Positions 1 through 64,000 of a DNA stretch of 64,000 nucleotides are shown here, one piece after another (positions within the stretch are counted from its first letter, which is position 1; every line of letters begins with the position of its first letter). Below the pieces are notes generated by a model. That model saw nothing but the letters and a program-made list of their open reading frames with translations. It had not been told where the DNA came from and ran no database searches. This stretch comes from Nereocystis luetkeana (Eukaryota; Sar; Phaeophyceae; Laminariales; Laminariaceae): assembly GCA_031213475.1 (NCBI GenBank), contig JARUPZ010000027.1:5650132-5714131 (forward strand), read 5' to 3'. The position numbers and the translations under genes were made by a program.

Positions 1-2578
1 TGCACCAGGGTATGCACATAGTGGTCGAAATGTTGCAACTTAGACCCTCTTGACAGGTTGAGGTACCGGACACCGTCCTCTCCCTGGACCCCTCAATAAA
101 CAGTGTACTTCGAAGTATAAACCTACACACGGGAACAGTAGAGTGCTACCCCCCCGTTAGAAGCAAGGTTTTCCTTATTGCTGTGCCGCGATCATAGGTG
201 GCAAGCAATATCAATAGTGTATGTACTTAGTATATAACCACTAAACGAGGACTGTAGAGCGCCATTCCCTCCCCGCCAGAAGCAAGGCTTTCCATAATAA
301 TATGATCTACTGTGCGGCAGTCGAGCTGCGGTGACGTGGCGACAGCGGTGCAGATGTAAAATAGATACAATACATAACCCTTACTCTTCCTGCAGTGACT
401 TGTCCCCTTTCCAAGACCGTCCACCAAGGAAACCAAGACTCCTAGCACCGCCTGACCTACTGTACCTATAATAGACACAGCAGTCAGCAATGTGGAGTGT
501 CCTCAATTTTTCCGACAGGCACGCAGGTACAGCCAACAGTAGTTCGACAAGCACATATTCGGTATGGGACAGAAGTAATAGAAGCAGGTACGGGACAACA
601 TAAATATATGCAGGTAATGTACATCAGCAGTTCAACAAGCACACAATACATGACAGCATGTCAGGCCTGGGGAAAAAAACGCAAGACTCCGAGTTCATCT
701 CAGGCATCATATGCATGCCCGTTTTCACCGTGGCTTTTCACGCTGCGGTACAATTTGGTGCGGTTTTACCGGACCGCAACATTTTTTCCTTCACCAAAGC
801 CGCACGGCATCGTGAAGTTTTCAATAATATAATGTGCACCGCACCGCACCACACCGCACCACACCGTAAAACAAAATGTGCACCGTACGATTCCCAAAAT
901 ATCCTAAACCGTACCAAACCGTGCTGTGTGATTTCGCACAAAAACCGCACCGCAGTGCGGTTCTAAATAGTAAAAAACCTTGATACTCCGCCAAGCAGGG
1001 CCCAGCCAAGCGGTGAACTAGAAGACAACAACGGTATAGGGAAATGAAACGCCCTGTGTGCGCCCCCTCGGCACACTGTGAATAATATGGCCTCGGCCCC
1101 GTCGATAGTATGGCCAACAAAAAACGAAATACTTATTTCCGAGCCCTCCGACACTAGTCGGGGGCGGGGGCGGTGGGGGTAGTTAGTTGTCAGGGATTTC
1201 AGAACCCCGTATGTCCTCGGCAGTGGCACGTATTTTTGCCCGCCGAATCGAGTACGAAACACGATTTCCGATGTGTTCCACTGTATCTAGCCTTCGTGTA
1301 TGGTACTGCAGATCGGTGGCAATTTATGTCGGTAACGATAGCGTTGGGGAAGAGGAGGAAGAGAACCCTGTTTTTGGGACCCCGGAGGATGGTCGAACGA
1401 AAGAACGGTGCCGGGTTTATGAGTCAGATCGGATACAGCCAAGGGCGAAAGAGAGACTAAAACATTCCTAGTATACCACACAGCTCGTTAAAAGTGAACA
1501 GCCGGCCACTTCAGTGATGATGCAATGCAGTAGCAGTGCTCGCGTAGACGTGGCGTGCGGCTTCGATTTCACCTCCCGCTGTATGCTCGCTCTAGACACT
1601 TATGGTTCACAGCATAGCGAGGCCAACAGCACCCGTGCCCCTCCCGTGTCCGCTTCTGCCGTGGCAGGTATTGCGCGGAGGACTGACCGTGCTTCGTCGA
1701 TGTAGGAGGGGCATTGCTGCTTCGATTTGGCTCATGGGGAGCTGAGTCTTGACCTTGCGGGAGGGGCAAGGGGCGCTTCCAATATTACAACGACGTGTAA
1801 CGATTCTCGTTGTGTGTTTTGTTATCCCTGTTCTGGAGGTGGTGTGGTGATTTGTTGGTGAATGGCTGCAGTGGACGCCGCTTGCGGGAGATATATGGTG
1901 GCGGCATCGAATCCGAAAATCGTGTACAATGCGATTTGCCAGAGATATGTGCCGACGGTACGCTCTTGCAGTTCGTACTCTTCGTATTTATTGCTTGCTT
2001 CGAACACGTTGCCTTGACGCATCTGCACTGCCGTGCGCCACCATCAAGGTCCGATTCAATTAAATACCTGGTACAGCATAGTGTGCGCGCTCAATCTGCG
2101 TCGTCGTGAGCCTTTCCTTGGTGGAAGTGTGGCGTTTCGCCCAATATAAACGAGTCTCGCAGAGCTGAAATTGTCGGTGCTGTCGGCGGCTCTGCCGAAT
2201 AATTGGGACTCCCCTCCGTGGTCGAACCTAGCTCTTCGTGACGTGGCTCGTTGATGGAGCCTGTCTGCTTTGTTTTCCCTTCGCCCTCTCCTATTGTTAC
2301 CTTCGAGAGCGGCCGAGACGCTCGTGAGGGATGGCTACTACGCGCACTCCTATTTTCGATTCGGCCGGGGCGTTTCTTGCTTTCGGGTGGCGTTTCTTGC
2401 GTTTTGGTGTATACATTTCCCCTATTAATAGCCCTCCCCTCTCGTCCTCTTTGCTCGAGATCGACAGAGCCATTCGTGGCCCTCGTTTTCCTTGCTTTCC
2501 ACACTGAGGTCCCTTTCAGCTGCCTCTTGGACGTATCGTTGCCGTCGGGACAGGATGGGGGTACAATGCATAACAGTC
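1..2578. other. Spacer with no recognised gene
   Basis: I see no convincing gene here. Open frames are short, overlap on both strands and match no family I recognise. The longest, about 165 codons at 2091-2594 on the minus strand, is opposed by an equally open plus frame at 2251-2589 and runs into the A1 repeat of the recombinase element, so it is not supported. Between about 740 and 965 the DNA is built from degenerate copies of ACCGCACC and its complement GGTGCGGT, a local simple repeat. Confidence 0.5.
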
Positions 2579-2819
2579 GAAGTCCGTAGGACAAACTGAA
2601 AGGTAAGTTTTAGTGACGACCAACGGATTTACGCTTTTTGATGGTCGTGGGCTCTACCGACGTTTATATTTCGACCAGAGGCAAGTGTATAGGGGAGAGA
2701 CGCTCACTCGTGAGTGCCTTGAGCTTGACGTGCATAGCTGCGCTGGGCCCAGCCGAGGTATACAAGCACGACACTGCCGGCTGCCGAGTGAGAAGCCTAG
2801 ACTAGGTCTACTGTTGTGG
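2579..2819 (+). repeat. Split direct repeat A1
   Basis: This 241-bp stretch runs from GAAGTCCGTAGGAC to CTACTGTTGTGG. It aligns end to end, without net length change, to 4670-4910 with scattered substitutions. Similarity stops at both ends, which defines the repeat. It is the left terminal copy of the recombinase element. Confidence 0.85.
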
Positions 2820-3429
2820 CCTCCGGCGGCGCCTTGGGGGGTATTATTTAGGGCCCGAGCAGGGGCACGGCGCGTGTTCGCGTTTTAAATTCGACGCCGA
2901 CATGCGCGACCGACTGCGTGCGACGGTGAAAGTTAGAACGATCTATTGATTAACGTGATCGAGCTGTTGACCATGGTTGTAGCGGTGTGGATGCTTGTGA
3001 CGCAGTCGGACATACTGCCTAGTTTCGCACGGGGTGCCATCTTAATGCGGGGGAATAACACGCCCGCCGTTCAATGGGTTTGCAAATGCAGGGGGGGGGA
3101 AGGAACCCCGAGCGGGGACACTTATGTGTCTTTTAGGGTATCTGGAGGTAAGCAGTGAATAGTGTTTCGATGCGTTGCACGTCGCTGGCGTAGAGAACAT
3201 TATTGCGGACGGCCTCTTATGAAGGGAGCCAGAGGCGATCGGCGTCAGTGCCCGCACGGTCCGGCCCAAAGTTGGTTGGCGCCGACAGGTACTGGGGCCA
3301 GCGGGCGTCGCGCTATGCTCAGGAGTGCCGGCAGCCAGCTTCTCCGATAGTCGGTTCCGCCTTCGTCTCATGGGGCTTATTCGTCAGATTTCCGGTCTGG
3401 GACCTCTTTTGGAGGGCTGATCGGTGAGG

Positions 3430-4390
3430 TCTAGTACTTCTACGCGGCAGCCTCCTATACGGGTAAGATTCAGGCCTTGCTCGACTTTGTGGCGTGGTGT
3501 GCGTCGGAGAGCAACCAAGCCGGTATTATCGCGAGTAAACTGTCAGCAGTTTCACACTTCCACCGCGTGAATTTGCAAATGGAGTTGCCAACGTCGTCGC
3601 TGCTTATTAAACACGCACTGAAGAGAGTTGCACGGTCGCACACGGCCGCCGGTACCCCGAAGAAAAATCGTTGCCCCATTCCATGGGACGCGGTGTTGGG
3701 AGGACAGGACTTGGTCCTGTCGTGGGGGCCAGGCGGCCAAGTTACCTGGACTCCCCTCGTGTTGGGCTATTTATTTGTGGCGAAGTCAGGCGAAATCTTC
3801 GCCTCGCCTACCGATGCGCTGCACCCCGTGTACGTCTTGACGAGGGGAGACGTAGCGTTGTACCGGGGGGGGGGTGGCGTTTGACCTTGTTGCAGTGGCA
3901 CCAGTCCACCAGCATCGAAGTTCGATTTCGAAGCCATAATGGAGACCAGGCCCAACAGGGGTCGGTTATCGTGCGTACACGCGATGACGCCTGGGGGCCG
4001 CGTTCTGGGGTAGGAGCTGGCGGCGGCGCCGTCGCCCTCGTGGTGGAATTGTTGTCGGGCTATCCGACATTGTCGGAGAGCCCCCCCCTGTTGATATCTC
4101 AGTACGGTAACGAGGTTAGAGTGTGGATGTACCAGGAGGCCCTCGCGGCGCTTCGCCAGGTGGTGGCAAAAGCAGGAGATGGTCCCAGCGAAGTCGCCCT
4201 CTCTCATTGCGTTTCGGTGCAGCCACTACGCTGGCGGCGCGGGGGGAGGTGCCGCAGAGGGTAATTCGAAGAAGGGTGGATGGAAGTCTTCAGAGTCTTC
4301 TAAGGAACACACTCGGGATGACCCAGTGGACGCGGGTATCGTATCTCGTAAACTAGGAGAGACTGGGAAGATAGGGCAGAGGTAGCCAGC
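3430..4390 (+). pseudogene. Decayed tyrosine recombinase
   Basis: The reading frame is broken into four pieces: 3477-3870 (frame 3), about 3880-4180 (frame 2), about 4180-4265 (frame 1) and 4266-4385 (frame 3). The first break is at a G run near 3870. Piece one looks like the helical core-binding domain and the start of the catalytic domain, with WTPLVLGYLFVAKSGE resembling the block with the first catalytic Arg region. Piece two has the beta-strand and helix region (IEVRFRSHNGDQAQ). Piece three has SLRFGAATTLAARGEVPQRV, the usual HxLR-GGAT box, and piece four has GWKSSESSKEHTRDD, the nucleophile box. The His before the second catalytic Arg reads Leu, and the nucleophile Tyr position reads His, so even without frameshifts it would be inactive. 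It sits between A1 and B1 of the split-repeat element. Confidence 0.75.
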
Positions 4391-4450
4391 AGGTCAGGGT
4401 ACTGTATGGGGCCAAACACCGTAGTATCGACGCGACGTCGGAGTTGGGGT

Positions 4451-4667
4451 ATGTCAATGGCTTTCTACCATTGGGGGGCCTGGTCGTCCGAGACTGCGTG
4501 TGTTAGGGCCCGGGCCAGTCGGCTGGTGGGGAGGACTATCGGGTACTGGAACGAGAAGCAGCGGCCGGTGTTGCGGCTCTCGTACTACGCCAGTGGAACC
4601 CCCCCCCCCGACGTCGCAGAGAATAATCACACGACGAGTCGAAGGATATACATTTAAACATAACTTT
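4451..4667 (+). repeat. Split direct repeat B1
   Basis: The sequence starts at ATGTCAATGG and carries the blocks GTCCGAGACTGCGTGTGTTA and GGAACGAGAAGCAGCGGCCG. It aligns to 5055-5270 with point differences and small indels. A2 follows directly at 4670, so B1 and A2 are contiguous, as expected for the right end of a split-repeat element. Confidence 0.82.
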
Positions 4668-4669
4668 CC

Positions 4670-4910
4670 GAAGTCCGTAAGACAAAATTAAATGTAAGAT
4701 ATAATGGCAACCGACGGATTGACGGTTTGAGATAGTCGTGGGCTCTACCGATGTTTGTATTTCGATCAACGGCAAGGGTATAGGAGAGAGATGCTTACTC
4801 GTGAGTAGTTTTAGCTTGACGTACATAGCTGCGCCGGGCCCAGCGGAGGTACACAAGCACGACACCGCCCGCTGCCGAATGAGAAGCCTAGACTAGGTCT
4901 ACTGTTGTGG
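4670..4910 (+). repeat. Split direct repeat A2
   Basis: This is the second copy of A1 with the same 241-bp length and the same end points (GAAGTCCGTAAGAC to CTACTGTTGTGG). The copies differ at scattered sites, so the element is not recent. Confidence 0.85.
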
Positions 4911-5054
4911 TTTTTCCCGCCCATCCACCCTTTTCTTTTTCGAAGGTGGGTGGAACGGAGCGGCCAAACGAGGTGTGGGCCACACGGTATAGTATTTATA
5001 GTTTTTGTTCGCGATTGGTTGGTAGCGATTCCGGGGTTCACTAGCAGAATGAGC

Positions 5055-5270
5055 ATGTCAATGGTTTTTTACCATTGGGGGTCTCGGTCGTCCGAGACTG
5101 CGTGTGTTAGGGCCCAGGCCAGTCGGCTGGGAAGGGGGGCTCTTGGGTATTGGAACGAGAAGCAGCGGCCGGTGCCGCGGCTCTCGTATCACGCCATTGG
5201 ACCCCCTCCCGCCCCCAACATCGCGTAGACTAATAGAAGAACCATAATCGGAGGGACACATTAAAAATAA
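5055..5270 (+). repeat. Split direct repeat B2
   Basis: This is the second copy of B1. It is separated from A2 by about 145 bp of unrelated sequence (4911-5054). It probably marks the right end of the recombinase element. The exact end is uncertain because the AT-rich edge is diverged. Confidence 0.8.
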
Positions 5271-6250
5271 ATCATGTGGTAAAAACGTACTTCGTATGAT
5301 GTTAGGATTCCGCGGTGCTTTTTCTTGCCCCTGCCGAGTCACAGCCGAGGCGTGCATGCCGGCGTACTTGGTTCGCATTGCCCCGTTTCTTGTTCACGGG
5401 CTTTTTAATCAGCCAGCCCCCTGCCTTTGTGCGATTTGATTTTGTTGAGCTGATAGATCGGTCAACCGTGCCGGCGCCTTTCTTCGTGCGTTTTGTATAC
5501 TTAATACATACCCTCGTAGGCTGGTATATACCTGGTAATGCATGTGATGCATGGTCCTCTTTTTCGACGGGTCGCTACAAGGTGATCTGGCCTACGTTGT
5601 GTTGATTTTAGTTATCAGTTGTACAGAACCTCGTCAAAGGCCGACGAATTAGACCTGGGTATATATATGCTGTTCATCAGTTATTCAACGCGCATTACGC
5701 GCATTATTCAACGCGCAGATGCTCGGCTTTTTTACGAGCTGAATGATAGACGTATCTTCGCTCTTCTGCTGTATTTTACACTATAATCCAGTTGTTTGCA
5801 TGGGCAAAACTACTTTGACTTATCCATGAGATGCAGCGGGATTGAAGATCGGCAAAAATGTTGTGCGTACTACCTCCGTATCAATAACACGGCATACGAC
5901 AACGACCTCCAATCTGCGCACGGGTGACCTCTGGCCAAGGCGTCGGCATCCGCTCTTGGCCAAGTGGTGGGTCTGGGAAGTACGGCAAATACCGGCTTAC
6001 CCTGCGCATCACTCGCACGAACGGCGATAATAAAACTCAGAAAAAAGTGTTGAAAAGGCGAAAACACTGCCAGCACGTACTGTAGGACAGAAAACCTTCA
6101 AGGCGCTCGTCCTAGGATCTTACCGAAAAGGTTTCGGGGCCCACTGCACATTATATATTCCAGACAATTATTTTCTCTACAAGGGAATCACAGCGTTCTC
6201 CCCCCCAAGCAACCCCTGGGAGGTGTTTTTCACGTATACTATGTTCGTTT
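5271..6250. other. Spacer without a recognised gene
   Basis: I see nothing convincing here. Open frames of 60-100 codons exist on both strands, but none resembles a known family and none has a codon-like composition different from the surroundings. A local duplication of CAACGCGCA is visible near 5685-5720. Confidence 0.4.
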
Positions 6251-6318
6251 TATAAAGGATAGACCACTGAGCTACTCAGTCAGCGCTGACTGAGTAGCTC
6301 AGTGGTCTATCCTTTATA
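6251..6318. repeat. Perfect 68-bp palindrome with tRNA-like D-arm sequence in each arm
   Basis: The two 34-nt arms are exact reverse complements centred between 6284 and 6285 (AGCGCT), with no spacer. Symmetry ends at 6250/6319. Each arm contains TAGCTCAGTGG, a perfect match to the polymerase III box A/tRNA D-arm consensus, so the arms are divergent tRNA-like 5' halves. Confidence 0.9.
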
Positions 6319-6400
6319 TTTCGAACAAAAGAAGTACCTTCGGGTTCGGTATGGCCTCCCGCCGATAAGATCCTCCGGGGTTGATCGAACCCCTAATCAG
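6285..6400 (+). repeat. tRNA-like (polymerase III promoter-like) segment, possible SINE head
   Basis: A box A match (TAGCTCAGTGG, about 6294-6304) is followed about 40 nt later by GGGTTCGGTATGG, a box B-like element. Further on, GGGGT-TGATCGA-ACCCC (about 6375) could form a T-arm. It does not fold into a canonical tRNA with a matching acceptor stem, so a tRNA-derived repeat is more likely than a tRNA gene. Confidence 0.4.
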
Positions 6401-6571
6401 CGCCTGGTTTTTCTTTCATATTGTCCCCGTCCCTGGTCGTGTGTTCTTTTACTCGTCAGGGGGTTCACTCCACTTCCGACTCTCTGGCCGAGTGTTCTTT
6501 TATCGTGGTTCTCTCCGCTTGATTTCCCGTTTTTTTACCGACGGCAGAAAAAGCGAATATACGACGCCTGG

Positions 6572-6642
6572 CGGGACTCGAATCCCGAACTTTCCAGGTA
6601 TAGCTTGCGGCCAAAACCTCCTCCTCCGCAGCTTCATTTTTC
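6572..6642 (-). repeat. tRNA-like T-arm segment, possible SINE fragment
   Basis: On the minus strand CGGGATTCGAGTCCCG forms a T-arm with a box B match, followed by CCAGGCGTCG resembling a tRNA 3' end. The 5' part lacks a clear box A and acceptor partner. I call it a tRNA-derived fragment, not a tRNA gene. Confidence 0.3.
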
Positions 6643-7557
6643 GGAAAATAGCCACCCCTCCCCCCTCCCCCCCCCTTCACAAAAAACGTTATGTTTCTCG
6701 AGGCACGTGTTTTCTCGTATATGTTACTCCCAAGAAGGCATCACCAGATGTGAATACCATTGCACAAGTTTTGGGCTCGAATTTCAAAATATTCAGGGAA
6801 ACATTGGGCCCCAACAGTTAGTGGAGGCACACACTTCGTGCTTCAAGTATTGTAGACCAGACCATGTCGTACCTACGTTCTATACCTGGTATGATACACT
6901 CACATTTTCAGGAGTACACAGCGGTAACGGTAGCTGCGAAGCTCGCATTGGCTCATATGCACAGATGAACGCCTTTGATGTGTGTTCCCCCCTTTCAATT
7001 TGGGACACCACCGGGATTTCACGTCAACTAAATCCCGAAGGGGAACCTTTTGTGGTCTAATATGATGTCATGTGTACGATAGGGCATCGCTCGTTAAAAT
7101 ATCGTCGTGTTACTTTTTCTCGATCGTTGAGAATGCTGAAGATGGTAAATGATATTGCTCGTTAGATTGTTATCATCGTGTTGCTGTTAAGATCAAGGCC
7201 GGGACACTTTGTATCCCTGGACAGGTTTTGCCTATTAAGTCGGTACCCGTTGGTCCTCACACGTGTTGCTTGCTTAGAGATAGAAGAACAGCAGCTTTAG
7301 TCCTTTCGTGCACGCGGAGACTGAGAGCCTAGCTCGTGCCTCGCCGGGAAATCCCTGGTTTTCCATCTAATATACGCCTCGCAAGTACTACGAAAACGAT
7401 CCCAATTCCTGAACGCAGGTAATTACGGAGCTTTCAGCCTCATTCAGAGCAGCACCATAACACTAGCCCACTCTAATGAGCCGTATATGCAGAATTATGG
7501 GAAATTCGTGGAAACTCTGATTACACGAGCTAGAACATCACTCGAAGATGCGGCTCC
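6643..7557. other. Spacer without a recognised gene
   Basis: The plus-strand frame running 6302-7060 stays open for about 250 codons but begins inside the palindrome, crosses both tRNA-like segments and a C-rich run near 6660, and has no recognisable domain. I treat it as chance. Nothing else is visible up to 7557. Confidence 0.4.
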
Positions 7558-8322
7558 TCAAAACCCACTCCCACACCTCTGAACGGCAAGGTAACGAAGC
7601 CGGCAAGGTACGTCAAAAGGAGAAAGAAAGGAAAGCCTAGCCTTAAGGGGCAGGAGCAAATCGTCATCGACAGCCATCGCCATACCACCCGCGAGCTCTT
7701 CTGCTGCCGTCCGTGACGTGAAGGAGCTGGATGAGCTGGCTCGAGAAGCGTCTCCCCGAGGATAGTTTCTCCTGTTTCGCCCGTCACTCGAGCTCTCCTT
7801 CCATATGCCTCGGTTTCCCCGGCTTCTAGTCCCGATTCGGCGAGACGTGCCACTGCCGTTGTCTGTATCTGAACCGCGGCGGGACCTGCTTTCATGGCCG
7901 GGCGAGTCCCCTCCAACTCTCGGGCGCCGGTGGTCCCGGTCCCGGTCGCCGGCGTGACGGTGGGAGCTGTCCCGGGTCGCAGAGCTATCGCCAACTGTCG
8001 GATGCCGGTGGACCCCGTTGTCCGAGGGGCGGTCGAGGATGACGTGGTCCAGTCCAAAGCCAGTTCCCACGTCTGGGAGCTGGTGTCCCTGGTGGGCGGA
8101 GTGCGCCTGACGCTTGCGGGGATCAATGTAGGCTTGAAGGTCAGGCCAGGAAACGGTCGTGGCTCCGCCCGCTACGCTCGCAGACAAGGGAGAACGGAAA
8201 CCAACAGATAGATGGCCCAAAATGTTGCTGTAGGTGCAAACAGGCGACTTCCAATTGCCAAGAGCTCCATGCTTTAGGAAAACAACCTCAACGCCGCATG
8301 CGCGTATGGTACGTACGTACAT
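7558..8322 (-). CDS. Uncharacterised Arg/Ser/Asp-rich ORF, possibly repeat-derived
   Basis: I do not recognise this frame. It begins at an ATG at 8322 and stays open for 254 codons. The middle is rich in Arg, Asp, His, Gly and Ser (RD/RS-type dipeptides) and comes from a GC-rich island that stands out from AT-richer flanks. An overlapping minus frame (7530-8126) is equally open, which weakens the case. The first 40-50 codons lie in a dispersed repeat also found at about 44770-45000. It may be a fragment of a mobile-element structural protein, but no catalytic motif supports that. Confidence 0.2.
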   Translation of the reverse strand: MYVRTIRACGVEVVFLKHGALGNWKSPVCTYSNILGHLSVGFRSPLSASVAGGATTVSWPDLQAYIDPRKRQAHSAHQGHQLPDVGTGFGLDHVILDRPSDNGVHRHPTVGDSSATRDSSHRHAGDRDRDHRRPRVGGDSPGHESRSRRGSDTDNGSGTSRRIGTRSRGNRGIWKESSSDGRNRRNYPRGDASRASSSSSFTSRTAAEELAGGMAMAVDDDLLLPLKARLSFLSPFDVPCRLRYLAVQRCGSGF

Positions 8323-8325
8323 AGT
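8155..8325. repeat. Dispersed repeat, copy 1 (partner at 44770-45000)
   Basis: The run CCCGCTACGCTCGC, the block around CAGGCGACTT...ATTGCCAAGAG...CCATGCTT, and a terminal GTACGTACGTACAT recur in the same order at 44770-45000 with moderate divergence. The family is unknown to me. Confidence 0.55.
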
Positions 8326-9644
8326 CTTTCGATATGTACGAAAGAAAAAACACCTAACTGTATCGCATGACGCTGCACTGCGCTGCGCTGCTGCGTGAGA
8401 TGAGCTGAGCTGGGTATGCCTTTCTTTCTTATTGCTGTTGATGCAAGTTCGTACTTTACCGTTTACATTTTACAACCACCAATCCATTGACGACGGGTTG
8501 TGTCACGGGTGTGCGATCATTTTAGGACTGCCTGCTGTAACTAGTACCTGGCACCACAGGTGCCAGGTTTACATCCAGCAGTACTACGGCTGTAGTAGTT
8601 GATCTCCCGCGACGACTGCACCAGCAATTTGGCACAAGTTTTTGGAATTATGATTAACATTCGAAGCCACATGCAGTCGCTACACGGCGTACAAAGTATC
8701 AGCATCTACGGTTGGTCCACTACTTCAAAAAGATGTTTGTGATACAGTACACATCTTGGTTCATTTTGTTTATCTCTCTACGCAGCCCTTGGCTGAATAA
8801 AATCTACAGAGGAATCCTTGCCCCCCTTCCGTCGAATTACCCCGTAGATTCGGGATCTCATTTCAACCCCCCCATCTCCCCCCCCTTCTCGCCCCTTCCC
8901 TCTCCGCCACGGCACGAGTGCATGGTCGACATAAATTGTGAGCTAGTACCACGAGCGCTACGTGGGTAACTACAGTAAAATCACCTCGAAGTCGTGCATC
9001 TTATTCGATTCGTCGACGCGAAAAGCAGCACGTAGTATTTTACCACATGATAGGAACTCTTTGTTTGGCGTACACGAATTTCCTAGAGACAATTCAATCC
9101 CAGTATGTTTCACAGGCCCGTCTGGCCTCGACAACAATCAGGCAAAACGTCACAAACCATAAACGCGCTCAGCCCAATTTAGGCCTGAAATAAGCCAATT
9201 TCGGGCCCGACGACCCCGTGACGGGTCGGGGTCGGGGTCGCAGTCGGGGTTAGGGTTGAACATAAGGGTTTGTATCGGGTCGGGTTGGCCAGCTGACAGT
9301 TAAAAAACAAAAACGTTGATTGCACCCCCCCGCATCATCCGTAGTTTTCTACACGGTGGTAAACAGCGCTCTCGAAAAGAGCCAGTAATGACAAAAAACA
9401 AAAACGTAAAAAACACACAGCTACGACAGCGTTCACCTGCCGAAGAGCCCCACGAAGAAAGTGCTACTGCTGTTATCCTTCGACTGGAAGATTCGCACTC
9501 GAATATCAATGGGGAGAGTATTCACTTCTGGTGCAGACGAGAGAACAGCAGCAACACCAGCAGCAGCAGTGTCACCATCACGACCGCCCACAGCGGCTTC
9601 ATCGACAGAGGGCAGGGTTCTACACTAGTTGAACTTGGCGTGGC
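8326..9644. other. Spacer with a G-rich block
   Basis: I see no gene here. At 9215-9290 the plus strand is a run of GGGTCGGGGTCGGGGTCG units passing into GGGGTTAGGGTT and GGGTCGGGTTGG. This could form G-quadruplexes and includes a telomere-like TTAGGG word, but there is no tandem array. A short palindrome, GTACCTGGCACCACAGGTGCC, lies near 8546-8566. Confidence 0.45.
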
Positions 9645-9985
9645 ATGACCATGGTAACACCCATGGCATACCATGGCATCCCCACGGCATCCCCACGGCA
9701 TCCCAAGGTGTGGCATAGGATTTCATGGCACGCCGTGGGGGGTGCCGTGGCATGCCACGGGTGGTGCCAGCAACCCCCGCGGCAACCACCACGGTACTCC
9801 ATGGAATGTCATGGCAACCCCCACGGCACCCCAATGTTTACGGCACCCCAATGTTCACTCTTTGAATTTTGCGTGGCATGGCCATGGTACCACTCATGAC
9901 TTACCATGGCATCCCCACGGTATCCCATGGTGTGGCATAGGATTTCATGGCATGCCGTGGGGGTTGCCGTGGCATGCCACTCCGG
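9645..9985. repeat. CATGG/GCATGCC-rich composite repeat
   Basis: The block is made of recurring words CCATGGCAT, CCCCACGGCATCC and GCCGTGGCATGCCAC. A unit of about 80 bp around GTGTGGCATAGGATTTCATG occurs twice, at about 9672-9770 and 9905-9980, some 233 bp apart. CGGCACCCCAATGTT is repeated side by side at about 9826-9855. Many words are self-complementary, so the block can form hairpins. Open frames through it exist only because the repeat lacks stops. Confidence 0.8.
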
Positions 9986-10690
9986 GCGCTCGCGCTCACG
10001 GCAGCCAAACAAGAAGCGGCAGCTACCGCTCGCGCCGTCACCACGGCCGCCAGAGCCTCGGAGACTGCCGCCAGCGCCTCCAAGGCTGCCGCCAGTGCCT
10101 CCGAGGACGAAGTGCGCTCCGCCTCCCTCGCCCGGGGAGCCATCTCCCGCACCAGGGAAGCTCGGCGGGCTGCCCGGGCGACCAGCAACACGAAGACCCA
10201 TCGTTTTGCCGAGGCTGGAGTTTCAGCTGGGGATCTACCCCTCGTTATGACCGCGACCGCTCCGGCCCCCGTTCCAGTCCCCGGACAGAGCACTCCGCGC
10301 CAGCACCTCACCAGCGAGGTTGCGGTCTACGCATGGACCCGGAGGCCCGGCGACGGGGATTTTTTGTAAGGGAGGGTCGCCTGCATGGCGGCCGAGCCCG
10401 ACCCGTGCTTCCCTCCAGAGGTGGCGACAGTTGTGGTCTACACCGCCCGCCGACTCCGACGCGAAATTCCCGACGAAGCCCTCCCCATCAACGACGTCTA
10501 GATCCAGGTGGCGGACGACCCCTGGGAAGCGCAGCGACGCCACGCGTTTACCATGGCCTCGGTGGGGCTACGCGAAGCGTCTTGTATTATACTGGTGTAT
10601 CGACTCCTTAACGAGCTCCATATCATGTTGGTGCTTTTTTCCTTGATGGCATTCTGTTTCTTACTACCCGTAGCAGAACACCTCTAGGCA
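9947..10690 (+). pseudogene. Decayed ORF of unknown family
   Basis: One frame (frame 2) reads from 9947 to a stop at about 10687 with only two interruptions, TAA at 10367-10369 and TAG at 10499-10501. Before the first stop it is Ala/Ser/Arg-rich and looks coiled. Between and after the stops it reads like ordinary protein (MAAEPDPCFPPEVATVVVYT, then IQVADDPWEAQRRHAFTM) and ends in a hydrophobic segment. The GC-rich composition differs from the flanks. I do not recognise the family. A broken host gene or mobile-element ORF are both possible. Confidence 0.4.
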
Positions 10691-11839
10691 GAAAATGCAT
10701 ACGTTGCTCTCGAGTCTTTCGTGTTTCCTGCTGGCCAATTCGTCCACAGCCGAGAATAAGTTGTTAATCATCCACCAGTGCGCGCTTTCCGTGTGCGTAC
10801 ATATGATAAATTCTTGTTGCAGCCAGAGTGCGCATATTGCTTGTATCTCGCTACGACCAAAGTGCCCCCTTCAGAAAACCATGCAGCAGATGATCAAATG
10901 CAAAGCATTAAGGCTGGTCTAAAGCCTAATTCCCTATATATCACCTTCGATCCAGTCTTCGTGTGTTGTAGATTAACTTTGGCTCTAGGTCCTCCGGTCC
11001 TCTGTCTTCGCTATCGTTATCCTGTTCTCGTGTTAGGGATCTCCCTGGGTTCACCATATTCAGACTGACCTAATGTCACTATCACCCCCCTTCAATTCAG
11101 TCTGCGTTCGTAGTAGGTTAACTTTGGCACTCACAGGTTCTCAGGTCCTCCTGTGGTTGCCATAAGTATTCTGTGGTCGTGTCTCGGGGAGGGTAGACTA
11201 CTTGTCCACTTTCTCGAAGGATAGCAAATCCAATATCCACGCGGGTACAAAACGAGTATTATTGGAATATGCGCTGTGCGATAGCATACAAACTCGTGTG
11301 ACGCGTGTGATATACAAGCACGCCACCTACGATACGTGATGTTGGTTCGCCTTTCTTTCGTTCTTCGGGGCTGTCTCGAGCCGGTACGAGGTGGTGTCGA
11401 TCGGGCCCCAAGAGTTTCGACCTCGCCTTTGGACGGCTCATATCTTGGAAACTTCTCCTTTCCTTGAGAATGTAGAGGGCGTTTGATTCCCACTCACACT
11501 CCAGGCCCTCCGCGCATAGGCAGTAGGTATAGCTGTGACACATCCCCGCATTTGCCGTGTCTGGGCAGCCTAGCCGTAACACCTGTGCCAGGTAGGCCTC
11601 GCATACAATACCAGGGAGTCTATGATGCAACATTTGTTACCAGTACAAATAGATCACGAGTAATTTGGTGCAGGTTCACAGCAGTAGCGCCTACCGGTAT
11701 CACTCGTTCCCGTGCGTGTATCATATGTATGGCACTCGTAGCCGCTGCGTTCTTGCTGTATCGACTCCTGCATTATCTCCTTCTGTCATTCCCTCCCATT
11801 TGTTTTCTTCGCCCTTCTTTTTACCCTCCTTTTTACTTA
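10691..11839. other. Spacer without a recognised gene
   Basis: I see nothing convincing. The words TTAACTTTGGC and GGTCCTC recur at about 10973-11000 and 11118-11150, suggesting an old local duplication of roughly 145 bp. Confidence 0.35.
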
Positions 11840-12160
11840 TAGTAAGTAGTCGTAACTCAGATCCGGGGTCACAAAGCAGGCTCTTCTCCTTCCTCCCCAC
11901 TTCGGTTCTTGCCTTGTACTTGTATGACGAGAAGACTTCAGCCATCTCTTCCCTCGTCGACTCGCATCGAATTGCGTCTATCATACCCGCACGCTACTAT
12001 TAAATATTAATAGGCGCTCTCAGCACTTGATTCCGTTTTTTTTTTTTTTTTTTTGCAAATAAATATACTCAAAAGTGGGCTTCGAACCCCTGCATCAACT
12101 CTGAGTAGCTTTCGAGGGTATCACTAGCCCATCGGGGCGATCTGCTGCTGTCTATTACTG
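11840..12160 (-). mobile_element. SINE family 1, copy 1
   Basis: Read on the minus strand, a tRNA-like head (box B GGGGTTCGAAGCCC near 12085) is followed by an A-rich linker, a core with CGAGTCGACGAGGGAAG and a tail with CCCCGGATCTGAGTTACGA. The same order is found at 54667-54998, 55202-55553 and, without the head, at 40111-40335. A tRNA head plus conserved body is the hallmark of a polymerase III SINE. This copy has a long T run (12039-12055) in the linker. Confidence 0.75.
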
Positions 12161-14594
12161 TCACTCGATATAGCTTACCAGTAGGCAGTTTATATCCCAG
12201 AAGCAGGTTTTGAGGTTTTCGGCCGCTTGACAGAAAACGGTATCTCCTTGATTTTGTTGGGCCTCGAGCTGATTTTCTACCGCCCATCAACCTGAAAAAC
12301 AACAAAAAGTATACCTGGTACCGTTGTATGTGGCGATTTTTCCGGAAAAAAATGTTTTGGGGGGATCTTGGACCGTTTGACCAAAAAAGCGTCTCCCGTG
12401 ACAGAAAACGGTACGTATCATCTCTCTCTTTTCGGCGTAGAAACCACCGGTATACCGTTTTATGGCGATTTGGGCGGGTGACGGACACGTTTGGACGTTT
12501 GATTACCTGGTAGAATATTCCAGGAAACTGGGGATTTTCGTTTTGAAGTGTTGTGCAGGAGCCGTGCGATACAGATTCCAAACGGCGATCACGGTGAGGA
12601 TCGTGCAGAGCGTATACTACGGTATGGTATGCTGACGAAGTCAGGGATGATATATTTATGCCCCGAAACATCTAGACCATAATTAATGGGAACCTATCAG
12701 ACGATAGTGGCAGATGTGTGAAAGGTGGCACAACGCCAAAAAGACAACGACTACGGTATACGAACGGTATGCAAGGACCACACTACATTGCACGCCGACT
12801 TGTCCAGTCACCATGCTGCTAGTATCCTTTAGAGAGCCCGGGTATTTTTTTTTGTCGTGGCGGTCTCTTCTTACAAATAATGGTTGCCCGCTTTTCAAAA
12901 CGACCGATCATGGCCATCACGGCGGCGGCGGCAGCGTTCACACCTCCGGTGGCGGCAATGGACGGGGTATGTATGCCATGACGGCGACCATCGCACATTA
13001 TTTTCCATAGTTCAGACAGTTCACGATCTACAGTGGATATTCAGCAGCAGTAAGTAGCAGTAGATCCTAACCTGCCACAATGACTCGTTCTGCAGGGGGA
13101 TCTGTATTACACGGATCCAACCCCAGTAAACATGTGCTACTGGGGGGGACCATAGTAAGTAATCAAGACCCACGACCCGTTCTACGATAGAGGTATTTAA
13201 TAGCACATTTCCGCTATTTTGTTCCTGAAAGACGGGGTTTTCCTTGACCCGAAATCGTCGGAATGCCAATCTTGATTTCGAAAAAAACGTTTTGTGGGCT
13301 CGGGCCATGGGATTATTCGCCGCGATGCAAGTTCATTTTTGCTGAAGTCAGTTTTCGGGTGAGGTATGGAGCTCCTCAAGTGAGGAGCCCCAGAAATCTA
13401 CTAGTAGTAGGGTGAATCTCTATCGTAGAACGCCTCCCATCACGTACACAAAAACCTATACCTGGTATATTACAGTATTTTTAATAAGCATACTTGGTCC
13501 TGATTACTGCGGTGTGTCCCGTAATATGTAGACCATGCGGAGTACCAGGTGTGTATTTTAGGGCTTCCATCCGGGAACAAGAGACTTTTATTAGTAGATC
13601 ATATATTAATAGATCAGGAAGAGGTCTGCTTTGAAATGTCATGCCGTAGGAATCGGTAGTCTGTCCGAGGCGCGATACTATGGGAGGAACAAGCCGAGAT
13701 TCGCGAACCCTCCCTTCCTTCCATCCATGCTTGTTGCATGTTGTACTCCTCATTTCCGAAATCAACTTAACACGCGACACACACACGAAAACTGCAAGGC
13801 AGGTTGTTTCTTGAGTATGTTTTCTTCTTTTATTGTTAGTTCCGAATCAACACACGACCACACAAAAAAACAGGCTTGCTTGTCTCTCGGTATGTCTGAT
13901 CTCTACTTATCATATTCCTGTGATTCTTCAGACTTTTCTGTTGAACAAAAGGGGGGCGGTGTACTCAGGGGTAGTAACATGTAAAAGCTCTACGCTAGTA
14001 ACTTGGCTTGCATACCGTAGCTGTCTGCTGCTGTACACTGATTCACTCACACTCATCATAACGCTCTCCTTACGTACGAGTATATTCTAGGTACTCTTCC
14101 TTCTGCATTCATTTTCTCTGCTTCTGTGCTCACTTGCTATACTCAGCTGCTGCTGTCTCTGCTGCTCAACTTCTTGGCCTGCCTGCACCACCACCAACAC
14201 CATCATCACACCGTTGTTATTGCCACCATTGACGTCGCTGCTGCCGCTGCGGCGTCTGCCACGCTCCAGCTGCTGCCTACCGTAGCACCAGCAGCAAGCA
14301 GCAAGCAGCAGGTGACAACAACAACTAAATCGGAACCACAAACAACGTGTACGTACGTATATACCTTTAGTCGCGCCTTTATTCTCTTCAGCGCTCATTC
14401 ATACAGCGCATACAACACAACGACCGGTCGGACGAAACGTTACGCGCACAAAGACACCCAAGCTGTTGTTGTAGCTACCACAACTAATGACAACAACCAC
14501 AACCATTGCTTGTAGTATCGATAGTAGTTGTTGCAGTAACACGCACGATCAAACAAACAAGACGTAAGATGGGATGTTAGCATACAATCAATCG
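12161..14594. other. Spacer without a recognised gene
   Basis: Minus-strand frames continue from the SINE through here, but they contain no domain. GACAGAAAACGGTA occurs twice (about 12229 and 12399). At 13290-13400 there are short inverted words around GGAGCTCCTC. Nothing else is supported. Confidence 0.35.
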
Positions 14595-14626
<32 letters not shown>

Positions 14627-14635
14627 CCCGCCCCC
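14595..14635 (+). repeat. Poly(C) tract of about 41 nt
   Basis: This is an uninterrupted C run followed by further C-rich sequence to about 14642. It is one of the longest homopolymers in the window and may be unreliable in length. Confidence 0.9.
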
Positions 14636-17600
14636 CTCCCCCTAGTTGACCGCGCGCGGCCGACCGGTAGTAGTGCACCCCCCTAACACAACAAGACCAC
14701 GACGATATCGTTGACACAAAAACACGCCACCAACCACACCAAAAAAGGGGGGGGGGGGACTATAGCGCTATGTACGGAGAGAAATCCGGAAGCGAAAAAA
14801 AAACAAAAAAAAAGCGAAGGAGAAATAGCATTAGAGGAGGAAGAAAAAGCAGAAAAACGGAAAAACAAAAAGCGAAGAAGCTAAAAGGAATAAAAACAAA
14901 ACGACCGAAACTAAAAACCGATTGAGTGTGAGGCCTAGCTTAGAAGCTCCAAACGTATCCCCCCCGCGCCTCCCATAACCCTCAACCCCCTCTCCCCCCC
15001 CCCTCCCACACAACCTCTCCTTACCCGCAATCTGCCGCTGCTACTGCCGCATTGTCGTTAGTTATCTCTTGATGGCGTCGCGGGGGTGCGACAAAAAAGG
15101 CCGGAGGCAACAAAGAAAGCCTCGTGGCACGCACGCACGCACGCGGCGAGCTTTCGTTCGTTACGATAGCTTCCAGACACTCACTATCTCTTCCGACCTA
15201 TCTCTCCCTCTTTCTCCCCCCCCTCCCCCTTCTAACTCTCTTTTCTCTCCCTCTTCCTCTCTGTCCCCCCCCCCCCCCTCTCTCTGTCACTCCCCCGCCC
15301 GCTCTCTTCTCTCCCTCCCTCCCTCCCTCCCTCTCTGCCCACTCTACCCTTCCTAAAATAGCGCAAAGCTACGATACGATGGTAATTACACCCCGCGGCT
15401 ACGAAACCCAACACCACACGCCAGCGACCGTGGTAGTGGTAGTGGTGGTGGCGGCGGGAGGCAGACCAACAACAAAAAACAACACCAAGAGAAAACAAAA
15501 TAAGGGGAGAGAGGAAGCAGACTACAAAGAAAGAAGAAAGAAAGGAAAAAACGGCCGCGGTTCAAGACTTTGGAGAAAAGAGGGGTGAAGGATAAAGGAA
15601 CAACGAGGCATGTAGCGGAGGGGGGGGGGTAACAAGGAAGAGAGAGTAAGCAGAAAGCATTAGAAAAGAATCAGGGAAAAAGAACCAGATAAGATAGAAG
15701 AAAAAACAGCACACATATACCCATGGCAAGCGCCCGAGAATAACATGGATACTAATGGCGTGAAAAAAAACACCGATACGCCACGGCGTCCGTCAGCCGT
15801 CGGCCTGTCCGATCTCGCCAAAATAAACAAACTCCTTTCCGCTACTGCGCGAAACTCAACCTGCACAACAAAACAAAGAAGAAATAATACAGCAAAGAAA
15901 AAAACAACAACCATGCTGCAACCGAAGCGCCTGTATTCCTTTATCTCGCCTGCTACAAGCCCCGCTTGCCCCGCATCCCGAACGCGCTCCCGTTGAAGCT
16001 TCGAACTAAACAATACCATCGCCAGGTACGTCGCCGGAGAGAGTCTACAGTGGACGACACAGTCCCAACCCCCCTTTCTTGATCTGCCTCCTGCACTTCT
16101 CCCGACCTCGCTCGTTCCTATAGTATATGAATCCCCGACCGACAGCCTCTCAAAGCGAGTAAAACAACCACGCTCTTCAACAGGGGCTCGACACATCTGC
16201 AAACCACCATCGTACGCGTCCTTCCTATTTCCACACGTTAACACTTTCAAAACATCCAACACTCCCACCCTCCCCCCCCCCCCCCCCGCCTTCCCGTACT
16301 CCCTCCAACCCCCCCTTTTCCTCTCCCTCGACTCCATCCACTCCGCTCCGTCCTACTAGCCTTGCGTGCAGCCCTTTCGAAACGGCCACTGAAAATATAT
16401 TCGCTTTCTTTTTTCCGTTGCGACATCCGGCTTCCCACCACAACAAGAAACACAACACCACCAGGGCAGAGGTGCGCAGTTTAGAGGAGGAGAGAGGGGA
16501 TGCAGTGACTGCATCGGAACATCCTCGAAGGATAAAACACGTTCTTTGCCGTCCCAGGATCTATCTTAACTATATAGCCCCCGCCCGACCCTCCTCAACA
16601 AGCGATCGGGATTGTGGCAGAAAAACAGAAGGAGCGCTCCTTCCCTCGCCGGAAGGGAGAAACACACAATCCACCGGAGAGATGACCTCATCGACTCATC
16701 CCCCCCCCGCCCCCACCTCGCCGCCCCCGCCCGACCTCCGCCTCCCCGAAACAAAAGCTCTCGAAGAAACCGACAACTGGACCAGCACGGTACTCTCATA
16801 TTTCATTGTATGCCAACTCTTTTCGCCAACTCTCTCGTGTGTTCCCCGCCGGACCCCACCACCAAGCGCGCCTTCCTCTCTCCTTTGATCTTGAAAAAAA
16901 AAAAAGATCGAAAACGGTTCCAGGAAAAAAAAAGCGGCGTGAAAAGGCAAGCCCCCAACCCCATAAGCCCCCCAACCCCCTCCACAAAAGCCCACACCCA
17001 GACCGGACCGAGGCAGCAGCGGCCGCGTTTCCCTCGCGCCAAACCACAACCCAGACCCACCACCCACCCACCTAACCGTACCCGTATCCCCCCCCTCTTC
17101 AAGGGGAACCAAGTCGTCACCGCTACCACCCAACCAGGCCAACAGCAACAGCAGCAGCAGGACAATGCCCGTCATTAACACCAGTAGCAGCCCACAAGAG
17201 TGAAGCATTCCGCACGAGCCCCCGCCCCGACCCCCGTACCCCTCCCTCCCCCCGGCGCTACCGCAGGTTTCTACAACTATTCAAAATACGGGGAACATGG
17301 AATATAGGGGTTTACCACCTTCTCACGCGTATTCAAAAAAAAAAAGAAGAGAAACACTCGTGTTGGCGATAAGAGACGAGCAACGGTGCTTCGACCGAGG
17401 TCCGGTCCAGCAAAGTAAGCTCTCGGTCGGACGGACAGGCGCTTCCGTAGCCCCCCCCCCCTCCCCAAACGCCGCCCAAATATCTAAACCCCCGCTCCCG
17501 GCGAAGAGAAACCAACTCAACGGCGGCGGAGGGGGCTGCGGCGGCGGTACCACCCACATACGCATCCAACCTAATACACCAATCTTTCCTGCCGTATATT

Positions 17601-17945
17601 CCCATCTTAAATCCCTCGCATTCACACATGACTGACCACCCGAGTCCCCCCCGCCGCAACCCCACCCCCTCTCGCTCCCCCCCCCCCCCCCCCTCCCGCA
17701 CCCCCTGCCACTATGGCCACTGTCGCCGCCGCTGCTTCAACAAAAGCTCGTCCTCGTGAAACAAAAACACCAACAGTCTACTGGGCGACGACTAGTAGAC
17801 CGGCAGCCCGGCCCCGCCCCTCCCATCCTCTCCCTTTTTCTGTTCAGCCCACATGCAATCCCCTGCCCCCCCCCCCCCCGCCCCCCAACCCACTCCTCCC
17901 CCCTTACCCCACCAACCCCCCTTATATCTCCCCTACCCCCTCCCA
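14636..17945. other. Low-complexity spacer downstream of the aureochrome
   Basis: This stretch is strongly strand-asymmetric. C/T-rich or A/C-rich tracts on the plus strand (15190-15350, 16260-16320, 16690-17100, 17640-17940) yield long but meaningless Pro/Ser-rich and Gly-rich frames on either strand. I see no domain, no splice-consistent exon and no RNA gene. The part near 17945 presumably includes the aureochrome 3' UTR. Confidence 0.5.
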
Positions 17946-20900
17946 CTAGCCGACGGCGTCCTTCTCATCCGCGTCACTTCGATCCTCCTCCTCCTCCTCT
18001 TCCTCCTCGTCCCCTTCCCCCTCCCCTTCTTCCCCCTCCGCGCGTTGAACCGCCCGCACGAAGTCCTCGTCGACCTTGCACTGCACGCCGACGTAGTTGA
18101 TGACGGCTCCCTCCGAGTCTCGGAGGGCTGCGATGAAGAACTGGTTCCAGAACATCGCGCCGTCCACGCGGTAGTTGCGCAGGCACACCGAGGTGTCCTG
18201 TTTTTTTTTTCAAATAAATAGTTTTTTTTTCCGAGTTTTTTTCCGAGTTTTTTTTCCCAAGTTTTTTTTTTTTTTTTCCAATAATATTTTCATAACATTT
18301 TTTTTTTGTGTTTTTTTTCATTGTTTGCAGTTTTTCGCCGTGTATTGGTTTTCGTCAGGAACGTTTTTACACGAGATGTAGACGGTCAGGCACGAAAAAA
18401 AACAAGGAGAGCAAAGCAAGAGGAGGAAAAGGAAGGGGAGGGGGACGAACGGGCAAGGGTGGGGCCAGGGAGGGGTGTGTGAGAACGCCGGCACCTCGAA
18501 ACGGCAGTTCGGTAACAATCGAATGGACGTATCAAAAACACCACCAATACGTAAGGGTCCGGTTCACTACACACTCTTCGTCAATAAACAGGAAGGTACG
18601 TGTATACACTACACAGAGAGCTCTGATTGCTGTTCACGCATCCACATTCAAAACTCCTATCCTTCATAAAAGTCCAGAAACGAAGACATGTATGTACGTC
18701 TACACATCTCCAAAAGCACCGACCCCCCCCCCCCTCTCTGATCGAATTGTCTTCCTTTTAATCAATCAAGATCAACGCCAAAAAGCACTCACCATCCCCT
18801 TCTCGATGGCCTATGGAGTTGATCGAGGCAATGGTTTATAGGTTCCATGCCCACGCCGCGGTACGTGTGGAGACGGGGGTCGGGGTGGGGGCGGCGGCGG
18901 GGGTTGGGGGGGGTGGAGGGATGGGGGTTAACATCGTTCTGTAAGTACGGCCGGCCTTTTCGCTCGCATGGTGAAATGTAAGATATGCATACGGCTGGAA
19001 CACCGGCCGACCGACCGACCGATGCATTAACCGACCGACATATTCACTGACCAAATAACCAACATGACCGATCGACCGACCGACGACCGACGAACCGACC
19101 GAAATTTTGACCGACGACTGATTGGTAAAACAACCATCCGACCGACCGACCGACCGAAGATACGGACAGACGACTGATCAAACATCCGTCCGACCGACCG
19201 ACCGACCGAACGAACGAAGATACAGACAGACGACCGATCAAACAACCATCCGACCGACCAACCGACCGAAGATGCTCATTGAGCCACCGAATACACCGAT
19301 TGACAGGCAGAAAGGCTTGCTTGCCTTTCGGATCTTCTCCACCGCCTTCGGGTCCGTGTCTGGGCCCTGCAAAAACCGACAGTTTCGCCCAAGCACCTGC
19401 CGAGAGAGACCCAGCAAACCAGCAAAAACAGACACAGCAGCCAGACAGCAACGAAACAGACACAGACAGGCACCGGGGCGACGCCAGAAAGACAGCCGAG
19501 AGACACCAGACAGACACCAGGCAGCAACCAAACAAATAAACAGACAGGCAGATGCCGTCGGTCCAGGCGGCGGAGGGAGGCGTGTGGGTGAAGGGGGAGG
19601 GGAAAGGCCCGAAACGAAGAGGAGGAGGGGCGGAGGGGGGGGGGGGGGGGGTAATCGATACCATTCATGCACGACCGTAGTCGTATGACCATGAACCCTC
19701 CGGGGTGGGTGGTTTGGGGTGTCGTCTCTCTCGCGCCAACCATCACGCAGCAAAAACGTCAGCCGTGAATTCGTCGGTGCTCAACTTTTTGCTGTTGATG
19801 GATGTAGTTGCATTTTGATAATTCGATACTTCATCTACAGCAGCACCCGCTCTAAAGAGCAGTCCTATTAATAATACTCCTCCGTTTCATACCACTCTGT
19901 CCGGGAAAGTAAAGAACCGTGCGACTAATAAAGCGAAACCACCAAAACGTTTTTTTTTGTTTTTTACATTTTCGGACAAAGTAGTTGTGTCTATATACGC
20001 GTGACCACGGAAGTTGCATTTCCGTCTACATTTACTTCATAAACATAACCAGCACGAACGCTGGACCTGCCGAATGTATTCTGACGAGCAGAAACAACGG
20101 GTACATAAATGCGAAAAACAATAATTTACGTAATACAGTAGAAAAAACGAACGGGAGTTTGTTGTAAATACGTACCAGGTATTACGGACTTGCAGATACA
20201 GTATAACGGGGGACCATAGTTAATAGGACCAAATATTGTTAGTAAAAATAGCGAAATATACAGGTTTTTATGTATACCATAGGTCCTATTAACTATGGTC
20301 CCCCGTAATAGTGGGCCCTTCTGCATTGCCTGTTGCTCGCTATAGTGCCTGTGGAATCTCTCGCACAGACGGCATTCACCGGTGTGGTGGTGGGCAGAGT
20401 CGGGCCCGTGGTCGCTACAGTGTCGGTATCATTGGCTGGCACATACCGGCACTGCTGTAGAGGGACTTCTATCGTATTCACGAAAGAGGGTAGCTCTCGA
20501 TGGCAACTCGCGCTGCTCGATACCTGCAACTATCGTCAAGCAAAGCATGTGTACGCTGTGTATACGTTGGTGGTTGGTCGAAGGCATTTTTTTTTCTTCG
20601 GAGATGGCCTTTCTTTGTCAGAGATTTTCGGTCCCGGACGGCGCGGGTCTCCGGATTCACATTTCTACAGGATCTCCAGGTCCACCCCACCTTTTTTTCA
20701 TCCCCTTTACTTTCCAGCCTACGAACTCGTAAGAGGTTTTACCCTCAGCGATCTTCTGGACTAGCCGTGGTCACAGGTGCCGTTCCTTCTACCCCCCCGG
20801 TACGTGCCTTTATTTTTTGTCGCGCATAGGGTTCAGCATTCCCACTGCTCGTCGATTTTCATCTAATGTAGCTAATTCACGCTCTCGCGCTTTTCGACAA

Positions 20901-21109
20901 TCAGTTTCTTTAAGCAAGAAAAAGTCCCTGACGAGCATCCACTCGGTGAGACTTGAACCCACGAAATTGATCTTGATAGGCACGCGGACCACCTACCAAG
21001 CCACCGGGGACGCCGGCGCTGAAAAGGAATATTTCGTATTTTTAGGCGGGCGAATATTCAGAAACTCGCTTCGCTCGTAACTATACGAATCGTGGTACCA
21101 TAGTATTAA

Positions 21110-21151
<42 letters not shown>

Positions 21152-22173
21152 CAGTAGTATTAATAGTTAGTATTAGTACTGTACTAATAGTTGTAGTGGT
21201 AGTGGTAGTAGTAGTAGCAGTGGTAGAAGTAGCAGTAGACGTAGTAGTAGTAGGAGTAGCAGTACTAGTAGTAGTAGTAGTAGCAGTAGTAGTGGTAATA
21301 GTAGTAGTGGTAGCAGCAGTAGTAGTAGCAAGGTGAATTTGGTTATAGGTTGGGTTTCTTGCCGTCTGTTTCCTTCCGGCGTGCAATAGAAGTGCCAACC
21401 CACGCAAATAAGAATTGCTGTGGGAAAAAGTGACCAAAAATAAGTTTTTAACCTACACGTACAGTGAAGTATTAAGTATTCTTGGGGCGGGTAATGGAGC
21501 AACTTACGATTCATCTGTTTAACCAACCAGCTCCTAACGTTTGTCGGTTTCATTTCTTTTATAACCACACCAAATTGGATTATCGCAAACACCTAGTAGT
21601 TGTAGCAGAAGTAGCAGTAGTATTAGTAGTAGTAGAAGTAACTGCAGCAGTAGTGTGGGTACCATCTTCACTTTGAAACATTGGGGGGCGATGTGGGTGC
21701 CAGGCTCTTCATATAAACGTCGCATGGATGTGTCCCGATTGGGTTTCACCATTCGTTTAGGTCATGGTCGTTCGTATTCCAAGACTACTTGAAGTGGTGG
21801 TCAGCTCCATAGGTTGTCCTGTGCCCAAGTAACGACTGACGAGACCCAAGATCCTTTGCATGCAAGGCAAGGGGTGCCCCTTGCCTCATTCCGTATCGAT
21901 TGTCCCCCATGCTGTCAAGCCTCGATCCATCGACAACTTGGCGTCTTCTCGAAGCTACCCAGACAAGAAAGGAAAGTATTACAGACTCAAGCCGAAGATG
22001 AGTCCGTATTCATAGTAGTAGTAGTAGTAGTAGTGGTGGTAGTAGCAGTAGTAGTAGCAGCAGTAGTAGCAGTAGTACAATAAGTACCAGGTAGTAGTAA
22101 AAGTAGTATTGATAGTTTTAGTATGATAGGAGTAGTATTAATAGTAGTAATAGTAAAAATAGTAAAGTACTCC

Positions 22174-22219
<46 letters not shown>

Positions 22220-25044
22220 TAGTAGTAGTATAGGCACCTGGTCAAGAGTGTACCCGGTGAGCTCAAGGAAGCCCTGGCTGGCGAACACGATCGGGTTATC
22301 CGGCAACGTTGGGTCCGTGATGACGAAGTTCTGCTGCGCCGTCTGCAGCGCCTTCACCAACGAGTAGTCCGGATCGTCCAACACCTGGGGAGGCGGAGGC
22401 AGGCAGGGAGGCAAGCACGCAAGCCCGCAAGCAACAGGCGCGGAAAAAAGGGGGGTTCGCGAGCGCTGAAGGTTGAAAAATGTTTGGCTGGGGAATCAGT
22501 TTTTATAAAATTATGAAATACGTCAGTTGTGAGTTCGACTGATTAAACATTAATAGTTGATAACCCAGCTTTGCAAGCTGCGCAATACGTCTCGTCTATA
22601 TCAATTTGTAACCACACAGTCGGTGCGATTGATGCAGACTGCATATAGCAACGGAACACCTGACAAACAACGACAACACTGGCGTCCCCAACGACACCGA
22701 CAAGTGGCACCAACTCAACCAAAAGCAACTACACCAGCAGTACCCACACATAGCGCCAAGATAAGCACAATAATCAACACCAACACAAAACAACCACCAA
22801 CAGTACCAAAACCGAAGTCAGAAACAACAATACCAACGCCATCAACATCAACAAGCAAGACCGCGAACAACACACCGACTCCGCCGCCAACATCAACACA
22901 AACACCACCAATACTACCAAAGTCAACACAACCAGCAGCACCAGCAACACCACCAAAGTCAACAACACTACAGTAGCATTAATACCGACACAACCAACCC
23001 CAGCACAAAACACGACAAAAAACGACCACTATGGACATGAACGCCTCCACCAATAAACACCAACATCAGCAACACCAGCACCCCGCCAGTAGCACACCGT
23101 CACCGACTCCGCCAGCAGCACACCGCCACCGACTCCGCCATCAAATCCAACCACCGACACACGCCACGCCAGCAACACCAAGACGCCAACACCTCCAACA
23201 CCAGCCGTACCGACAACAACACCAACACCACACCAAGCGCGCAAAACAGAAATCGTCAACGCGCGACTGCGCGTGGGGGGGAAGTGGGTTTATTTAGGGG
23301 GGGGGGGGGGGGGGGCACCTTCGTCGCGTCCCCCGGGTTGCTGGCGATAAGGCTCGACGACTCCGTCTGAGCAAGCAACTCCTTAGCCTCGTCCGCTCCA
23401 AGGTTAGCCCGGATGGCTCCCCTCAATTTCTCGTTCTCCTCCTGCAGGGCCGTGACGCTTTTCTGGAGTGACTCCAGCAGAAATTTCTTGCGCACTCGCG
23501 ACCGTTTCGCGTGCTCCCGGTTGCGCTCCCTTGTTTTTTCAAAACGAAATAAACACGGCAAAAAAAAAAATGCCAAAAAAAGGCACATATCAAAACCATG
23601 CGCTCGAGTCGCGGTCACCGACCACTCTGATCGGTAAAAACGGGGGTTTCTAGATGGCGGCTGATCCCTCTCCTGCAGGTGAAACAGTACGTCCGAGCCC
23701 ATGGCTAGCCGACCCGCCACGCTCGGCCCGGCTCCCGCAGCGACGCCACGAACAAAGCCACCGAGTCACGTGTAAAAACACTTATTGAGCAAACCAGCCA
23801 CCAAAGCAAAGTAGTCGCTGCTGCTCGCGGGGATACTGCCGCCGCCGCTACCGCCGCAACGACAACGAAGACGACGATGCTCGTACATGAACGCAACCTA
23901 TTCCTCCAGGAGCAACACGCCAATAGGGCCACGCCCCCTTCGTTTCTCCCTCCCTACCTCCCTTCCTCTCCCCTTCCCCCTCTTTCCCCCCCCTCCCGTG
24001 GCCACCCACCCGCGGCCCCGCGTTCGGACCGCACACTTACCTCCGGTCAAGTCGCTGTTGCTCCGTCATATTCCGTCCTCCCTGCCGGGGCCGCTTCCCG
24101 GCGACGCCCCCACCGCCGCGCTTCCCCGTTCTCTCCTCTTCATCGTCGTCGTCATCAAGCCCCTCCATATCTGTCGGACGCATCTTTAACCCTCCCGCCC
24201 CTGCTCCAGCTCCCGCCCCTCCTCCTGCCGCCCCCCCTCGCCCTCCTCTCGCCGAACCAGACCCTCCTCGCCCCGCTTGCGCCCCTGCCCCTGCCCCCCC
24301 TCTCCCTCCCCCTCTCGCCGCCCCTGCAGCGGATGACGCCGCTGCCGACGCCGACGCCACCACGGTCGCCGCCGCCGTGGCCGGAGACACCTGAGGAACC
24401 CCTGCCCCCAGCCCCCCTCCACCACTACCACCCTGCCCCCCTGCTATCGCCTGAACCCCTGGCCCCGATCCGGCACCGGCAGCGCCGGAAAGGTCCCCCC
24501 CCGCAGCGCTTCTGTCCAAGAACATCGACAGGCCTCCGAGGGGGCTCGCTGCCAGCGGCTGCTGCTGTTGCTGCTGATGCGCCTGCATCAGCCCCGGACT
24601 TGTCCCCGCCGGGACTCCAAGCGGAGTAACGCCGAACGACCCCGCGTTCATCCCGCCCGCGCTCCCGCCGCCGACCCGAATCGCGGCCGAGGGACCCAAT
24701 TCACTCCCTTCTACACTGCCGCCGCCACCACCGCTGACGCTGCCAGCCCCGCCAATACCAGCCCCTTGCCCATCCCCTGATCCTCCCTCTCCTCCCCCTC
24801 CTCCTCCTTCCTCTGCCCCTGCCCCTCCCCCCCCCCCCGCTCCTCCTCCCGCGACATTCCCGGGCGGGTCCAAGCCAAGGAGGTCGCTGCCGTCGCCCTC
24901 CATGAAGCAGTCCGCGAAAATCTCGTCAATGTTGATGTATCTGCTACTGTTCATCGGGCCGCTTCCGCTGCTACCGTCGCCGCCGCCCGCGACGCCAAAG
25001 ATGGGCGCCGGCGGCATGGCGTTCATCCTTGCCGTTTGGTCCAT
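17946..25044 (-). CDS. Aureochrome: blue-light-regulated bZIP-LOV transcription factor
   Basis: Joining six exons gives 567 residues: 25044-24041, 23529-23319, 22384-22238, 19396-19325, 18810-18793 and 18197-17946. The open frame extends upstream to a TTG, but the first ATG is at 25044. Residues 1-320 are Gly/Ala-rich with a conserved-looking acidic segment near the start. The bZIP basic region has NREHAKRSR at 338-346 (N-x7-R signature), followed by a leucine-zipper helix. The LOV domain spans about 414-530, with the flavin-binding motif GRNCRFLQ (photoadduct Cys460) and the conserved Gln523 in NYVGVQ. The C-terminus is Glu/Asp-rich. This order, DNA-binding domain before photosensor, is specific to aureochromes, which bind FMN and alter DNA binding on blue light in the nucleus. 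Subtype (1-4) cannot be assigned here. Confidence 0.93.
18793..18810 (-). CDS. 18-nt microexon of the aureochrome LOV domain
   Basis: Exon 4 ends after KIRK and exon 6 begins with DTSVC, leaving a gap where LOV domains carry about six residues. On the minus strand, ATAG precedes GCCATCGAGAAGGGGATG and GTGAGTGC follows, giving AIEKGM in phase 0 on both sides. The result, KIRK-AIEKGM-DTSVC, restores normal LOV spacing. The strong GTGAGT donor and exact fit make this convincing despite its size. Confidence 0.85.
19010..19275. repeat. GACC tetranucleotide-derived repeat in an aureochrome intron
   Basis: The intron between LOV exon 4 and the microexon is filled with interrupted CCGACCGACCGA units, with longer repeated blocks (GATACGGACAGACGAC / GATACAGACAGACGAC) about 60 bp apart. 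The frames it opens have no meaning. Confidence 0.8.
19635..19701 (-). repeat. Poly(C)-ended repeat family R1, truncated copy
   Basis: A G run (poly(C) on the repeat's own strand) is followed by TCGATACCATTCATGCACGA and CCGTAGTCGTATGACCAT, the terminal sequence of the R1 family described at 32026-32554. Only the poly(C)-proximal end is present. It lies in the aureochrome intron between exons 3 and 4. Confidence 0.65.
20203..20307. mobile_element. MITE family 2, complete palindromic copy
   Basis: Inverted ends of about 25 bp (ACGGGGGACCATAGTTAATA and its complement) flank about 55 bp of AT-rich DNA. The same ends occur at 35279-35388 in the opposite internal orientation. No coding capacity is present. 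It lies in the aureochrome intron between exons 3 and 4. Confidence 0.8.
20725..21012 (-). mobile_element. SINE family 2, copy 1 (uninterrupted)
   Basis: Read on the minus strand, a tRNA-like head (GGTGGCTTGGTAGGTGGTC as D-arm, GTGGGTTCAAGTCTCAC as T-arm, about 20945-21010) leads into a body with GCGCGACAAAAAATAAAGGC, ACGTACC and a G run, ending with GATCGCTGAGGGTAAAACC. The second copy at 31941-32790 is split by another repeat. It lies in the aureochrome intron between exons 3 and 4. Confidence 0.75.
21105..21345 (+). repeat. (TAG)n microsatellite, imperfect
   Basis: Long runs of GTA/TAG with occasional substitutions fill this stretch. Similar runs follow at 21598-21655 and 22013-22080. All lie in the same aureochrome intron. 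Confidence 0.9.
22140..22231 (+). repeat. (TAG)n microsatellite abutting an exon
   Basis: GTA/TAG units run up to 22231, only about six bases from the 5' splice site of aureochrome exon 3 (exon end 22238). On the sense strand the intron therefore begins GTGCCTATACTACTAC and continues as (CTA)n. Confidence 0.9.
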
Positions 25045-28000
25045 GCCGTGGTCTCGAGACACAAAAACGGACAAAAACTAGACGGAAAGGTGCTACTGCC
25101 TTGTGCTGGTGCTGCTATAGTTGCCGGGCGGTATCCCCTCGATCCGTCCGTCCCCCTCTCTCGCCTTGAACTCTTTTTTTTTTCCAACTACAGCAAGTGG
25201 CTGGCCTTTTTTTCCCCCACTGCCTGCCTAGCCTGGCCCTTTCCCAAGAAAGTGTCACGACCCTTTTTCCAAAACTGTGCTGCCTTTTTACGATCGCCTA
25301 ACCTACCTACCTACCTACCTACCGCCTTGCCTTGCCTTCGCCTTCTTTTCTCTTATCTTCCCCTTTATTTTACCCCTTTGCCTTTCTCTTGTCCTCCCTT
25401 TTGCCAGACGTATTTCCCCTTTCCCACCCCACACCCCCTTGACCCGCTGGGCGTTGATGTGCAGCGCGTGCAAAGCCGTTGCCGAGGTGTGCCACAATCA
25501 ACGCCCCAGCCTCCACTCCCGGCCGGAAACTTTCCTGCTGCCCTCGGGGATCTCAGGAGGGAGGGAGGGATGGCGAGTCCCTAGCGTCACCCGCTCGGTT
25601 CGCTCGCTCGGCTCGCTCGCCCGATCACTTGCAGCGGCTTCTCTTGTCCTGTCGTCCATGAACGGGCGCGTCAAAAAGCAGGCCCCGCCATGCCAATGGC
25701 ACGATGAACAGGCGACGGAGGGGGGGGATGGGGCAGGATAAAAAATGGTACTTATTATAAAATTTAAAACAGGGTATCTATCTGGTATATTTATCCCGGT
25801 CAGGGTACGACACATCAGGTTTTGCGAATACGATACCAGGTACCAGGTAGCAAATAGTGCTCGTGTCCGTTCCTGACGTCCAGCACGTCCAAACAGTCGC
25901 GCGAGACGAAATCGAAGGAGGGGTAGGGAGTGCCCGCGCGTGCAGGGGGGGGGAGGGGGGAAGGTCGACAGCACGTTTCTTGCCGTGTGCCCGCTTTTTT
26001 ATCCAACTTCGGAGAAGAGAAGGGCCCAACAAAATACAATCACGAACATTTTGCACGTATATAGCAGATACTGCTGTACGAACCATGCGCTTTTTTTGTA
26101 CTTTGCCGCACATGATAGGCATGGAACTCACCATATATCACGACACAAATAGCAGCAGCAGCAGCAGCAGCAGAGCAGCAGCAGCAGAGCAGCAGCAAAC
26201 TGTTAGGGTTTTGGTACATATACCGGTACGTTGCTGCACGTGTATCCTCCCATGTTACACGATTGCGTACGATATAGATAAAAAGCTGGGGTTTTCCAGC
26301 GGACAGATTAGCGAAAACAGACAAGGAAAATACTTTTTATCCTCCCACGTCACACCTTTTTTACGGATGCGTGTTCGTAGAATCGCCACGGGACTGTCAC
26401 AACTCAGAAGAACCAGAAACGAAAACACAGCTGCGGTAAAAAGCTTTGCATGTGATTGGTGAAGAGCACAGCTGTGGTAAAACGTTGCTTGTGATCGGTA
26501 TTTGGTGGACCCAAAGAGGTTCGGCGGTCACGGTCGGTGGCTTACGCTATAAAAAAATGAGCACACCAGCCAAAAAGTGGGCAGCACAGAGTCTGTAAGT
26601 CCAGAGTCGGTAGCTGTGCGTCCCATGACAGCACGTACAGCAGATACAGAGTGTCGGTGGGTCACTGCCGCGAAAAATTGAGAAACGAAGTGCTCTCAAC
26701 ATCGAGAGTGCTCTCGACACTAAAACCGTTTTTTTTTTTAAAAGCCCTACCTTATTATGCCAGCGGTTCACAACATGAAACCTTATCATGAAGGCTTTGC
26801 ATGAACGGCTTCCTCACGCTTTACGCGAAGCAACCTCAGAAGTGTCCAATATATTCGGGACCAGCAGCAGCAGCAGCAGCAAAAGAAGTGTCCACCACAA
26901 GCACCGGCAGCCTTTTAGACGCGGGGTTTTCCAACAAATGTCGCGAAGGCTTACATGAGTGTGCGGGAAAAGGCAAAAGTCCGCATGGCCGTGAGAGAGC
27001 GGAACGCAAGCCGTGTGCCACGCAAGAGCCGATACTTCTGGGCATTGCAGCAGTAGCGGCTTTGGTCAATTCGTTCATCTACACTGGCCCACAGGACAGA
27101 ATATAATCAAAACGCGTATCACGTGGGTCGTATGCATTACGTGCCGTAGTACCTGATGAGCCTTTGGGATTGCATCCTTGACTACATAAAACCAGAGTTG
27201 AATCTAATCGTCCGAGAGATTTCACTTGTACTACAGTCTGTGGTCACAAAACTACGACACAGGCTATGGCATTATACATACGAGCCGGAGAAACACACGC
27301 GTCACGTAGACACGTAGCAGGTACGAAGAAGGGAGCTGATATCTGAGAATGGCCACCTGTCTCTATCGAGAAACAAATGTAACTCTAAAACGGGCAGCTT
27401 CAACGTCCAAGAGGGCGAAACAATTAAAGTGCTGCTGCATTGGTACAATGGAATTATCGCTGGGAAAAACGTGATCAGCTTCCGCACGCTCGAGCAGTAT
27501 TCGTCCCCACGGGGTTTTTGTTCCCTTGCGCTGCCACTGGCTGACTGCGGCTTTGCTGATAGGTGAGAAAAGGAAATCGGTTTTTGCCCACGAATCGAAC
27601 AGAATGCAGCGGCAAAAGGAAGCAGAGGGGCGAGGGAGAGGACCCACCCTCAATCAACTCAACATTGCCGCCGAGAACTGCCGAGGCGATTATTTATCGT
27701 ACGCACAAGATAGAAGCACAGCAGCTGGAGCAGATTGCAGCAGCAGCAGCAGAAACATGCAGCAGAAGCAGCGGCAGGTCCTATAGCCGCAGCAGGATAC
27801 TGCTGCTGCAGTAGTAGCAACACTGCAAAAGACGAGCGGCTACTTCCCAATCATTTCGAGCATAAGTTGCGGCTGATGATGGTGCGCTTTAAACCAGGTA
27901 GTACAGCAGTACAGCCGGTATACGGCACACAGCCTGACGGCGCCACCGCGCCCGAGCGTTGCGCATCAAGCACGCCCGGGGCCCAACTTGGATGCTTGGC

Positions 28001-28645
28001 AAACAGACCGCGGAGATCTCGCACCGCCGTGCTACTCCGCTGGTGCTGGTGCTGCTGGTGCTGTGTTGGGTGTGCGGGAAGATCGTGACAGTAGGATAAC
28101 TGTGCTGCTGCTGTGGAGAGAGCTGGGAGATGAGAAAATAGAGGAGTGGACAAAAGGGGTTGGGTGTGGGGGTGGTGATGGTCGATTCTCCTCTTCATAT
28201 CTGGCACGGGACTGTCTGGTTTGACCCCGTAACGGGCCAGAAATCCGTTGGATTTCTCCTTCGGGTCCTCGCTCCGTGATTGAGCACACTCATTCGTTAG
28301 AACAACGAAGACGTCGGCAGGTTCAACAACTTTGCTGTTAATAGCTGCACAGTAGCTCAGGTCGATAGTTGTATTCGCCCGAGTATAAACTTCTACGTTT
28401 CGTTGTACAACCCGACGAAAAAAAAACGTTTTTTAAAATAGTAAACTATCCAAAAATACATTTTGAGGGTCAACGCCCGGCTTTCATCTTACCTGGTATT
28501 TACTAATGTACGACGGAGGGCGAAGGGAAGCGGGAACAATCAGTTTGATTTTGAAATATTTATTTTCCGATTCGGGCATGCAATCTGATCAGAACTCGGA
28601 ATTACATAATAATTTCATAATTTCTGCCAACTGCTGTGCTTCGCA
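25045..28645. other. Spacer upstream of the aureochrome
   Basis: I see no gene supported here. It includes the likely aureochrome promoter next to 25045, a (TACC)n run at about 25303-25323, a CAG-type repeat at 26151-26198, a shorter CAG run at 26861-26881, and poly(G)/poly(C) runs. Many 60-120-codon frames occur on both strands without domains. The direction of 25045 onward agrees with a 5' flank of a minus-strand gene, but I cannot identify a TATA box with confidence. Confidence 0.4.
26151..26198 (+). repeat. CAG trinucleotide repeat, interrupted
   Basis: About 15 CAG/GCA units with two GAG-type interruptions. It is not in any supported coding exon. Confidence 0.85.
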
Positions 28646-28848
28646 ATGGAAATAGAGTTCATTTTACTTTCCGGGTTCGGGCACATGATATTTTTTCGGG
28701 AACACGACATAGACCTGGTACACTCTACGCGCAGTATATTGTGATCCGCCCCATTGCGTCGAATATTGCACACCTCCGACAGATCATCGATCCTCACTGC
28801 ATGATCTACAGCAGTAGGTATTTCAAGGCATGTCCATTCCCGATCTTA

Positions 28849-28940
28849 ACCCCTTTAGAACCGCAGTCCCGTTTTGGGGACAGATTACTTAGACTTTGAG
28901 TGGTTTATCCCCAAAACGGGACTGCGGTTCTAAAAGGGTT
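28849..28940. mobile_element. MITE family 1, copy 1
   Basis: A near-perfect inverted repeat of about 92 bp has ends AACCCYTTTAGAACCGCAGT and its complement around a short AT-rich centre. It is bordered by TTAA on the left and ATTAA on the right. Other copies are at 28944, 31851, 36990 and 37438. Confidence 0.85.
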
Positions 28941-28943
28941 ATT

Positions 28944-29044
28944 AACCCTCTTAGGACCGCAGTCTCGTTTACGGTGTTTACGGGACAAACCGGTCAATTT
29001 TAGGCCTTGTGCCGCCAAAACGGGACTGCGGTCCTAAAAGGGTT
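28944..29044. mobile_element. MITE family 1, copy 2 (adjacent to copy 1)
   Basis: This is a diverged copy with the same ends (TTAACCCTCTTAGGACCGCA ... TGCGGTCCTAAAAGGGTTAA) and a longer centre. It starts within a few bases of the end of copy 1, so the two form a tandem pair sharing a TTAA-like junction. Confidence 0.8.
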
Positions 29045-30929
29045 AACAGTAGTAGCAGTATCATCTCGTCTGCCCGAAATCGGAAAATAAACAATTAACT
29101 CTATTTCCATACCTGGTATATAATTTCTCGTCTGCCCGAACTCCGAAAACAAACAATTAACTCTATTTCCATATCTATAAATTTTAGTGATGCATGAAAG
29201 TTATTCTCAACTCTGTCGTCCGCGAATCGCGAATCGCGACTCACGAATCACTGCTCTTTATATTCAAGTCATATTTATTTTTCGGGCGAAAGCCAAAAAC
29301 AGGTACCATGGATGGTACAGGTACTACAAACCTGTTCCATCTGAGCCAAAAACAGGTACCAGGTACCAGGCCGGATTGATTGATTTTTGCACGGCGAGTA
29401 TGTCATGAAATCTTAGGGACTTGGGGGTGATATTACCAATTGGATATTTTACTATTAATATTAACAGCACAGAGTGGACGCACGTACGATAACGAATGAA
29501 AGCGCTTGCAGCTCTCTGGGCGTGGAGAGGGGGGATTATCAAGTTTCTGAACTCGGGGAGACGAAATTATCCACTGCTTACGGAAACAAGCTCACGATGC
29601 CAGGTGGGACCCGTACAATCTGCATGATCTATTAATAGCGCATGTTTCAGGGGTGAATCTGTCCTACACCTACGGGTGAGTCTGCCCTGCACCTACAAAT
29701 CATGCACAACCTCTCACAATGGTAGGCGAGGAATCAGTACCGTAGATGATCGATAAATCCTGCAGATCATGATCTATTCGAGGTGTGGAATACCGCAATC
29801 GAACTTCGAACAATGTTTTGGCGTCGTTCGACACCCCAACGCCACCATAGATGTCAGGACACATATCAAGCCACGCAAAATGTGTGCTGTGAAGGGTGTG
29901 AGTGTTCCACACTAAAACCTAGTAGTTTGGTGTGCCCGAAGACGGAAAATAACTAATTACCTCTATTTCCAGTACGAAATAATTAAATTGAAATCCAGGT
30001 CAATTTGTTTAATCGTTTTGGTCAGGTACGTAGCATTTCCGAATCGGAAAAAAAAAAATAATTACAGCAAGTTTCCTCGAAGATTTTGATATTTGAAACG
30101 AGGTTTGCACTTTGCATCACACTCTGGACCTCTAGCTTTGCCTCTGCTTCACTGCGTTTGGTGTCGGTCAAGGCATGTCGAGGCAAAAGTTGCAGTTTGT
30201 CAAGGGGTGAAAGTGCTGTCTCCTGACATCTTTGAACCCCACCACCTACGATCGCCCTCTGGTATGCTCCTACTATATGATTGGCCGTGATGTTCATGGC
30301 GTTGGTTGGCAGTTTGCAGGTTTGTGCGTTTTCTTAATTCTCATTCTTATTACATGATATAGCACCGGTAGTATCAACAGCGTTCGAGTGTAACCACACC
30401 GGGGCGATCGGTTCATGGTATTCACAGACGGTACAAGGTGCTACGCCGGCGGCCTGGACGGCCGCCGGTCGCAGACTCGCGTGAAGGGAGTATAAGGTAT
30501 GAGGAGTAGGAGGAGGCTGAGACTCGATGCCAAGGGATTGAGAGCGTGCGCCCCGCACTCACCTCTGAGAAGCGTGACATGATTGGGTGTCTTCATAAGA
30601 ACAGCGAATCGATAAATCAACAGACGGCAGAATGCTGACGATTACGTGCCGACGAACCGAAAAGCGGCGGAATTCTAGAAAGGCGGTGTAACTAACTCCG
30701 AGCTCAGGCTCAGGGAGGACGCGATGACCGACAACGCAGCTCCGTAAAAAGGGGCCGCCAAAGCAGCTGCTGTGGCAGTACTGCTGCAGCTGTACATCTC
30801 CGGAGCCACGTGTTACAGCTCCACTGCTGCTGCCGCTGTACGAGAGCGTACACACCATAAGTGCTGCTGGCTATAGGTGACATGCTATATCTCTCTCGTA
30901 CATATCCCGGGCATATTTTTTTTTTGGGT

Positions 30930-31327
30930 GGCATTTCTCAACCAAGCCTGCATGGCATGTGCTATCGGGGCGTTCCATCGATGCCCCAGACACAACCACC
31001 CGCGCAGCCCCCCACGATGACGACGCCGGCCGAGCAGGCGACCCTCCCCATGGGTCGGAGGTCGGAGAGGACGTGCCGGAAAGAACCACGCGAATGCACA
31101 CACCCTGTCGAGAGCCCATGGCCCAGAACACTGACAGGGCAGGGATTTTCGGAGATTCCTTCGTAGATCTCAACGTCAAGGCTTCGCGCGTTCGCCACGG
31201 CACTGACCGGGCGGATTCCCCGACGCCGGGCGTTTTAGGCGGAAAAGGGAAACGCCCCGGCGAAGAAACCGCGCGGAAATACGGTCAGAGGCGGGAGAGA
31301 TCCGCCGACCAAGAACGGATCGGGTAA
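30930..31327 (+). CDS. Uncharacterised GC-rich ORF island, possible relic
   Basis: A GC-rich block in AT-richer surroundings keeps a plus frame open for about 120 codons, ending at a TAA at 31325. The product is rich in Arg, Asp, Thr, Pro and Gly, with a more protein-like middle (AGIFGDSFVDLNVKASRVRH). Minus frames over the same block are also open. I do not recognise it. A fragment of a mobile-element structural gene or an isolated exon are possible, and it may equally be chance. Confidence 0.2.
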
Positions 31328-31850
31328 GGCTGACGATCATTATAAGTATATTTATTGCATTTTTGTGGTATATGTACCTACTGTAGTATGTTGATGTTTC
31401 TGCACCAGCCCAAGCAAGACATGTACCAGGTACGAGTGTAGGAGTAGGGTAGCACGAGTGCAGGAATACGGTAAAATCTTCTGGAGGGAGGTCATGAAAT
31501 TAAACTAGGTCGCTTGACCTTTTGTTATTTCTGGTGACTGTTACCAGGTACCAGGTACCTTGCATCATACCTGGTACTATTAATACTAAATACCTGGTAC
31601 TGTATGTACTTGGAAGGTAAATCGTACGAGAAAAGAGTTACAGCTGTAGACCAGGTATGCTGTTTTGCTGGTGTTTGTAAGTACCTCTACATTTCGTCTC
31701 CCCGATTTCGTGTGGCCTTTAGTGTGCCCGAAGACGGAAACTAAACAATTAACTCTATTTTCAGTACGAATTTAACAAAATTGAAATCTCGTCGCTCTGA
31801 GTTCAGAAAATAAGTAATCCCCCCCGGTTTTCTTCTTCTTTTTCAATGAT

Positions 31851-31940
31851 CACTAGGACCGCAGTCCCGATTGGGGGACAATTTACTTCGAATTTCAGTG
31901 GTTTGTCCCCAAAACGGGACTGCGGTTCTAAAAGGGTTTA
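31851..31940. mobile_element. MITE family 1, copy 3
   Basis: Inverted ends ACTAGGACCGCAGTCCCG and CGGGACTGCGGTTCTAAA surround a short centre. The right end abuts the start of the SINE family 2 copy at 31941. Confidence 0.8.
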
Positions 31941-32790
31941 ACTCGTGGGAGCTTTTTACCCTCAGCGGTCTTCTGCGTCTGGGCAAGCCGTCGTCACAGG
32001 TCTCGTTCTTCCCCCCCCCCCCCTTTTTTATAGGTTGGGTAGGTGTCGATTGGCAACGACACTGTAAAACATGCCGCTCACTACGTGAGCTAGACAACCA
32101 GGGTACCGTTTTTTTCTTGTTTTTTTTTGGCGGTCGCTCACAGCTGGTTGTCGAGTTAGATCATTTGTGCGAGGTAAAGAACCTTTACACCGCACAAGGG
32201 AATTGATCGTATCACGTGGTGTTCAAGGTAAGGCACCCAAGAGGCAGTTACATAGTACTCCCATTGCTGTCTCTGGAAATGCCTACACCGGAAATTAAAC
32301 CAACTCATTGAAGCTGTCGTCCATATGCAAGTCCGCCTCAAAAGCGGTTCTTAGTAGGATGCAGCTCACCCTTCATGCGACTCGCCAGACACCTCACGGC
32401 GCTTCGCGCTTGGTGCAAGCAATGTCTGCCTGGTCGGTGAAAACCCGACATGCTCCGTCCCGGCATTGTAGGGATGCGAGGGTCTATGGTCATACGACTA
32501 CGGCCATGCATGAGATCGAGTACATCTCTCCTATCGAGTACACCCCCCCCCCCCGATACGTGCCTTCATTTTTTGTCGCCCGTAAGCTTCAGAATTCCCA
32601 CTGCTATTAATAGTCGATTTCATCGATTGCACTCGTAGCCAACTCACGCTTTCGCGCTTTCCGCTATTAATAATCATTTTTTATGCAAGCAAAAGTCCTT
32701 GCGTAGGAGTATGCACTCGGTGAGACTTGAACCCACGAAATTGATCTTAGTAGGCGCGCCGACCACCTACCAAGCCACCAGGGTCACATG
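31941..32790 (-). mobile_element. SINE family 2, copy 2, interrupted by an R1 repeat
   Basis: The two halves lie at 31941-32025 and 32555-32790. Together they match the uninterrupted copy at 20725-21012, including the tRNA-like head (GTGGGTTCAAGTCTCACC, about 32720-32785, minus strand) and the ACCCTCAGCGGTCTTCTG end. The break falls exactly in the poly(C) tract of the SINE, where a complete R1 repeat (32026-32554) is inserted. Confidence 0.78.
32026..32554 (+). mobile_element. R1 dispersed repeat, full-length copy ending in poly(C)
   Basis: About 525 bp, beginning TATAGGTTGGGTAGGTGTCG and ending CTCCTATCGAGTAC followed by C12. Internal blocks include GCGGCATG...GTGAGCTAGACAACCA near the start, GCAGCTCACCCTTCATGCGA in the middle and GACATGCTCCGTCCCGGCAT near the end. 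Other copies retain the poly(C) end and are shortened from the other side. It has no ORF. The terminal 60 bp vaguely resembles reversed 5S rRNA text, which I do not consider proven. Confidence 0.75.
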
Positions 32791-34006
32791 CTCGAATATA
32801 ATTCATGTTGCCAACAAACAAGATGCGCAGAAACGAGTTGCTCCTCCTGACGATATTGCGATTTGACTCGCTCTTTCAATAGATATGGTGGTGGTGGAGC
32901 TGTACGAGCAGGAACGTGATGTATTTCGGACAAAAACGTGCAGCGCACCTGCTCATTAAAAGTAGTATCAACGAAGGAGAGCAGAAGCAGAGACACACCA
33001 GGGGCAGGTAACAGGGGCCAAGAGCAAAGAGCTCTTTCTGTGTGTCTACTACAAAAAGGGTCCGAAATCCCTGCGCCCACGCCCTCGTTGTTGCGCATCG
33101 CATCGCATCGGATCACACAGCAGTGCCACAGAGCACCACCCAAGCCGCTGACGCCGCTGCTGCTGTTCCTGGTACTGTTGTCGTTGATGCTGTTGCTATC
33201 GATGCTGCTGCTACGGCAGCACCAGCGGCAGTGCAGCATGAAGTCCACCAAGCTTCGTTCCGATCCGCGCTGTACCTGGTATGTATAGTCTAGTCACAGT
33301 CTAAAAGCATATGGAATCTTAAAAAGTTGAGTTTTTCCCGCTTTTCGTGTTCCCATTCAATTCCCTCATCAAGAAGAACCAGGAGAGCTCATTATAACAA
33401 GAGAAGCAGTCCGACTTGCGGTTTTTGCAGTCGTCCCCTGAGTAAAATCGCAGAGAAAGCTTCCCTCCCCAGGAGGAATACGACGGCTACAGAAACAACC
33501 ATCGCCGAGCGAACAAGGCAGGGGAGGAGGGGGCTGGCGTAGTTGGAAATAACGGAGGAGACGAGGCACCAAAAGTCAAAACCTCTCGGCAAAAAATGAT
33601 AAAGCAAGACCCACAGCCTCAACCTTCAACCTCACCTCTTTCCCTACTCGCGGACGCTAGCGCAAAGCCCTGCCTCGAGAAAAACCTCCACGCACAACAA
33701 CTTAATACGCTGTCTCCTCCGACACGCAAGTTGCGCGCGAGAACCTTCTCCGTCGGAGGATATTGCGTCTTCGCGCCGTCCGCTCTCTTGTGTGCACCTC
33801 AGCTCAAATCTTCACCTCTGGCCTTGTCGAAAAATTCCCAGTAGCTTACCGCCTGCCTATTGTAGAACTCCCTCGTGCCCGCTCTCTCGCTCCTCGCTCC
33901 CTCACTCACAACAGATAAGGCTCCACGCTCCACCCTCTCGACTTCCCCAGGACTTAGTTAACAACCGTTCTCCAGCCGTGTCGGCTCGAACGGACTATTT
34001 TAGACC
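32791..34006. other. Spacer upstream of SF3A2
   Basis: There is no supported gene. A GCT/CTG-rich stretch lies at about 33150-33240. From about 33600 to 34006 the plus strand becomes C/T-rich and presumably includes the SF3A2 promoter and 5' UTR. No TATA element is evident. Confidence 0.4.
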
Positions 34007-34240
34007 ATGCAGATATTCGTGCAAGGGCTGGGTGGTAACCACCACTGCGTCGATGTCAGCTCTCGCGAGGAGCGAGTATCGGGCTTGAAATCGGCTGTGG
34101 AGGCCCTGTCCGGCGTCCCGGCGTGCCACCAGCGGCTCACGAGCGGGGGCAAAGATCTCTCTTGCGAAGACCAGTATCTCGGCGACTATGGCATCGAGAG
34201 CGGAAGCACGGTGCGCCTGTACCTACGACTCCGCGGTGGG
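34007..34240 (+). other. Ubiquitin-like domain ending in Arg-Gly-Gly at the N-terminus of SF3A2
   Basis: The 78 codons share the ubiquitin start (MQIF) and end (LRLRGG). The region aligned to ubiquitin Lys48 keeps a Lys (K49 in SGGKDL), but only one other Lys (K28) is present. It therefore resembles FUBI-type divergent fusions more than ubiquitin itself. It is in the same uninterrupted exon as the SF3A2 zinc finger, so the fusion is not an assembly or splicing artefact. Confidence 0.88.
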
Positions 34241-37200
34241 ATCGACTTCCAGCACCGAGAGGGCTCAAAGTTCGGCGGTGGCGGCGTGATGTCGGAGGGC
34301 CAGGCCGCGGTCGATCGCCGGGAGAGGTTGCGGAAGCTGGCCCAGGAGACGGTGGACCTCAACAAGGACCCGTACTTCATGCGAAATCACCTGGGAAAAT
34401 ACGAGTGCAAACTGTGCCTCACACTGCACAACAACGAGGGGAACTACCTGGCGCACACGCAGGGGAAGCGGCACCAGCAGAACCTGGCGCGGCGGGCGGC
34501 GATGGAGGCCAAGAACGCCCTGGTCAAGCCGCAACCGTGAGTGACCTGGGTACCAGGTACCAGGTACCTGGAAAGGCCGTACGAGTACAATAATGAATAC
34601 CGGTACCACGGTACCAGGTACCTGGTAACATACTCGTCATACAAAGGCGCACAAACTCGTACCGGTAGTTCTTTTATTTTCTTTATAACCTGATACTCTG
34701 GTGCGAGTACTGCGAGTGCTGTCAGTCTTCCAGTACTGCTGTACTTCGATCGTGCTCATATACCGGCACTGCTACTACTGTATTAATAGTACCCGCAGTA
34801 TTTCGGGGTTATGCACTCTGTACTGCTGTGGGTACTTCTCTGGCGATATGATATAGTTGAAGTGCTTCAGGGCGGATACCGACCCGTAATATACTCGCAC
34901 TATATCAGATATATTGCGCGGTTCTGTACTGCGGAAAGTGCAGGCCTCGGTACTCGCATTGTTAAAAAATACAAAAACACTCTCCAATACTACCTGCCTG
35001 GTACACCAGTAGATCGTGGTTCGGTACCACGCATACTGCCAGTAAACCCATGCATTTTGGGGTGCGATGCTGCGGATACTGCCTGTAATCCCTGTAATTT
35101 GGGCGGATACTACAGTAGCAGGTGCGGATACAGTACATGGTGTTTCGGGGTTATGTACCGCTGATACTCCCAGTACCGGCAGTATTTCGGCCGTGAGTGT
35201 GTATACTGCCGATACGATACTGCCCGTACATGCAGCAACGGTATACTTGGTAGGTACTTCCTCCTGTGAGCACTCGTACTATTACGGGGGACCATAGTTA
35301 ATAGGACCTGTGGTATACATAAAAACCTATATATTTAACCATTTCCACCTTCAATATTTGGTCCTATTAACTATGGTCCCCCGTAATAATAGTCGGATTG
35401 TAAGGTTCAGTGCGAGCATCTGTGCTCCGTGCTTCGTTCTTACAAGCAGACGTACAGCAGTAGAATGGTATCGCATCTGCTACGTACCAGGTACCAGGTA
35501 CCTGGTATAGGTTTTCATGTATACCATAGGTCCTATTAGCTATGGTCCCCCATAATAGTACTTTGTACAGGAGTATATCAGGTACAGCATTGCGACGTTA
35601 CAATCAGTACAGGTATCACAGGCAGTACCACAAAGATCCTGGAACGTGGCAGAAATATCGAAATATCAGCCGCCGATGTGTCGGCGCCTGCCGGTACCAC
35701 CGGGACTGGAGGGTATTCAGCGATCCAAAATACATACCAGGTATATTTAACCATTTTTAATAACAATATTTGGTCCTTTTAACTATGGTCCCCCGTAATA
35801 CAACACCCCAGCATTACTCGCATACCTGTGTTACCGGCAAACAATAGCAATCAGCAGTATAGTGTCGGGTACAGCAGTATTTACCAGTAACCTGTGGTGA
35901 TCCTGTGGTGCTGTGGTACTCGTTATAATATACCTGGTACGTAACAGCGGTACTTGTATACCCAGCAGTGTATCCTTTACGACGTCACTAAGATCCAGTT
36001 TTTGGCATACCTTTTGATAGAGCAACGTCTACGCCGTTCGTGGTGGCCAGTAGGGGTGGTGGTGCGAGGGCTCCAGTGCTGTGCTTGAAACATCAAAGGA
36101 TACTACTTAGCAGCAGCAAATTTGATCTTTCCGGCGCTCCTGATCGGTACCTGCACCTCGCTGTATGAGTCATGAAACGATACTAATCAAGAGCATAAAA
36201 ACTGCTTGATACCGCGTACACCTTGCTGCGCCCGTGTAGGGCGCTACCAACGGTACAGCTACAGGCCCAGGTGGCTTCGCCTGCTACTAATAGTGCTTAG
36301 CCTTGTCGTCGAAGTATTGAATGAAACAGTGTCAGCAGCGCGAGAAGGGACCATTTTTCCGATTCGGCCAAGGGTAGGACAGCAGTATATGAGGGGTTGT
36401 TTTGGGGTAACAACGTTGTTATTTGTGATAAAACAAAGCATCTGATTGATCCGGTGCCTGACACATATGACAACATTTGCCCATGACCTACGCTCTCTCA
36501 AACTGTCGCAACGGTGATACTTCGAGCATTAGAACTGGAAAAATGTCGTTTTCGGTACGTATGAAACCATAACGGGTCGCAAATACATACTGGTACCACG
36601 TATACCAGAATTAGCGTTGCAGCTTGGAAAAAAAACGCGAAAAACAAACAACGCGTTAAGGCACTTTCATTTTTTTTTACCAAAGAGGCCCCTCCAGTGT
36701 TCAAGTACTGCTGTACTGCCAGGTATGAATACCAGGTAACCCAACTGCTGACTGCTGTCGTTGTTGGCTTGCGGAAGGGATTCAAAATAGGCACCCCTGG
36801 GCTTGCTGTTTGCTGTGCAACTGCTGTCCGAGGGGTTGGCGCATCGCGTATGTAGTCTGTGGTAGACCAGGTACCGCAGTAGTACTTCGTGTATATGCAC
36901 CCTACGAACCTTATGGCCAGGTAGGTATCTGGTATAGATATTTACCTGGTATTTATTTTCTCGGACTTGAACGGCACTCGCAACTATTTAACCCCTTTAG
37001 AACCGCAGTCCTGTTTGGGGACAAAACTACTTGAAATTTGACTGGTTTGTCCCCAAAACGGGACTGCGGTTCTAAAAGGGTTAATACTGCTTGCTGCTGC
37101 GGAGACGACAGGCTCGGCGCCTATAAAAGCCGACCCAGCATATCTCCACGCCCATCGCTGTGTTGTGGCTCCATATGATCACCTCCTCGTGGCCTCAGCA

Positions 37201-40109
37201 GCACAGCAGCAACACAGCAGTCGTCTTGGATTTTCGCTGTGTCCTTCGATACCTCGACCAATCCAACAGGGGAATCAGCCTTAGTCAAGGGGCTGTGCCG
37301 TGTTCGGTAGAGAGGCATGATATGTCATTATTATACCAGAGATAGTTTTGCAGCTGTAAACAAAACAAAAACGTGTACCCTGGTATATTTTTCGAAGACA
37401 GCAGTATGTTTTTGTTCTCCAGCCGAAGGAGCCCCCCAACCCTTTTAGGCCTGCAGTCCCGTTTCGGGGACGAACTACGTAGAATTTGAGTAGCGTGTCC
37501 CCCAAACGGGACTGCGGTTCTGAAAGGGTTGAGACGAATATGAGTGCATTTTTTATGATGGGGGTTGATGTCAAATGTACCCCAGCTGTAAAACCAAGTA
37601 GTTTGTTCCCGAGAGGTGGGTACATACAGTTTTAAAGGGGGGGTAACATATGAACTGTACCCCAACTCTAAATTTGAAGTGCTAACGCTTTGTCCCCGAC
37701 GTGGATGCGAGTTTCACAATAGGATTGCAATAATGTAAAACTTGCTCCAACTCTTCTTACGTAACCCTCAGGATAACACAGCCCCGCGAACTATTTTTAA
37801 TGTTGAATTTATCGATAACGGGGGCGACTTCAAAACGCGGAGCGATGCCTCTACTATGGAAGAATGCCTCGACTATTGCTAATAGTACTGCTTCCCAAAG
37901 CCACCTTTTCATTGTGTGCTCATAATACCCCCCATTGTTTTTGTTTGTGGAACAAATGCAGCTTGAAAAATCACCCCAGGCGGAGGGGTAATCTTGCGTA
38001 TCGAAACGGTAGTCGCCGAGACGTGTGGGAACAGTAGCTTTTTACTGGGGGCGCTGTAAAATATACCGCCAACTCTTATTTTTTATTTCAAGCAGTTTGT
38101 CTCCAGAACGGTTGTGGGCACAGTAGATTGCGAAGGGATCGAGATTGGCTCGGGTCATGATGCGGCGGGATTCGAGCCCGTGCGGGCTCTCCTGTACAGG
38201 TACTCGCAGCGCCGCAGACGTTGGGTAGATGCCGCTTCCTGGCTCCTCGTAGAGGGGGAGGGGGGGGGTGCTCATGTCATTCATGGCCGTAGCTGGAGGA
38301 CCATAGAACCTCGCACCCCTACAATGCCTGGGCGGGGGCAGGGAGGGGGGGGGGGGCGTACTCATGTGTTGCTCGCCTTAGTCCTTTGACCATTGACCAC
38401 GCATCCCTTTCGAGACGTAGCACCGTTCCTACTCCTAGTAGAGCCACCTCCAACAATTGGGCGCTCATTACGTTGTTTCCATATATTACATAGAAACTTT
38501 TTGCTAATCTTATCCCCTTCCTGTTTGGCCGTCTGTGGCCACCATCTACCTCCTAGGATAGCGATCGTTTTCTCGCTGCTATTCAGTGTATCAAACGCCT
38601 CCTCCATGTCACTTTCGTCTATTGGCCTCATCTCTTCTTCTAACACATCCCGTTCCTCGTTTGTACATTTCACATTCTCCTACTATTTGGGTTCTACTCT
38701 CATTGCCCAGGGAGGGGGGCGGGGGTGTACTCGATAGGAGAGTGTACTCGATCTCATGCATGGCGTAGTCGTATGACCATAGACCCTCGCATCCCTACAA
38801 TTCCGGGACGGAGCATGTCGGGTTTTCACCGATCAAGCAGTACTCGATAGGGGGTTGATCAATGCGCGAACGAGTTGAAGCATTGCATGAAACATCAACG
38901 GAGTGTGAGGGTTTTCCTGGTACAGTTGGGGCCTGCCGGAGCAGCAAATAGGTTCGGGGATGGTAAATAATGGTAACGATGATTATGATGATGTTGGCGG
39001 TAATCGTAATTATGATGGGGTATGATATGATGATGATCTATCTGCCTGAGACGACTTTGACATTGTTTTTTGGTACCGCTTTGTGCCAAAAGCCTTCGCT
39101 GAACAGGTGAACTAAATGGAAAAAAATCCTCGCCCCCCCGCCCCCACATAAAAAACAGTGTGACTCAGCGGGCGGGCAGTGCTGTGCGGTGCGGTGCGCA
39201 TTCGAAACTTTCAAAACCAGCGCTGACGTACTTAAATTTACAGTTTTCCGAATGTTTTAGTTATTTTGGTTGTCCCCCACCCCCCCCCTCAAATAATACC
39301 TCGGGTTAGCTCACACCTAAACATACCGGTGTACGTCAACGTTCAAAACTAGCAGGGCCATCACGGTGCAGACGCGGAACGTGATCAAGATCGGCCGTCC
39401 CGGCTACAAGGTAACCAAGGCGCGAGACCTGACGAGTAATCAGCGGAGCCTCCTGTTCGAGGTGGATTACCCAGAAGCCGAGGACGGCGCTCAGCCGCGG
39501 CACCGATTCATGTCCGCGTACGAGCAGAAGGTGGAGGCGCCGGACAAGGGTTATCAGGTGGGGGGATAAGAATTGAAGATGTAAACTTACTTACACTTGT
39601 CTTTGTCTTTCTTTCACTTGACTGTAATCACCTGCTTCGCAGTCAGGGAGTCTGCGACAAATAAACGTCGCTTCTACGATCTTTGGTTTCTTTGCGTGCT
39701 TGCTTGTCGTGCCACACTTTTTTTCTCGGAAGAAGAAATGAGATTTCTTTGCGTTCTTTGCTCCCTCATTCTATCCTCGTTGTAAAATTCCCCGCTCTAG
39801 ATTCAATATAAAAAATCCGACGGAAATTATCCGAAAAAATACCATATTTATCATGGAAACGAAAACTAAGAAAATCAGCTGTGAGATCGAGAATTGCGTC
39901 GATTTTATTATATATTTGCAAGCTGTGTGTGGCAATTCGATCGCACGGGTATATATATAGATATCTATTTGTATACACCAGGTATTAATTTCCAGAAAAA
40001 ATAACATCAGCTGCGAGATGCGAGGATTTCGTCGATTCTCGTATTTGCAAGCTGTGGGTGTGACAAAATCGATCGCGCGTACTATGCGTTTCACGTGACC
40101 TCGTGCGGA

Positions 40110-40142
<33 letters not shown>

Positions 40143-41038
40143 CTCATCCCATTCATTATCTTCGCACATATTCTTCTCTCTCTCCTTCCGACTCGTAACT
40201 TAGATCCGGGGACACGTAGCAGGCTCTTCTCCCCCCTTCCCGCTACGGTACGTGCCTTCATTTTTATCGCGAGAAGATTTCAGCCTTTTCTTCCCTCGTC
40301 GACTCGCATCGAATTGTGCCTACCCACTATGCATTGGATTCACCACTTTGTCCGGAAATGTACAGGCTGTTTTGGGGTATCATATTAGTACCCAAACGAT
40401 CCTTTCGTTTCCGGCTAGAGTGGTACCCTGTACCTGGTAGGGTTTTTTGTTTTCCTGGCAATGTTTAGGGTTGTTCTTGGGTTGGAAGGAGAAACAGTTC
40501 GTGCGAAACAAGTGTTGTGTTTATTCCGTATATGTTCCGCTTTTTTTTTATGGAGGTTTGGAGTTATACAGTAGTTTGGAGCGATGGAGCGTCGATTATG
40601 CGATTTTCGAATTGGGTAAAAAAAAAGGTGTGCTTCGGATCTTGACCCACTCTGAAAAAATTCCAACAGCATTGTTTGTCCCCCTCCTTTTCCGTCGCCG
40701 TCGCCCTCTCTTTCGCTTCCCCTTTTCCTCTGCCCCCCCCTCTTCCCCTTTTTCGTGTTTTTTTTTTTTGTGTGTTTTTGTGTTTTTGTGCTTGTTATTG
40801 TTGTGTTGTTCCTAACATTTTTGTCTTTTTTTTTTGGTCGCGGCGGCGGCGGCGACGGCGGCGGCAATAGTTTCTCCTGTTTGCGTGCGACCCGTACGAG
40901 ACAATCGGATTCAAGGTGCCCAACCTTAAAATCGACAAGCAGGAGGGGCGCTTCTTCACCAACTGGGACAAGGAGTCCAAGAATTTTACGGTAAGGCGTT
41001 CTTCTGTTGATTGTGTGGAGTGGAAGAGGAGAGAGAGA

Positions 41039-41072
<34 letters not shown>

Positions 41073-41770
41073 GTCCTGGAGAGAACGCTACAGTTTCGTG
41101 CGGCAAAGTTCGGAGCGTTTTTCTTGTTCGCGTTTCCGATTAAACTAACTTTTCTTCATTTCCGAGGATTGTATCGCCAGGTTGTTGACTTGAAAGCACT
41201 CCTGACAACCCTGCCAATCAAAAACCCTGATCATGAGGATCGGGGAAAAATATATATACCTGGTACGTACTGTGCTTATTTGGGCGAGCTGCTGTGTTCC
41301 CCGTGGTGTTGATGGCAGCAATAACACGAGTCCTCGGCAGCAGAAAAATCCTTCCTTCAAGGAGGCGGTCGGCGTAGTTCTTTGTCTTGTTTTACGTTGT
41401 TTCTCATTCGAATGGTGAGTTCTTCTGTGAAAGAGGGCCTCTTTTTCATTCGAGGAGGCTTTGGTTTTGCGCGTGCTATCAACCGGCGACATTCCCGGCC
41501 AACTCTAGAAAAACCAGTGCAGACAGACATTTCTTGTCCGTCGTATGCAGGATATTCACATACCCCAAAGCTTTTGCTTCAAGCGGAAGATTTATGAAAT
41601 GACTCCGTTGGTCCCCCCCCCCCGCTCTCCCTGTTCCCGCCCCCGTCTCCGCCCCTGCCTCCCCCGTGTTCTACCGCCCGTTTTCCCCGCGTGCCTCCTG
41701 CTACGCCTCCTTGTACCAGCTTCAGTTGTACTTTGAAGACGAAGCTAACACGGCTCCACCAGGACGTTGA
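34007..41770 (+). CDS. SF3A2: Splicing factor 3A subunit 2 (SF3a66/Prp11) with an N-terminal ubiquitin-like domain
   Basis: Four exons (34007-34536, 39356-39557, 40871-40990, 41720-41770) give 300 residues. Residues 1-78 form a ubiquitin-like domain starting MQIFVQ and ending LYLRLRGG. Residue 79 onward is SF3A2: IDFQHREG in place of the usual MDFQHR, RRERLRKLA, and the matrin-type C2H2 zinc finger with C134, C137, H150 and H156. Later exons give KIGRPGYKVTK and PRHRFMSAYEQ, then DPYETIGFKVP and LQLYFEDEANTAPPGR before the stop. SF3A2 is a core subunit of the SF3a complex in U2 snRNP and acts at branch-site recognition. The protein lacks the long Pro-rich tail of the animal form. The Gly-Gly junction suggests processing by a deubiquitinase, which is inference. 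Confidence 0.93.
35279..35388. mobile_element. MITE family 2, second complete copy
   Basis: The ends TTACGGGGGACCATAGTTAA and the complement surround an AT-rich centre. The AATATTTG block lies next to the right arm, whereas in the 20203 copy it is next to the left arm, so the two are in opposite orientation. It lies in SF3A2 intron 1. Confidence 0.8.
35500..35560. mobile_element. MITE family 2, half copy
   Basis: Only one arm (GGTCCTATTAGCTATGGTCC, then CCCATAATA) plus the adjacent inner sequence AGGTTTTCATGTATACCATA is present, matching the right half of the 20203 copy. The other arm is absent. Confidence 0.65.
35735..35803. mobile_element. MITE family 2, half copy
   Basis: The TATTTAACCATTTTTAATAA...CAATATTTGGTCC inner part and the arm ACTATGGTCCCCCGTAATA match the right half of the 35279 copy. 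The left arm is missing. Confidence 0.65.
36990..37082. mobile_element. MITE family 1, copy 4
   Basis: The inverted ends ACCCCTTTAGAACCGCAGTC and GACTGCGGTTCTAAAAGGGT are bordered by TTAA on both sides. This is the best preserved copy and lies in SF3A2 intron 1. Confidence 0.85.
37438..37531. mobile_element. MITE family 1, copy 5
   Basis: The ends AACCCTTTTAGGCCTGCAGT and ACTGCGGTTCTGAAAGGGTT have a few mismatches between the arms. It lies about 360 bp after copy 4 in SF3A2 intron 1. Confidence 0.8.
38255..38417 (-). repeat. Two R1-type repeat ends in tandem
   Basis: At 38255-38331 a G run is followed by TGCTCATGTCATTCATGGCC and a diverged R1 end. At 38344-38417 another G run is followed by CGTACTCATGTGTTGCTCGC and CATTGACCACGCATCCCTTT, a related subfamily also seen at 46915 and 47064. 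Both lie in SF3A2 intron 1. Confidence 0.65.
38362..38691 (-). CDS. Uncharacterised ORF fragment inside SF3A2 intron 1
   Basis: A minus frame of about 105 codons without an ATG start opens after a TAG near 38694, where AGTAG could also be a splice acceptor. It reads as ordinary soluble protein: acidic ERDVLEEEMRPIDESDMEEA, then ILGGRWWPQTAK and KKFLCNIWKQRNERP. The composition is unlike the low-complexity frames around it. I do not recognise the family. Its last codons overlap the R1-type end at 38344. It may be an exon relic of a captured gene or of a mobile element. Confidence 0.3.
38711..38840 (-). repeat. R1 repeat, truncated copy with poly(C) end
   Basis: A G run leads into TGTACTCGATAGGAG, then CATAGACCCTCGCATCCCTA and GGGACGGAGCATGTCGGG, as in the terminal part of the full-length R1. 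It stops around 38840. Confidence 0.7.
40111..40335 (-). mobile_element. SINE family 1, copy lacking the tRNA head
   Basis: A T32 run (40111-40142; a poly(A) tail on the minus strand) is followed by the family 1 tail and core (CTCGTAACTTAGATCCGGGG, CGTCGACTCGCATCGAATTG). The match stops before the A-rich linker and tRNA head, so this copy is 5'-truncated. It lies in SF3A2 intron 2. Confidence 0.75.
41041..41070 (+). repeat. Poly(G) tract in SF3A2 intron 3
   Basis: About 28 consecutive G follow GAGGAGAGAGAGAGGA, some 50 bp after the donor of exon 3. Length may be unreliable. Confidence 0.9.
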
Positions 41771-44175
41771 CGTGACACGCGGCAGTCCGTGTGCTGACAA
41801 CGTACCTTAAACCTACTGCTGGTGCTGCTCGTAGTTCGACGACAGATCTCACCAGTGTACCATGCCAGTGTGATGCGTCGTTTTCGGTCGTCGCGTTCAA
41901 CCCAACATCTTCACGTGCAGGAATCAATCAGCGTTGAAAAAAAATATTGCCGTGGGAAAAAGGTCAAATTGACTCGATTCGGGCGGTGCCTGTCCCACAC
42001 GTTTGTCCTTTCGATGGAAAGGGTTTCCGTCGTCATGGAAGTATGTTTTCGGGGGAGCGCGGGAGGGGGGTACTGATGTCGTGCATGGCCGTAATCGTAT
42101 GACCATAGACCCTTGCATCCCTACAATGCCGGAATAGAGCACGTCGGGTCCTCGGACCAGGCAAACATTGCCTTGGAGAGATTGTGGGGTTGAAGAGGTT
42201 CTAACGACGACTCGGCTGAGCCCAGAGCTAGCTAGGCCTCTCGAGTCCACGCCGCGAGGTAGAAACGATATATAAAGCGTATAAATATATGTACTGTGTA
42301 TGTCAGGTGCTTGGCGCTTGGGCTCTGCACATCGACTCGCCAGAACAGGGTATATATCTATACGTAAGTGCATGCTATCGGGCACCGCGAGATTTATTTT
42401 TGCGGCTTCTACAAGTGTAACTTCTTGTTTCGCCCCAAGCAGTGACCGCACCAAACTCGTCGGGTGGGGGTATCAATCAGTCCAGTCTTTGGCTGTACCC
42501 CAGCTTCGACTCATTTCTATTTTTCGTATACTATACGAGTCCCCGTGCAAGTTGAAGTTTCGTAGTCAGTGAGGTATCGCCGGTGGGTGGGTTGCATGCG
42601 CACCGGCATAATGTTTAGTCCCTAGTGCAAAACCGGGGCGCCTCTTGCTTCCCTTGGGGCCCAGGTTTTTAGCGTCGGGAAAATACTACAAAAGCGGCCA
42701 TGCGGTCATGGTGGCGAGCGCGCGGAAGCACGAGTGGCACCGCCCTGCGTGGCGCGTCGTACAACCCCCCCCCCTGTTGTCAATGGGGGGGCAATGTTGA
42801 ATCATCCCCTACGTAGACTAACCCAGCAGCCCAGTCTGCTTGGCGTGGGCGATGCCGCTGCTACAAGTTATCAGTCGCCTTTTTTGGTCTCGCCACTCTT
42901 TCCCTCTGGAGTCACACAAGAAGAGGGTTCATACACGGAAGAATATATATACTTTACGAAACAGAAGAATCGAGGGGGCGAGCGAAGCGAGAGCGAGCGA
43001 GTGCGGCATAACGCAACACACGATCGCTCATCCTGCCCCCCCCCTCTCCCCTCTCCCCTCACCCCGCCCTGCCCCGCCTCCTCTCCTCCCCCCTCCGAAC
43101 TCCGGCGAGGGAGCGCTAAGGTTTTCTCTTGTAAACGGCTGCCTGTATAGGCGACGGCAGCAACACAACGGAACTGGCGACAAAATCGTCGTAGACCTAC
43201 CGCAATGACACCAGTAGCGAAACTGTTCGTGCTGTACACGCTATGAATAGCACCCTCGTGCCGGGTATTGCGGCGCTATTAGTGGGAGAGAAAGGGAAAA
43301 TGTTCCTGCAGATTCTGTATGTTTTGTACCGATCAGAAAACTGCCCGCAGTTCCCCCCCTCCTTAGCTCTATGCGCAATCCCTGGTCTTGACGTACCGGC
43401 TTTGAGTACTTCATGTTCAATGACTCATCAGTAGACTACTGCTAGCTATTATTACTGTAGACGGTAGCGGACTACCGCTACTACTGTAGACTACTGCTAC
43501 TGCTGGCTACACTAATCTGCTGCTACTGTTGCAGACTACAACAACAGACGGCTGCTCTACAGTAGACTGTTGTAATGCATTGTACCCATAGCCGCGGCAA
43601 TAAATAAAACAAGGTGTCCTGCGAACTTCAAGCACAAGTCACCCACGGAAACAAAAAAAACGTGCCAGGACCGGATATCCCCGAAGAATGGTTGGTGCCG
43701 TCACGGATGGCGAGACACGATTTCTCAATACCTGCCCGTGCGTTCGCGGAGGGCTGCGCTGCTGCTGCTGCCGCTGCTGCAGGGGATACACCGAAGCTAT
43801 TGCAGTCGGGGAATCTGAACAGCTGAGCACCCCGTAGGGAGTCCCGAGCGCAGTCACAGAGCCAACAAAACATCCCGCTTTGATACAAACCAAGCCCATC
43901 CCGTCCCGCCCCGGCCCAAGCTAACAAATAACAGCAAATCTAACCAACAACTTCAGCGACAAGCTGGCCAAGGTGACGTTAGGTAAGTCTGAGGTCGCTC
44001 TTGTCAGCTGATCACATAACAGAAATGACGGCTTGCCGCACATACCCACAGGCGAAAAAACAAACCAATACGTACGTAAGGAGCCGGAGCACCATAAGCG
44101 AAAAAGACCAAAGGCAAGAGCAGGGCTACATAAAACAAGTCGCTTTGTCTTGTTTTTTCTTGTTTTTGTTTTTTG
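41771..44175. other. Spacer between convergent SF3A2 and WDR44-like genes
   Basis: No gene is supported. It contains an R1 fragment (42061-42175), C-rich tracts near 43040-43100 that open meaningless Pro-rich frames, a degenerate CTACTG repeat at 43436-43575 and a short CTG run at 43757-43780. The two flanking genes end towards each other, so 3' UTRs lie at both edges. Confidence 0.45.
42061..42175 (-). repeat. R1 repeat, truncated copy
   Basis: A GGGAGGGGGG run is followed by TACTGATGTCGTGCATGGCC, CCATAGACCCTTGCATCC and AGAGCACGTCGGG, matching the poly(C) end of R1. Confidence 0.65.
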
Positions 44176-47100
44176 TCAGCTAAGAAAAATCGCCGACTTG
44201 CAGTACACCCGAAGGTGCCCGCTGTAGTCCGTCGCGAGAATCATGCACCCGCAGTAACCGCCACCCTCGCTCTCCATGACCCCCTTCGACAGCCCGCCCC
44301 GCACCGCCGTCACGCAAGCGCGCGACGTCGACTCCGGCACAAAGCACGCCGTCGTCACGATGCGGGGCGGGTCGAACGTGGCCTGGAAAGACTCGTGGCA
44401 GCGGTTTGTGTCTTTCTGTGACGGCGCCGCCGCCGCCGCAGGTCCGCCCGGCAGAGCGGTCGACAACGGGGGCAAGGCGGGCGACCCGGGAAGGGTAGAC
44501 GGCGACGTCGCTGCGAACACCCCCGTGCTCCACACGTACACCTTTTGAGGGAGGGGGGGGGGGGGGGGAGGGGGGCGTTGGCGGAGACATGTGGGTGTGC
44601 GTGTGCAGGGGGAGCGAGGGCGGAGCCCTGTGTAGGCGCCGTAAGCAGGGCGTGTGCGGCGAGAGAGTAAAATAAGCTCTACAGGTTTTGATGGCGACGT
44701 GGGATTGGAGGGGGGGGGGGGGTGTACTCGATAGGAGATACAAGGCGCTTCGCTCCGCGGGCGGCCTACGCCGCCCGCTACGCTCGCTCAGGAAAAAAAA
44801 AAGTACATCAAATTATGCGAAGCGAACAGAGGCCCACGATTGAGTTTAGTGTTTTCAAGGATCGTAATTGCAAACCGGCGACTTGATAATGCCAAGAGTG
44901 CCGCCGCCATGCTTCAGGAAAAAACAGCTCCGACGTCAGCTTGGATGCCACATATACGCTTCGCGTCGCGGATGTCGTACGTACGTACATACACCCCAGG
45001 TAGGGTACTACTGTCTGTTCTTATTTTCTTCTTTCGATATGCTCTATGTCTGTACTGTATGTGCGAAGAAAGCGGACAGCACGACACAGCAGCAAAAACA
45101 ATGAAAATGAAACCGAAAACTCGGAAAGGAAAAAATATCCCCGTCCCCGTTCGTGTAATATTTTTCTGCCTGATTGGAACACCTTACACCCGGTCGAAAA
45201 GAAGGAAAGAGAAAATCGCACAGAAGAGCTTCTCTCTCAGCCTCGTACGCCGCCCGCCCCTCTCGCGACCACCGCGCTACCGATTCGGTCCGGGTGAAGC
45301 TTTTATCACTTTCTGCCACAATCAACCCCGTCCCCCGCCCCGCGTGAAGCCAGGTGCTCACCGTGGCCGTCGTTTGCTAGCTCGATAACGTTGGTGTTCA
45401 AACTGCACACCTCCCTCTTTCAACTTCAGCGTGGTCGCAAAAATAAGCACCGCTTGAATATTATCTTGCCCTCCAGAACGACCTTTATAAACTCGTACAT
45501 ACTCTATCAACAATCATAAATCGAAGCCAGAAAAAGCCCGTTCATGCATCCCTCGTGTCTCGGGGCACACGCGACGCCTAGGCACGAAAGCGGCGACCGC
45601 GCTCCTTGCAACCCCCCCTCTACCCGCCAGCACCCGCTGGCACCCGCGACGGTGCCGGGTCCTCCCGCGATGCCGTGCTCGGAGAACACGCACGCACACG
45701 AAACGAAAGAAGAAAAAAGGAAGAAATGACCGAGAAAACAAAGAACTGCTGGAAAGGTCCGGCAAGTAATGAAAGGAGGCGGTTTGGAAGTGGGAGCTCT
45801 GAGAGGCCAGGGATGCACCAACCGAGCACGCTCAGGGGTTGTGATCTAAGTATGTAGTTCTATGTGCTCGATCTCATGCATGGCCGGTGGGTGGGTGGGT
45901 GTACTCGATAGGAGAGATGTACTCGATATCATGCATGGCCGTAGTCGTGTGACCATAGACCCTCGCATCCGTACAATGCCGGGACGGAGCATGTCGGGTT
46001 TCCACCGACCAGGAGCAGACATTGCTTGCACCAAGCGCGAAGCGCCGTGAGGTGTCCGGCGAGTCGCATGACGGGTGAGCTGCATCCTACTGAGATCCGC
46101 TTGTGGGGCGGACTTGCATATGGATGACATGGCCGGGGGGGGGGTGTACTAGATATCATGCATGGCCGTAGTCGTATGACCATAGACCCTCGCATTCCTA
46201 CAATGCCGGGACGGAGCATGTCTGGTTTTTACCGACCAGGCAGACATCGCTTTTACACCTAGCGCGAAGCGCCGTGGGGCGTTCGGCGAGTCGCATGAAG
46301 GGTGAGCTGCATCCTAATACGAATCGCTTGTGAAGCGAACTTGCAAACGGAGGACAGCTTCAATGAGCTACTTTATTTTCCAATGTCGCCACTTCCAGAA
46401 ACAGCAATGGGAGTACTAAGTAACTGCCTCGTGGGTGCCTTATCATAAAAAGTAAGTGGCACGACCTTTCCCTCTGTGCGGAGTGCAGGTTTTCCACTCT
46501 GAACAAAATGATCTATAGCTCGACCGCCAGCTGTGACCGACCGCCGAAAAAAAAACGCTACCCTGGCTGTCTAGGGTGAGCTGTATCCTACTAAGCAGTG
46601 CATGTCAAGCGGACTTGCATGTGGATAACAGCTTCAATGAGCTAATTTATTTTCCGGTGTAGCCACTTCCAGAAACGGCAATGAGAGTAATATATGACTG
46701 CCTCGTGGGTGCCCTACCATAAACACTACGATAATTCCCCTTGTGCGCAGTGAAGGTGCTCCACCCTGCACAAAAATGATTTACAACTCAATTTCCAGCT
46801 GTGACCGACCGCCCCAAAACAAAAACGGTACCCTGGTTGTCTAGCTCACGTTGTGAGCGGCATGTTTTACAGTGTTGTTGCCAACCGACGCCAACCCAAC
46901 CTATACATAACCTAGGGGGGGGGGGGTACTAATTGCTTGTTTTAGTCATTCAACCATTGACCACGCATCCCTTTGGAAACGGAGCGGGGGGGGGGACTAC
47001 GGCGTGAGAAGTAAGACGATAAAAGATGCCGCCCCGGGACAGCGGCGGGTGCGGCGGGTTGGCCGGGGGGGCGTACTCATTTGTTGCTTGCCATAGTTGT

Positions 47101-48819
47101 GGGGGGGGGGGGGGGGGGGGTACTCGATAGGAGAGATGTACTCGATCTCATGCATGTCAGTAGTCGTATGACTATAGACCCTCGCATCCCTACAATGCCG
47201 GGACGGAGCATGTCGGGTTTTCACCGACCAGGCAGACATTGCTTGTACCAAGCGCGAAGCGCCGTGAGGTGTCCGGCGAGTCGCATGAAGGGTGAGCTGC
47301 ATCCTACTAAGAACCGCTTGTGAGGCGGACTTGCATATGGATGACAGCTTCAATGAGTTAATTTAATTTCCGGTGTAGGCATTTCTAGAGACAGCAATAG
47401 GAGTGGTATGTGACTGTCTCTCGGGTGCCTTACCTTGAACACTACGTGATACGATCAATTCCCTAGTGCGGAGTAAAGGTATTTACCTCCCACAAACGAT
47501 CTAAATCGACAACCAGCTGTGGGCGACCGCCAAAAACAAAAGAAAAAAAAGGCGGTAACCTGGTTGTCTATCTAGCTCACGTAGTGAGTGGCATGTTTTA
47601 CAGTGTCATTGCCAACCGACGCCAACCCAACCTATACAAAATAGGCGGGGGCGCCTTAGTCGGGGGGGGGTGGAGTATTTAACATCATGCATTGCCGCAG
47701 TCGTATGACCACAGACCCTCGCATCCCTACGATGTCGGGGCGGGGCACGTTGGGCTTTCACCGAGCAGGCAGACATTGCTTGCACCAGGCGCAAAGCGCC
47801 GTGAGGTTGGGGGGGGGGGGGGGCGTAAAATATTTTACCTGGTAGGTTGTCAGCCGGGAAGACTTTTACGGTCGGGTAGGCACATAGTATGCTTGGGGCA
47901 TGGTCAGGACTGATCGAGAGAGGGACCCACGTGAGAGAAGCCATCGCACCTTCCCGTTCTCGGAGCCACAGATTATCTGCTTGCCGTCCTCGCTAAAGCT
48001 AGCCGTGATCTGAAGGGTGTCGTTGGTGAACCCCTTGTACTTGGCGTTCATCCCGAAGTCGTCCGTGTTGTACAGCCGCAACCTGGAGTCGTTGGTCGTG
48101 ACCAAGAGCTGTTCTGGGATGTGGGACCCCGCCCCACCCCCCCCCCCCCCCCGCCGCCGCCAACACGGCCCCCTACGCCCCCCCCGGTCCCGCTCCCGCC
48201 AACGCTGCCACCACTACCGCCAAGGCTTGGTGGCGCGCCCTCGCGTAGTGGTCGTCCGACTCCCGGCGAGGAAGCTGCGGGCGGACGGATGTCGATCCCA
48301 CTGCCGTCGACTCCATCGCCGCCGCCGCTGCCACCTCCGCCGCTGCCCCCACCACTATTCCCCCCGCCACGGTCCTTGCCACTCCTGCTGCCGCCCTTGA
48401 CGTTGCTGCCGCCGCTGCTGTTATTGTCCTTGGTGGCGCTGCTGTTGGCGTCGTTGATTTTCCCCTCCTTACTGGTGCCGTCTTTGGCGCCTTCGCCTTC
48501 ATTTCCGCTGCCGGTACCGTTGTCCTCCTTTTTCACGACGTCCGTTTTCTTAAACGCGAAGCCGCTGACCTTGCAGCCGCGCTTTTTCGTCCCCCTGCGG
48601 TTGCGGCACTCGATCTGGGTGAAGTAGCGCATCCCCTCCGTCTGGTAGAAGAGCACCTTTTTCTCGCGCAGAAGGAGCAAGCGGCAAGCGCGGCACCGAT
48701 GAGAGACGTAAGACAACCGCAACAACGGTGCGGACATCCACACACACATATGGGCAGCGGATGCACGCACGCACCCAGATCCCCGTTGCTTGTGTTGTCA
48801 CCCCTATGTATATAATACC

Positions 48820-48893
<74 letters not shown>

Positions 48894-51800
48894 GGTAAGG
48901 CACCCATGAGGCAGTTACACAGTATACCCTTTGTTGTCTCTGGAAGTGGCCAGGCCAGAAAACAAAATCAATCCATTCGAAGATGTCATCCATACATCCG
49001 CCTCACGAGCGGTTCTTAGTAGGATGCAGCTCACCCTTCATGCGACTGAACCAACACCTCACGGGGTTTCGCGCTTGATCCAAGCAATGTCTGCCTGGTG
49101 GGTGAAAACCTGACGTGCTCCGTCCCGGCATTGTAGGGGTTCGAGGGTCTATGGTCATACGACTACGGCAATGCAGGACATGAGTACATCCCCCCCTATC
49201 CCTTCCCCCTCATTGCGCGAACGGTGGAGAGCCTCCGCATGTCAACGAAAACCCGTCTACGGGAACACGCCACCGGAATCATGCCAACGGTAACACATCA
49301 ACGGAAGGCACGCCACCGGCAACACATCAAAACACGCCAACAGAAACCCCGCGAAAGGATAAAAAATACCTCACAAAACTTACAACGTATCCATGCACGC
49401 CAGCAGTACGAGCAGCCGCACGCACGTACGTACGCACGCACGCACGCACGCAAAAACATACGGACGCACAGGCACACACGGACACACGCACACGTGCACA
49501 CATACATGCCCACACCTACACACATCGCACGCTCGCGGGAGGAGTGGGTAGCTGGGTCGGGGGGGGGAAGGGGGATGGCATCATCACCTGGCCCATGTAG
49601 AGCCCGGCAACGATCATCTGACCGTCCAGGCTGAACTTCGCCGCCGTGACCATGTCCGGGGCCTGCTGCCACTCGTGCACGCGGCCGTCCCGGATGTTCC
49701 AGACGCGGACCTTCTTGTCAAAGCAGCCCGACAGGAAGAAATGTTCGAAGCAAGGGTGGAAGTCCACCGAGGTCACGGTCTCCGCGTGCTGGAAGAAGTG
49801 CAGGCAATGCCCCTGGGTTGTGTGCCACAGCCGCACCTTTTGTGTGTTGGCGTTAGCGGCCGAAATGGTTGAATGAAAGGAACGCCAGGCGGTTGCGGTG
49901 TATGGCGGTGGCGGTCATAGAAGGACGAGGATAGAACGGGGAGGCGATAGGAGGGGAGGGGAGGGGAGGGGAAGGGAAGCGAGACGAACGGTAGGGGAGG
50001 GGTGGTCAGCTACTTGCATACCTGGCACTCTACATGGGCCGACCCATAGGGTCTTGCAGGCGGGTAACTTGTTTGCTAACCTACGCTCGCTACAACCAGG
50101 TTCCCCGATTCTCTATACTGCCTCGCTTCCATCAATCGAGTGCGACTCGTTATTCCGGGCGGCAAGCGTCAGGTGTACGCGCTGAGCGCTGAGCGCTACG
50201 GGGACGCTAGGCGACGGCCGCCCGGGGTCAAGCGGAACATCAACCAGGCGGCACGACGTCGGTATTGCCGCCGAGTCCTTTAAGTCAATCAGTTGATTCC
50301 ATCGCTTCTCAACATGATGCACACAACGCGGGGGAGTATTAGTGGGGCTAGCAAAACAGTTCCAGCAACTAACCCCCGCCGCTCCAGCCGCCGCTGCCTG
50401 GCTGCCTGCCCCCCACCCTCGTCCCCTCTCTCCTTGGAAAAATCAGCTACTTTCGGTGTGGGTGACTGAAAATGGTAACGGGTACCGTACATACGTTTTC
50501 CCGCAATGTGACCACCCTCCACTTTAAGCAAAAGCGGGGATGGTGGTGGTCTTGGGGAGGAGGAGGAGGAGGAGAGGCAAGGGATCATTTCCAGCGGTGT
50601 GAATCCATCCATCCATCTATCCAACCATCCCCTTGACCCTTTTACTACTGCAAAAAATAATCCACGCGATGTCAAGTAGTTATCCCCCAAAAACGTAGGT
50701 GATGTCCTAAAAGGGTTACGACAAAGGCCATCGAAGGACACGGGAAGGAAGCACAGTACGCACCGTCTTGTCGAGCGACGCGGACAACAGGAAGTCGTTC
50801 CTGGACCACGACAACGCCACGACGTCCCCCCTGTGCGCCTCCAGGATCTGCCACGGCGTCGTGTCTATCAACACAGTCGCCGCGGCCCTTTTTTCCGACG
50901 ACGGTCGCCCCCCCCCGGCCTCGTCGTCGCTGGCCGTGCTTCCTTTCGTGCCCCCTCCCCCCGCCCCTCCGGATCCGCCCGCCGCTTCTTCTGAACCTCG
51001 AGGGCCACCCTCGTTAGCATCGCCCCCGCCCCCACCTCCACCCCCACCCCCTTCGGTCGCATGCGCCGCCGGACTGCCCTCGGGAGGAAACGTCTGCCCC
51101 GTTTCGCCTCCTTTGCTCCGTCTGTTCCCAGCCGCCGCCGCTGTCGCCGTCGCCGCTGCCGGCGTGTCGGAAAAAGAGGATGAAGCCGGCGATGGAACAG
51201 AGCCGGCGGCGGCGGCCTCTTCGGGCCCGCTGCCGCTTGCTCCGTCGCCGATATCTTCCCTAACGTCCCCGACCCTGTGCAGGAGAATCCGGGCGTCCTG
51301 CCCCGCCGTGGCGAGAAACTTCCCGCTGTGGTTGAACGCGGCGGCCCAGATCGGCCCGTCGTGGCAGCGGAGCTCCTGGAAGAGCATGAGGCCCGCGAGG
51401 GTCTCCGATGATTCCTTCCCCTTGAGCGACACGCGGATGCCGGCCAATGCGTCACTCACCACCCTCGCCGCCGCCCCCATCCCGCCCGAGCCCCTGTCCC
51501 CCGCCGCGCCGGGGGTAACCGGCTTCGATGCATCCCCGTCGCCTTCCGCCACCGCCGCGCAGGTCGCCGTCGCGGTCGCATTGCCGGTGCTTGTTCTCGG
51601 AGACGAGGACGCGATTGCCGCGCTAGCGGCGCTAGCGGCGGTGGCCGCCGCCCCTGCAGCGTTCGCCGCCTTCCCGAACTTTTTTCGCATCATACTTCCC
51701 AACTGCTTGGCCTTTTCTTTTCGGGTGCTCGGTTTCCCGGGGGTCGGTAGCGAAGACCTGGGGGAGGCCGAGCCGGACCTGGGAGGCGGGAACTTGCCGT

Positions 51801-53691
51801 CGGCGCCGCTGCCACCGCTGCCGTGAACTGATCGACGCCGCTCCAACTCGATGAGGTCTTTCCGAGAGGGCAGGAAGGCGTAATCATCGACCGGCAGGTG
51901 CTGCTCAAGCTCGCGCAAGTCGAACTTTTGTCCCGTATCCTGCAGACATGCAGGCAGGCAGGCACCCATGGGGGCGCGAGTCAGGAGAAAAGTGGCAGTA
52001 GTGCAACGGGGTCAAGATCTGGGTCAAGACCTAGTAGGGAGTGGACGGGAGAATGAGGACCGCTTACTATTGATAGTAGATGTAAGAAGCGGCGAGCTTG
52101 ACCTCGTGCTCGTCAAATAATATCGCTCGTGTGCACAACAGCAAAACGTAAGCTGCCGCCAAGCGTCAGACAACCCTCCTCCCTTCTCCTCACCCATTGG
52201 ACCTCATTCCCCACCCGGACGGAATCACAAAAACAACAGTAAGTATACATAGTGCTCGCCTTGTTCACCACCATATACTTTTTGTCCGCCGTCCCACCGG
52301 TCGCGTCGCTCGCGGTCGAAGATCCCACCGAGCCGCCGGCGTCCATTCCCTCGGACCCATCTAGGTCTGCCGCCCCGACGCTGTCGCAGGTCGCGCTCGA
52401 CAGCGCCGACCTTGGAGAGGCAGGGCCGGAGGTCGCTCCTTCCCCCGCCCCCCCGCCTCTGCCCGAAGCGGGCGGGTTTGTCACGGTCGTCGTGGTCGTC
52501 GTGTTCGTTGTCGTCGCCGTCGATGTTGTCGCTGTCATTAGCGTTGGCGTTGTCGCCGTCGTTGACGTGGTAGATGTTGCTCTCGCCCTTCCCGTCGGGC
52601 TCCCGGCTCTCCTGGGTGGCAACGGCGGGGGTTTCGGCTTGCCTTCTCTCGACGGCGGCGCCGCTGCCGATTTACCGCTACCGCCGCCGTTGCCGCCGCC
52701 TGCTACCGCTGCCGCCCCTGCTGCCGCCACTAGCCGCCCTCCAGCAGGGGAAGCGGTAGCCCATTCCTGCTCCTCCTCCTCCCCCTGCCCCTCCTTAGCC
52801 GCCGGCTCGCAATCGTCGTCGGCGAAAGGGTTCAACGAGGACGATGCCGTCACGAAAGGGTTCAACGAAGGGGTCGGCGTCGCGAAAGGGTTCGTAGGAG
52901 CAGCCGCCGTTGTTGCTGTTTTTGGTGTTGTTGCTGCTGCTGCCGCCGCTGCTGCGAAGGCAGCCTCCTCGGCGAACGGATTGCTTTCTCTTCGCGGCGG
53001 AAGCGGTGGGGGTCGTCGTCGTGGCGACGACGACGGGCTGCGCGCTCCCCACAATGGCGCCTGGCCTGCCCCCCCCCCCCCGCGCCCTCCTCCCCCTCCC
53101 CCCCCCCCCTTCGCCAGAGAGACGACGAGAGCCGATATCGACAGGGGTGTGCACAGGAGTGTTCTCTGCGCTACTAATGTCCATCACGACGACCTTGGAG
53201 GGCTGCTGGTGCTGTGGGGGGGGCCATCGCCTCACGTCAGTAGCGTTGCTGCCGCCCTCCTCCGCTACGCTATTGTTGTCGTCGTTGTTGAAAGGATTCT
53301 TCGATCTGTATCCGTAGAATCCGTCGAGACCGAGGGTGCCTCCCGGCTCTCCTTCGTCGATGGCCAGCGAGCCCGGGGTTTCGAACTCTCCGGCCGTGGA
53401 AAAGGCAGAGACGTCTAGGTTTTTGCTGCTGCCCACGGACGCCAGAACGGCCATGAGCTCGGCGGCGGCCGGGCTGGGGAGGAGGGTCCCCGCGCTTGAA
53501 GACCTCGCGCGAGACGTGTTGCTGCCGAAGGCTGAGGAGGCCCCTCCGGTGCTGGACATGCGCCGCGCCTTGCCCACGTAGTCCATTGCGTCGTAGAACT
53601 CGTCGCCGGCGAGAGAGCTGTCGTTGGAGACATACTTATCGTGCGTCTTCTTCTCGGGATGCCGCTGCTGCTCCCCGCGTGCCTCGGCCAT
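44176..53691 (-). CDS. WDR44-like WD40-repeat protein (Rab11-binding family)
   Basis: Exons: 53691-52260, 51939-50764, 49836-49588, 48656-about 48473, 48113-47950 and 44541-44176, about 1190 residues. The N-terminal third is disordered, with five NPF tripeptides and two PPPLPPRR motifs. Exon 1 ends VVNK and joins DTGQKFDL, the segment before the propeller in WDR44. WD repeats follow: FNHSGKFLATAGQD, LSWSRNDFLLSASLDKT, VDFHPCFEHFFLSGCFDKKV, AAKFSLDGQMIVAGLYMG, LLVTTNDSRLRLY, SFSEDGKQIICGSENGK-VYVWSTG and ILATDYSGHLRVY. In animals WDR44 binds Rab11 on recycling endosomes; this function is inferred from family. The ATG at 53691 is clear. Exon 1 changes frame near 53040-53120 at C runs (length 1432), which may be an assembly error. 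The exon 4 donor is uncertain. Confidence 0.85.
44709..44737 (-). repeat. R1 repeat, minimal copy
   Basis: G13 followed by TGTACTCGATAGGAGATAC, the last about 17 bp of R1 and nothing more. It lies about 170 bp upstream of the last WDR44-like exon. Confidence 0.55.
44770..45000. repeat. Dispersed repeat, copy 2 (partner at 8155-8325)
   Basis: It shares CCCGCTACGCTCGCT, GGCGACTT...AATGCCAAGAG...CCATGCTTCAGGAAAA and a terminal GTACGTACGTACAT with 8155-8325, with moderate divergence. No domain is encoded. Confidence 0.55.
45862..47824 (-). repeat. Array of R1 repeats in the last WDR44-like intron
   Basis: Copies in the same orientation: 45862-45888 (fragment), 45887-46127, 46134-46573, a partial tandem duplicate 46574-46912, two related-subfamily ends at 46915-46980 and 47064-47100, a full-length copy 47100-47641, and 47661-47806. 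Each complete right end starts with a G run of 10-20 nt (poly(C) on the repeat strand). The duplicate pair 46298-46573/46574-46850 has a period of about 276 bp. Confidence 0.78.
48833..48893. repeat. (TA)n microsatellite
   Basis: About 28 TA units with one GTA interruption. It directly abuts the left end of an R1 copy at 48894. It lies in the WDR44-like intron between exons 3 and 4. Confidence 0.95.
48894..49195 (+). repeat. R1 repeat, 5'-truncated copy
   Basis: It runs from GGTAAGGCACCCATGAGGCA through GCAGCTCACCCTTCATGCGA and CGTCCCGGCATTGTAGGG to ACATGAGTACATCCCCCC. The first 190 or so bp of full-length R1 are missing. The orientation is opposite to the 45.9-47.8 kb array. Confidence 0.75.
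50632..50718. repeat. Degenerate MITE family 1 copy
   Basis: The ends GACCCTTTTACTACTGCA and GATGTCCTAAAAGGGTTA and a CAAGTAGTTATCCCCCAAAA interior recall family 1, but the arms no longer pair well. It lies in the WDR44-like intron between exons 2 and 3. Confidence 0.4.
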
Positions 53692-54666
53692 GACGACGAA
53701 AGAACAACTGACAGACCGACCGATCCGCTATCGCCAACCCTATCGTATCGTATCTACCACGACTACAGCAGGTAGGTATACTGCTTGCTGCTGCTGATAC
53801 GTACAGTCAGCACTCAGCACATCGAAAAGGACGAGGCAAGGCCGGTTATTGAGGGGCCTTCGCCTGATTCCCTTTCGCCTGCAACTTGAAGAAGGTGCAG
53901 CGAGGTATCGTCTTCTATTGCATCCGTGCGACGACGACAGCGATAGCGGGATGCAGAGGGGCGCCGAAGCCAGTGCGCGGTCTCTCTCTCGTTATATTTT
54001 TCCCCCTCGTACGCGGAACAAAGAGTTGCTGGAGATAACTTCTTTTTTAATGTAAACCGGGGAGCGGGGATTTTTCGTTCTACAATGAAGAATGAAGAGC
54101 CAATGGGAATGATTCCCGAGCGGTGTGCGAAGCAAGTTCCAAGATCGGTGTTCGCGAGCGGTAGCTAATCGTCAGTCAGGAGTACACCACTGACCAGGCC
54201 CTGACCAGCTCAGTACGTAGCTCAAGCCTCAAAACTCTGTATAGGCAGATTGCATATGTTATCTACTAGCAAGAGTTTCTTGCTGTGCACTGTTGTTGCG
54301 TGCCCCTGTCGCTGCGTGGGTATCGGTATCGTTATTATTGCCTCGCCATCCGACAATAAATGTGCAGCAGATCTTCAACATTGGTCACTCATAGCTTTCC
54401 TGAGAGAAAAAAACCTCGGAAACAAAAGGAAACCCATGCACCAAGTCTACCTCCCTTCTGTGCCAACTTTCGGCTTGTCTACTCCATTCTCTGTCGTGAT
54501 ACGTGCCAGGTCAATCGGCCAGGTAGGAAGTACCAGTCAGTAACACGGTACCCGACTGCGAGAATGCGAGGATACACGACACGACCTGAATATTATTCCT
54601 TTTTTACATGTAAAACCGTTGGTATTTATTTCCCCCAAACCGCCAAAACCGTGCGTCACCACGAGC

Positions 54667-54998
54667 CGGTCGCCCCGGTGATTCAAGTGGTTAACCTCGA
54701 ATTCTACTTGTTTGAGTCCTGGGTTCGAGCCCCAGGTGGGTCGGACTTTGACTTTATTTGCAAAAATAAAAATAAAAAAAGGATTCAAATGTTGAGAGCG
54801 CCTTGCAGCGTGGGTAGGCACAATTCGATGCGAGTCGACGAGGGAAGAAAAGGCTGAAATCTTCTCGCGATAAAAATGAAGGCACGTACCGTAGCGGGAA
54901 GGGGGGAGAAGAGCCTGCTATGTGACCCCGGAGCTGAGTTACGAGTGGGAAGGAGAGAGAGAAGAAGATGTGCAAAGATAATGAATGGGATGAGCAAC
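54667..54998 (+). mobile_element. SINE family 1, complete plus-strand copy
   Basis: The tRNA-like head includes GGTTCAAGTGGTTAACC (box A region) and a perfect T-arm CCTGGGTTCGAGCCCCAGG with box B. An A/T-rich linker (TTTGCAAAAATAAAAATAAA), the core with CGATGCGAGTCGACGAGG, CGCGATAAAAATGAAGGCAC, and the tail with GATGAGCAACAA follow, ending in (AT)n. It was probably transcribed by polymerase III and retroposed. Confidence 0.82.
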
Positions 54999-55201
54999 AA
55001 ATATATATATATATATATACAAGTCTCTCCTTGTTCGAACCATTTTTCGCTTGCTGACTCCTTTGTCCGATACGAGTAGCATTTACTACCACTCACTGCT
55101 GACTGTATGAAGCAGCTGTGTATGTGTGTACTTGGGTGTGATTCAGGTAGGTACTACTGGAACCTTTTATGTATTTCTGTGCTTAGTATGCACATCATGA
55201 G

Positions 55202-55553
55202 TTTTTTTTTTTTTTTTTTTTTTGCTCATCCCATTTATTATCTCACATCTTCTTCTCTCTCTCCTTCCAACTCGTAACTCAGATCCGGGGTCACATAGCA
55301 GGCTCTTCTACCCCCTTCCCGCTACGGTACGCGCCTTCATTTTTATCGCGAGAAGATTTCAGCCTTTGCTTCCCTCGTCGACTCGCATCGAATTGTGCCT
55401 ATACCCACGCTGCAAGGCGCTCTCAACAATTGAATCCTTTTTATTTTTATTTTTGCAAATAAAGTCAAATGTCCGACCCACCTGGGGCTCGACCCCAGGA
55501 CTCAAACACAAGTAGAATTCGAGGTTAACCACTTGAACCACCGGGGCGACCGG
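55202..55553 (-). mobile_element. SINE family 1, complete minus-strand copy
   Basis: It matches 54667-54998 in reverse over its full length, from the tRNA-like head (about 55470-55553) to a poly(A) tail seen as T22 at 55202-55223. The two copies are inverted relative to each other about 200 bp apart. Confidence 0.82.
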
Positions 55554-55556
55554 TGT

Positions 55557-55569
55557 ATAGTAGTATTAA

Positions 55570-55620
<51 letters not shown>

Positions 55621-55628
55621 TAGTAGTA
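55557..55628 (+). repeat. (TAG)n microsatellite
   Basis: Nearly perfect TAG/GTA units directly follow the tRNA-like end of the SINE copy. Confidence 0.9.
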
Positions 55629-57738
55629 CAAGTACTGATATATACCAGGTATACCGTGACTGCAGTAGTAGTTAGTTCAAGCTCGTATCATCTGAACTAT
55701 TAATAGTAGTAGATGGAAAGGGTTCCAGGGAATAGTCTGAAAAAATGTTTCAAATAATGCATACCAGGTACCAGGTATGTTTTTCGAGGCTACCCTGGGC
55801 TGGGCAGACGATCGGTCGAATACCTATTATATAGTGAGGGTAGCCGTAATACAACATTCCCCCCCCCCTCGGAACGTCAGAACCTTTGGGAGGCATACCT
55901 TTTGTTTGGCGGATCTCGGTGTACGGTCGAACGTGCCTATCATCTACCAGGTACCAGGTATCACACAACACGCCCAACCCTCCCCCCCAAAAAACTCGTT
56001 TCAATTCCGATGAATAGGGACTGGGGACCCAAGGACATGGTGCTATGACTATGATAATAGGACAAGCGCGCAAGCGTTTCTTCCGTAAAAACGAAAATCG
56101 TTCGACATGTCCTGCCGTCGACGCCAAATGTGAACGCGCTGCCGACTGAGGACTCCAGTCGCAGCGATATATATATATGGATGTAAGTTACCCAGTCCAG
56201 GGTAACCTTGTAACACTCGACACGCCGGCCACGCCTACGCTTCTAAACCTCCACATTGTCATTCAAAGACATATTATTAATATACGCATAATATGTACCA
56301 GGTACCAGATATCATTAAATATCCGAATCATCGTGTTTCAACACCTGCGGCCGTCCATTCTCCGTCCGTTCGTGAATATGATAAACGGAAAGGAAGTCAG
56401 AAAGCAACGCGAGGAACCAGTTGAGGCTTTTCTGTGCGATGAATGACAATCAATCGACATGAGATCGTGAAATCTTCAAGTCTTCCACCATGTGGTCACA
56501 AAATAGAAAATAGGGATATGCGCCGACAATGCGTTGCTACCACCCTTTACCACCTCTTTTTCTTCTTAATAAATCTCCTGGTTGGAGGTGTCCACCAACA
56601 ACGCTTATTTCCTCCTCAAAGAACGTGGGCACATGACAGAAGAAGACCTCTCTCTAAACCCAACAAACTACACAGCAGGACACAAAAGACAAGCGTCTAA
56701 CTTCACCAGAAGAGCATAGAGCTACTATTAATACTTCACAACAGAGCTATCCCTGCACCAAAGGGCAGCTAGCTGCACTTTACTCAACTTCGATTGCACC
56801 AAGCTCTACTCGCAGACTGATCGCGTCAGTCCCTGAATGAGAGCAGATATGAATGCCTTGCTCAGGCACATGAGCCCTTGTGATTTCTAACCAATCACGG
56901 GGCAGGCATGGGAGGGGGGTGGGGGGGGGTTCCAGCAGAACGAAAAATGCTGCAACACAAAACTTCAACAGGGGGGGGGGGGGCACATTGTCGAGAAACA
57001 TAGTCCAAAAGCCTTTAGTCCTCATCCGATAATTTCGTAAATTCCTACAACAAACGGTTGGCTCGGCCGCAAAAACGTAAAAATGCCAGAGACAAGACCA
57101 GAACTCCAAACCAATAGCTCAGACAAAACCAGGACTCCAAACCAATAGCTCAAGAACAGACACAAAAGCAAACAACACAACGCAAAATAGCCACCCACCC
57201 CCGCGAGGAGACCAGTGACATGTACCAGTGTGCAGCAAGGGCAGGCCACATCGTGATCAAATGTTTGCGCTGCTACAGCAGCAGTAATAGTGGCGACTGC
57301 GTGCTTTGCCGCGCCGCAAACACCCACGATACCTAACGTCCAACGGGATCACACCGGGACGAGAGAGGTATATAACGCGGACACGCCTCTGGGTCAACTA
57401 CAGCTCCAGCGACAAAAAAAACGCTCATAGCCGCGACGGCTACTACTAGTACTCCTACCGTGTGATAATAGTTCGTAAAACGCGCCGACTTCAAAGTACC
57501 ACTATAGAGCAGTCGTCGTATCGGAGCCGGTGCCGGTGCGGGTTCACCCGCGATACCGGTTCAGGAGGCGCAGCTACGGCCTCCAGGTGACGACGTCCCC
57601 CGTTCCCCCCTTCCCCCCAGTGCAACCAAAATCATAAGGTTGGCCCTCCCCTCCCAGCTTCGGCCGTCAAATACCACCACCTCTCCCCCTCCGACACCAC
57701 TTGCGCCATCACCGGGCGACGAGCATACACGTCACCCA

Positions 57739-59068
57739 TCAAAATCCGGAAACTCCGGGGGAGTAAAAACTTGCGTCCCCTCCTTGCACCCGTTCGGCCG
57801 CAACCCAGTTTGAGAGTCTCCGCCGCGGCGTGCCGCCTCCACCGCCGCCTGCAGCGTAGCCAGCGCTGCCGTCATCTTCTTCCCCCCCCCCCTTCCCGCT
57901 GTTCCGCCGCCATTCCCGCCCCATCAAGGATGGAGAAGGAGTTTCATTCGAAAAAACGGCTGCGGCGTCCCTCCCCAGGGGACTGCAACTAGCACACCGG
58001 TGGGTCCAGCCACCGCGGTCGATTCGTCTACCTCCTCCTCCTCCCCCCCCCCCTTCCCATTGATCTCGCCCCCGGTGGGGCCCTAGCACACACCGGCGGA
58101 AGAGCTTGAAGAAACAGTTGCAGACCAGAACCACCAGGCAGAATAGGCTTGTGAACCACGCCATCGAGCTCAGCAGCATCCGGTTCTCTACCTCCAACAC
58201 CTTCGCCTGTTGCATAAAAACATATAAAACATGGCGTGTACGTGAGCAGCAAGAAACATACAGTAGTTTCGAGAACGAACAGGCGAGCGGGGCGGGGGTT
58301 GGGTAAGGCCGTGAGCGATACGGCCATGCGCGGCAGGTAAAAGGATGTGTGTGGGTCGTAGCATATAATTGTCTCAAGCCAGCAAGCATCTCCCCCAGAG
58401 AGAGAAAGAGAGAGATAGGAAGAAAAACACAAAACAACGGCAACAGTCAGGACGACGACAACGAAACCAACAACATCAACAACAACAAAAACAACAACAA
58501 AAACAACAACAGCCAACCACCATGGAGTCATTTGGTATCGCCGTTACCTGAAGCTCCTGAAACGCCGGCCACTGGTCCCCGATTTGCACCAAGTGGGCCG
58601 CCTGCGCGCTGAGCAGCTCTGAACGAGACGCGCGCGCCCTCTCCTGCTCCCGGAGCATCTGCGCGATTACTTCCTGGTAGCAGATGTGCACGTCGTCTGG
58701 ATGGGAGGAGTGAAGTGGGGCGGGGTGGGGGGGGTCGGGAGAGAACATCGCTCAATTAATAACTGTTGCTGGCAAGCGTCTTATCTCGTATTATTTTATT
58801 TCATCGCGGCGTGCTTCCACTCGCGGCGCAAACTATACATCATTGAAAGATAATTATGACAAAGAGAACAAGTCATCGCCTGCAAATGCTCCCGGAAAAG
58901 GTAGAACGGCACGGTTGTCGGACCTGCTTGCGCTGCGCTGTGCCGGGGGGAAAACACGCACGAGGCGAGGCTTACTGTACTCGCATGGTACGACAATTAC
59001 GGAACGCGAGAGGTACGTGCGGGAGGCGCCCCTGATCTGCCCCAGACGTGCCAGACGTGCACGGCAAT

Positions 59069-59114
<46 letters not shown>

Positions 59115-62100
59115 TCTCGCGCCACCGCCACTGCCACCGCGGGGGACACCGCAACACACCTATGTACAGGCTGAACAAGCTCTGGTTGATCTCCAGCGTC
59201 TTGATCTTGTTCATGAGCGTCTTGAAGATGCTCTCGTACTGCCCGCCGATGGCCACGCCCCCCCCCGGCGCCTGCTGCGTCTGTTGCGTTCGCGTCAGCA
59301 CCTCGTCCCGGAAATCGGCGAAACTTAGCCTGTCCATGCAAGCCGCCACCAGTGACACCTCGTCCGCGCCCGCGTCAACGTATGCGTGCGCCTCCTCGGC
59401 ATGCCACGCGCCCTCCGTGGAACCAGCGTACGCCCCCCCCTGGTCACCTGGCGGGACTCCGCCGTGCGACGATAAATCAGCTCCCGTTCCCGAAACGACC
59501 GCTACCTGGGGCACGCTGGCCGTCCCCGCCCCCGCCCCCGCCCCCGCTCCATCAACTTCCAGCGTCCACTCCGCGTGCTGGAGGCGGTCGTTCACGCCTG
59601 CAGCGTCCTGGAATGCTGATCCGGCGCCCTCCGTTGTCTCCGTGCCTTCGCCCCCCTGGGGAAGACCTGCGATGAACTCTGGCCGATCACCGCTCTCCAA
59701 ATCCCCCCCTGCGCCCGCGTGCGCGCGCCCTCCTCCCGCGGCGGGGGGCTCGGACCTAGAGGCGGGCACACTCTCTGCTTCCGCCTTCGAACCGACCGAC
59801 GGCGCGTCGCTGTTCGCCACGCCCTCGCCGTGACCTGCTTGTGGTGGTCGTCCCGGCGCAAACCCTCCCCGGGTGTCGCCGCCGCTTCCTTCGTACGGGC
59901 CGTCCGTGGTGCTCCCCTCGCGCGCCTCTCCGTCTCTTGCCGCGCTTGCGCCCGTCGAATGAGCCGCGCCCCCCGTGGCACCACCAACAGGGTCGCCCGC
60001 TGCGGGATCAGACGGTAGTCGACCCTGACTCTCAGAGCTGTCTCCATCGTAGTGCCCGGTCGCGGGGAGGCGCGGGGATCCGCCGCCTGCGGCGGCGGCA
60101 CCAGCCGCTGTGGCTCCCTCCTCCACCGCGCACCCCGTCGTGCCTACATTGGCGCCTAACCGAACATCGGCGCCACTCCCAATGGCGCCGTCGCCACCCA
60201 TGCCGCTTCCGGCATCAGGTGAGGCAGCCGGCGGCGGCGTGGCAACTCCGGCGCCCGCTTGCCCCTCCGCGGCACTGCCCGGCGGTGCGGTACTCCCGCC
60301 AGGCTCGCCTGAGCCGGCAACAGCCCCCGATGGACTTTTGCCGGCGTCGGCGTCCTTTGGCTTGGTCCCTTCCCCCCTGTGTACCACTTTCGAGAACGCC
60401 TCCATCGTGCTGTGAATGATACCCTTGCGCGGCGGAGCCTCCTCCTTCTGCTTTTCCCCCGCCCCCCCATCTGCAGGTACGTCAGCCGAACCGACTCCTT
60501 CAGCCACTCCGCTTTCACCGATACCATTGGGCGCCTCGCTCCCATCTACGTCGGCCAAGCCTTGCCCGGCCTGGTGTCCAACGTTCCCGTTTCCGGTAGG
60601 ACCGCCAGCCGAAAACGCCGCGTCGGGTTTTTGCTGCCCGCTTGCCATTCCCTCCACCCCCCCCCCCCGCCCACCTCCCGAACCAGCAACCTCGCCCCCC
60701 CCTATCGGGTGGCCGAGGCCATCAGCGCCTTGTCCTATTCTGCCGCCACCACCTACCTCCCCAGCCGCCACAGCCCCCCCTTCTCCACCTGCAGTATACG
60801 TCGGCTTCCCCGCGTCAGCCTCTCCTCCCATGGTGGGCATATCCACTTCAAAGGTGTTGGAACCCCCACCACCGGCCGCCGCTGCCACTACCGTCCCGCC
60901 CCCGCCGCCTACCCTGTCTGTCAACACCTCCCCAGGGCACGAACCGTCCGTTCCGGTGGGCCCGGTGCACGTCGTCGACGCGGGCACCACCATCTCGGTG
61001 GGGACGCCTCGGACGATGTCTTCGACCGTCGCGGTCCCTGCGCCCGCGCCGCCGCCGCCGGTGCCGCCGCCGCCGCCGACACCGTTACCGTTGCCACCGA
61101 TCGGTCGCTTGTCACCCGGCGGCACCATGGCCGCCGACGCGGCGTGCGGTCTGTGCTCGATGCCGCCGTCGCTTGAAGGAGGTGTCGATGCTGGTGCCGA
61201 CTCCACTGGAGCGGAGTGTGGCGTCCGGACTCCGGGTGTCGCGGCAGCGGGATGACCGCCATTAGCACCGGATGCGCCGCCGGCGCCGACACCGTGGTGA
61301 GAAACGCTTCCATTGATGCTGCCAATGCCGGTCGCCGAAGGCTTGGGGTCCTTCTTCTTGATGTAGTCTTGGACCTCCCGGAGGTCGGCCGAGCTCTGTT
61401 GCAAGTCGTCATGGAAACTCTCTAGCATGGTGGTCCCGTGCACCTTCACCTGGCTCACGGTGCAGTAGAACTCGTCGCCATAGTGCGAAAGGAACTTGAA
61501 CTTGAGGTACCTGTGAGGTGGGGTGCGGGGGAGCGATCGCGGTCAACAAAATCATCTTCGTGCGGGGATAACGTTAACTCCGCACACGGGGGGTGACCGC
61601 ATCACGTAGTGTGTATGTACATCGTAAGGCACATAGCAAACCCATTGCCGTCTCTGGAAGTGGCCACACCAGAGAAGAAACGAATTCATTGCCGCTGCCA
61701 TCCATAATGCAGGAAAAATCGCCTTAATACGTAGCGGTTCTTAGTAGGATGCAGCTCACCCTTCATGCGCCTCACGACGGTTCGCGCTTGGTGCGAGCAA
61801 TGTCTACCGGATCGGTGAAAACCCGACGCGCTCCGTCCCGGCATTGTAGGGATGCGAGGGTCTATGGCAATACGACTACGGCGATGCATGATATCGAGTA
61901 CATCTCTCCTATCGAGTACCCCCCCCCCCCCCCCCCCCCTTCCCTCACGAGAACGCCCGCAGTATCTCTCGGGTGCGGGACAAAAACAAAAAATGAAACA
62001 CTTCTGCTACTCGTACTGGCTTCGCACATGCCGCAAACGTGTAAATATACACACCATTGTTACGTGAAAAGAAGCTAGCGCGTGTAGTGAATGAAGGCCC

Positions 62101-64000
62101 TCGTGAGGGAGCGTCCGCTATACTCCGGATTGTCGCAATACCTTCAATAACGTCAATTCAACAGTAGAAAACCGCACTCCCCACTCGACCAATTGTCCGT
62201 GTCGTCCGGTTCTTTCGCGATCGCGTCAAATAAAGCCACGCCGGGGTAGAGTTTTGTAGACACGTAGACATACCTGGCGAACGCCGGATCAGGCAGGTCG
62301 AACGTCTGCTCTCCTTGCACAAACTTGGCCGTGAACGTGCCTAGGTCTAGCCACTCGTTCACAGGGTACGATGGGCTTGCGAGGACCTGTCATTTTTCGG
62401 AGATGCACAATCGTAATTGATTACGAGTATACATGTGGAACGTACACGTATACACGTACCAGGTGTATTGCTGTCATGCTATTATGCTGTTTTTAAATGC
62501 CGGTAGTGCCGTATGATACAAGTACTTGCACCGCCGCCGTGAAGAGCAACAGCACCACTTACGGCAGTGCTGCTGCAGCAGCTGCTGGTGTCTACTGCTG
62601 CTGCTGTAGCCCTCCCCCCCCCGACAGAACACTACTCGGATGCATGATAACTGAAAAAGTGGTGTTGTGGTCGTCTGTGTATCGATCGGGGACACGGAAG
62701 AGGCAAGAGGACGCTTGCCGTTGCACAGGGAAGCCAAAAAAAAAAGCCGGTAATGGTATTAATAGTAGACAATCTGAAAAAGCATTTAGGTAAAATCCTT
62801 TTCAACACCGGGACGGACATGGCACTACAGTAGTAATACATTCATACGACACGGCCGCCGTGTGACTGCAGTACGTACCACTTCTACTGCTGCTGTTACG
62901 GGTAGTTACGGCAGGCAATTCTCCGATGGAAATGCAAATACCAAGTTAAAAGTAAGACGACGAGCATATTGCGTACCTGGTACAAAGTATCATATGTACC
63001 ATACATACGAGCACTATAGTCTTTTTAGACTACCTGGTACGATATACTTGGTACAGCAGTACCAGGTACGCGTTTTTTTTTTCTTATAAAAAACCTCATT
63101 TTAGCACTCGTCCCTGCGAATCGATGCGAGCCGGACGAGGCCACCACTGGCAGAGTCGGGAGGGGCGAGCAAGGTGAGGCACCTCCAGCAAATAGCGCAC
63201 CAAGAGGTGGACCTTATCTCAAGTTTGGTCGGTTTCGGCTCGAAACCTATTACACAATCGATTTTCAAGCTCTAAGCGACCACCGGTACAGTAGTAATGG
63301 CCCCTCTATACAACAGCAGTAGTGCCGGTATGCGCCAGCCAACAATACCGGCACGTAGCGTCAACCTACAGCAGTACTCCGCACACTGCCTCACTGGTTG
63401 ATGTAATCTGTGCCAAGCGAATTCACCTCGTATGATGTAAGCGGGCAGCCGGCACTACTCGTACTCAACCGGCACTATAGAGGGGCTACTACTGCTGTAC
63501 TGGTAGACTTTCATCACTGCTCTGTACGTCTATATACAGAAGCGTACAGCAGTCAGCAGGTGACCTGAAGGACCCGATGCTGCAGTAGACCACGAGGCGA
63601 ACGTCAGCACGAGTACGCAGTACGATTGTAGAGCATAATGTAGGAGAACGACGAACGGGAATCATGTTAGTTGAGCAAAAAAAGCTCAGCCAGGTTACCA
63701 AAGGTATACCTGGTACTATTAATAGTTCACGCGAGCGCGCAAGCACACACACCTGAAAGTCTTTCACGAGAGAAGAGTATTTTTCGTGGCTGCTGATCCG
63801 TATGGTGCGCACCATGATGTCCTCCGACAGGCCTAGCACAGCCCACTGCTTGTCCTCGCACGGTGAGATGGCGTACTTGTCCCTGCTGTTCACTAGGAGG
63901 TTTGACATGCCCTTCGAGGCCGGCGAGCTCTCGAGCATCACCGCCCCCGAGTCTCGGCTTGCGTAGTTCTGGAGCGTGTGCTGGCGCTGGGCAGAGGCGC
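57739..64000 (-). CDS. Mid-SUN-domain membrane protein (SLP1/SUCO type), 5' part outside the window
   Basis: Exons: beyond 64000 to 63753, 62386-62274, 61510-59160, 58696-58548 and 58206-57739, giving at least 1108 residues with all phases matching. The SUN domain covers the first three exons: NYASRDSGAVMLESSPASKG, NSRDKYAISPCEDKQWAVLG, EWLDLGTFTAK and YLKFKFLSHYGDEFYCTVSQ. A roughly 650-residue Gly/Ala/Pro-rich insert follows, then YESIFKTLMNKIKTLEINQS, a block typical of SLP1/SUCO proteins. A coiled-coil exon comes next (EVIAQMLREQERARASRSEL), then a transmembrane helix (FTSLFCLVVLVCNCFFKLF) and a Gly-rich tail. Mid-SUN proteins sit in the ER and nuclear envelope. The first residues, signal peptide and true start are not visible. 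Confidence 0.9.
59061..59112 (+). repeat. CAG repeat next to a SUN-gene splice donor
   Basis: About 17 uninterrupted CAG units (CTG on the sense strand) start about 50 bp into the intron after the exon ending at 59160. Read through in the exon frame it would give poly-Leu, but the exon clearly ends at TACATAG|GTGTGT. Confidence 0.9.
61590..61939 (+). repeat. R1 repeat, 5'-truncated copy with a long poly(C) end
   Basis: It starts near the ATCACGTAGTG block, passes GCAGCTCACCCTTCATGCG and CGTCCCGGCATTGTAGGG, and ends CTCCTATCGAGTAC plus C20 (61920-61939). A short internal deletion after CTTCATGCG is visible compared with the 32026 copy. It lies in the SUN-gene intron between exons 62386-62274 and 61510-59160. 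Confidence 0.78.

Follow-up and report, generated by a model that had tools for sequence, protein, structure and literature searches.

A ubiquitin-like domain joined through Gly-Gly to the start of splicing factor SF3A2 in Nereocystis luetkeana and other ochrophytes and oomycetes: a probable cleavable precursor

The SF3A2 gene of the brown alga Nereocystis luetkeana raises the question of why a spliceosomal protein should be encoded directly behind a ubiquitin-like (Ubl) domain, and whether that domain is removed to give the functional protein. The gene lies on the + strand of a 64,000-nucleotide stretch of DNA (contig JARUPZ010000027.1, positions 5,650,132 to 5,714,131), which as a whole is referred to as the window and to which all coordinates refer. 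Its features are as follows:

34001..34003, + strand: in-frame stop codon TAG, two codons 5′ of the ATG; the stop-to-stop open reading frame starts at 34004
34007..34240, + strand: Ubl domain, residues 1–78, ending LRLRGG (PF00240, identity to ubiquitin, AlphaFold)
34235..34240, + strand: codons of Gly77-Gly78, with predicted cleavage after Gly78 (GG position conserved in relatives)
34241..34264, + strand: IDFQHREG, the SF3A2 N-terminus (residue 79 is the counterpart of human SF3A2 residue 1)
34007..34536, + strand: exon 1, comprising the Ubl and SF3A2 residues 1–99 (GT donor at 34537)
34400..34474, + strand: matrin-type zinc finger PF12874, residues 132–156 (Pfam)
39356..39557, + strand: predicted SF3A2 exon 2 (tblastn with the SF3A2 core; AG/GT borders)
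40871..40990, + strand: predicted SF3A2 exon 3 (tblastn with the SF3A2 core; AG/GT borders)
41720..41770, + strand: predicted SF3A2 exon 4, LQLYFEDEANTAPPGR and stop (C-terminus scan; Ectocarpus relative P0002)

Exon 1 reads from the ATG at 34007 as MQIFVQGLGG...LRLRGG and then IDFQHREGSKFGGGG, in one open frame to the GT donor at 34537, and because the stop-to-stop frame opens just behind the TAG codon, this exon permits no longer N-terminus. The four exons are in phase, all introns are GT-AG, and the joined product is a 300-residue protein with ubiquitin, zf-met and SF3A2 domains, which the Pfam matches in it (PF16835, SF3A2, E 2e-37; PF12874, E 4.3e-07) identify as a member of the SF3A2/Prp11 family. 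The N-terminal motif of that family (MDFQHR or MDFQNR) is present as IDFQHR, the initiator Met being replaced by Ile. Residues 1–99 of human SF3A2, as seen in solved spliceosomes, align to residues 79–177 of the exon 1 protein, so that Ile79 stands at the place of the usual Met1; the first in-frame Met 3′ of the junction is residue 94, beyond the conserved SF3A2 N-terminus. An initial annotation of the window had described a Ubl-SF3A2 fusion with Gly-Gly at the canonical start and a lost initiator Met, and on both points it is borne out, with sequence, Pfam and the alignment to human SF3A2 in agreement on the fusion. Its uninterrupted exon holds for the passage from the Ubl into IDFQHREG and not for the whole gene, as exon 1 covers the Ubl and SF3A2 residues 1–99 and the rest lies in three exons. 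The top relative among the matches listed is an Ectocarpus protein (P0002), 90% identical along all 300 residues. The Nereocystis genome may also contain another SF3A2 gene that is not fused. Two 107-bp stretches of the window (20203–20309 and 35281–35387) have 28-bp inverted ends (GGTCCTATTAACTATGGTCCCCCGTAAT) and are MITE-like; one copy sits within intron 1 of the Ubl-SF3A2 gene, and lone ends are found additionally at 35529 and 35772.

Judged from protein sequences, the fusion extends beyond one genome and occurs in both ochrophytes and oomycetes. Relatives were collected in two protein searches, one with the 300 residues as query (best 120 of 3841 matches) and one with the junction region of relative P0043 (best 120 of 3116 matches), and since these are the best matches only, the sample leans to close relatives. 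Among the 120 best matches of each search taken together, 18 of 20 organism-named rows carry the fusion, and all 18 are ochrophytes or oomycetes. The domain that the initial annotation proposed to look for in orthologues occurs in both groups, and brown algae lacking it, which would have counted against the fusion, did not appear among the matches listed: all five of the named brown-algal rows are fused (two from Ectocarpus, and one each from Discosporangium, Choristocarpus and Hapterophycus). The other fused rows are from Heterococcus, Tribonema, Chrysoparadoxa, Phaeothamnion, Mallomonas and an Ochromonadaceae; from Saprolegnia, Pythium insidiosum, Albugo and Lagenidium; and from Fibrocapsa (Raphidophyceae), Chrysophaeum (Pelagophyceae) and Thraustotheca (Oomycota). 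The taxonomy of the last three was looked up, and the remaining named genera are taken by us to be ochrophytes or oomycetes. The two unfused named rows are both from oomycetes, Phytophthora ramorum (P0164) and Pythium oligandrum (P0152), and start MDFQNR without a Ubl. Rows named after MMETSP transcriptomes number six in the first search, of which four are fused (P0013, P0015, P0022 and P0078) and two unfused (P0071 and P0099), and two further fused rows have MMETSP-derived names (P0012 and P0023). A third search, from a divergent member (best 120 of 4154 matches), yielded 75 new proteins (65 read by motif and 10 motif-less ones by eye), none of them with a GG-ended extension; the named ones are from animals and haptophytes.

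The junction was compared in an alignment of 168 rows (167 proteins drawn from the best-match listings and the joined window protein), in 145 of which the extension is long (at least 55 residues), in 12 short and in 11 absent. There are four features to consider. First, the SF3A2 start is directly preceded by GG in 141 of the 145 proteins with a long extension, and the same holds for 90 of 94 representatives thinned to below 50% extension identity; elsewhere in the extensions of those 90 GG-ended representatives GG occupies 50 of 7101 positions, and in these sequences GG is found at the exact junction more than chance would predict. The four exceptions are P0061 (without a Ubl by eye), P0076 (AG), P0098 (GG three residues early, GGSRG) and P0165 (GG one residue early, GGA). 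Second, the residue following the junction is hydrophobic throughout (Ile in 122, Met in 19, Leu in two and Val in two of the 145). Pro after GG hinders cutting, and it is never found there in the same 145 rows, as is proper to a cleavable precursor. Third, the rate of change shifts sharply at the junction. Among 74 representatives, likewise thinned by extension identity, the median identity between pairs is 18% for the extension versus 61% for SF3A2, in a first identity set made up of 119 of 120 proteins (P0001, the window's own exon 1, was dropped) and the joined protein, with 101 long, 10 short and nine absent extensions. Among 23 brown-algal-type rows, hand-chosen for carrying the extension, the medians are 61% for the Ubl versus 99% for the exon-1 part of SF3A2, which starts IDFQHREG in all 23. 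Fourth, both Gly residues are invariant in two hand-picked alignments, one of 65 rows and one of 45 rows chosen for divergence, in which Pfam recognises ubiquitin in 50 of the 65 and 15 of the 45 rows, respectively. An N-terminal Ubl ending in GG exactly at the native start of its partner is the arrangement that defines cleavable ubiquitin and Ubl precursors. Among the short-extension rows, seven of 12 likewise have a terminal GG and may derive from truncated models, and five of 12 have just M, MS or MSG ahead of IDFQ. In separate observations, 22 of the 65 SF3A2 proteins in the larger alignment weakly match the Cactin C-terminal family PF09732 (best 2.5e-05), Cactin being described as acting together with Sde2 in splicing (PMC9508853), and one protein, P0145, combines Ubl-SF3A2 with an aminotransferase call (PF00155), perhaps through a gene-model or contig join.

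The extension in Nereocystis is recognisably of the ubiquitin family. With the Ubl alone as query, Pfam ubiquitin (PF00240) matches residues 3–76 with E 7.8e-13, and a profile of 26 Ubls compared with the PDB finds ubiquitin best among the matches listed (best 60 of 512). The structure prediction that the initial annotation had recommended, run on exon 1 with the 65-row alignment, gives a confident beta-grasp for the Ubl (AlphaFold block pLDDT 96–98 over residues 1–70), with strands and helices in the order of the ubiquitin-like fold family (PF00240). Confidence drops after residue 73 (pLDDT 81 for residues 71–80 and 55–56 for 81–100), with coil from 74 to 96, and from this model we read the junction as flexible and reachable. 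Ubiquitin proper was rejected as an identity for this domain, which is 39% identical to human ubiquitin and departs from it at the I44 patch and at K63: I44 is replaced by Thr, V70 by Tyr and K63 is lost, with K48 kept.

Such divergence is typical of the group, as identity to human ubiquitin across 141 Ubls has a median of 32% (range 16 to 97%). Individual sites were counted in 138 rows (the 141 minus three near-canonical members), with near-duplicates kept and with loop positions that are rough because the alignments are pairwise. The tail is as in ubiquitin in much of this set (L71 in 70%, R72 in 69%, L73 in 62%, R74 in 46%, G75 in 99% and G76 in 100%), as is F4 in 69%. The surface sites are retained in few rows (I44 in 7%, V70 in 3% and H68 in 16%), as are the chain lysines (K48 in 26% and K63 in 4%), and the median number of lysines per Ubl is two. 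A tail that is kept while signalling sites are lost is the pattern that would be expected if a protease reads the tail, and proteasome and chain roles are not needed. The three near-canonical members, P0021, P0026 and P0043, are 93, 97 and 96% identical to human ubiquitin, and fusions of this kind are expected to be cut in cells. P0043 has seven member sequences from two sources; P0021 and P0026 are each represented by one sequence, on contigs of about 1.0 and 1.3 kb respectively, for which an assembly chimera is possible. Their near-canonical ubiquitin may have been swapped back in, may have been retained or may reflect assembly error. In the tree described below, P0021 and P0026 fall together with P0016, a protein with a divergent Ubl.

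We propose that the gene product is a pro-protein, Ubl-SF3A2, which is probably cut after Gly-Gly by a deubiquitinase-like enzyme, as FUBI-eS30 and Sde2 are. Such a protease would cut after Gly78 to release a small free Ubl and SF3A2 starting at Ile79, and the product would have the native SF3A2 length with a hydrophobic first residue at the Met1 position. The Ubl would then be mainly a removable leader and no signalling ubiquitin. We infer the cleavage itself from sequence conservation and by analogy, and this conservation together with the place that the SF3A2 N-terminus is known to occupy in the spliceosome strongly suggests processing. In human activated spliceosomes the SF3A2 N-terminus is described as reaching the active site (PMC5835773), and SF3A2 and CWC24 as shielding the 5′ splice site (PMC10208982). 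Because this N-terminus inserts at the 5′ splice site, a globular Ubl on residue 1 would presumably have to come off; a domain of 78 residues at that position should not fit at the active site.

It seems unlikely that the Ubl instead remains on SF3A2 as a permanent domain, for example by offering a docking surface within U2 snRNP. SF3A1 does carry a C-terminal ubiquitin-like domain, and the Ubl has a confidently modelled fold and is found in many lineages. However, its surface is variable, to the extent of the 18% median pairwise identity given above, the ubiquitin contact sites are mostly lost, what is kept is the GG and much of the tail, and on residue 1 the Ubl would be expected to occupy the entry of the SF3A2 N-terminus to the active site. 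Very unlikely is a free-standing modifier, for which SF3A2 would merely be the carrier and which would be freed by cleavage and conjugated to other proteins; the LRLRGG tail resembles that of conjugatable ubiquitin and three members are near-canonical, but the Ubl varies even between close relatives and has a median of two lysines. Least probable of all, to the point of being nearly negligible, is a gene-model artefact, with a Ubl that is not translated or is part of a different gene and an SF3A2 start at some other site: the Met after the junction in 19 of the 145 relatives would allow an internal start in those, but in Nereocystis the junction has Ile, not Met, with the next Met only at residue 94, the Ubl and the SF3A2 start share one exon with no stop between them and a stop just upstream, the strongly differing Ubls of the relatives, some longer and some shorter, stay in frame with SF3A2 at the protein level, and transcriptome-named entries carry the fusion. 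Chance or a frame artefact was likewise rejected as a source of the arrangement, given the upstream stop, the common exon and relatives with the same fusion.

The fusion appears to be old, and not to be universal where it occurs. In a midpoint-rooted tree of the SF3A2 parts of 77 hand-chosen rows, in which the human row is long-branched and several forks are weak, a 16-row clade with Mallomonas and the Ochromonadaceae has 11 fused and five unfused rows, the latter beginning M-IDFQ, MS-IDFQ or MSG-IDFQ. Unfused SF3A2 proteins with Ile at the old start behind M, MS or MSG are P0055, P0071, P0110, P0111, P0120 and P0192; the retained Ile looks as if it were the scar of a lost fusion, unless these gene models are truncated. 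The two named oomycetes without the fusion are placed among fused rows, reflecting either loss of the fusion or models that start at an internal Met, and a 10-row group around Chrysophaeum includes three fused rows (P0115, P0082 and P0104) and seven without a Ubl. Because there are unfused oomycetes, M/MS/MSG rows and 11 rows with no extension, either the fusion is not always present or some of the models are truncated. The human row is also placed among fused rows, with weak support, and the tree does not prove a single origin. Nonetheless, the simplest placement of the fusion is ahead of the ochrophyte-oomycete split: ubiquitin and SF3A2 would have been joined before these lineages separated, and the initiator Met would later have drifted, mostly to Ile.

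We rate Ubl-SF3A2 as an addition to the known cleavable Ubl precursors, with an unusual partner. FUBI-eS30 (FAU), described as cut by USP36, is alike in having a diverged leader with few lysines and GG at the start of an RNP-bound partner. It differs in that its partner is ribosomal and the fusion holozoan, whereas SF3A2 is a core splicing factor and the named fusions with it are from ochrophytes and oomycetes. The residue after GG is Lys in FUBI-eS30 and mostly Ile or Met in Ubl-SF3A2. GG mutants of FUBI-eS30 are reported to remain uncut (PMC8354635). Sde2, cut by Ubp5 and Ubp15, is a spliceosomal protein described as being made with a Ubl that is cleaved off behind GG prior to spliceosome entry (PMC9508853); in that account the cut is at GG-K, the Sde2 Ubl can be exchanged for ubiquitin, the Lys at the N-terminus is required and processed Sde2 is short-lived by the N-end rule. 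The initial annotation had drawn this parallel, and it is sound for the Ubl-Gly-Gly-splicing factor layout, while the next residue is Ile and not the Lys of Sde2. The two also differ in that Sde2 is an intron-specific regulator with GG-K, whereas Ubl-SF3A2 gives a U2 snRNP subunit with GG-I or GG-M. Identity of the fusion as Sde2 itself was rejected, as its junction is GG-I rather than GG-K and its partner is SF3A2 by Pfam. Ubiquitin-eL40 and ubiquitin-eS31, PDB entries of which are among the structure matches to the exon 1 protein, likewise have an N-terminal ubiquitin-family domain joined by GG to an essential RNP protein. They carry true ubiquitin and supply the ubiquitin pool, whereas most SF3A2-fused Ubls are without the ubiquitin signalling sites. 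Algae are also described as having lineage-specific ubiquitin fusions, ubiquitin-NiSOD among them (PMC6332867), which are similar in being lineage-specific and whose partners include NiSOD and an integral membrane protein; the main text of that survey has no word beginning with 'splic'. A search of mainly open-access papers, judged by title, abstract and passages, found no report of a Ubl-SF3A2 fusion.

SF3A2 belongs to the core subunits of U2 snRNP, and in the activated spliceosome its N-terminus touches the 5′ splice site. Should a large share of eukaryote diversity make it solely as a Ubl precursor, general splicing in those organisms would need a ubiquitin-type protease, and ubiquitin and splicing would be linked at a constitutive step, as opposed to the regulatory one of Sde2. 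The Ubl, which drifts nearly everywhere outside the fold core and the cutting tail, would also constitute a natural experiment on what such a protease needs. The exchange of Met1 for Ile also means that N-terminal proteomics could detect the cut directly. In the N-degron rule, Ile counts as destabilising at the N-terminus, and so orphan SF3A2 might, speculatively, be removed as the Sde2 product is. A larger role is conceivable, though we hold it to be doubtful: a deubiquitinase step could license the spliceosome in ochrophytes and oomycetes, with capped pro-SF3A2 able to be folded, stored and even assembled while its N-terminus is barred from the 5′ splice site for as long as the Ubl is attached. 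Maturation of the U2 snRNP or activation of the spliceosome would then pass through a checkpoint, and the resulting Ile N-terminus would mark unassembled SF3A2 for N-degron decay, like the Lys of Sde2.

Across the 64-kb window, Rfam gave no matches. Away from the SF3A2 gene, an open frame with WD40 repeats (PF00400, E 7.7e-11) is present at 50719–52011 on the − strand, and an 856-residue open frame at 58975–61542, also on the − strand, matches the end of a Sad1/UNC (SUN) domain (PF07738, E 2.7e-07). A 34-bp sequence, counted with up to three mismatches, occurs eight times on both strands, at 32478, 42081, 45931, 46158, 47150, 47687, 49143 and 61856, where a mean of 0 is expected. It is a dispersed repeat, and at 45918–46356 it lies within an array of about two 227-bp units.
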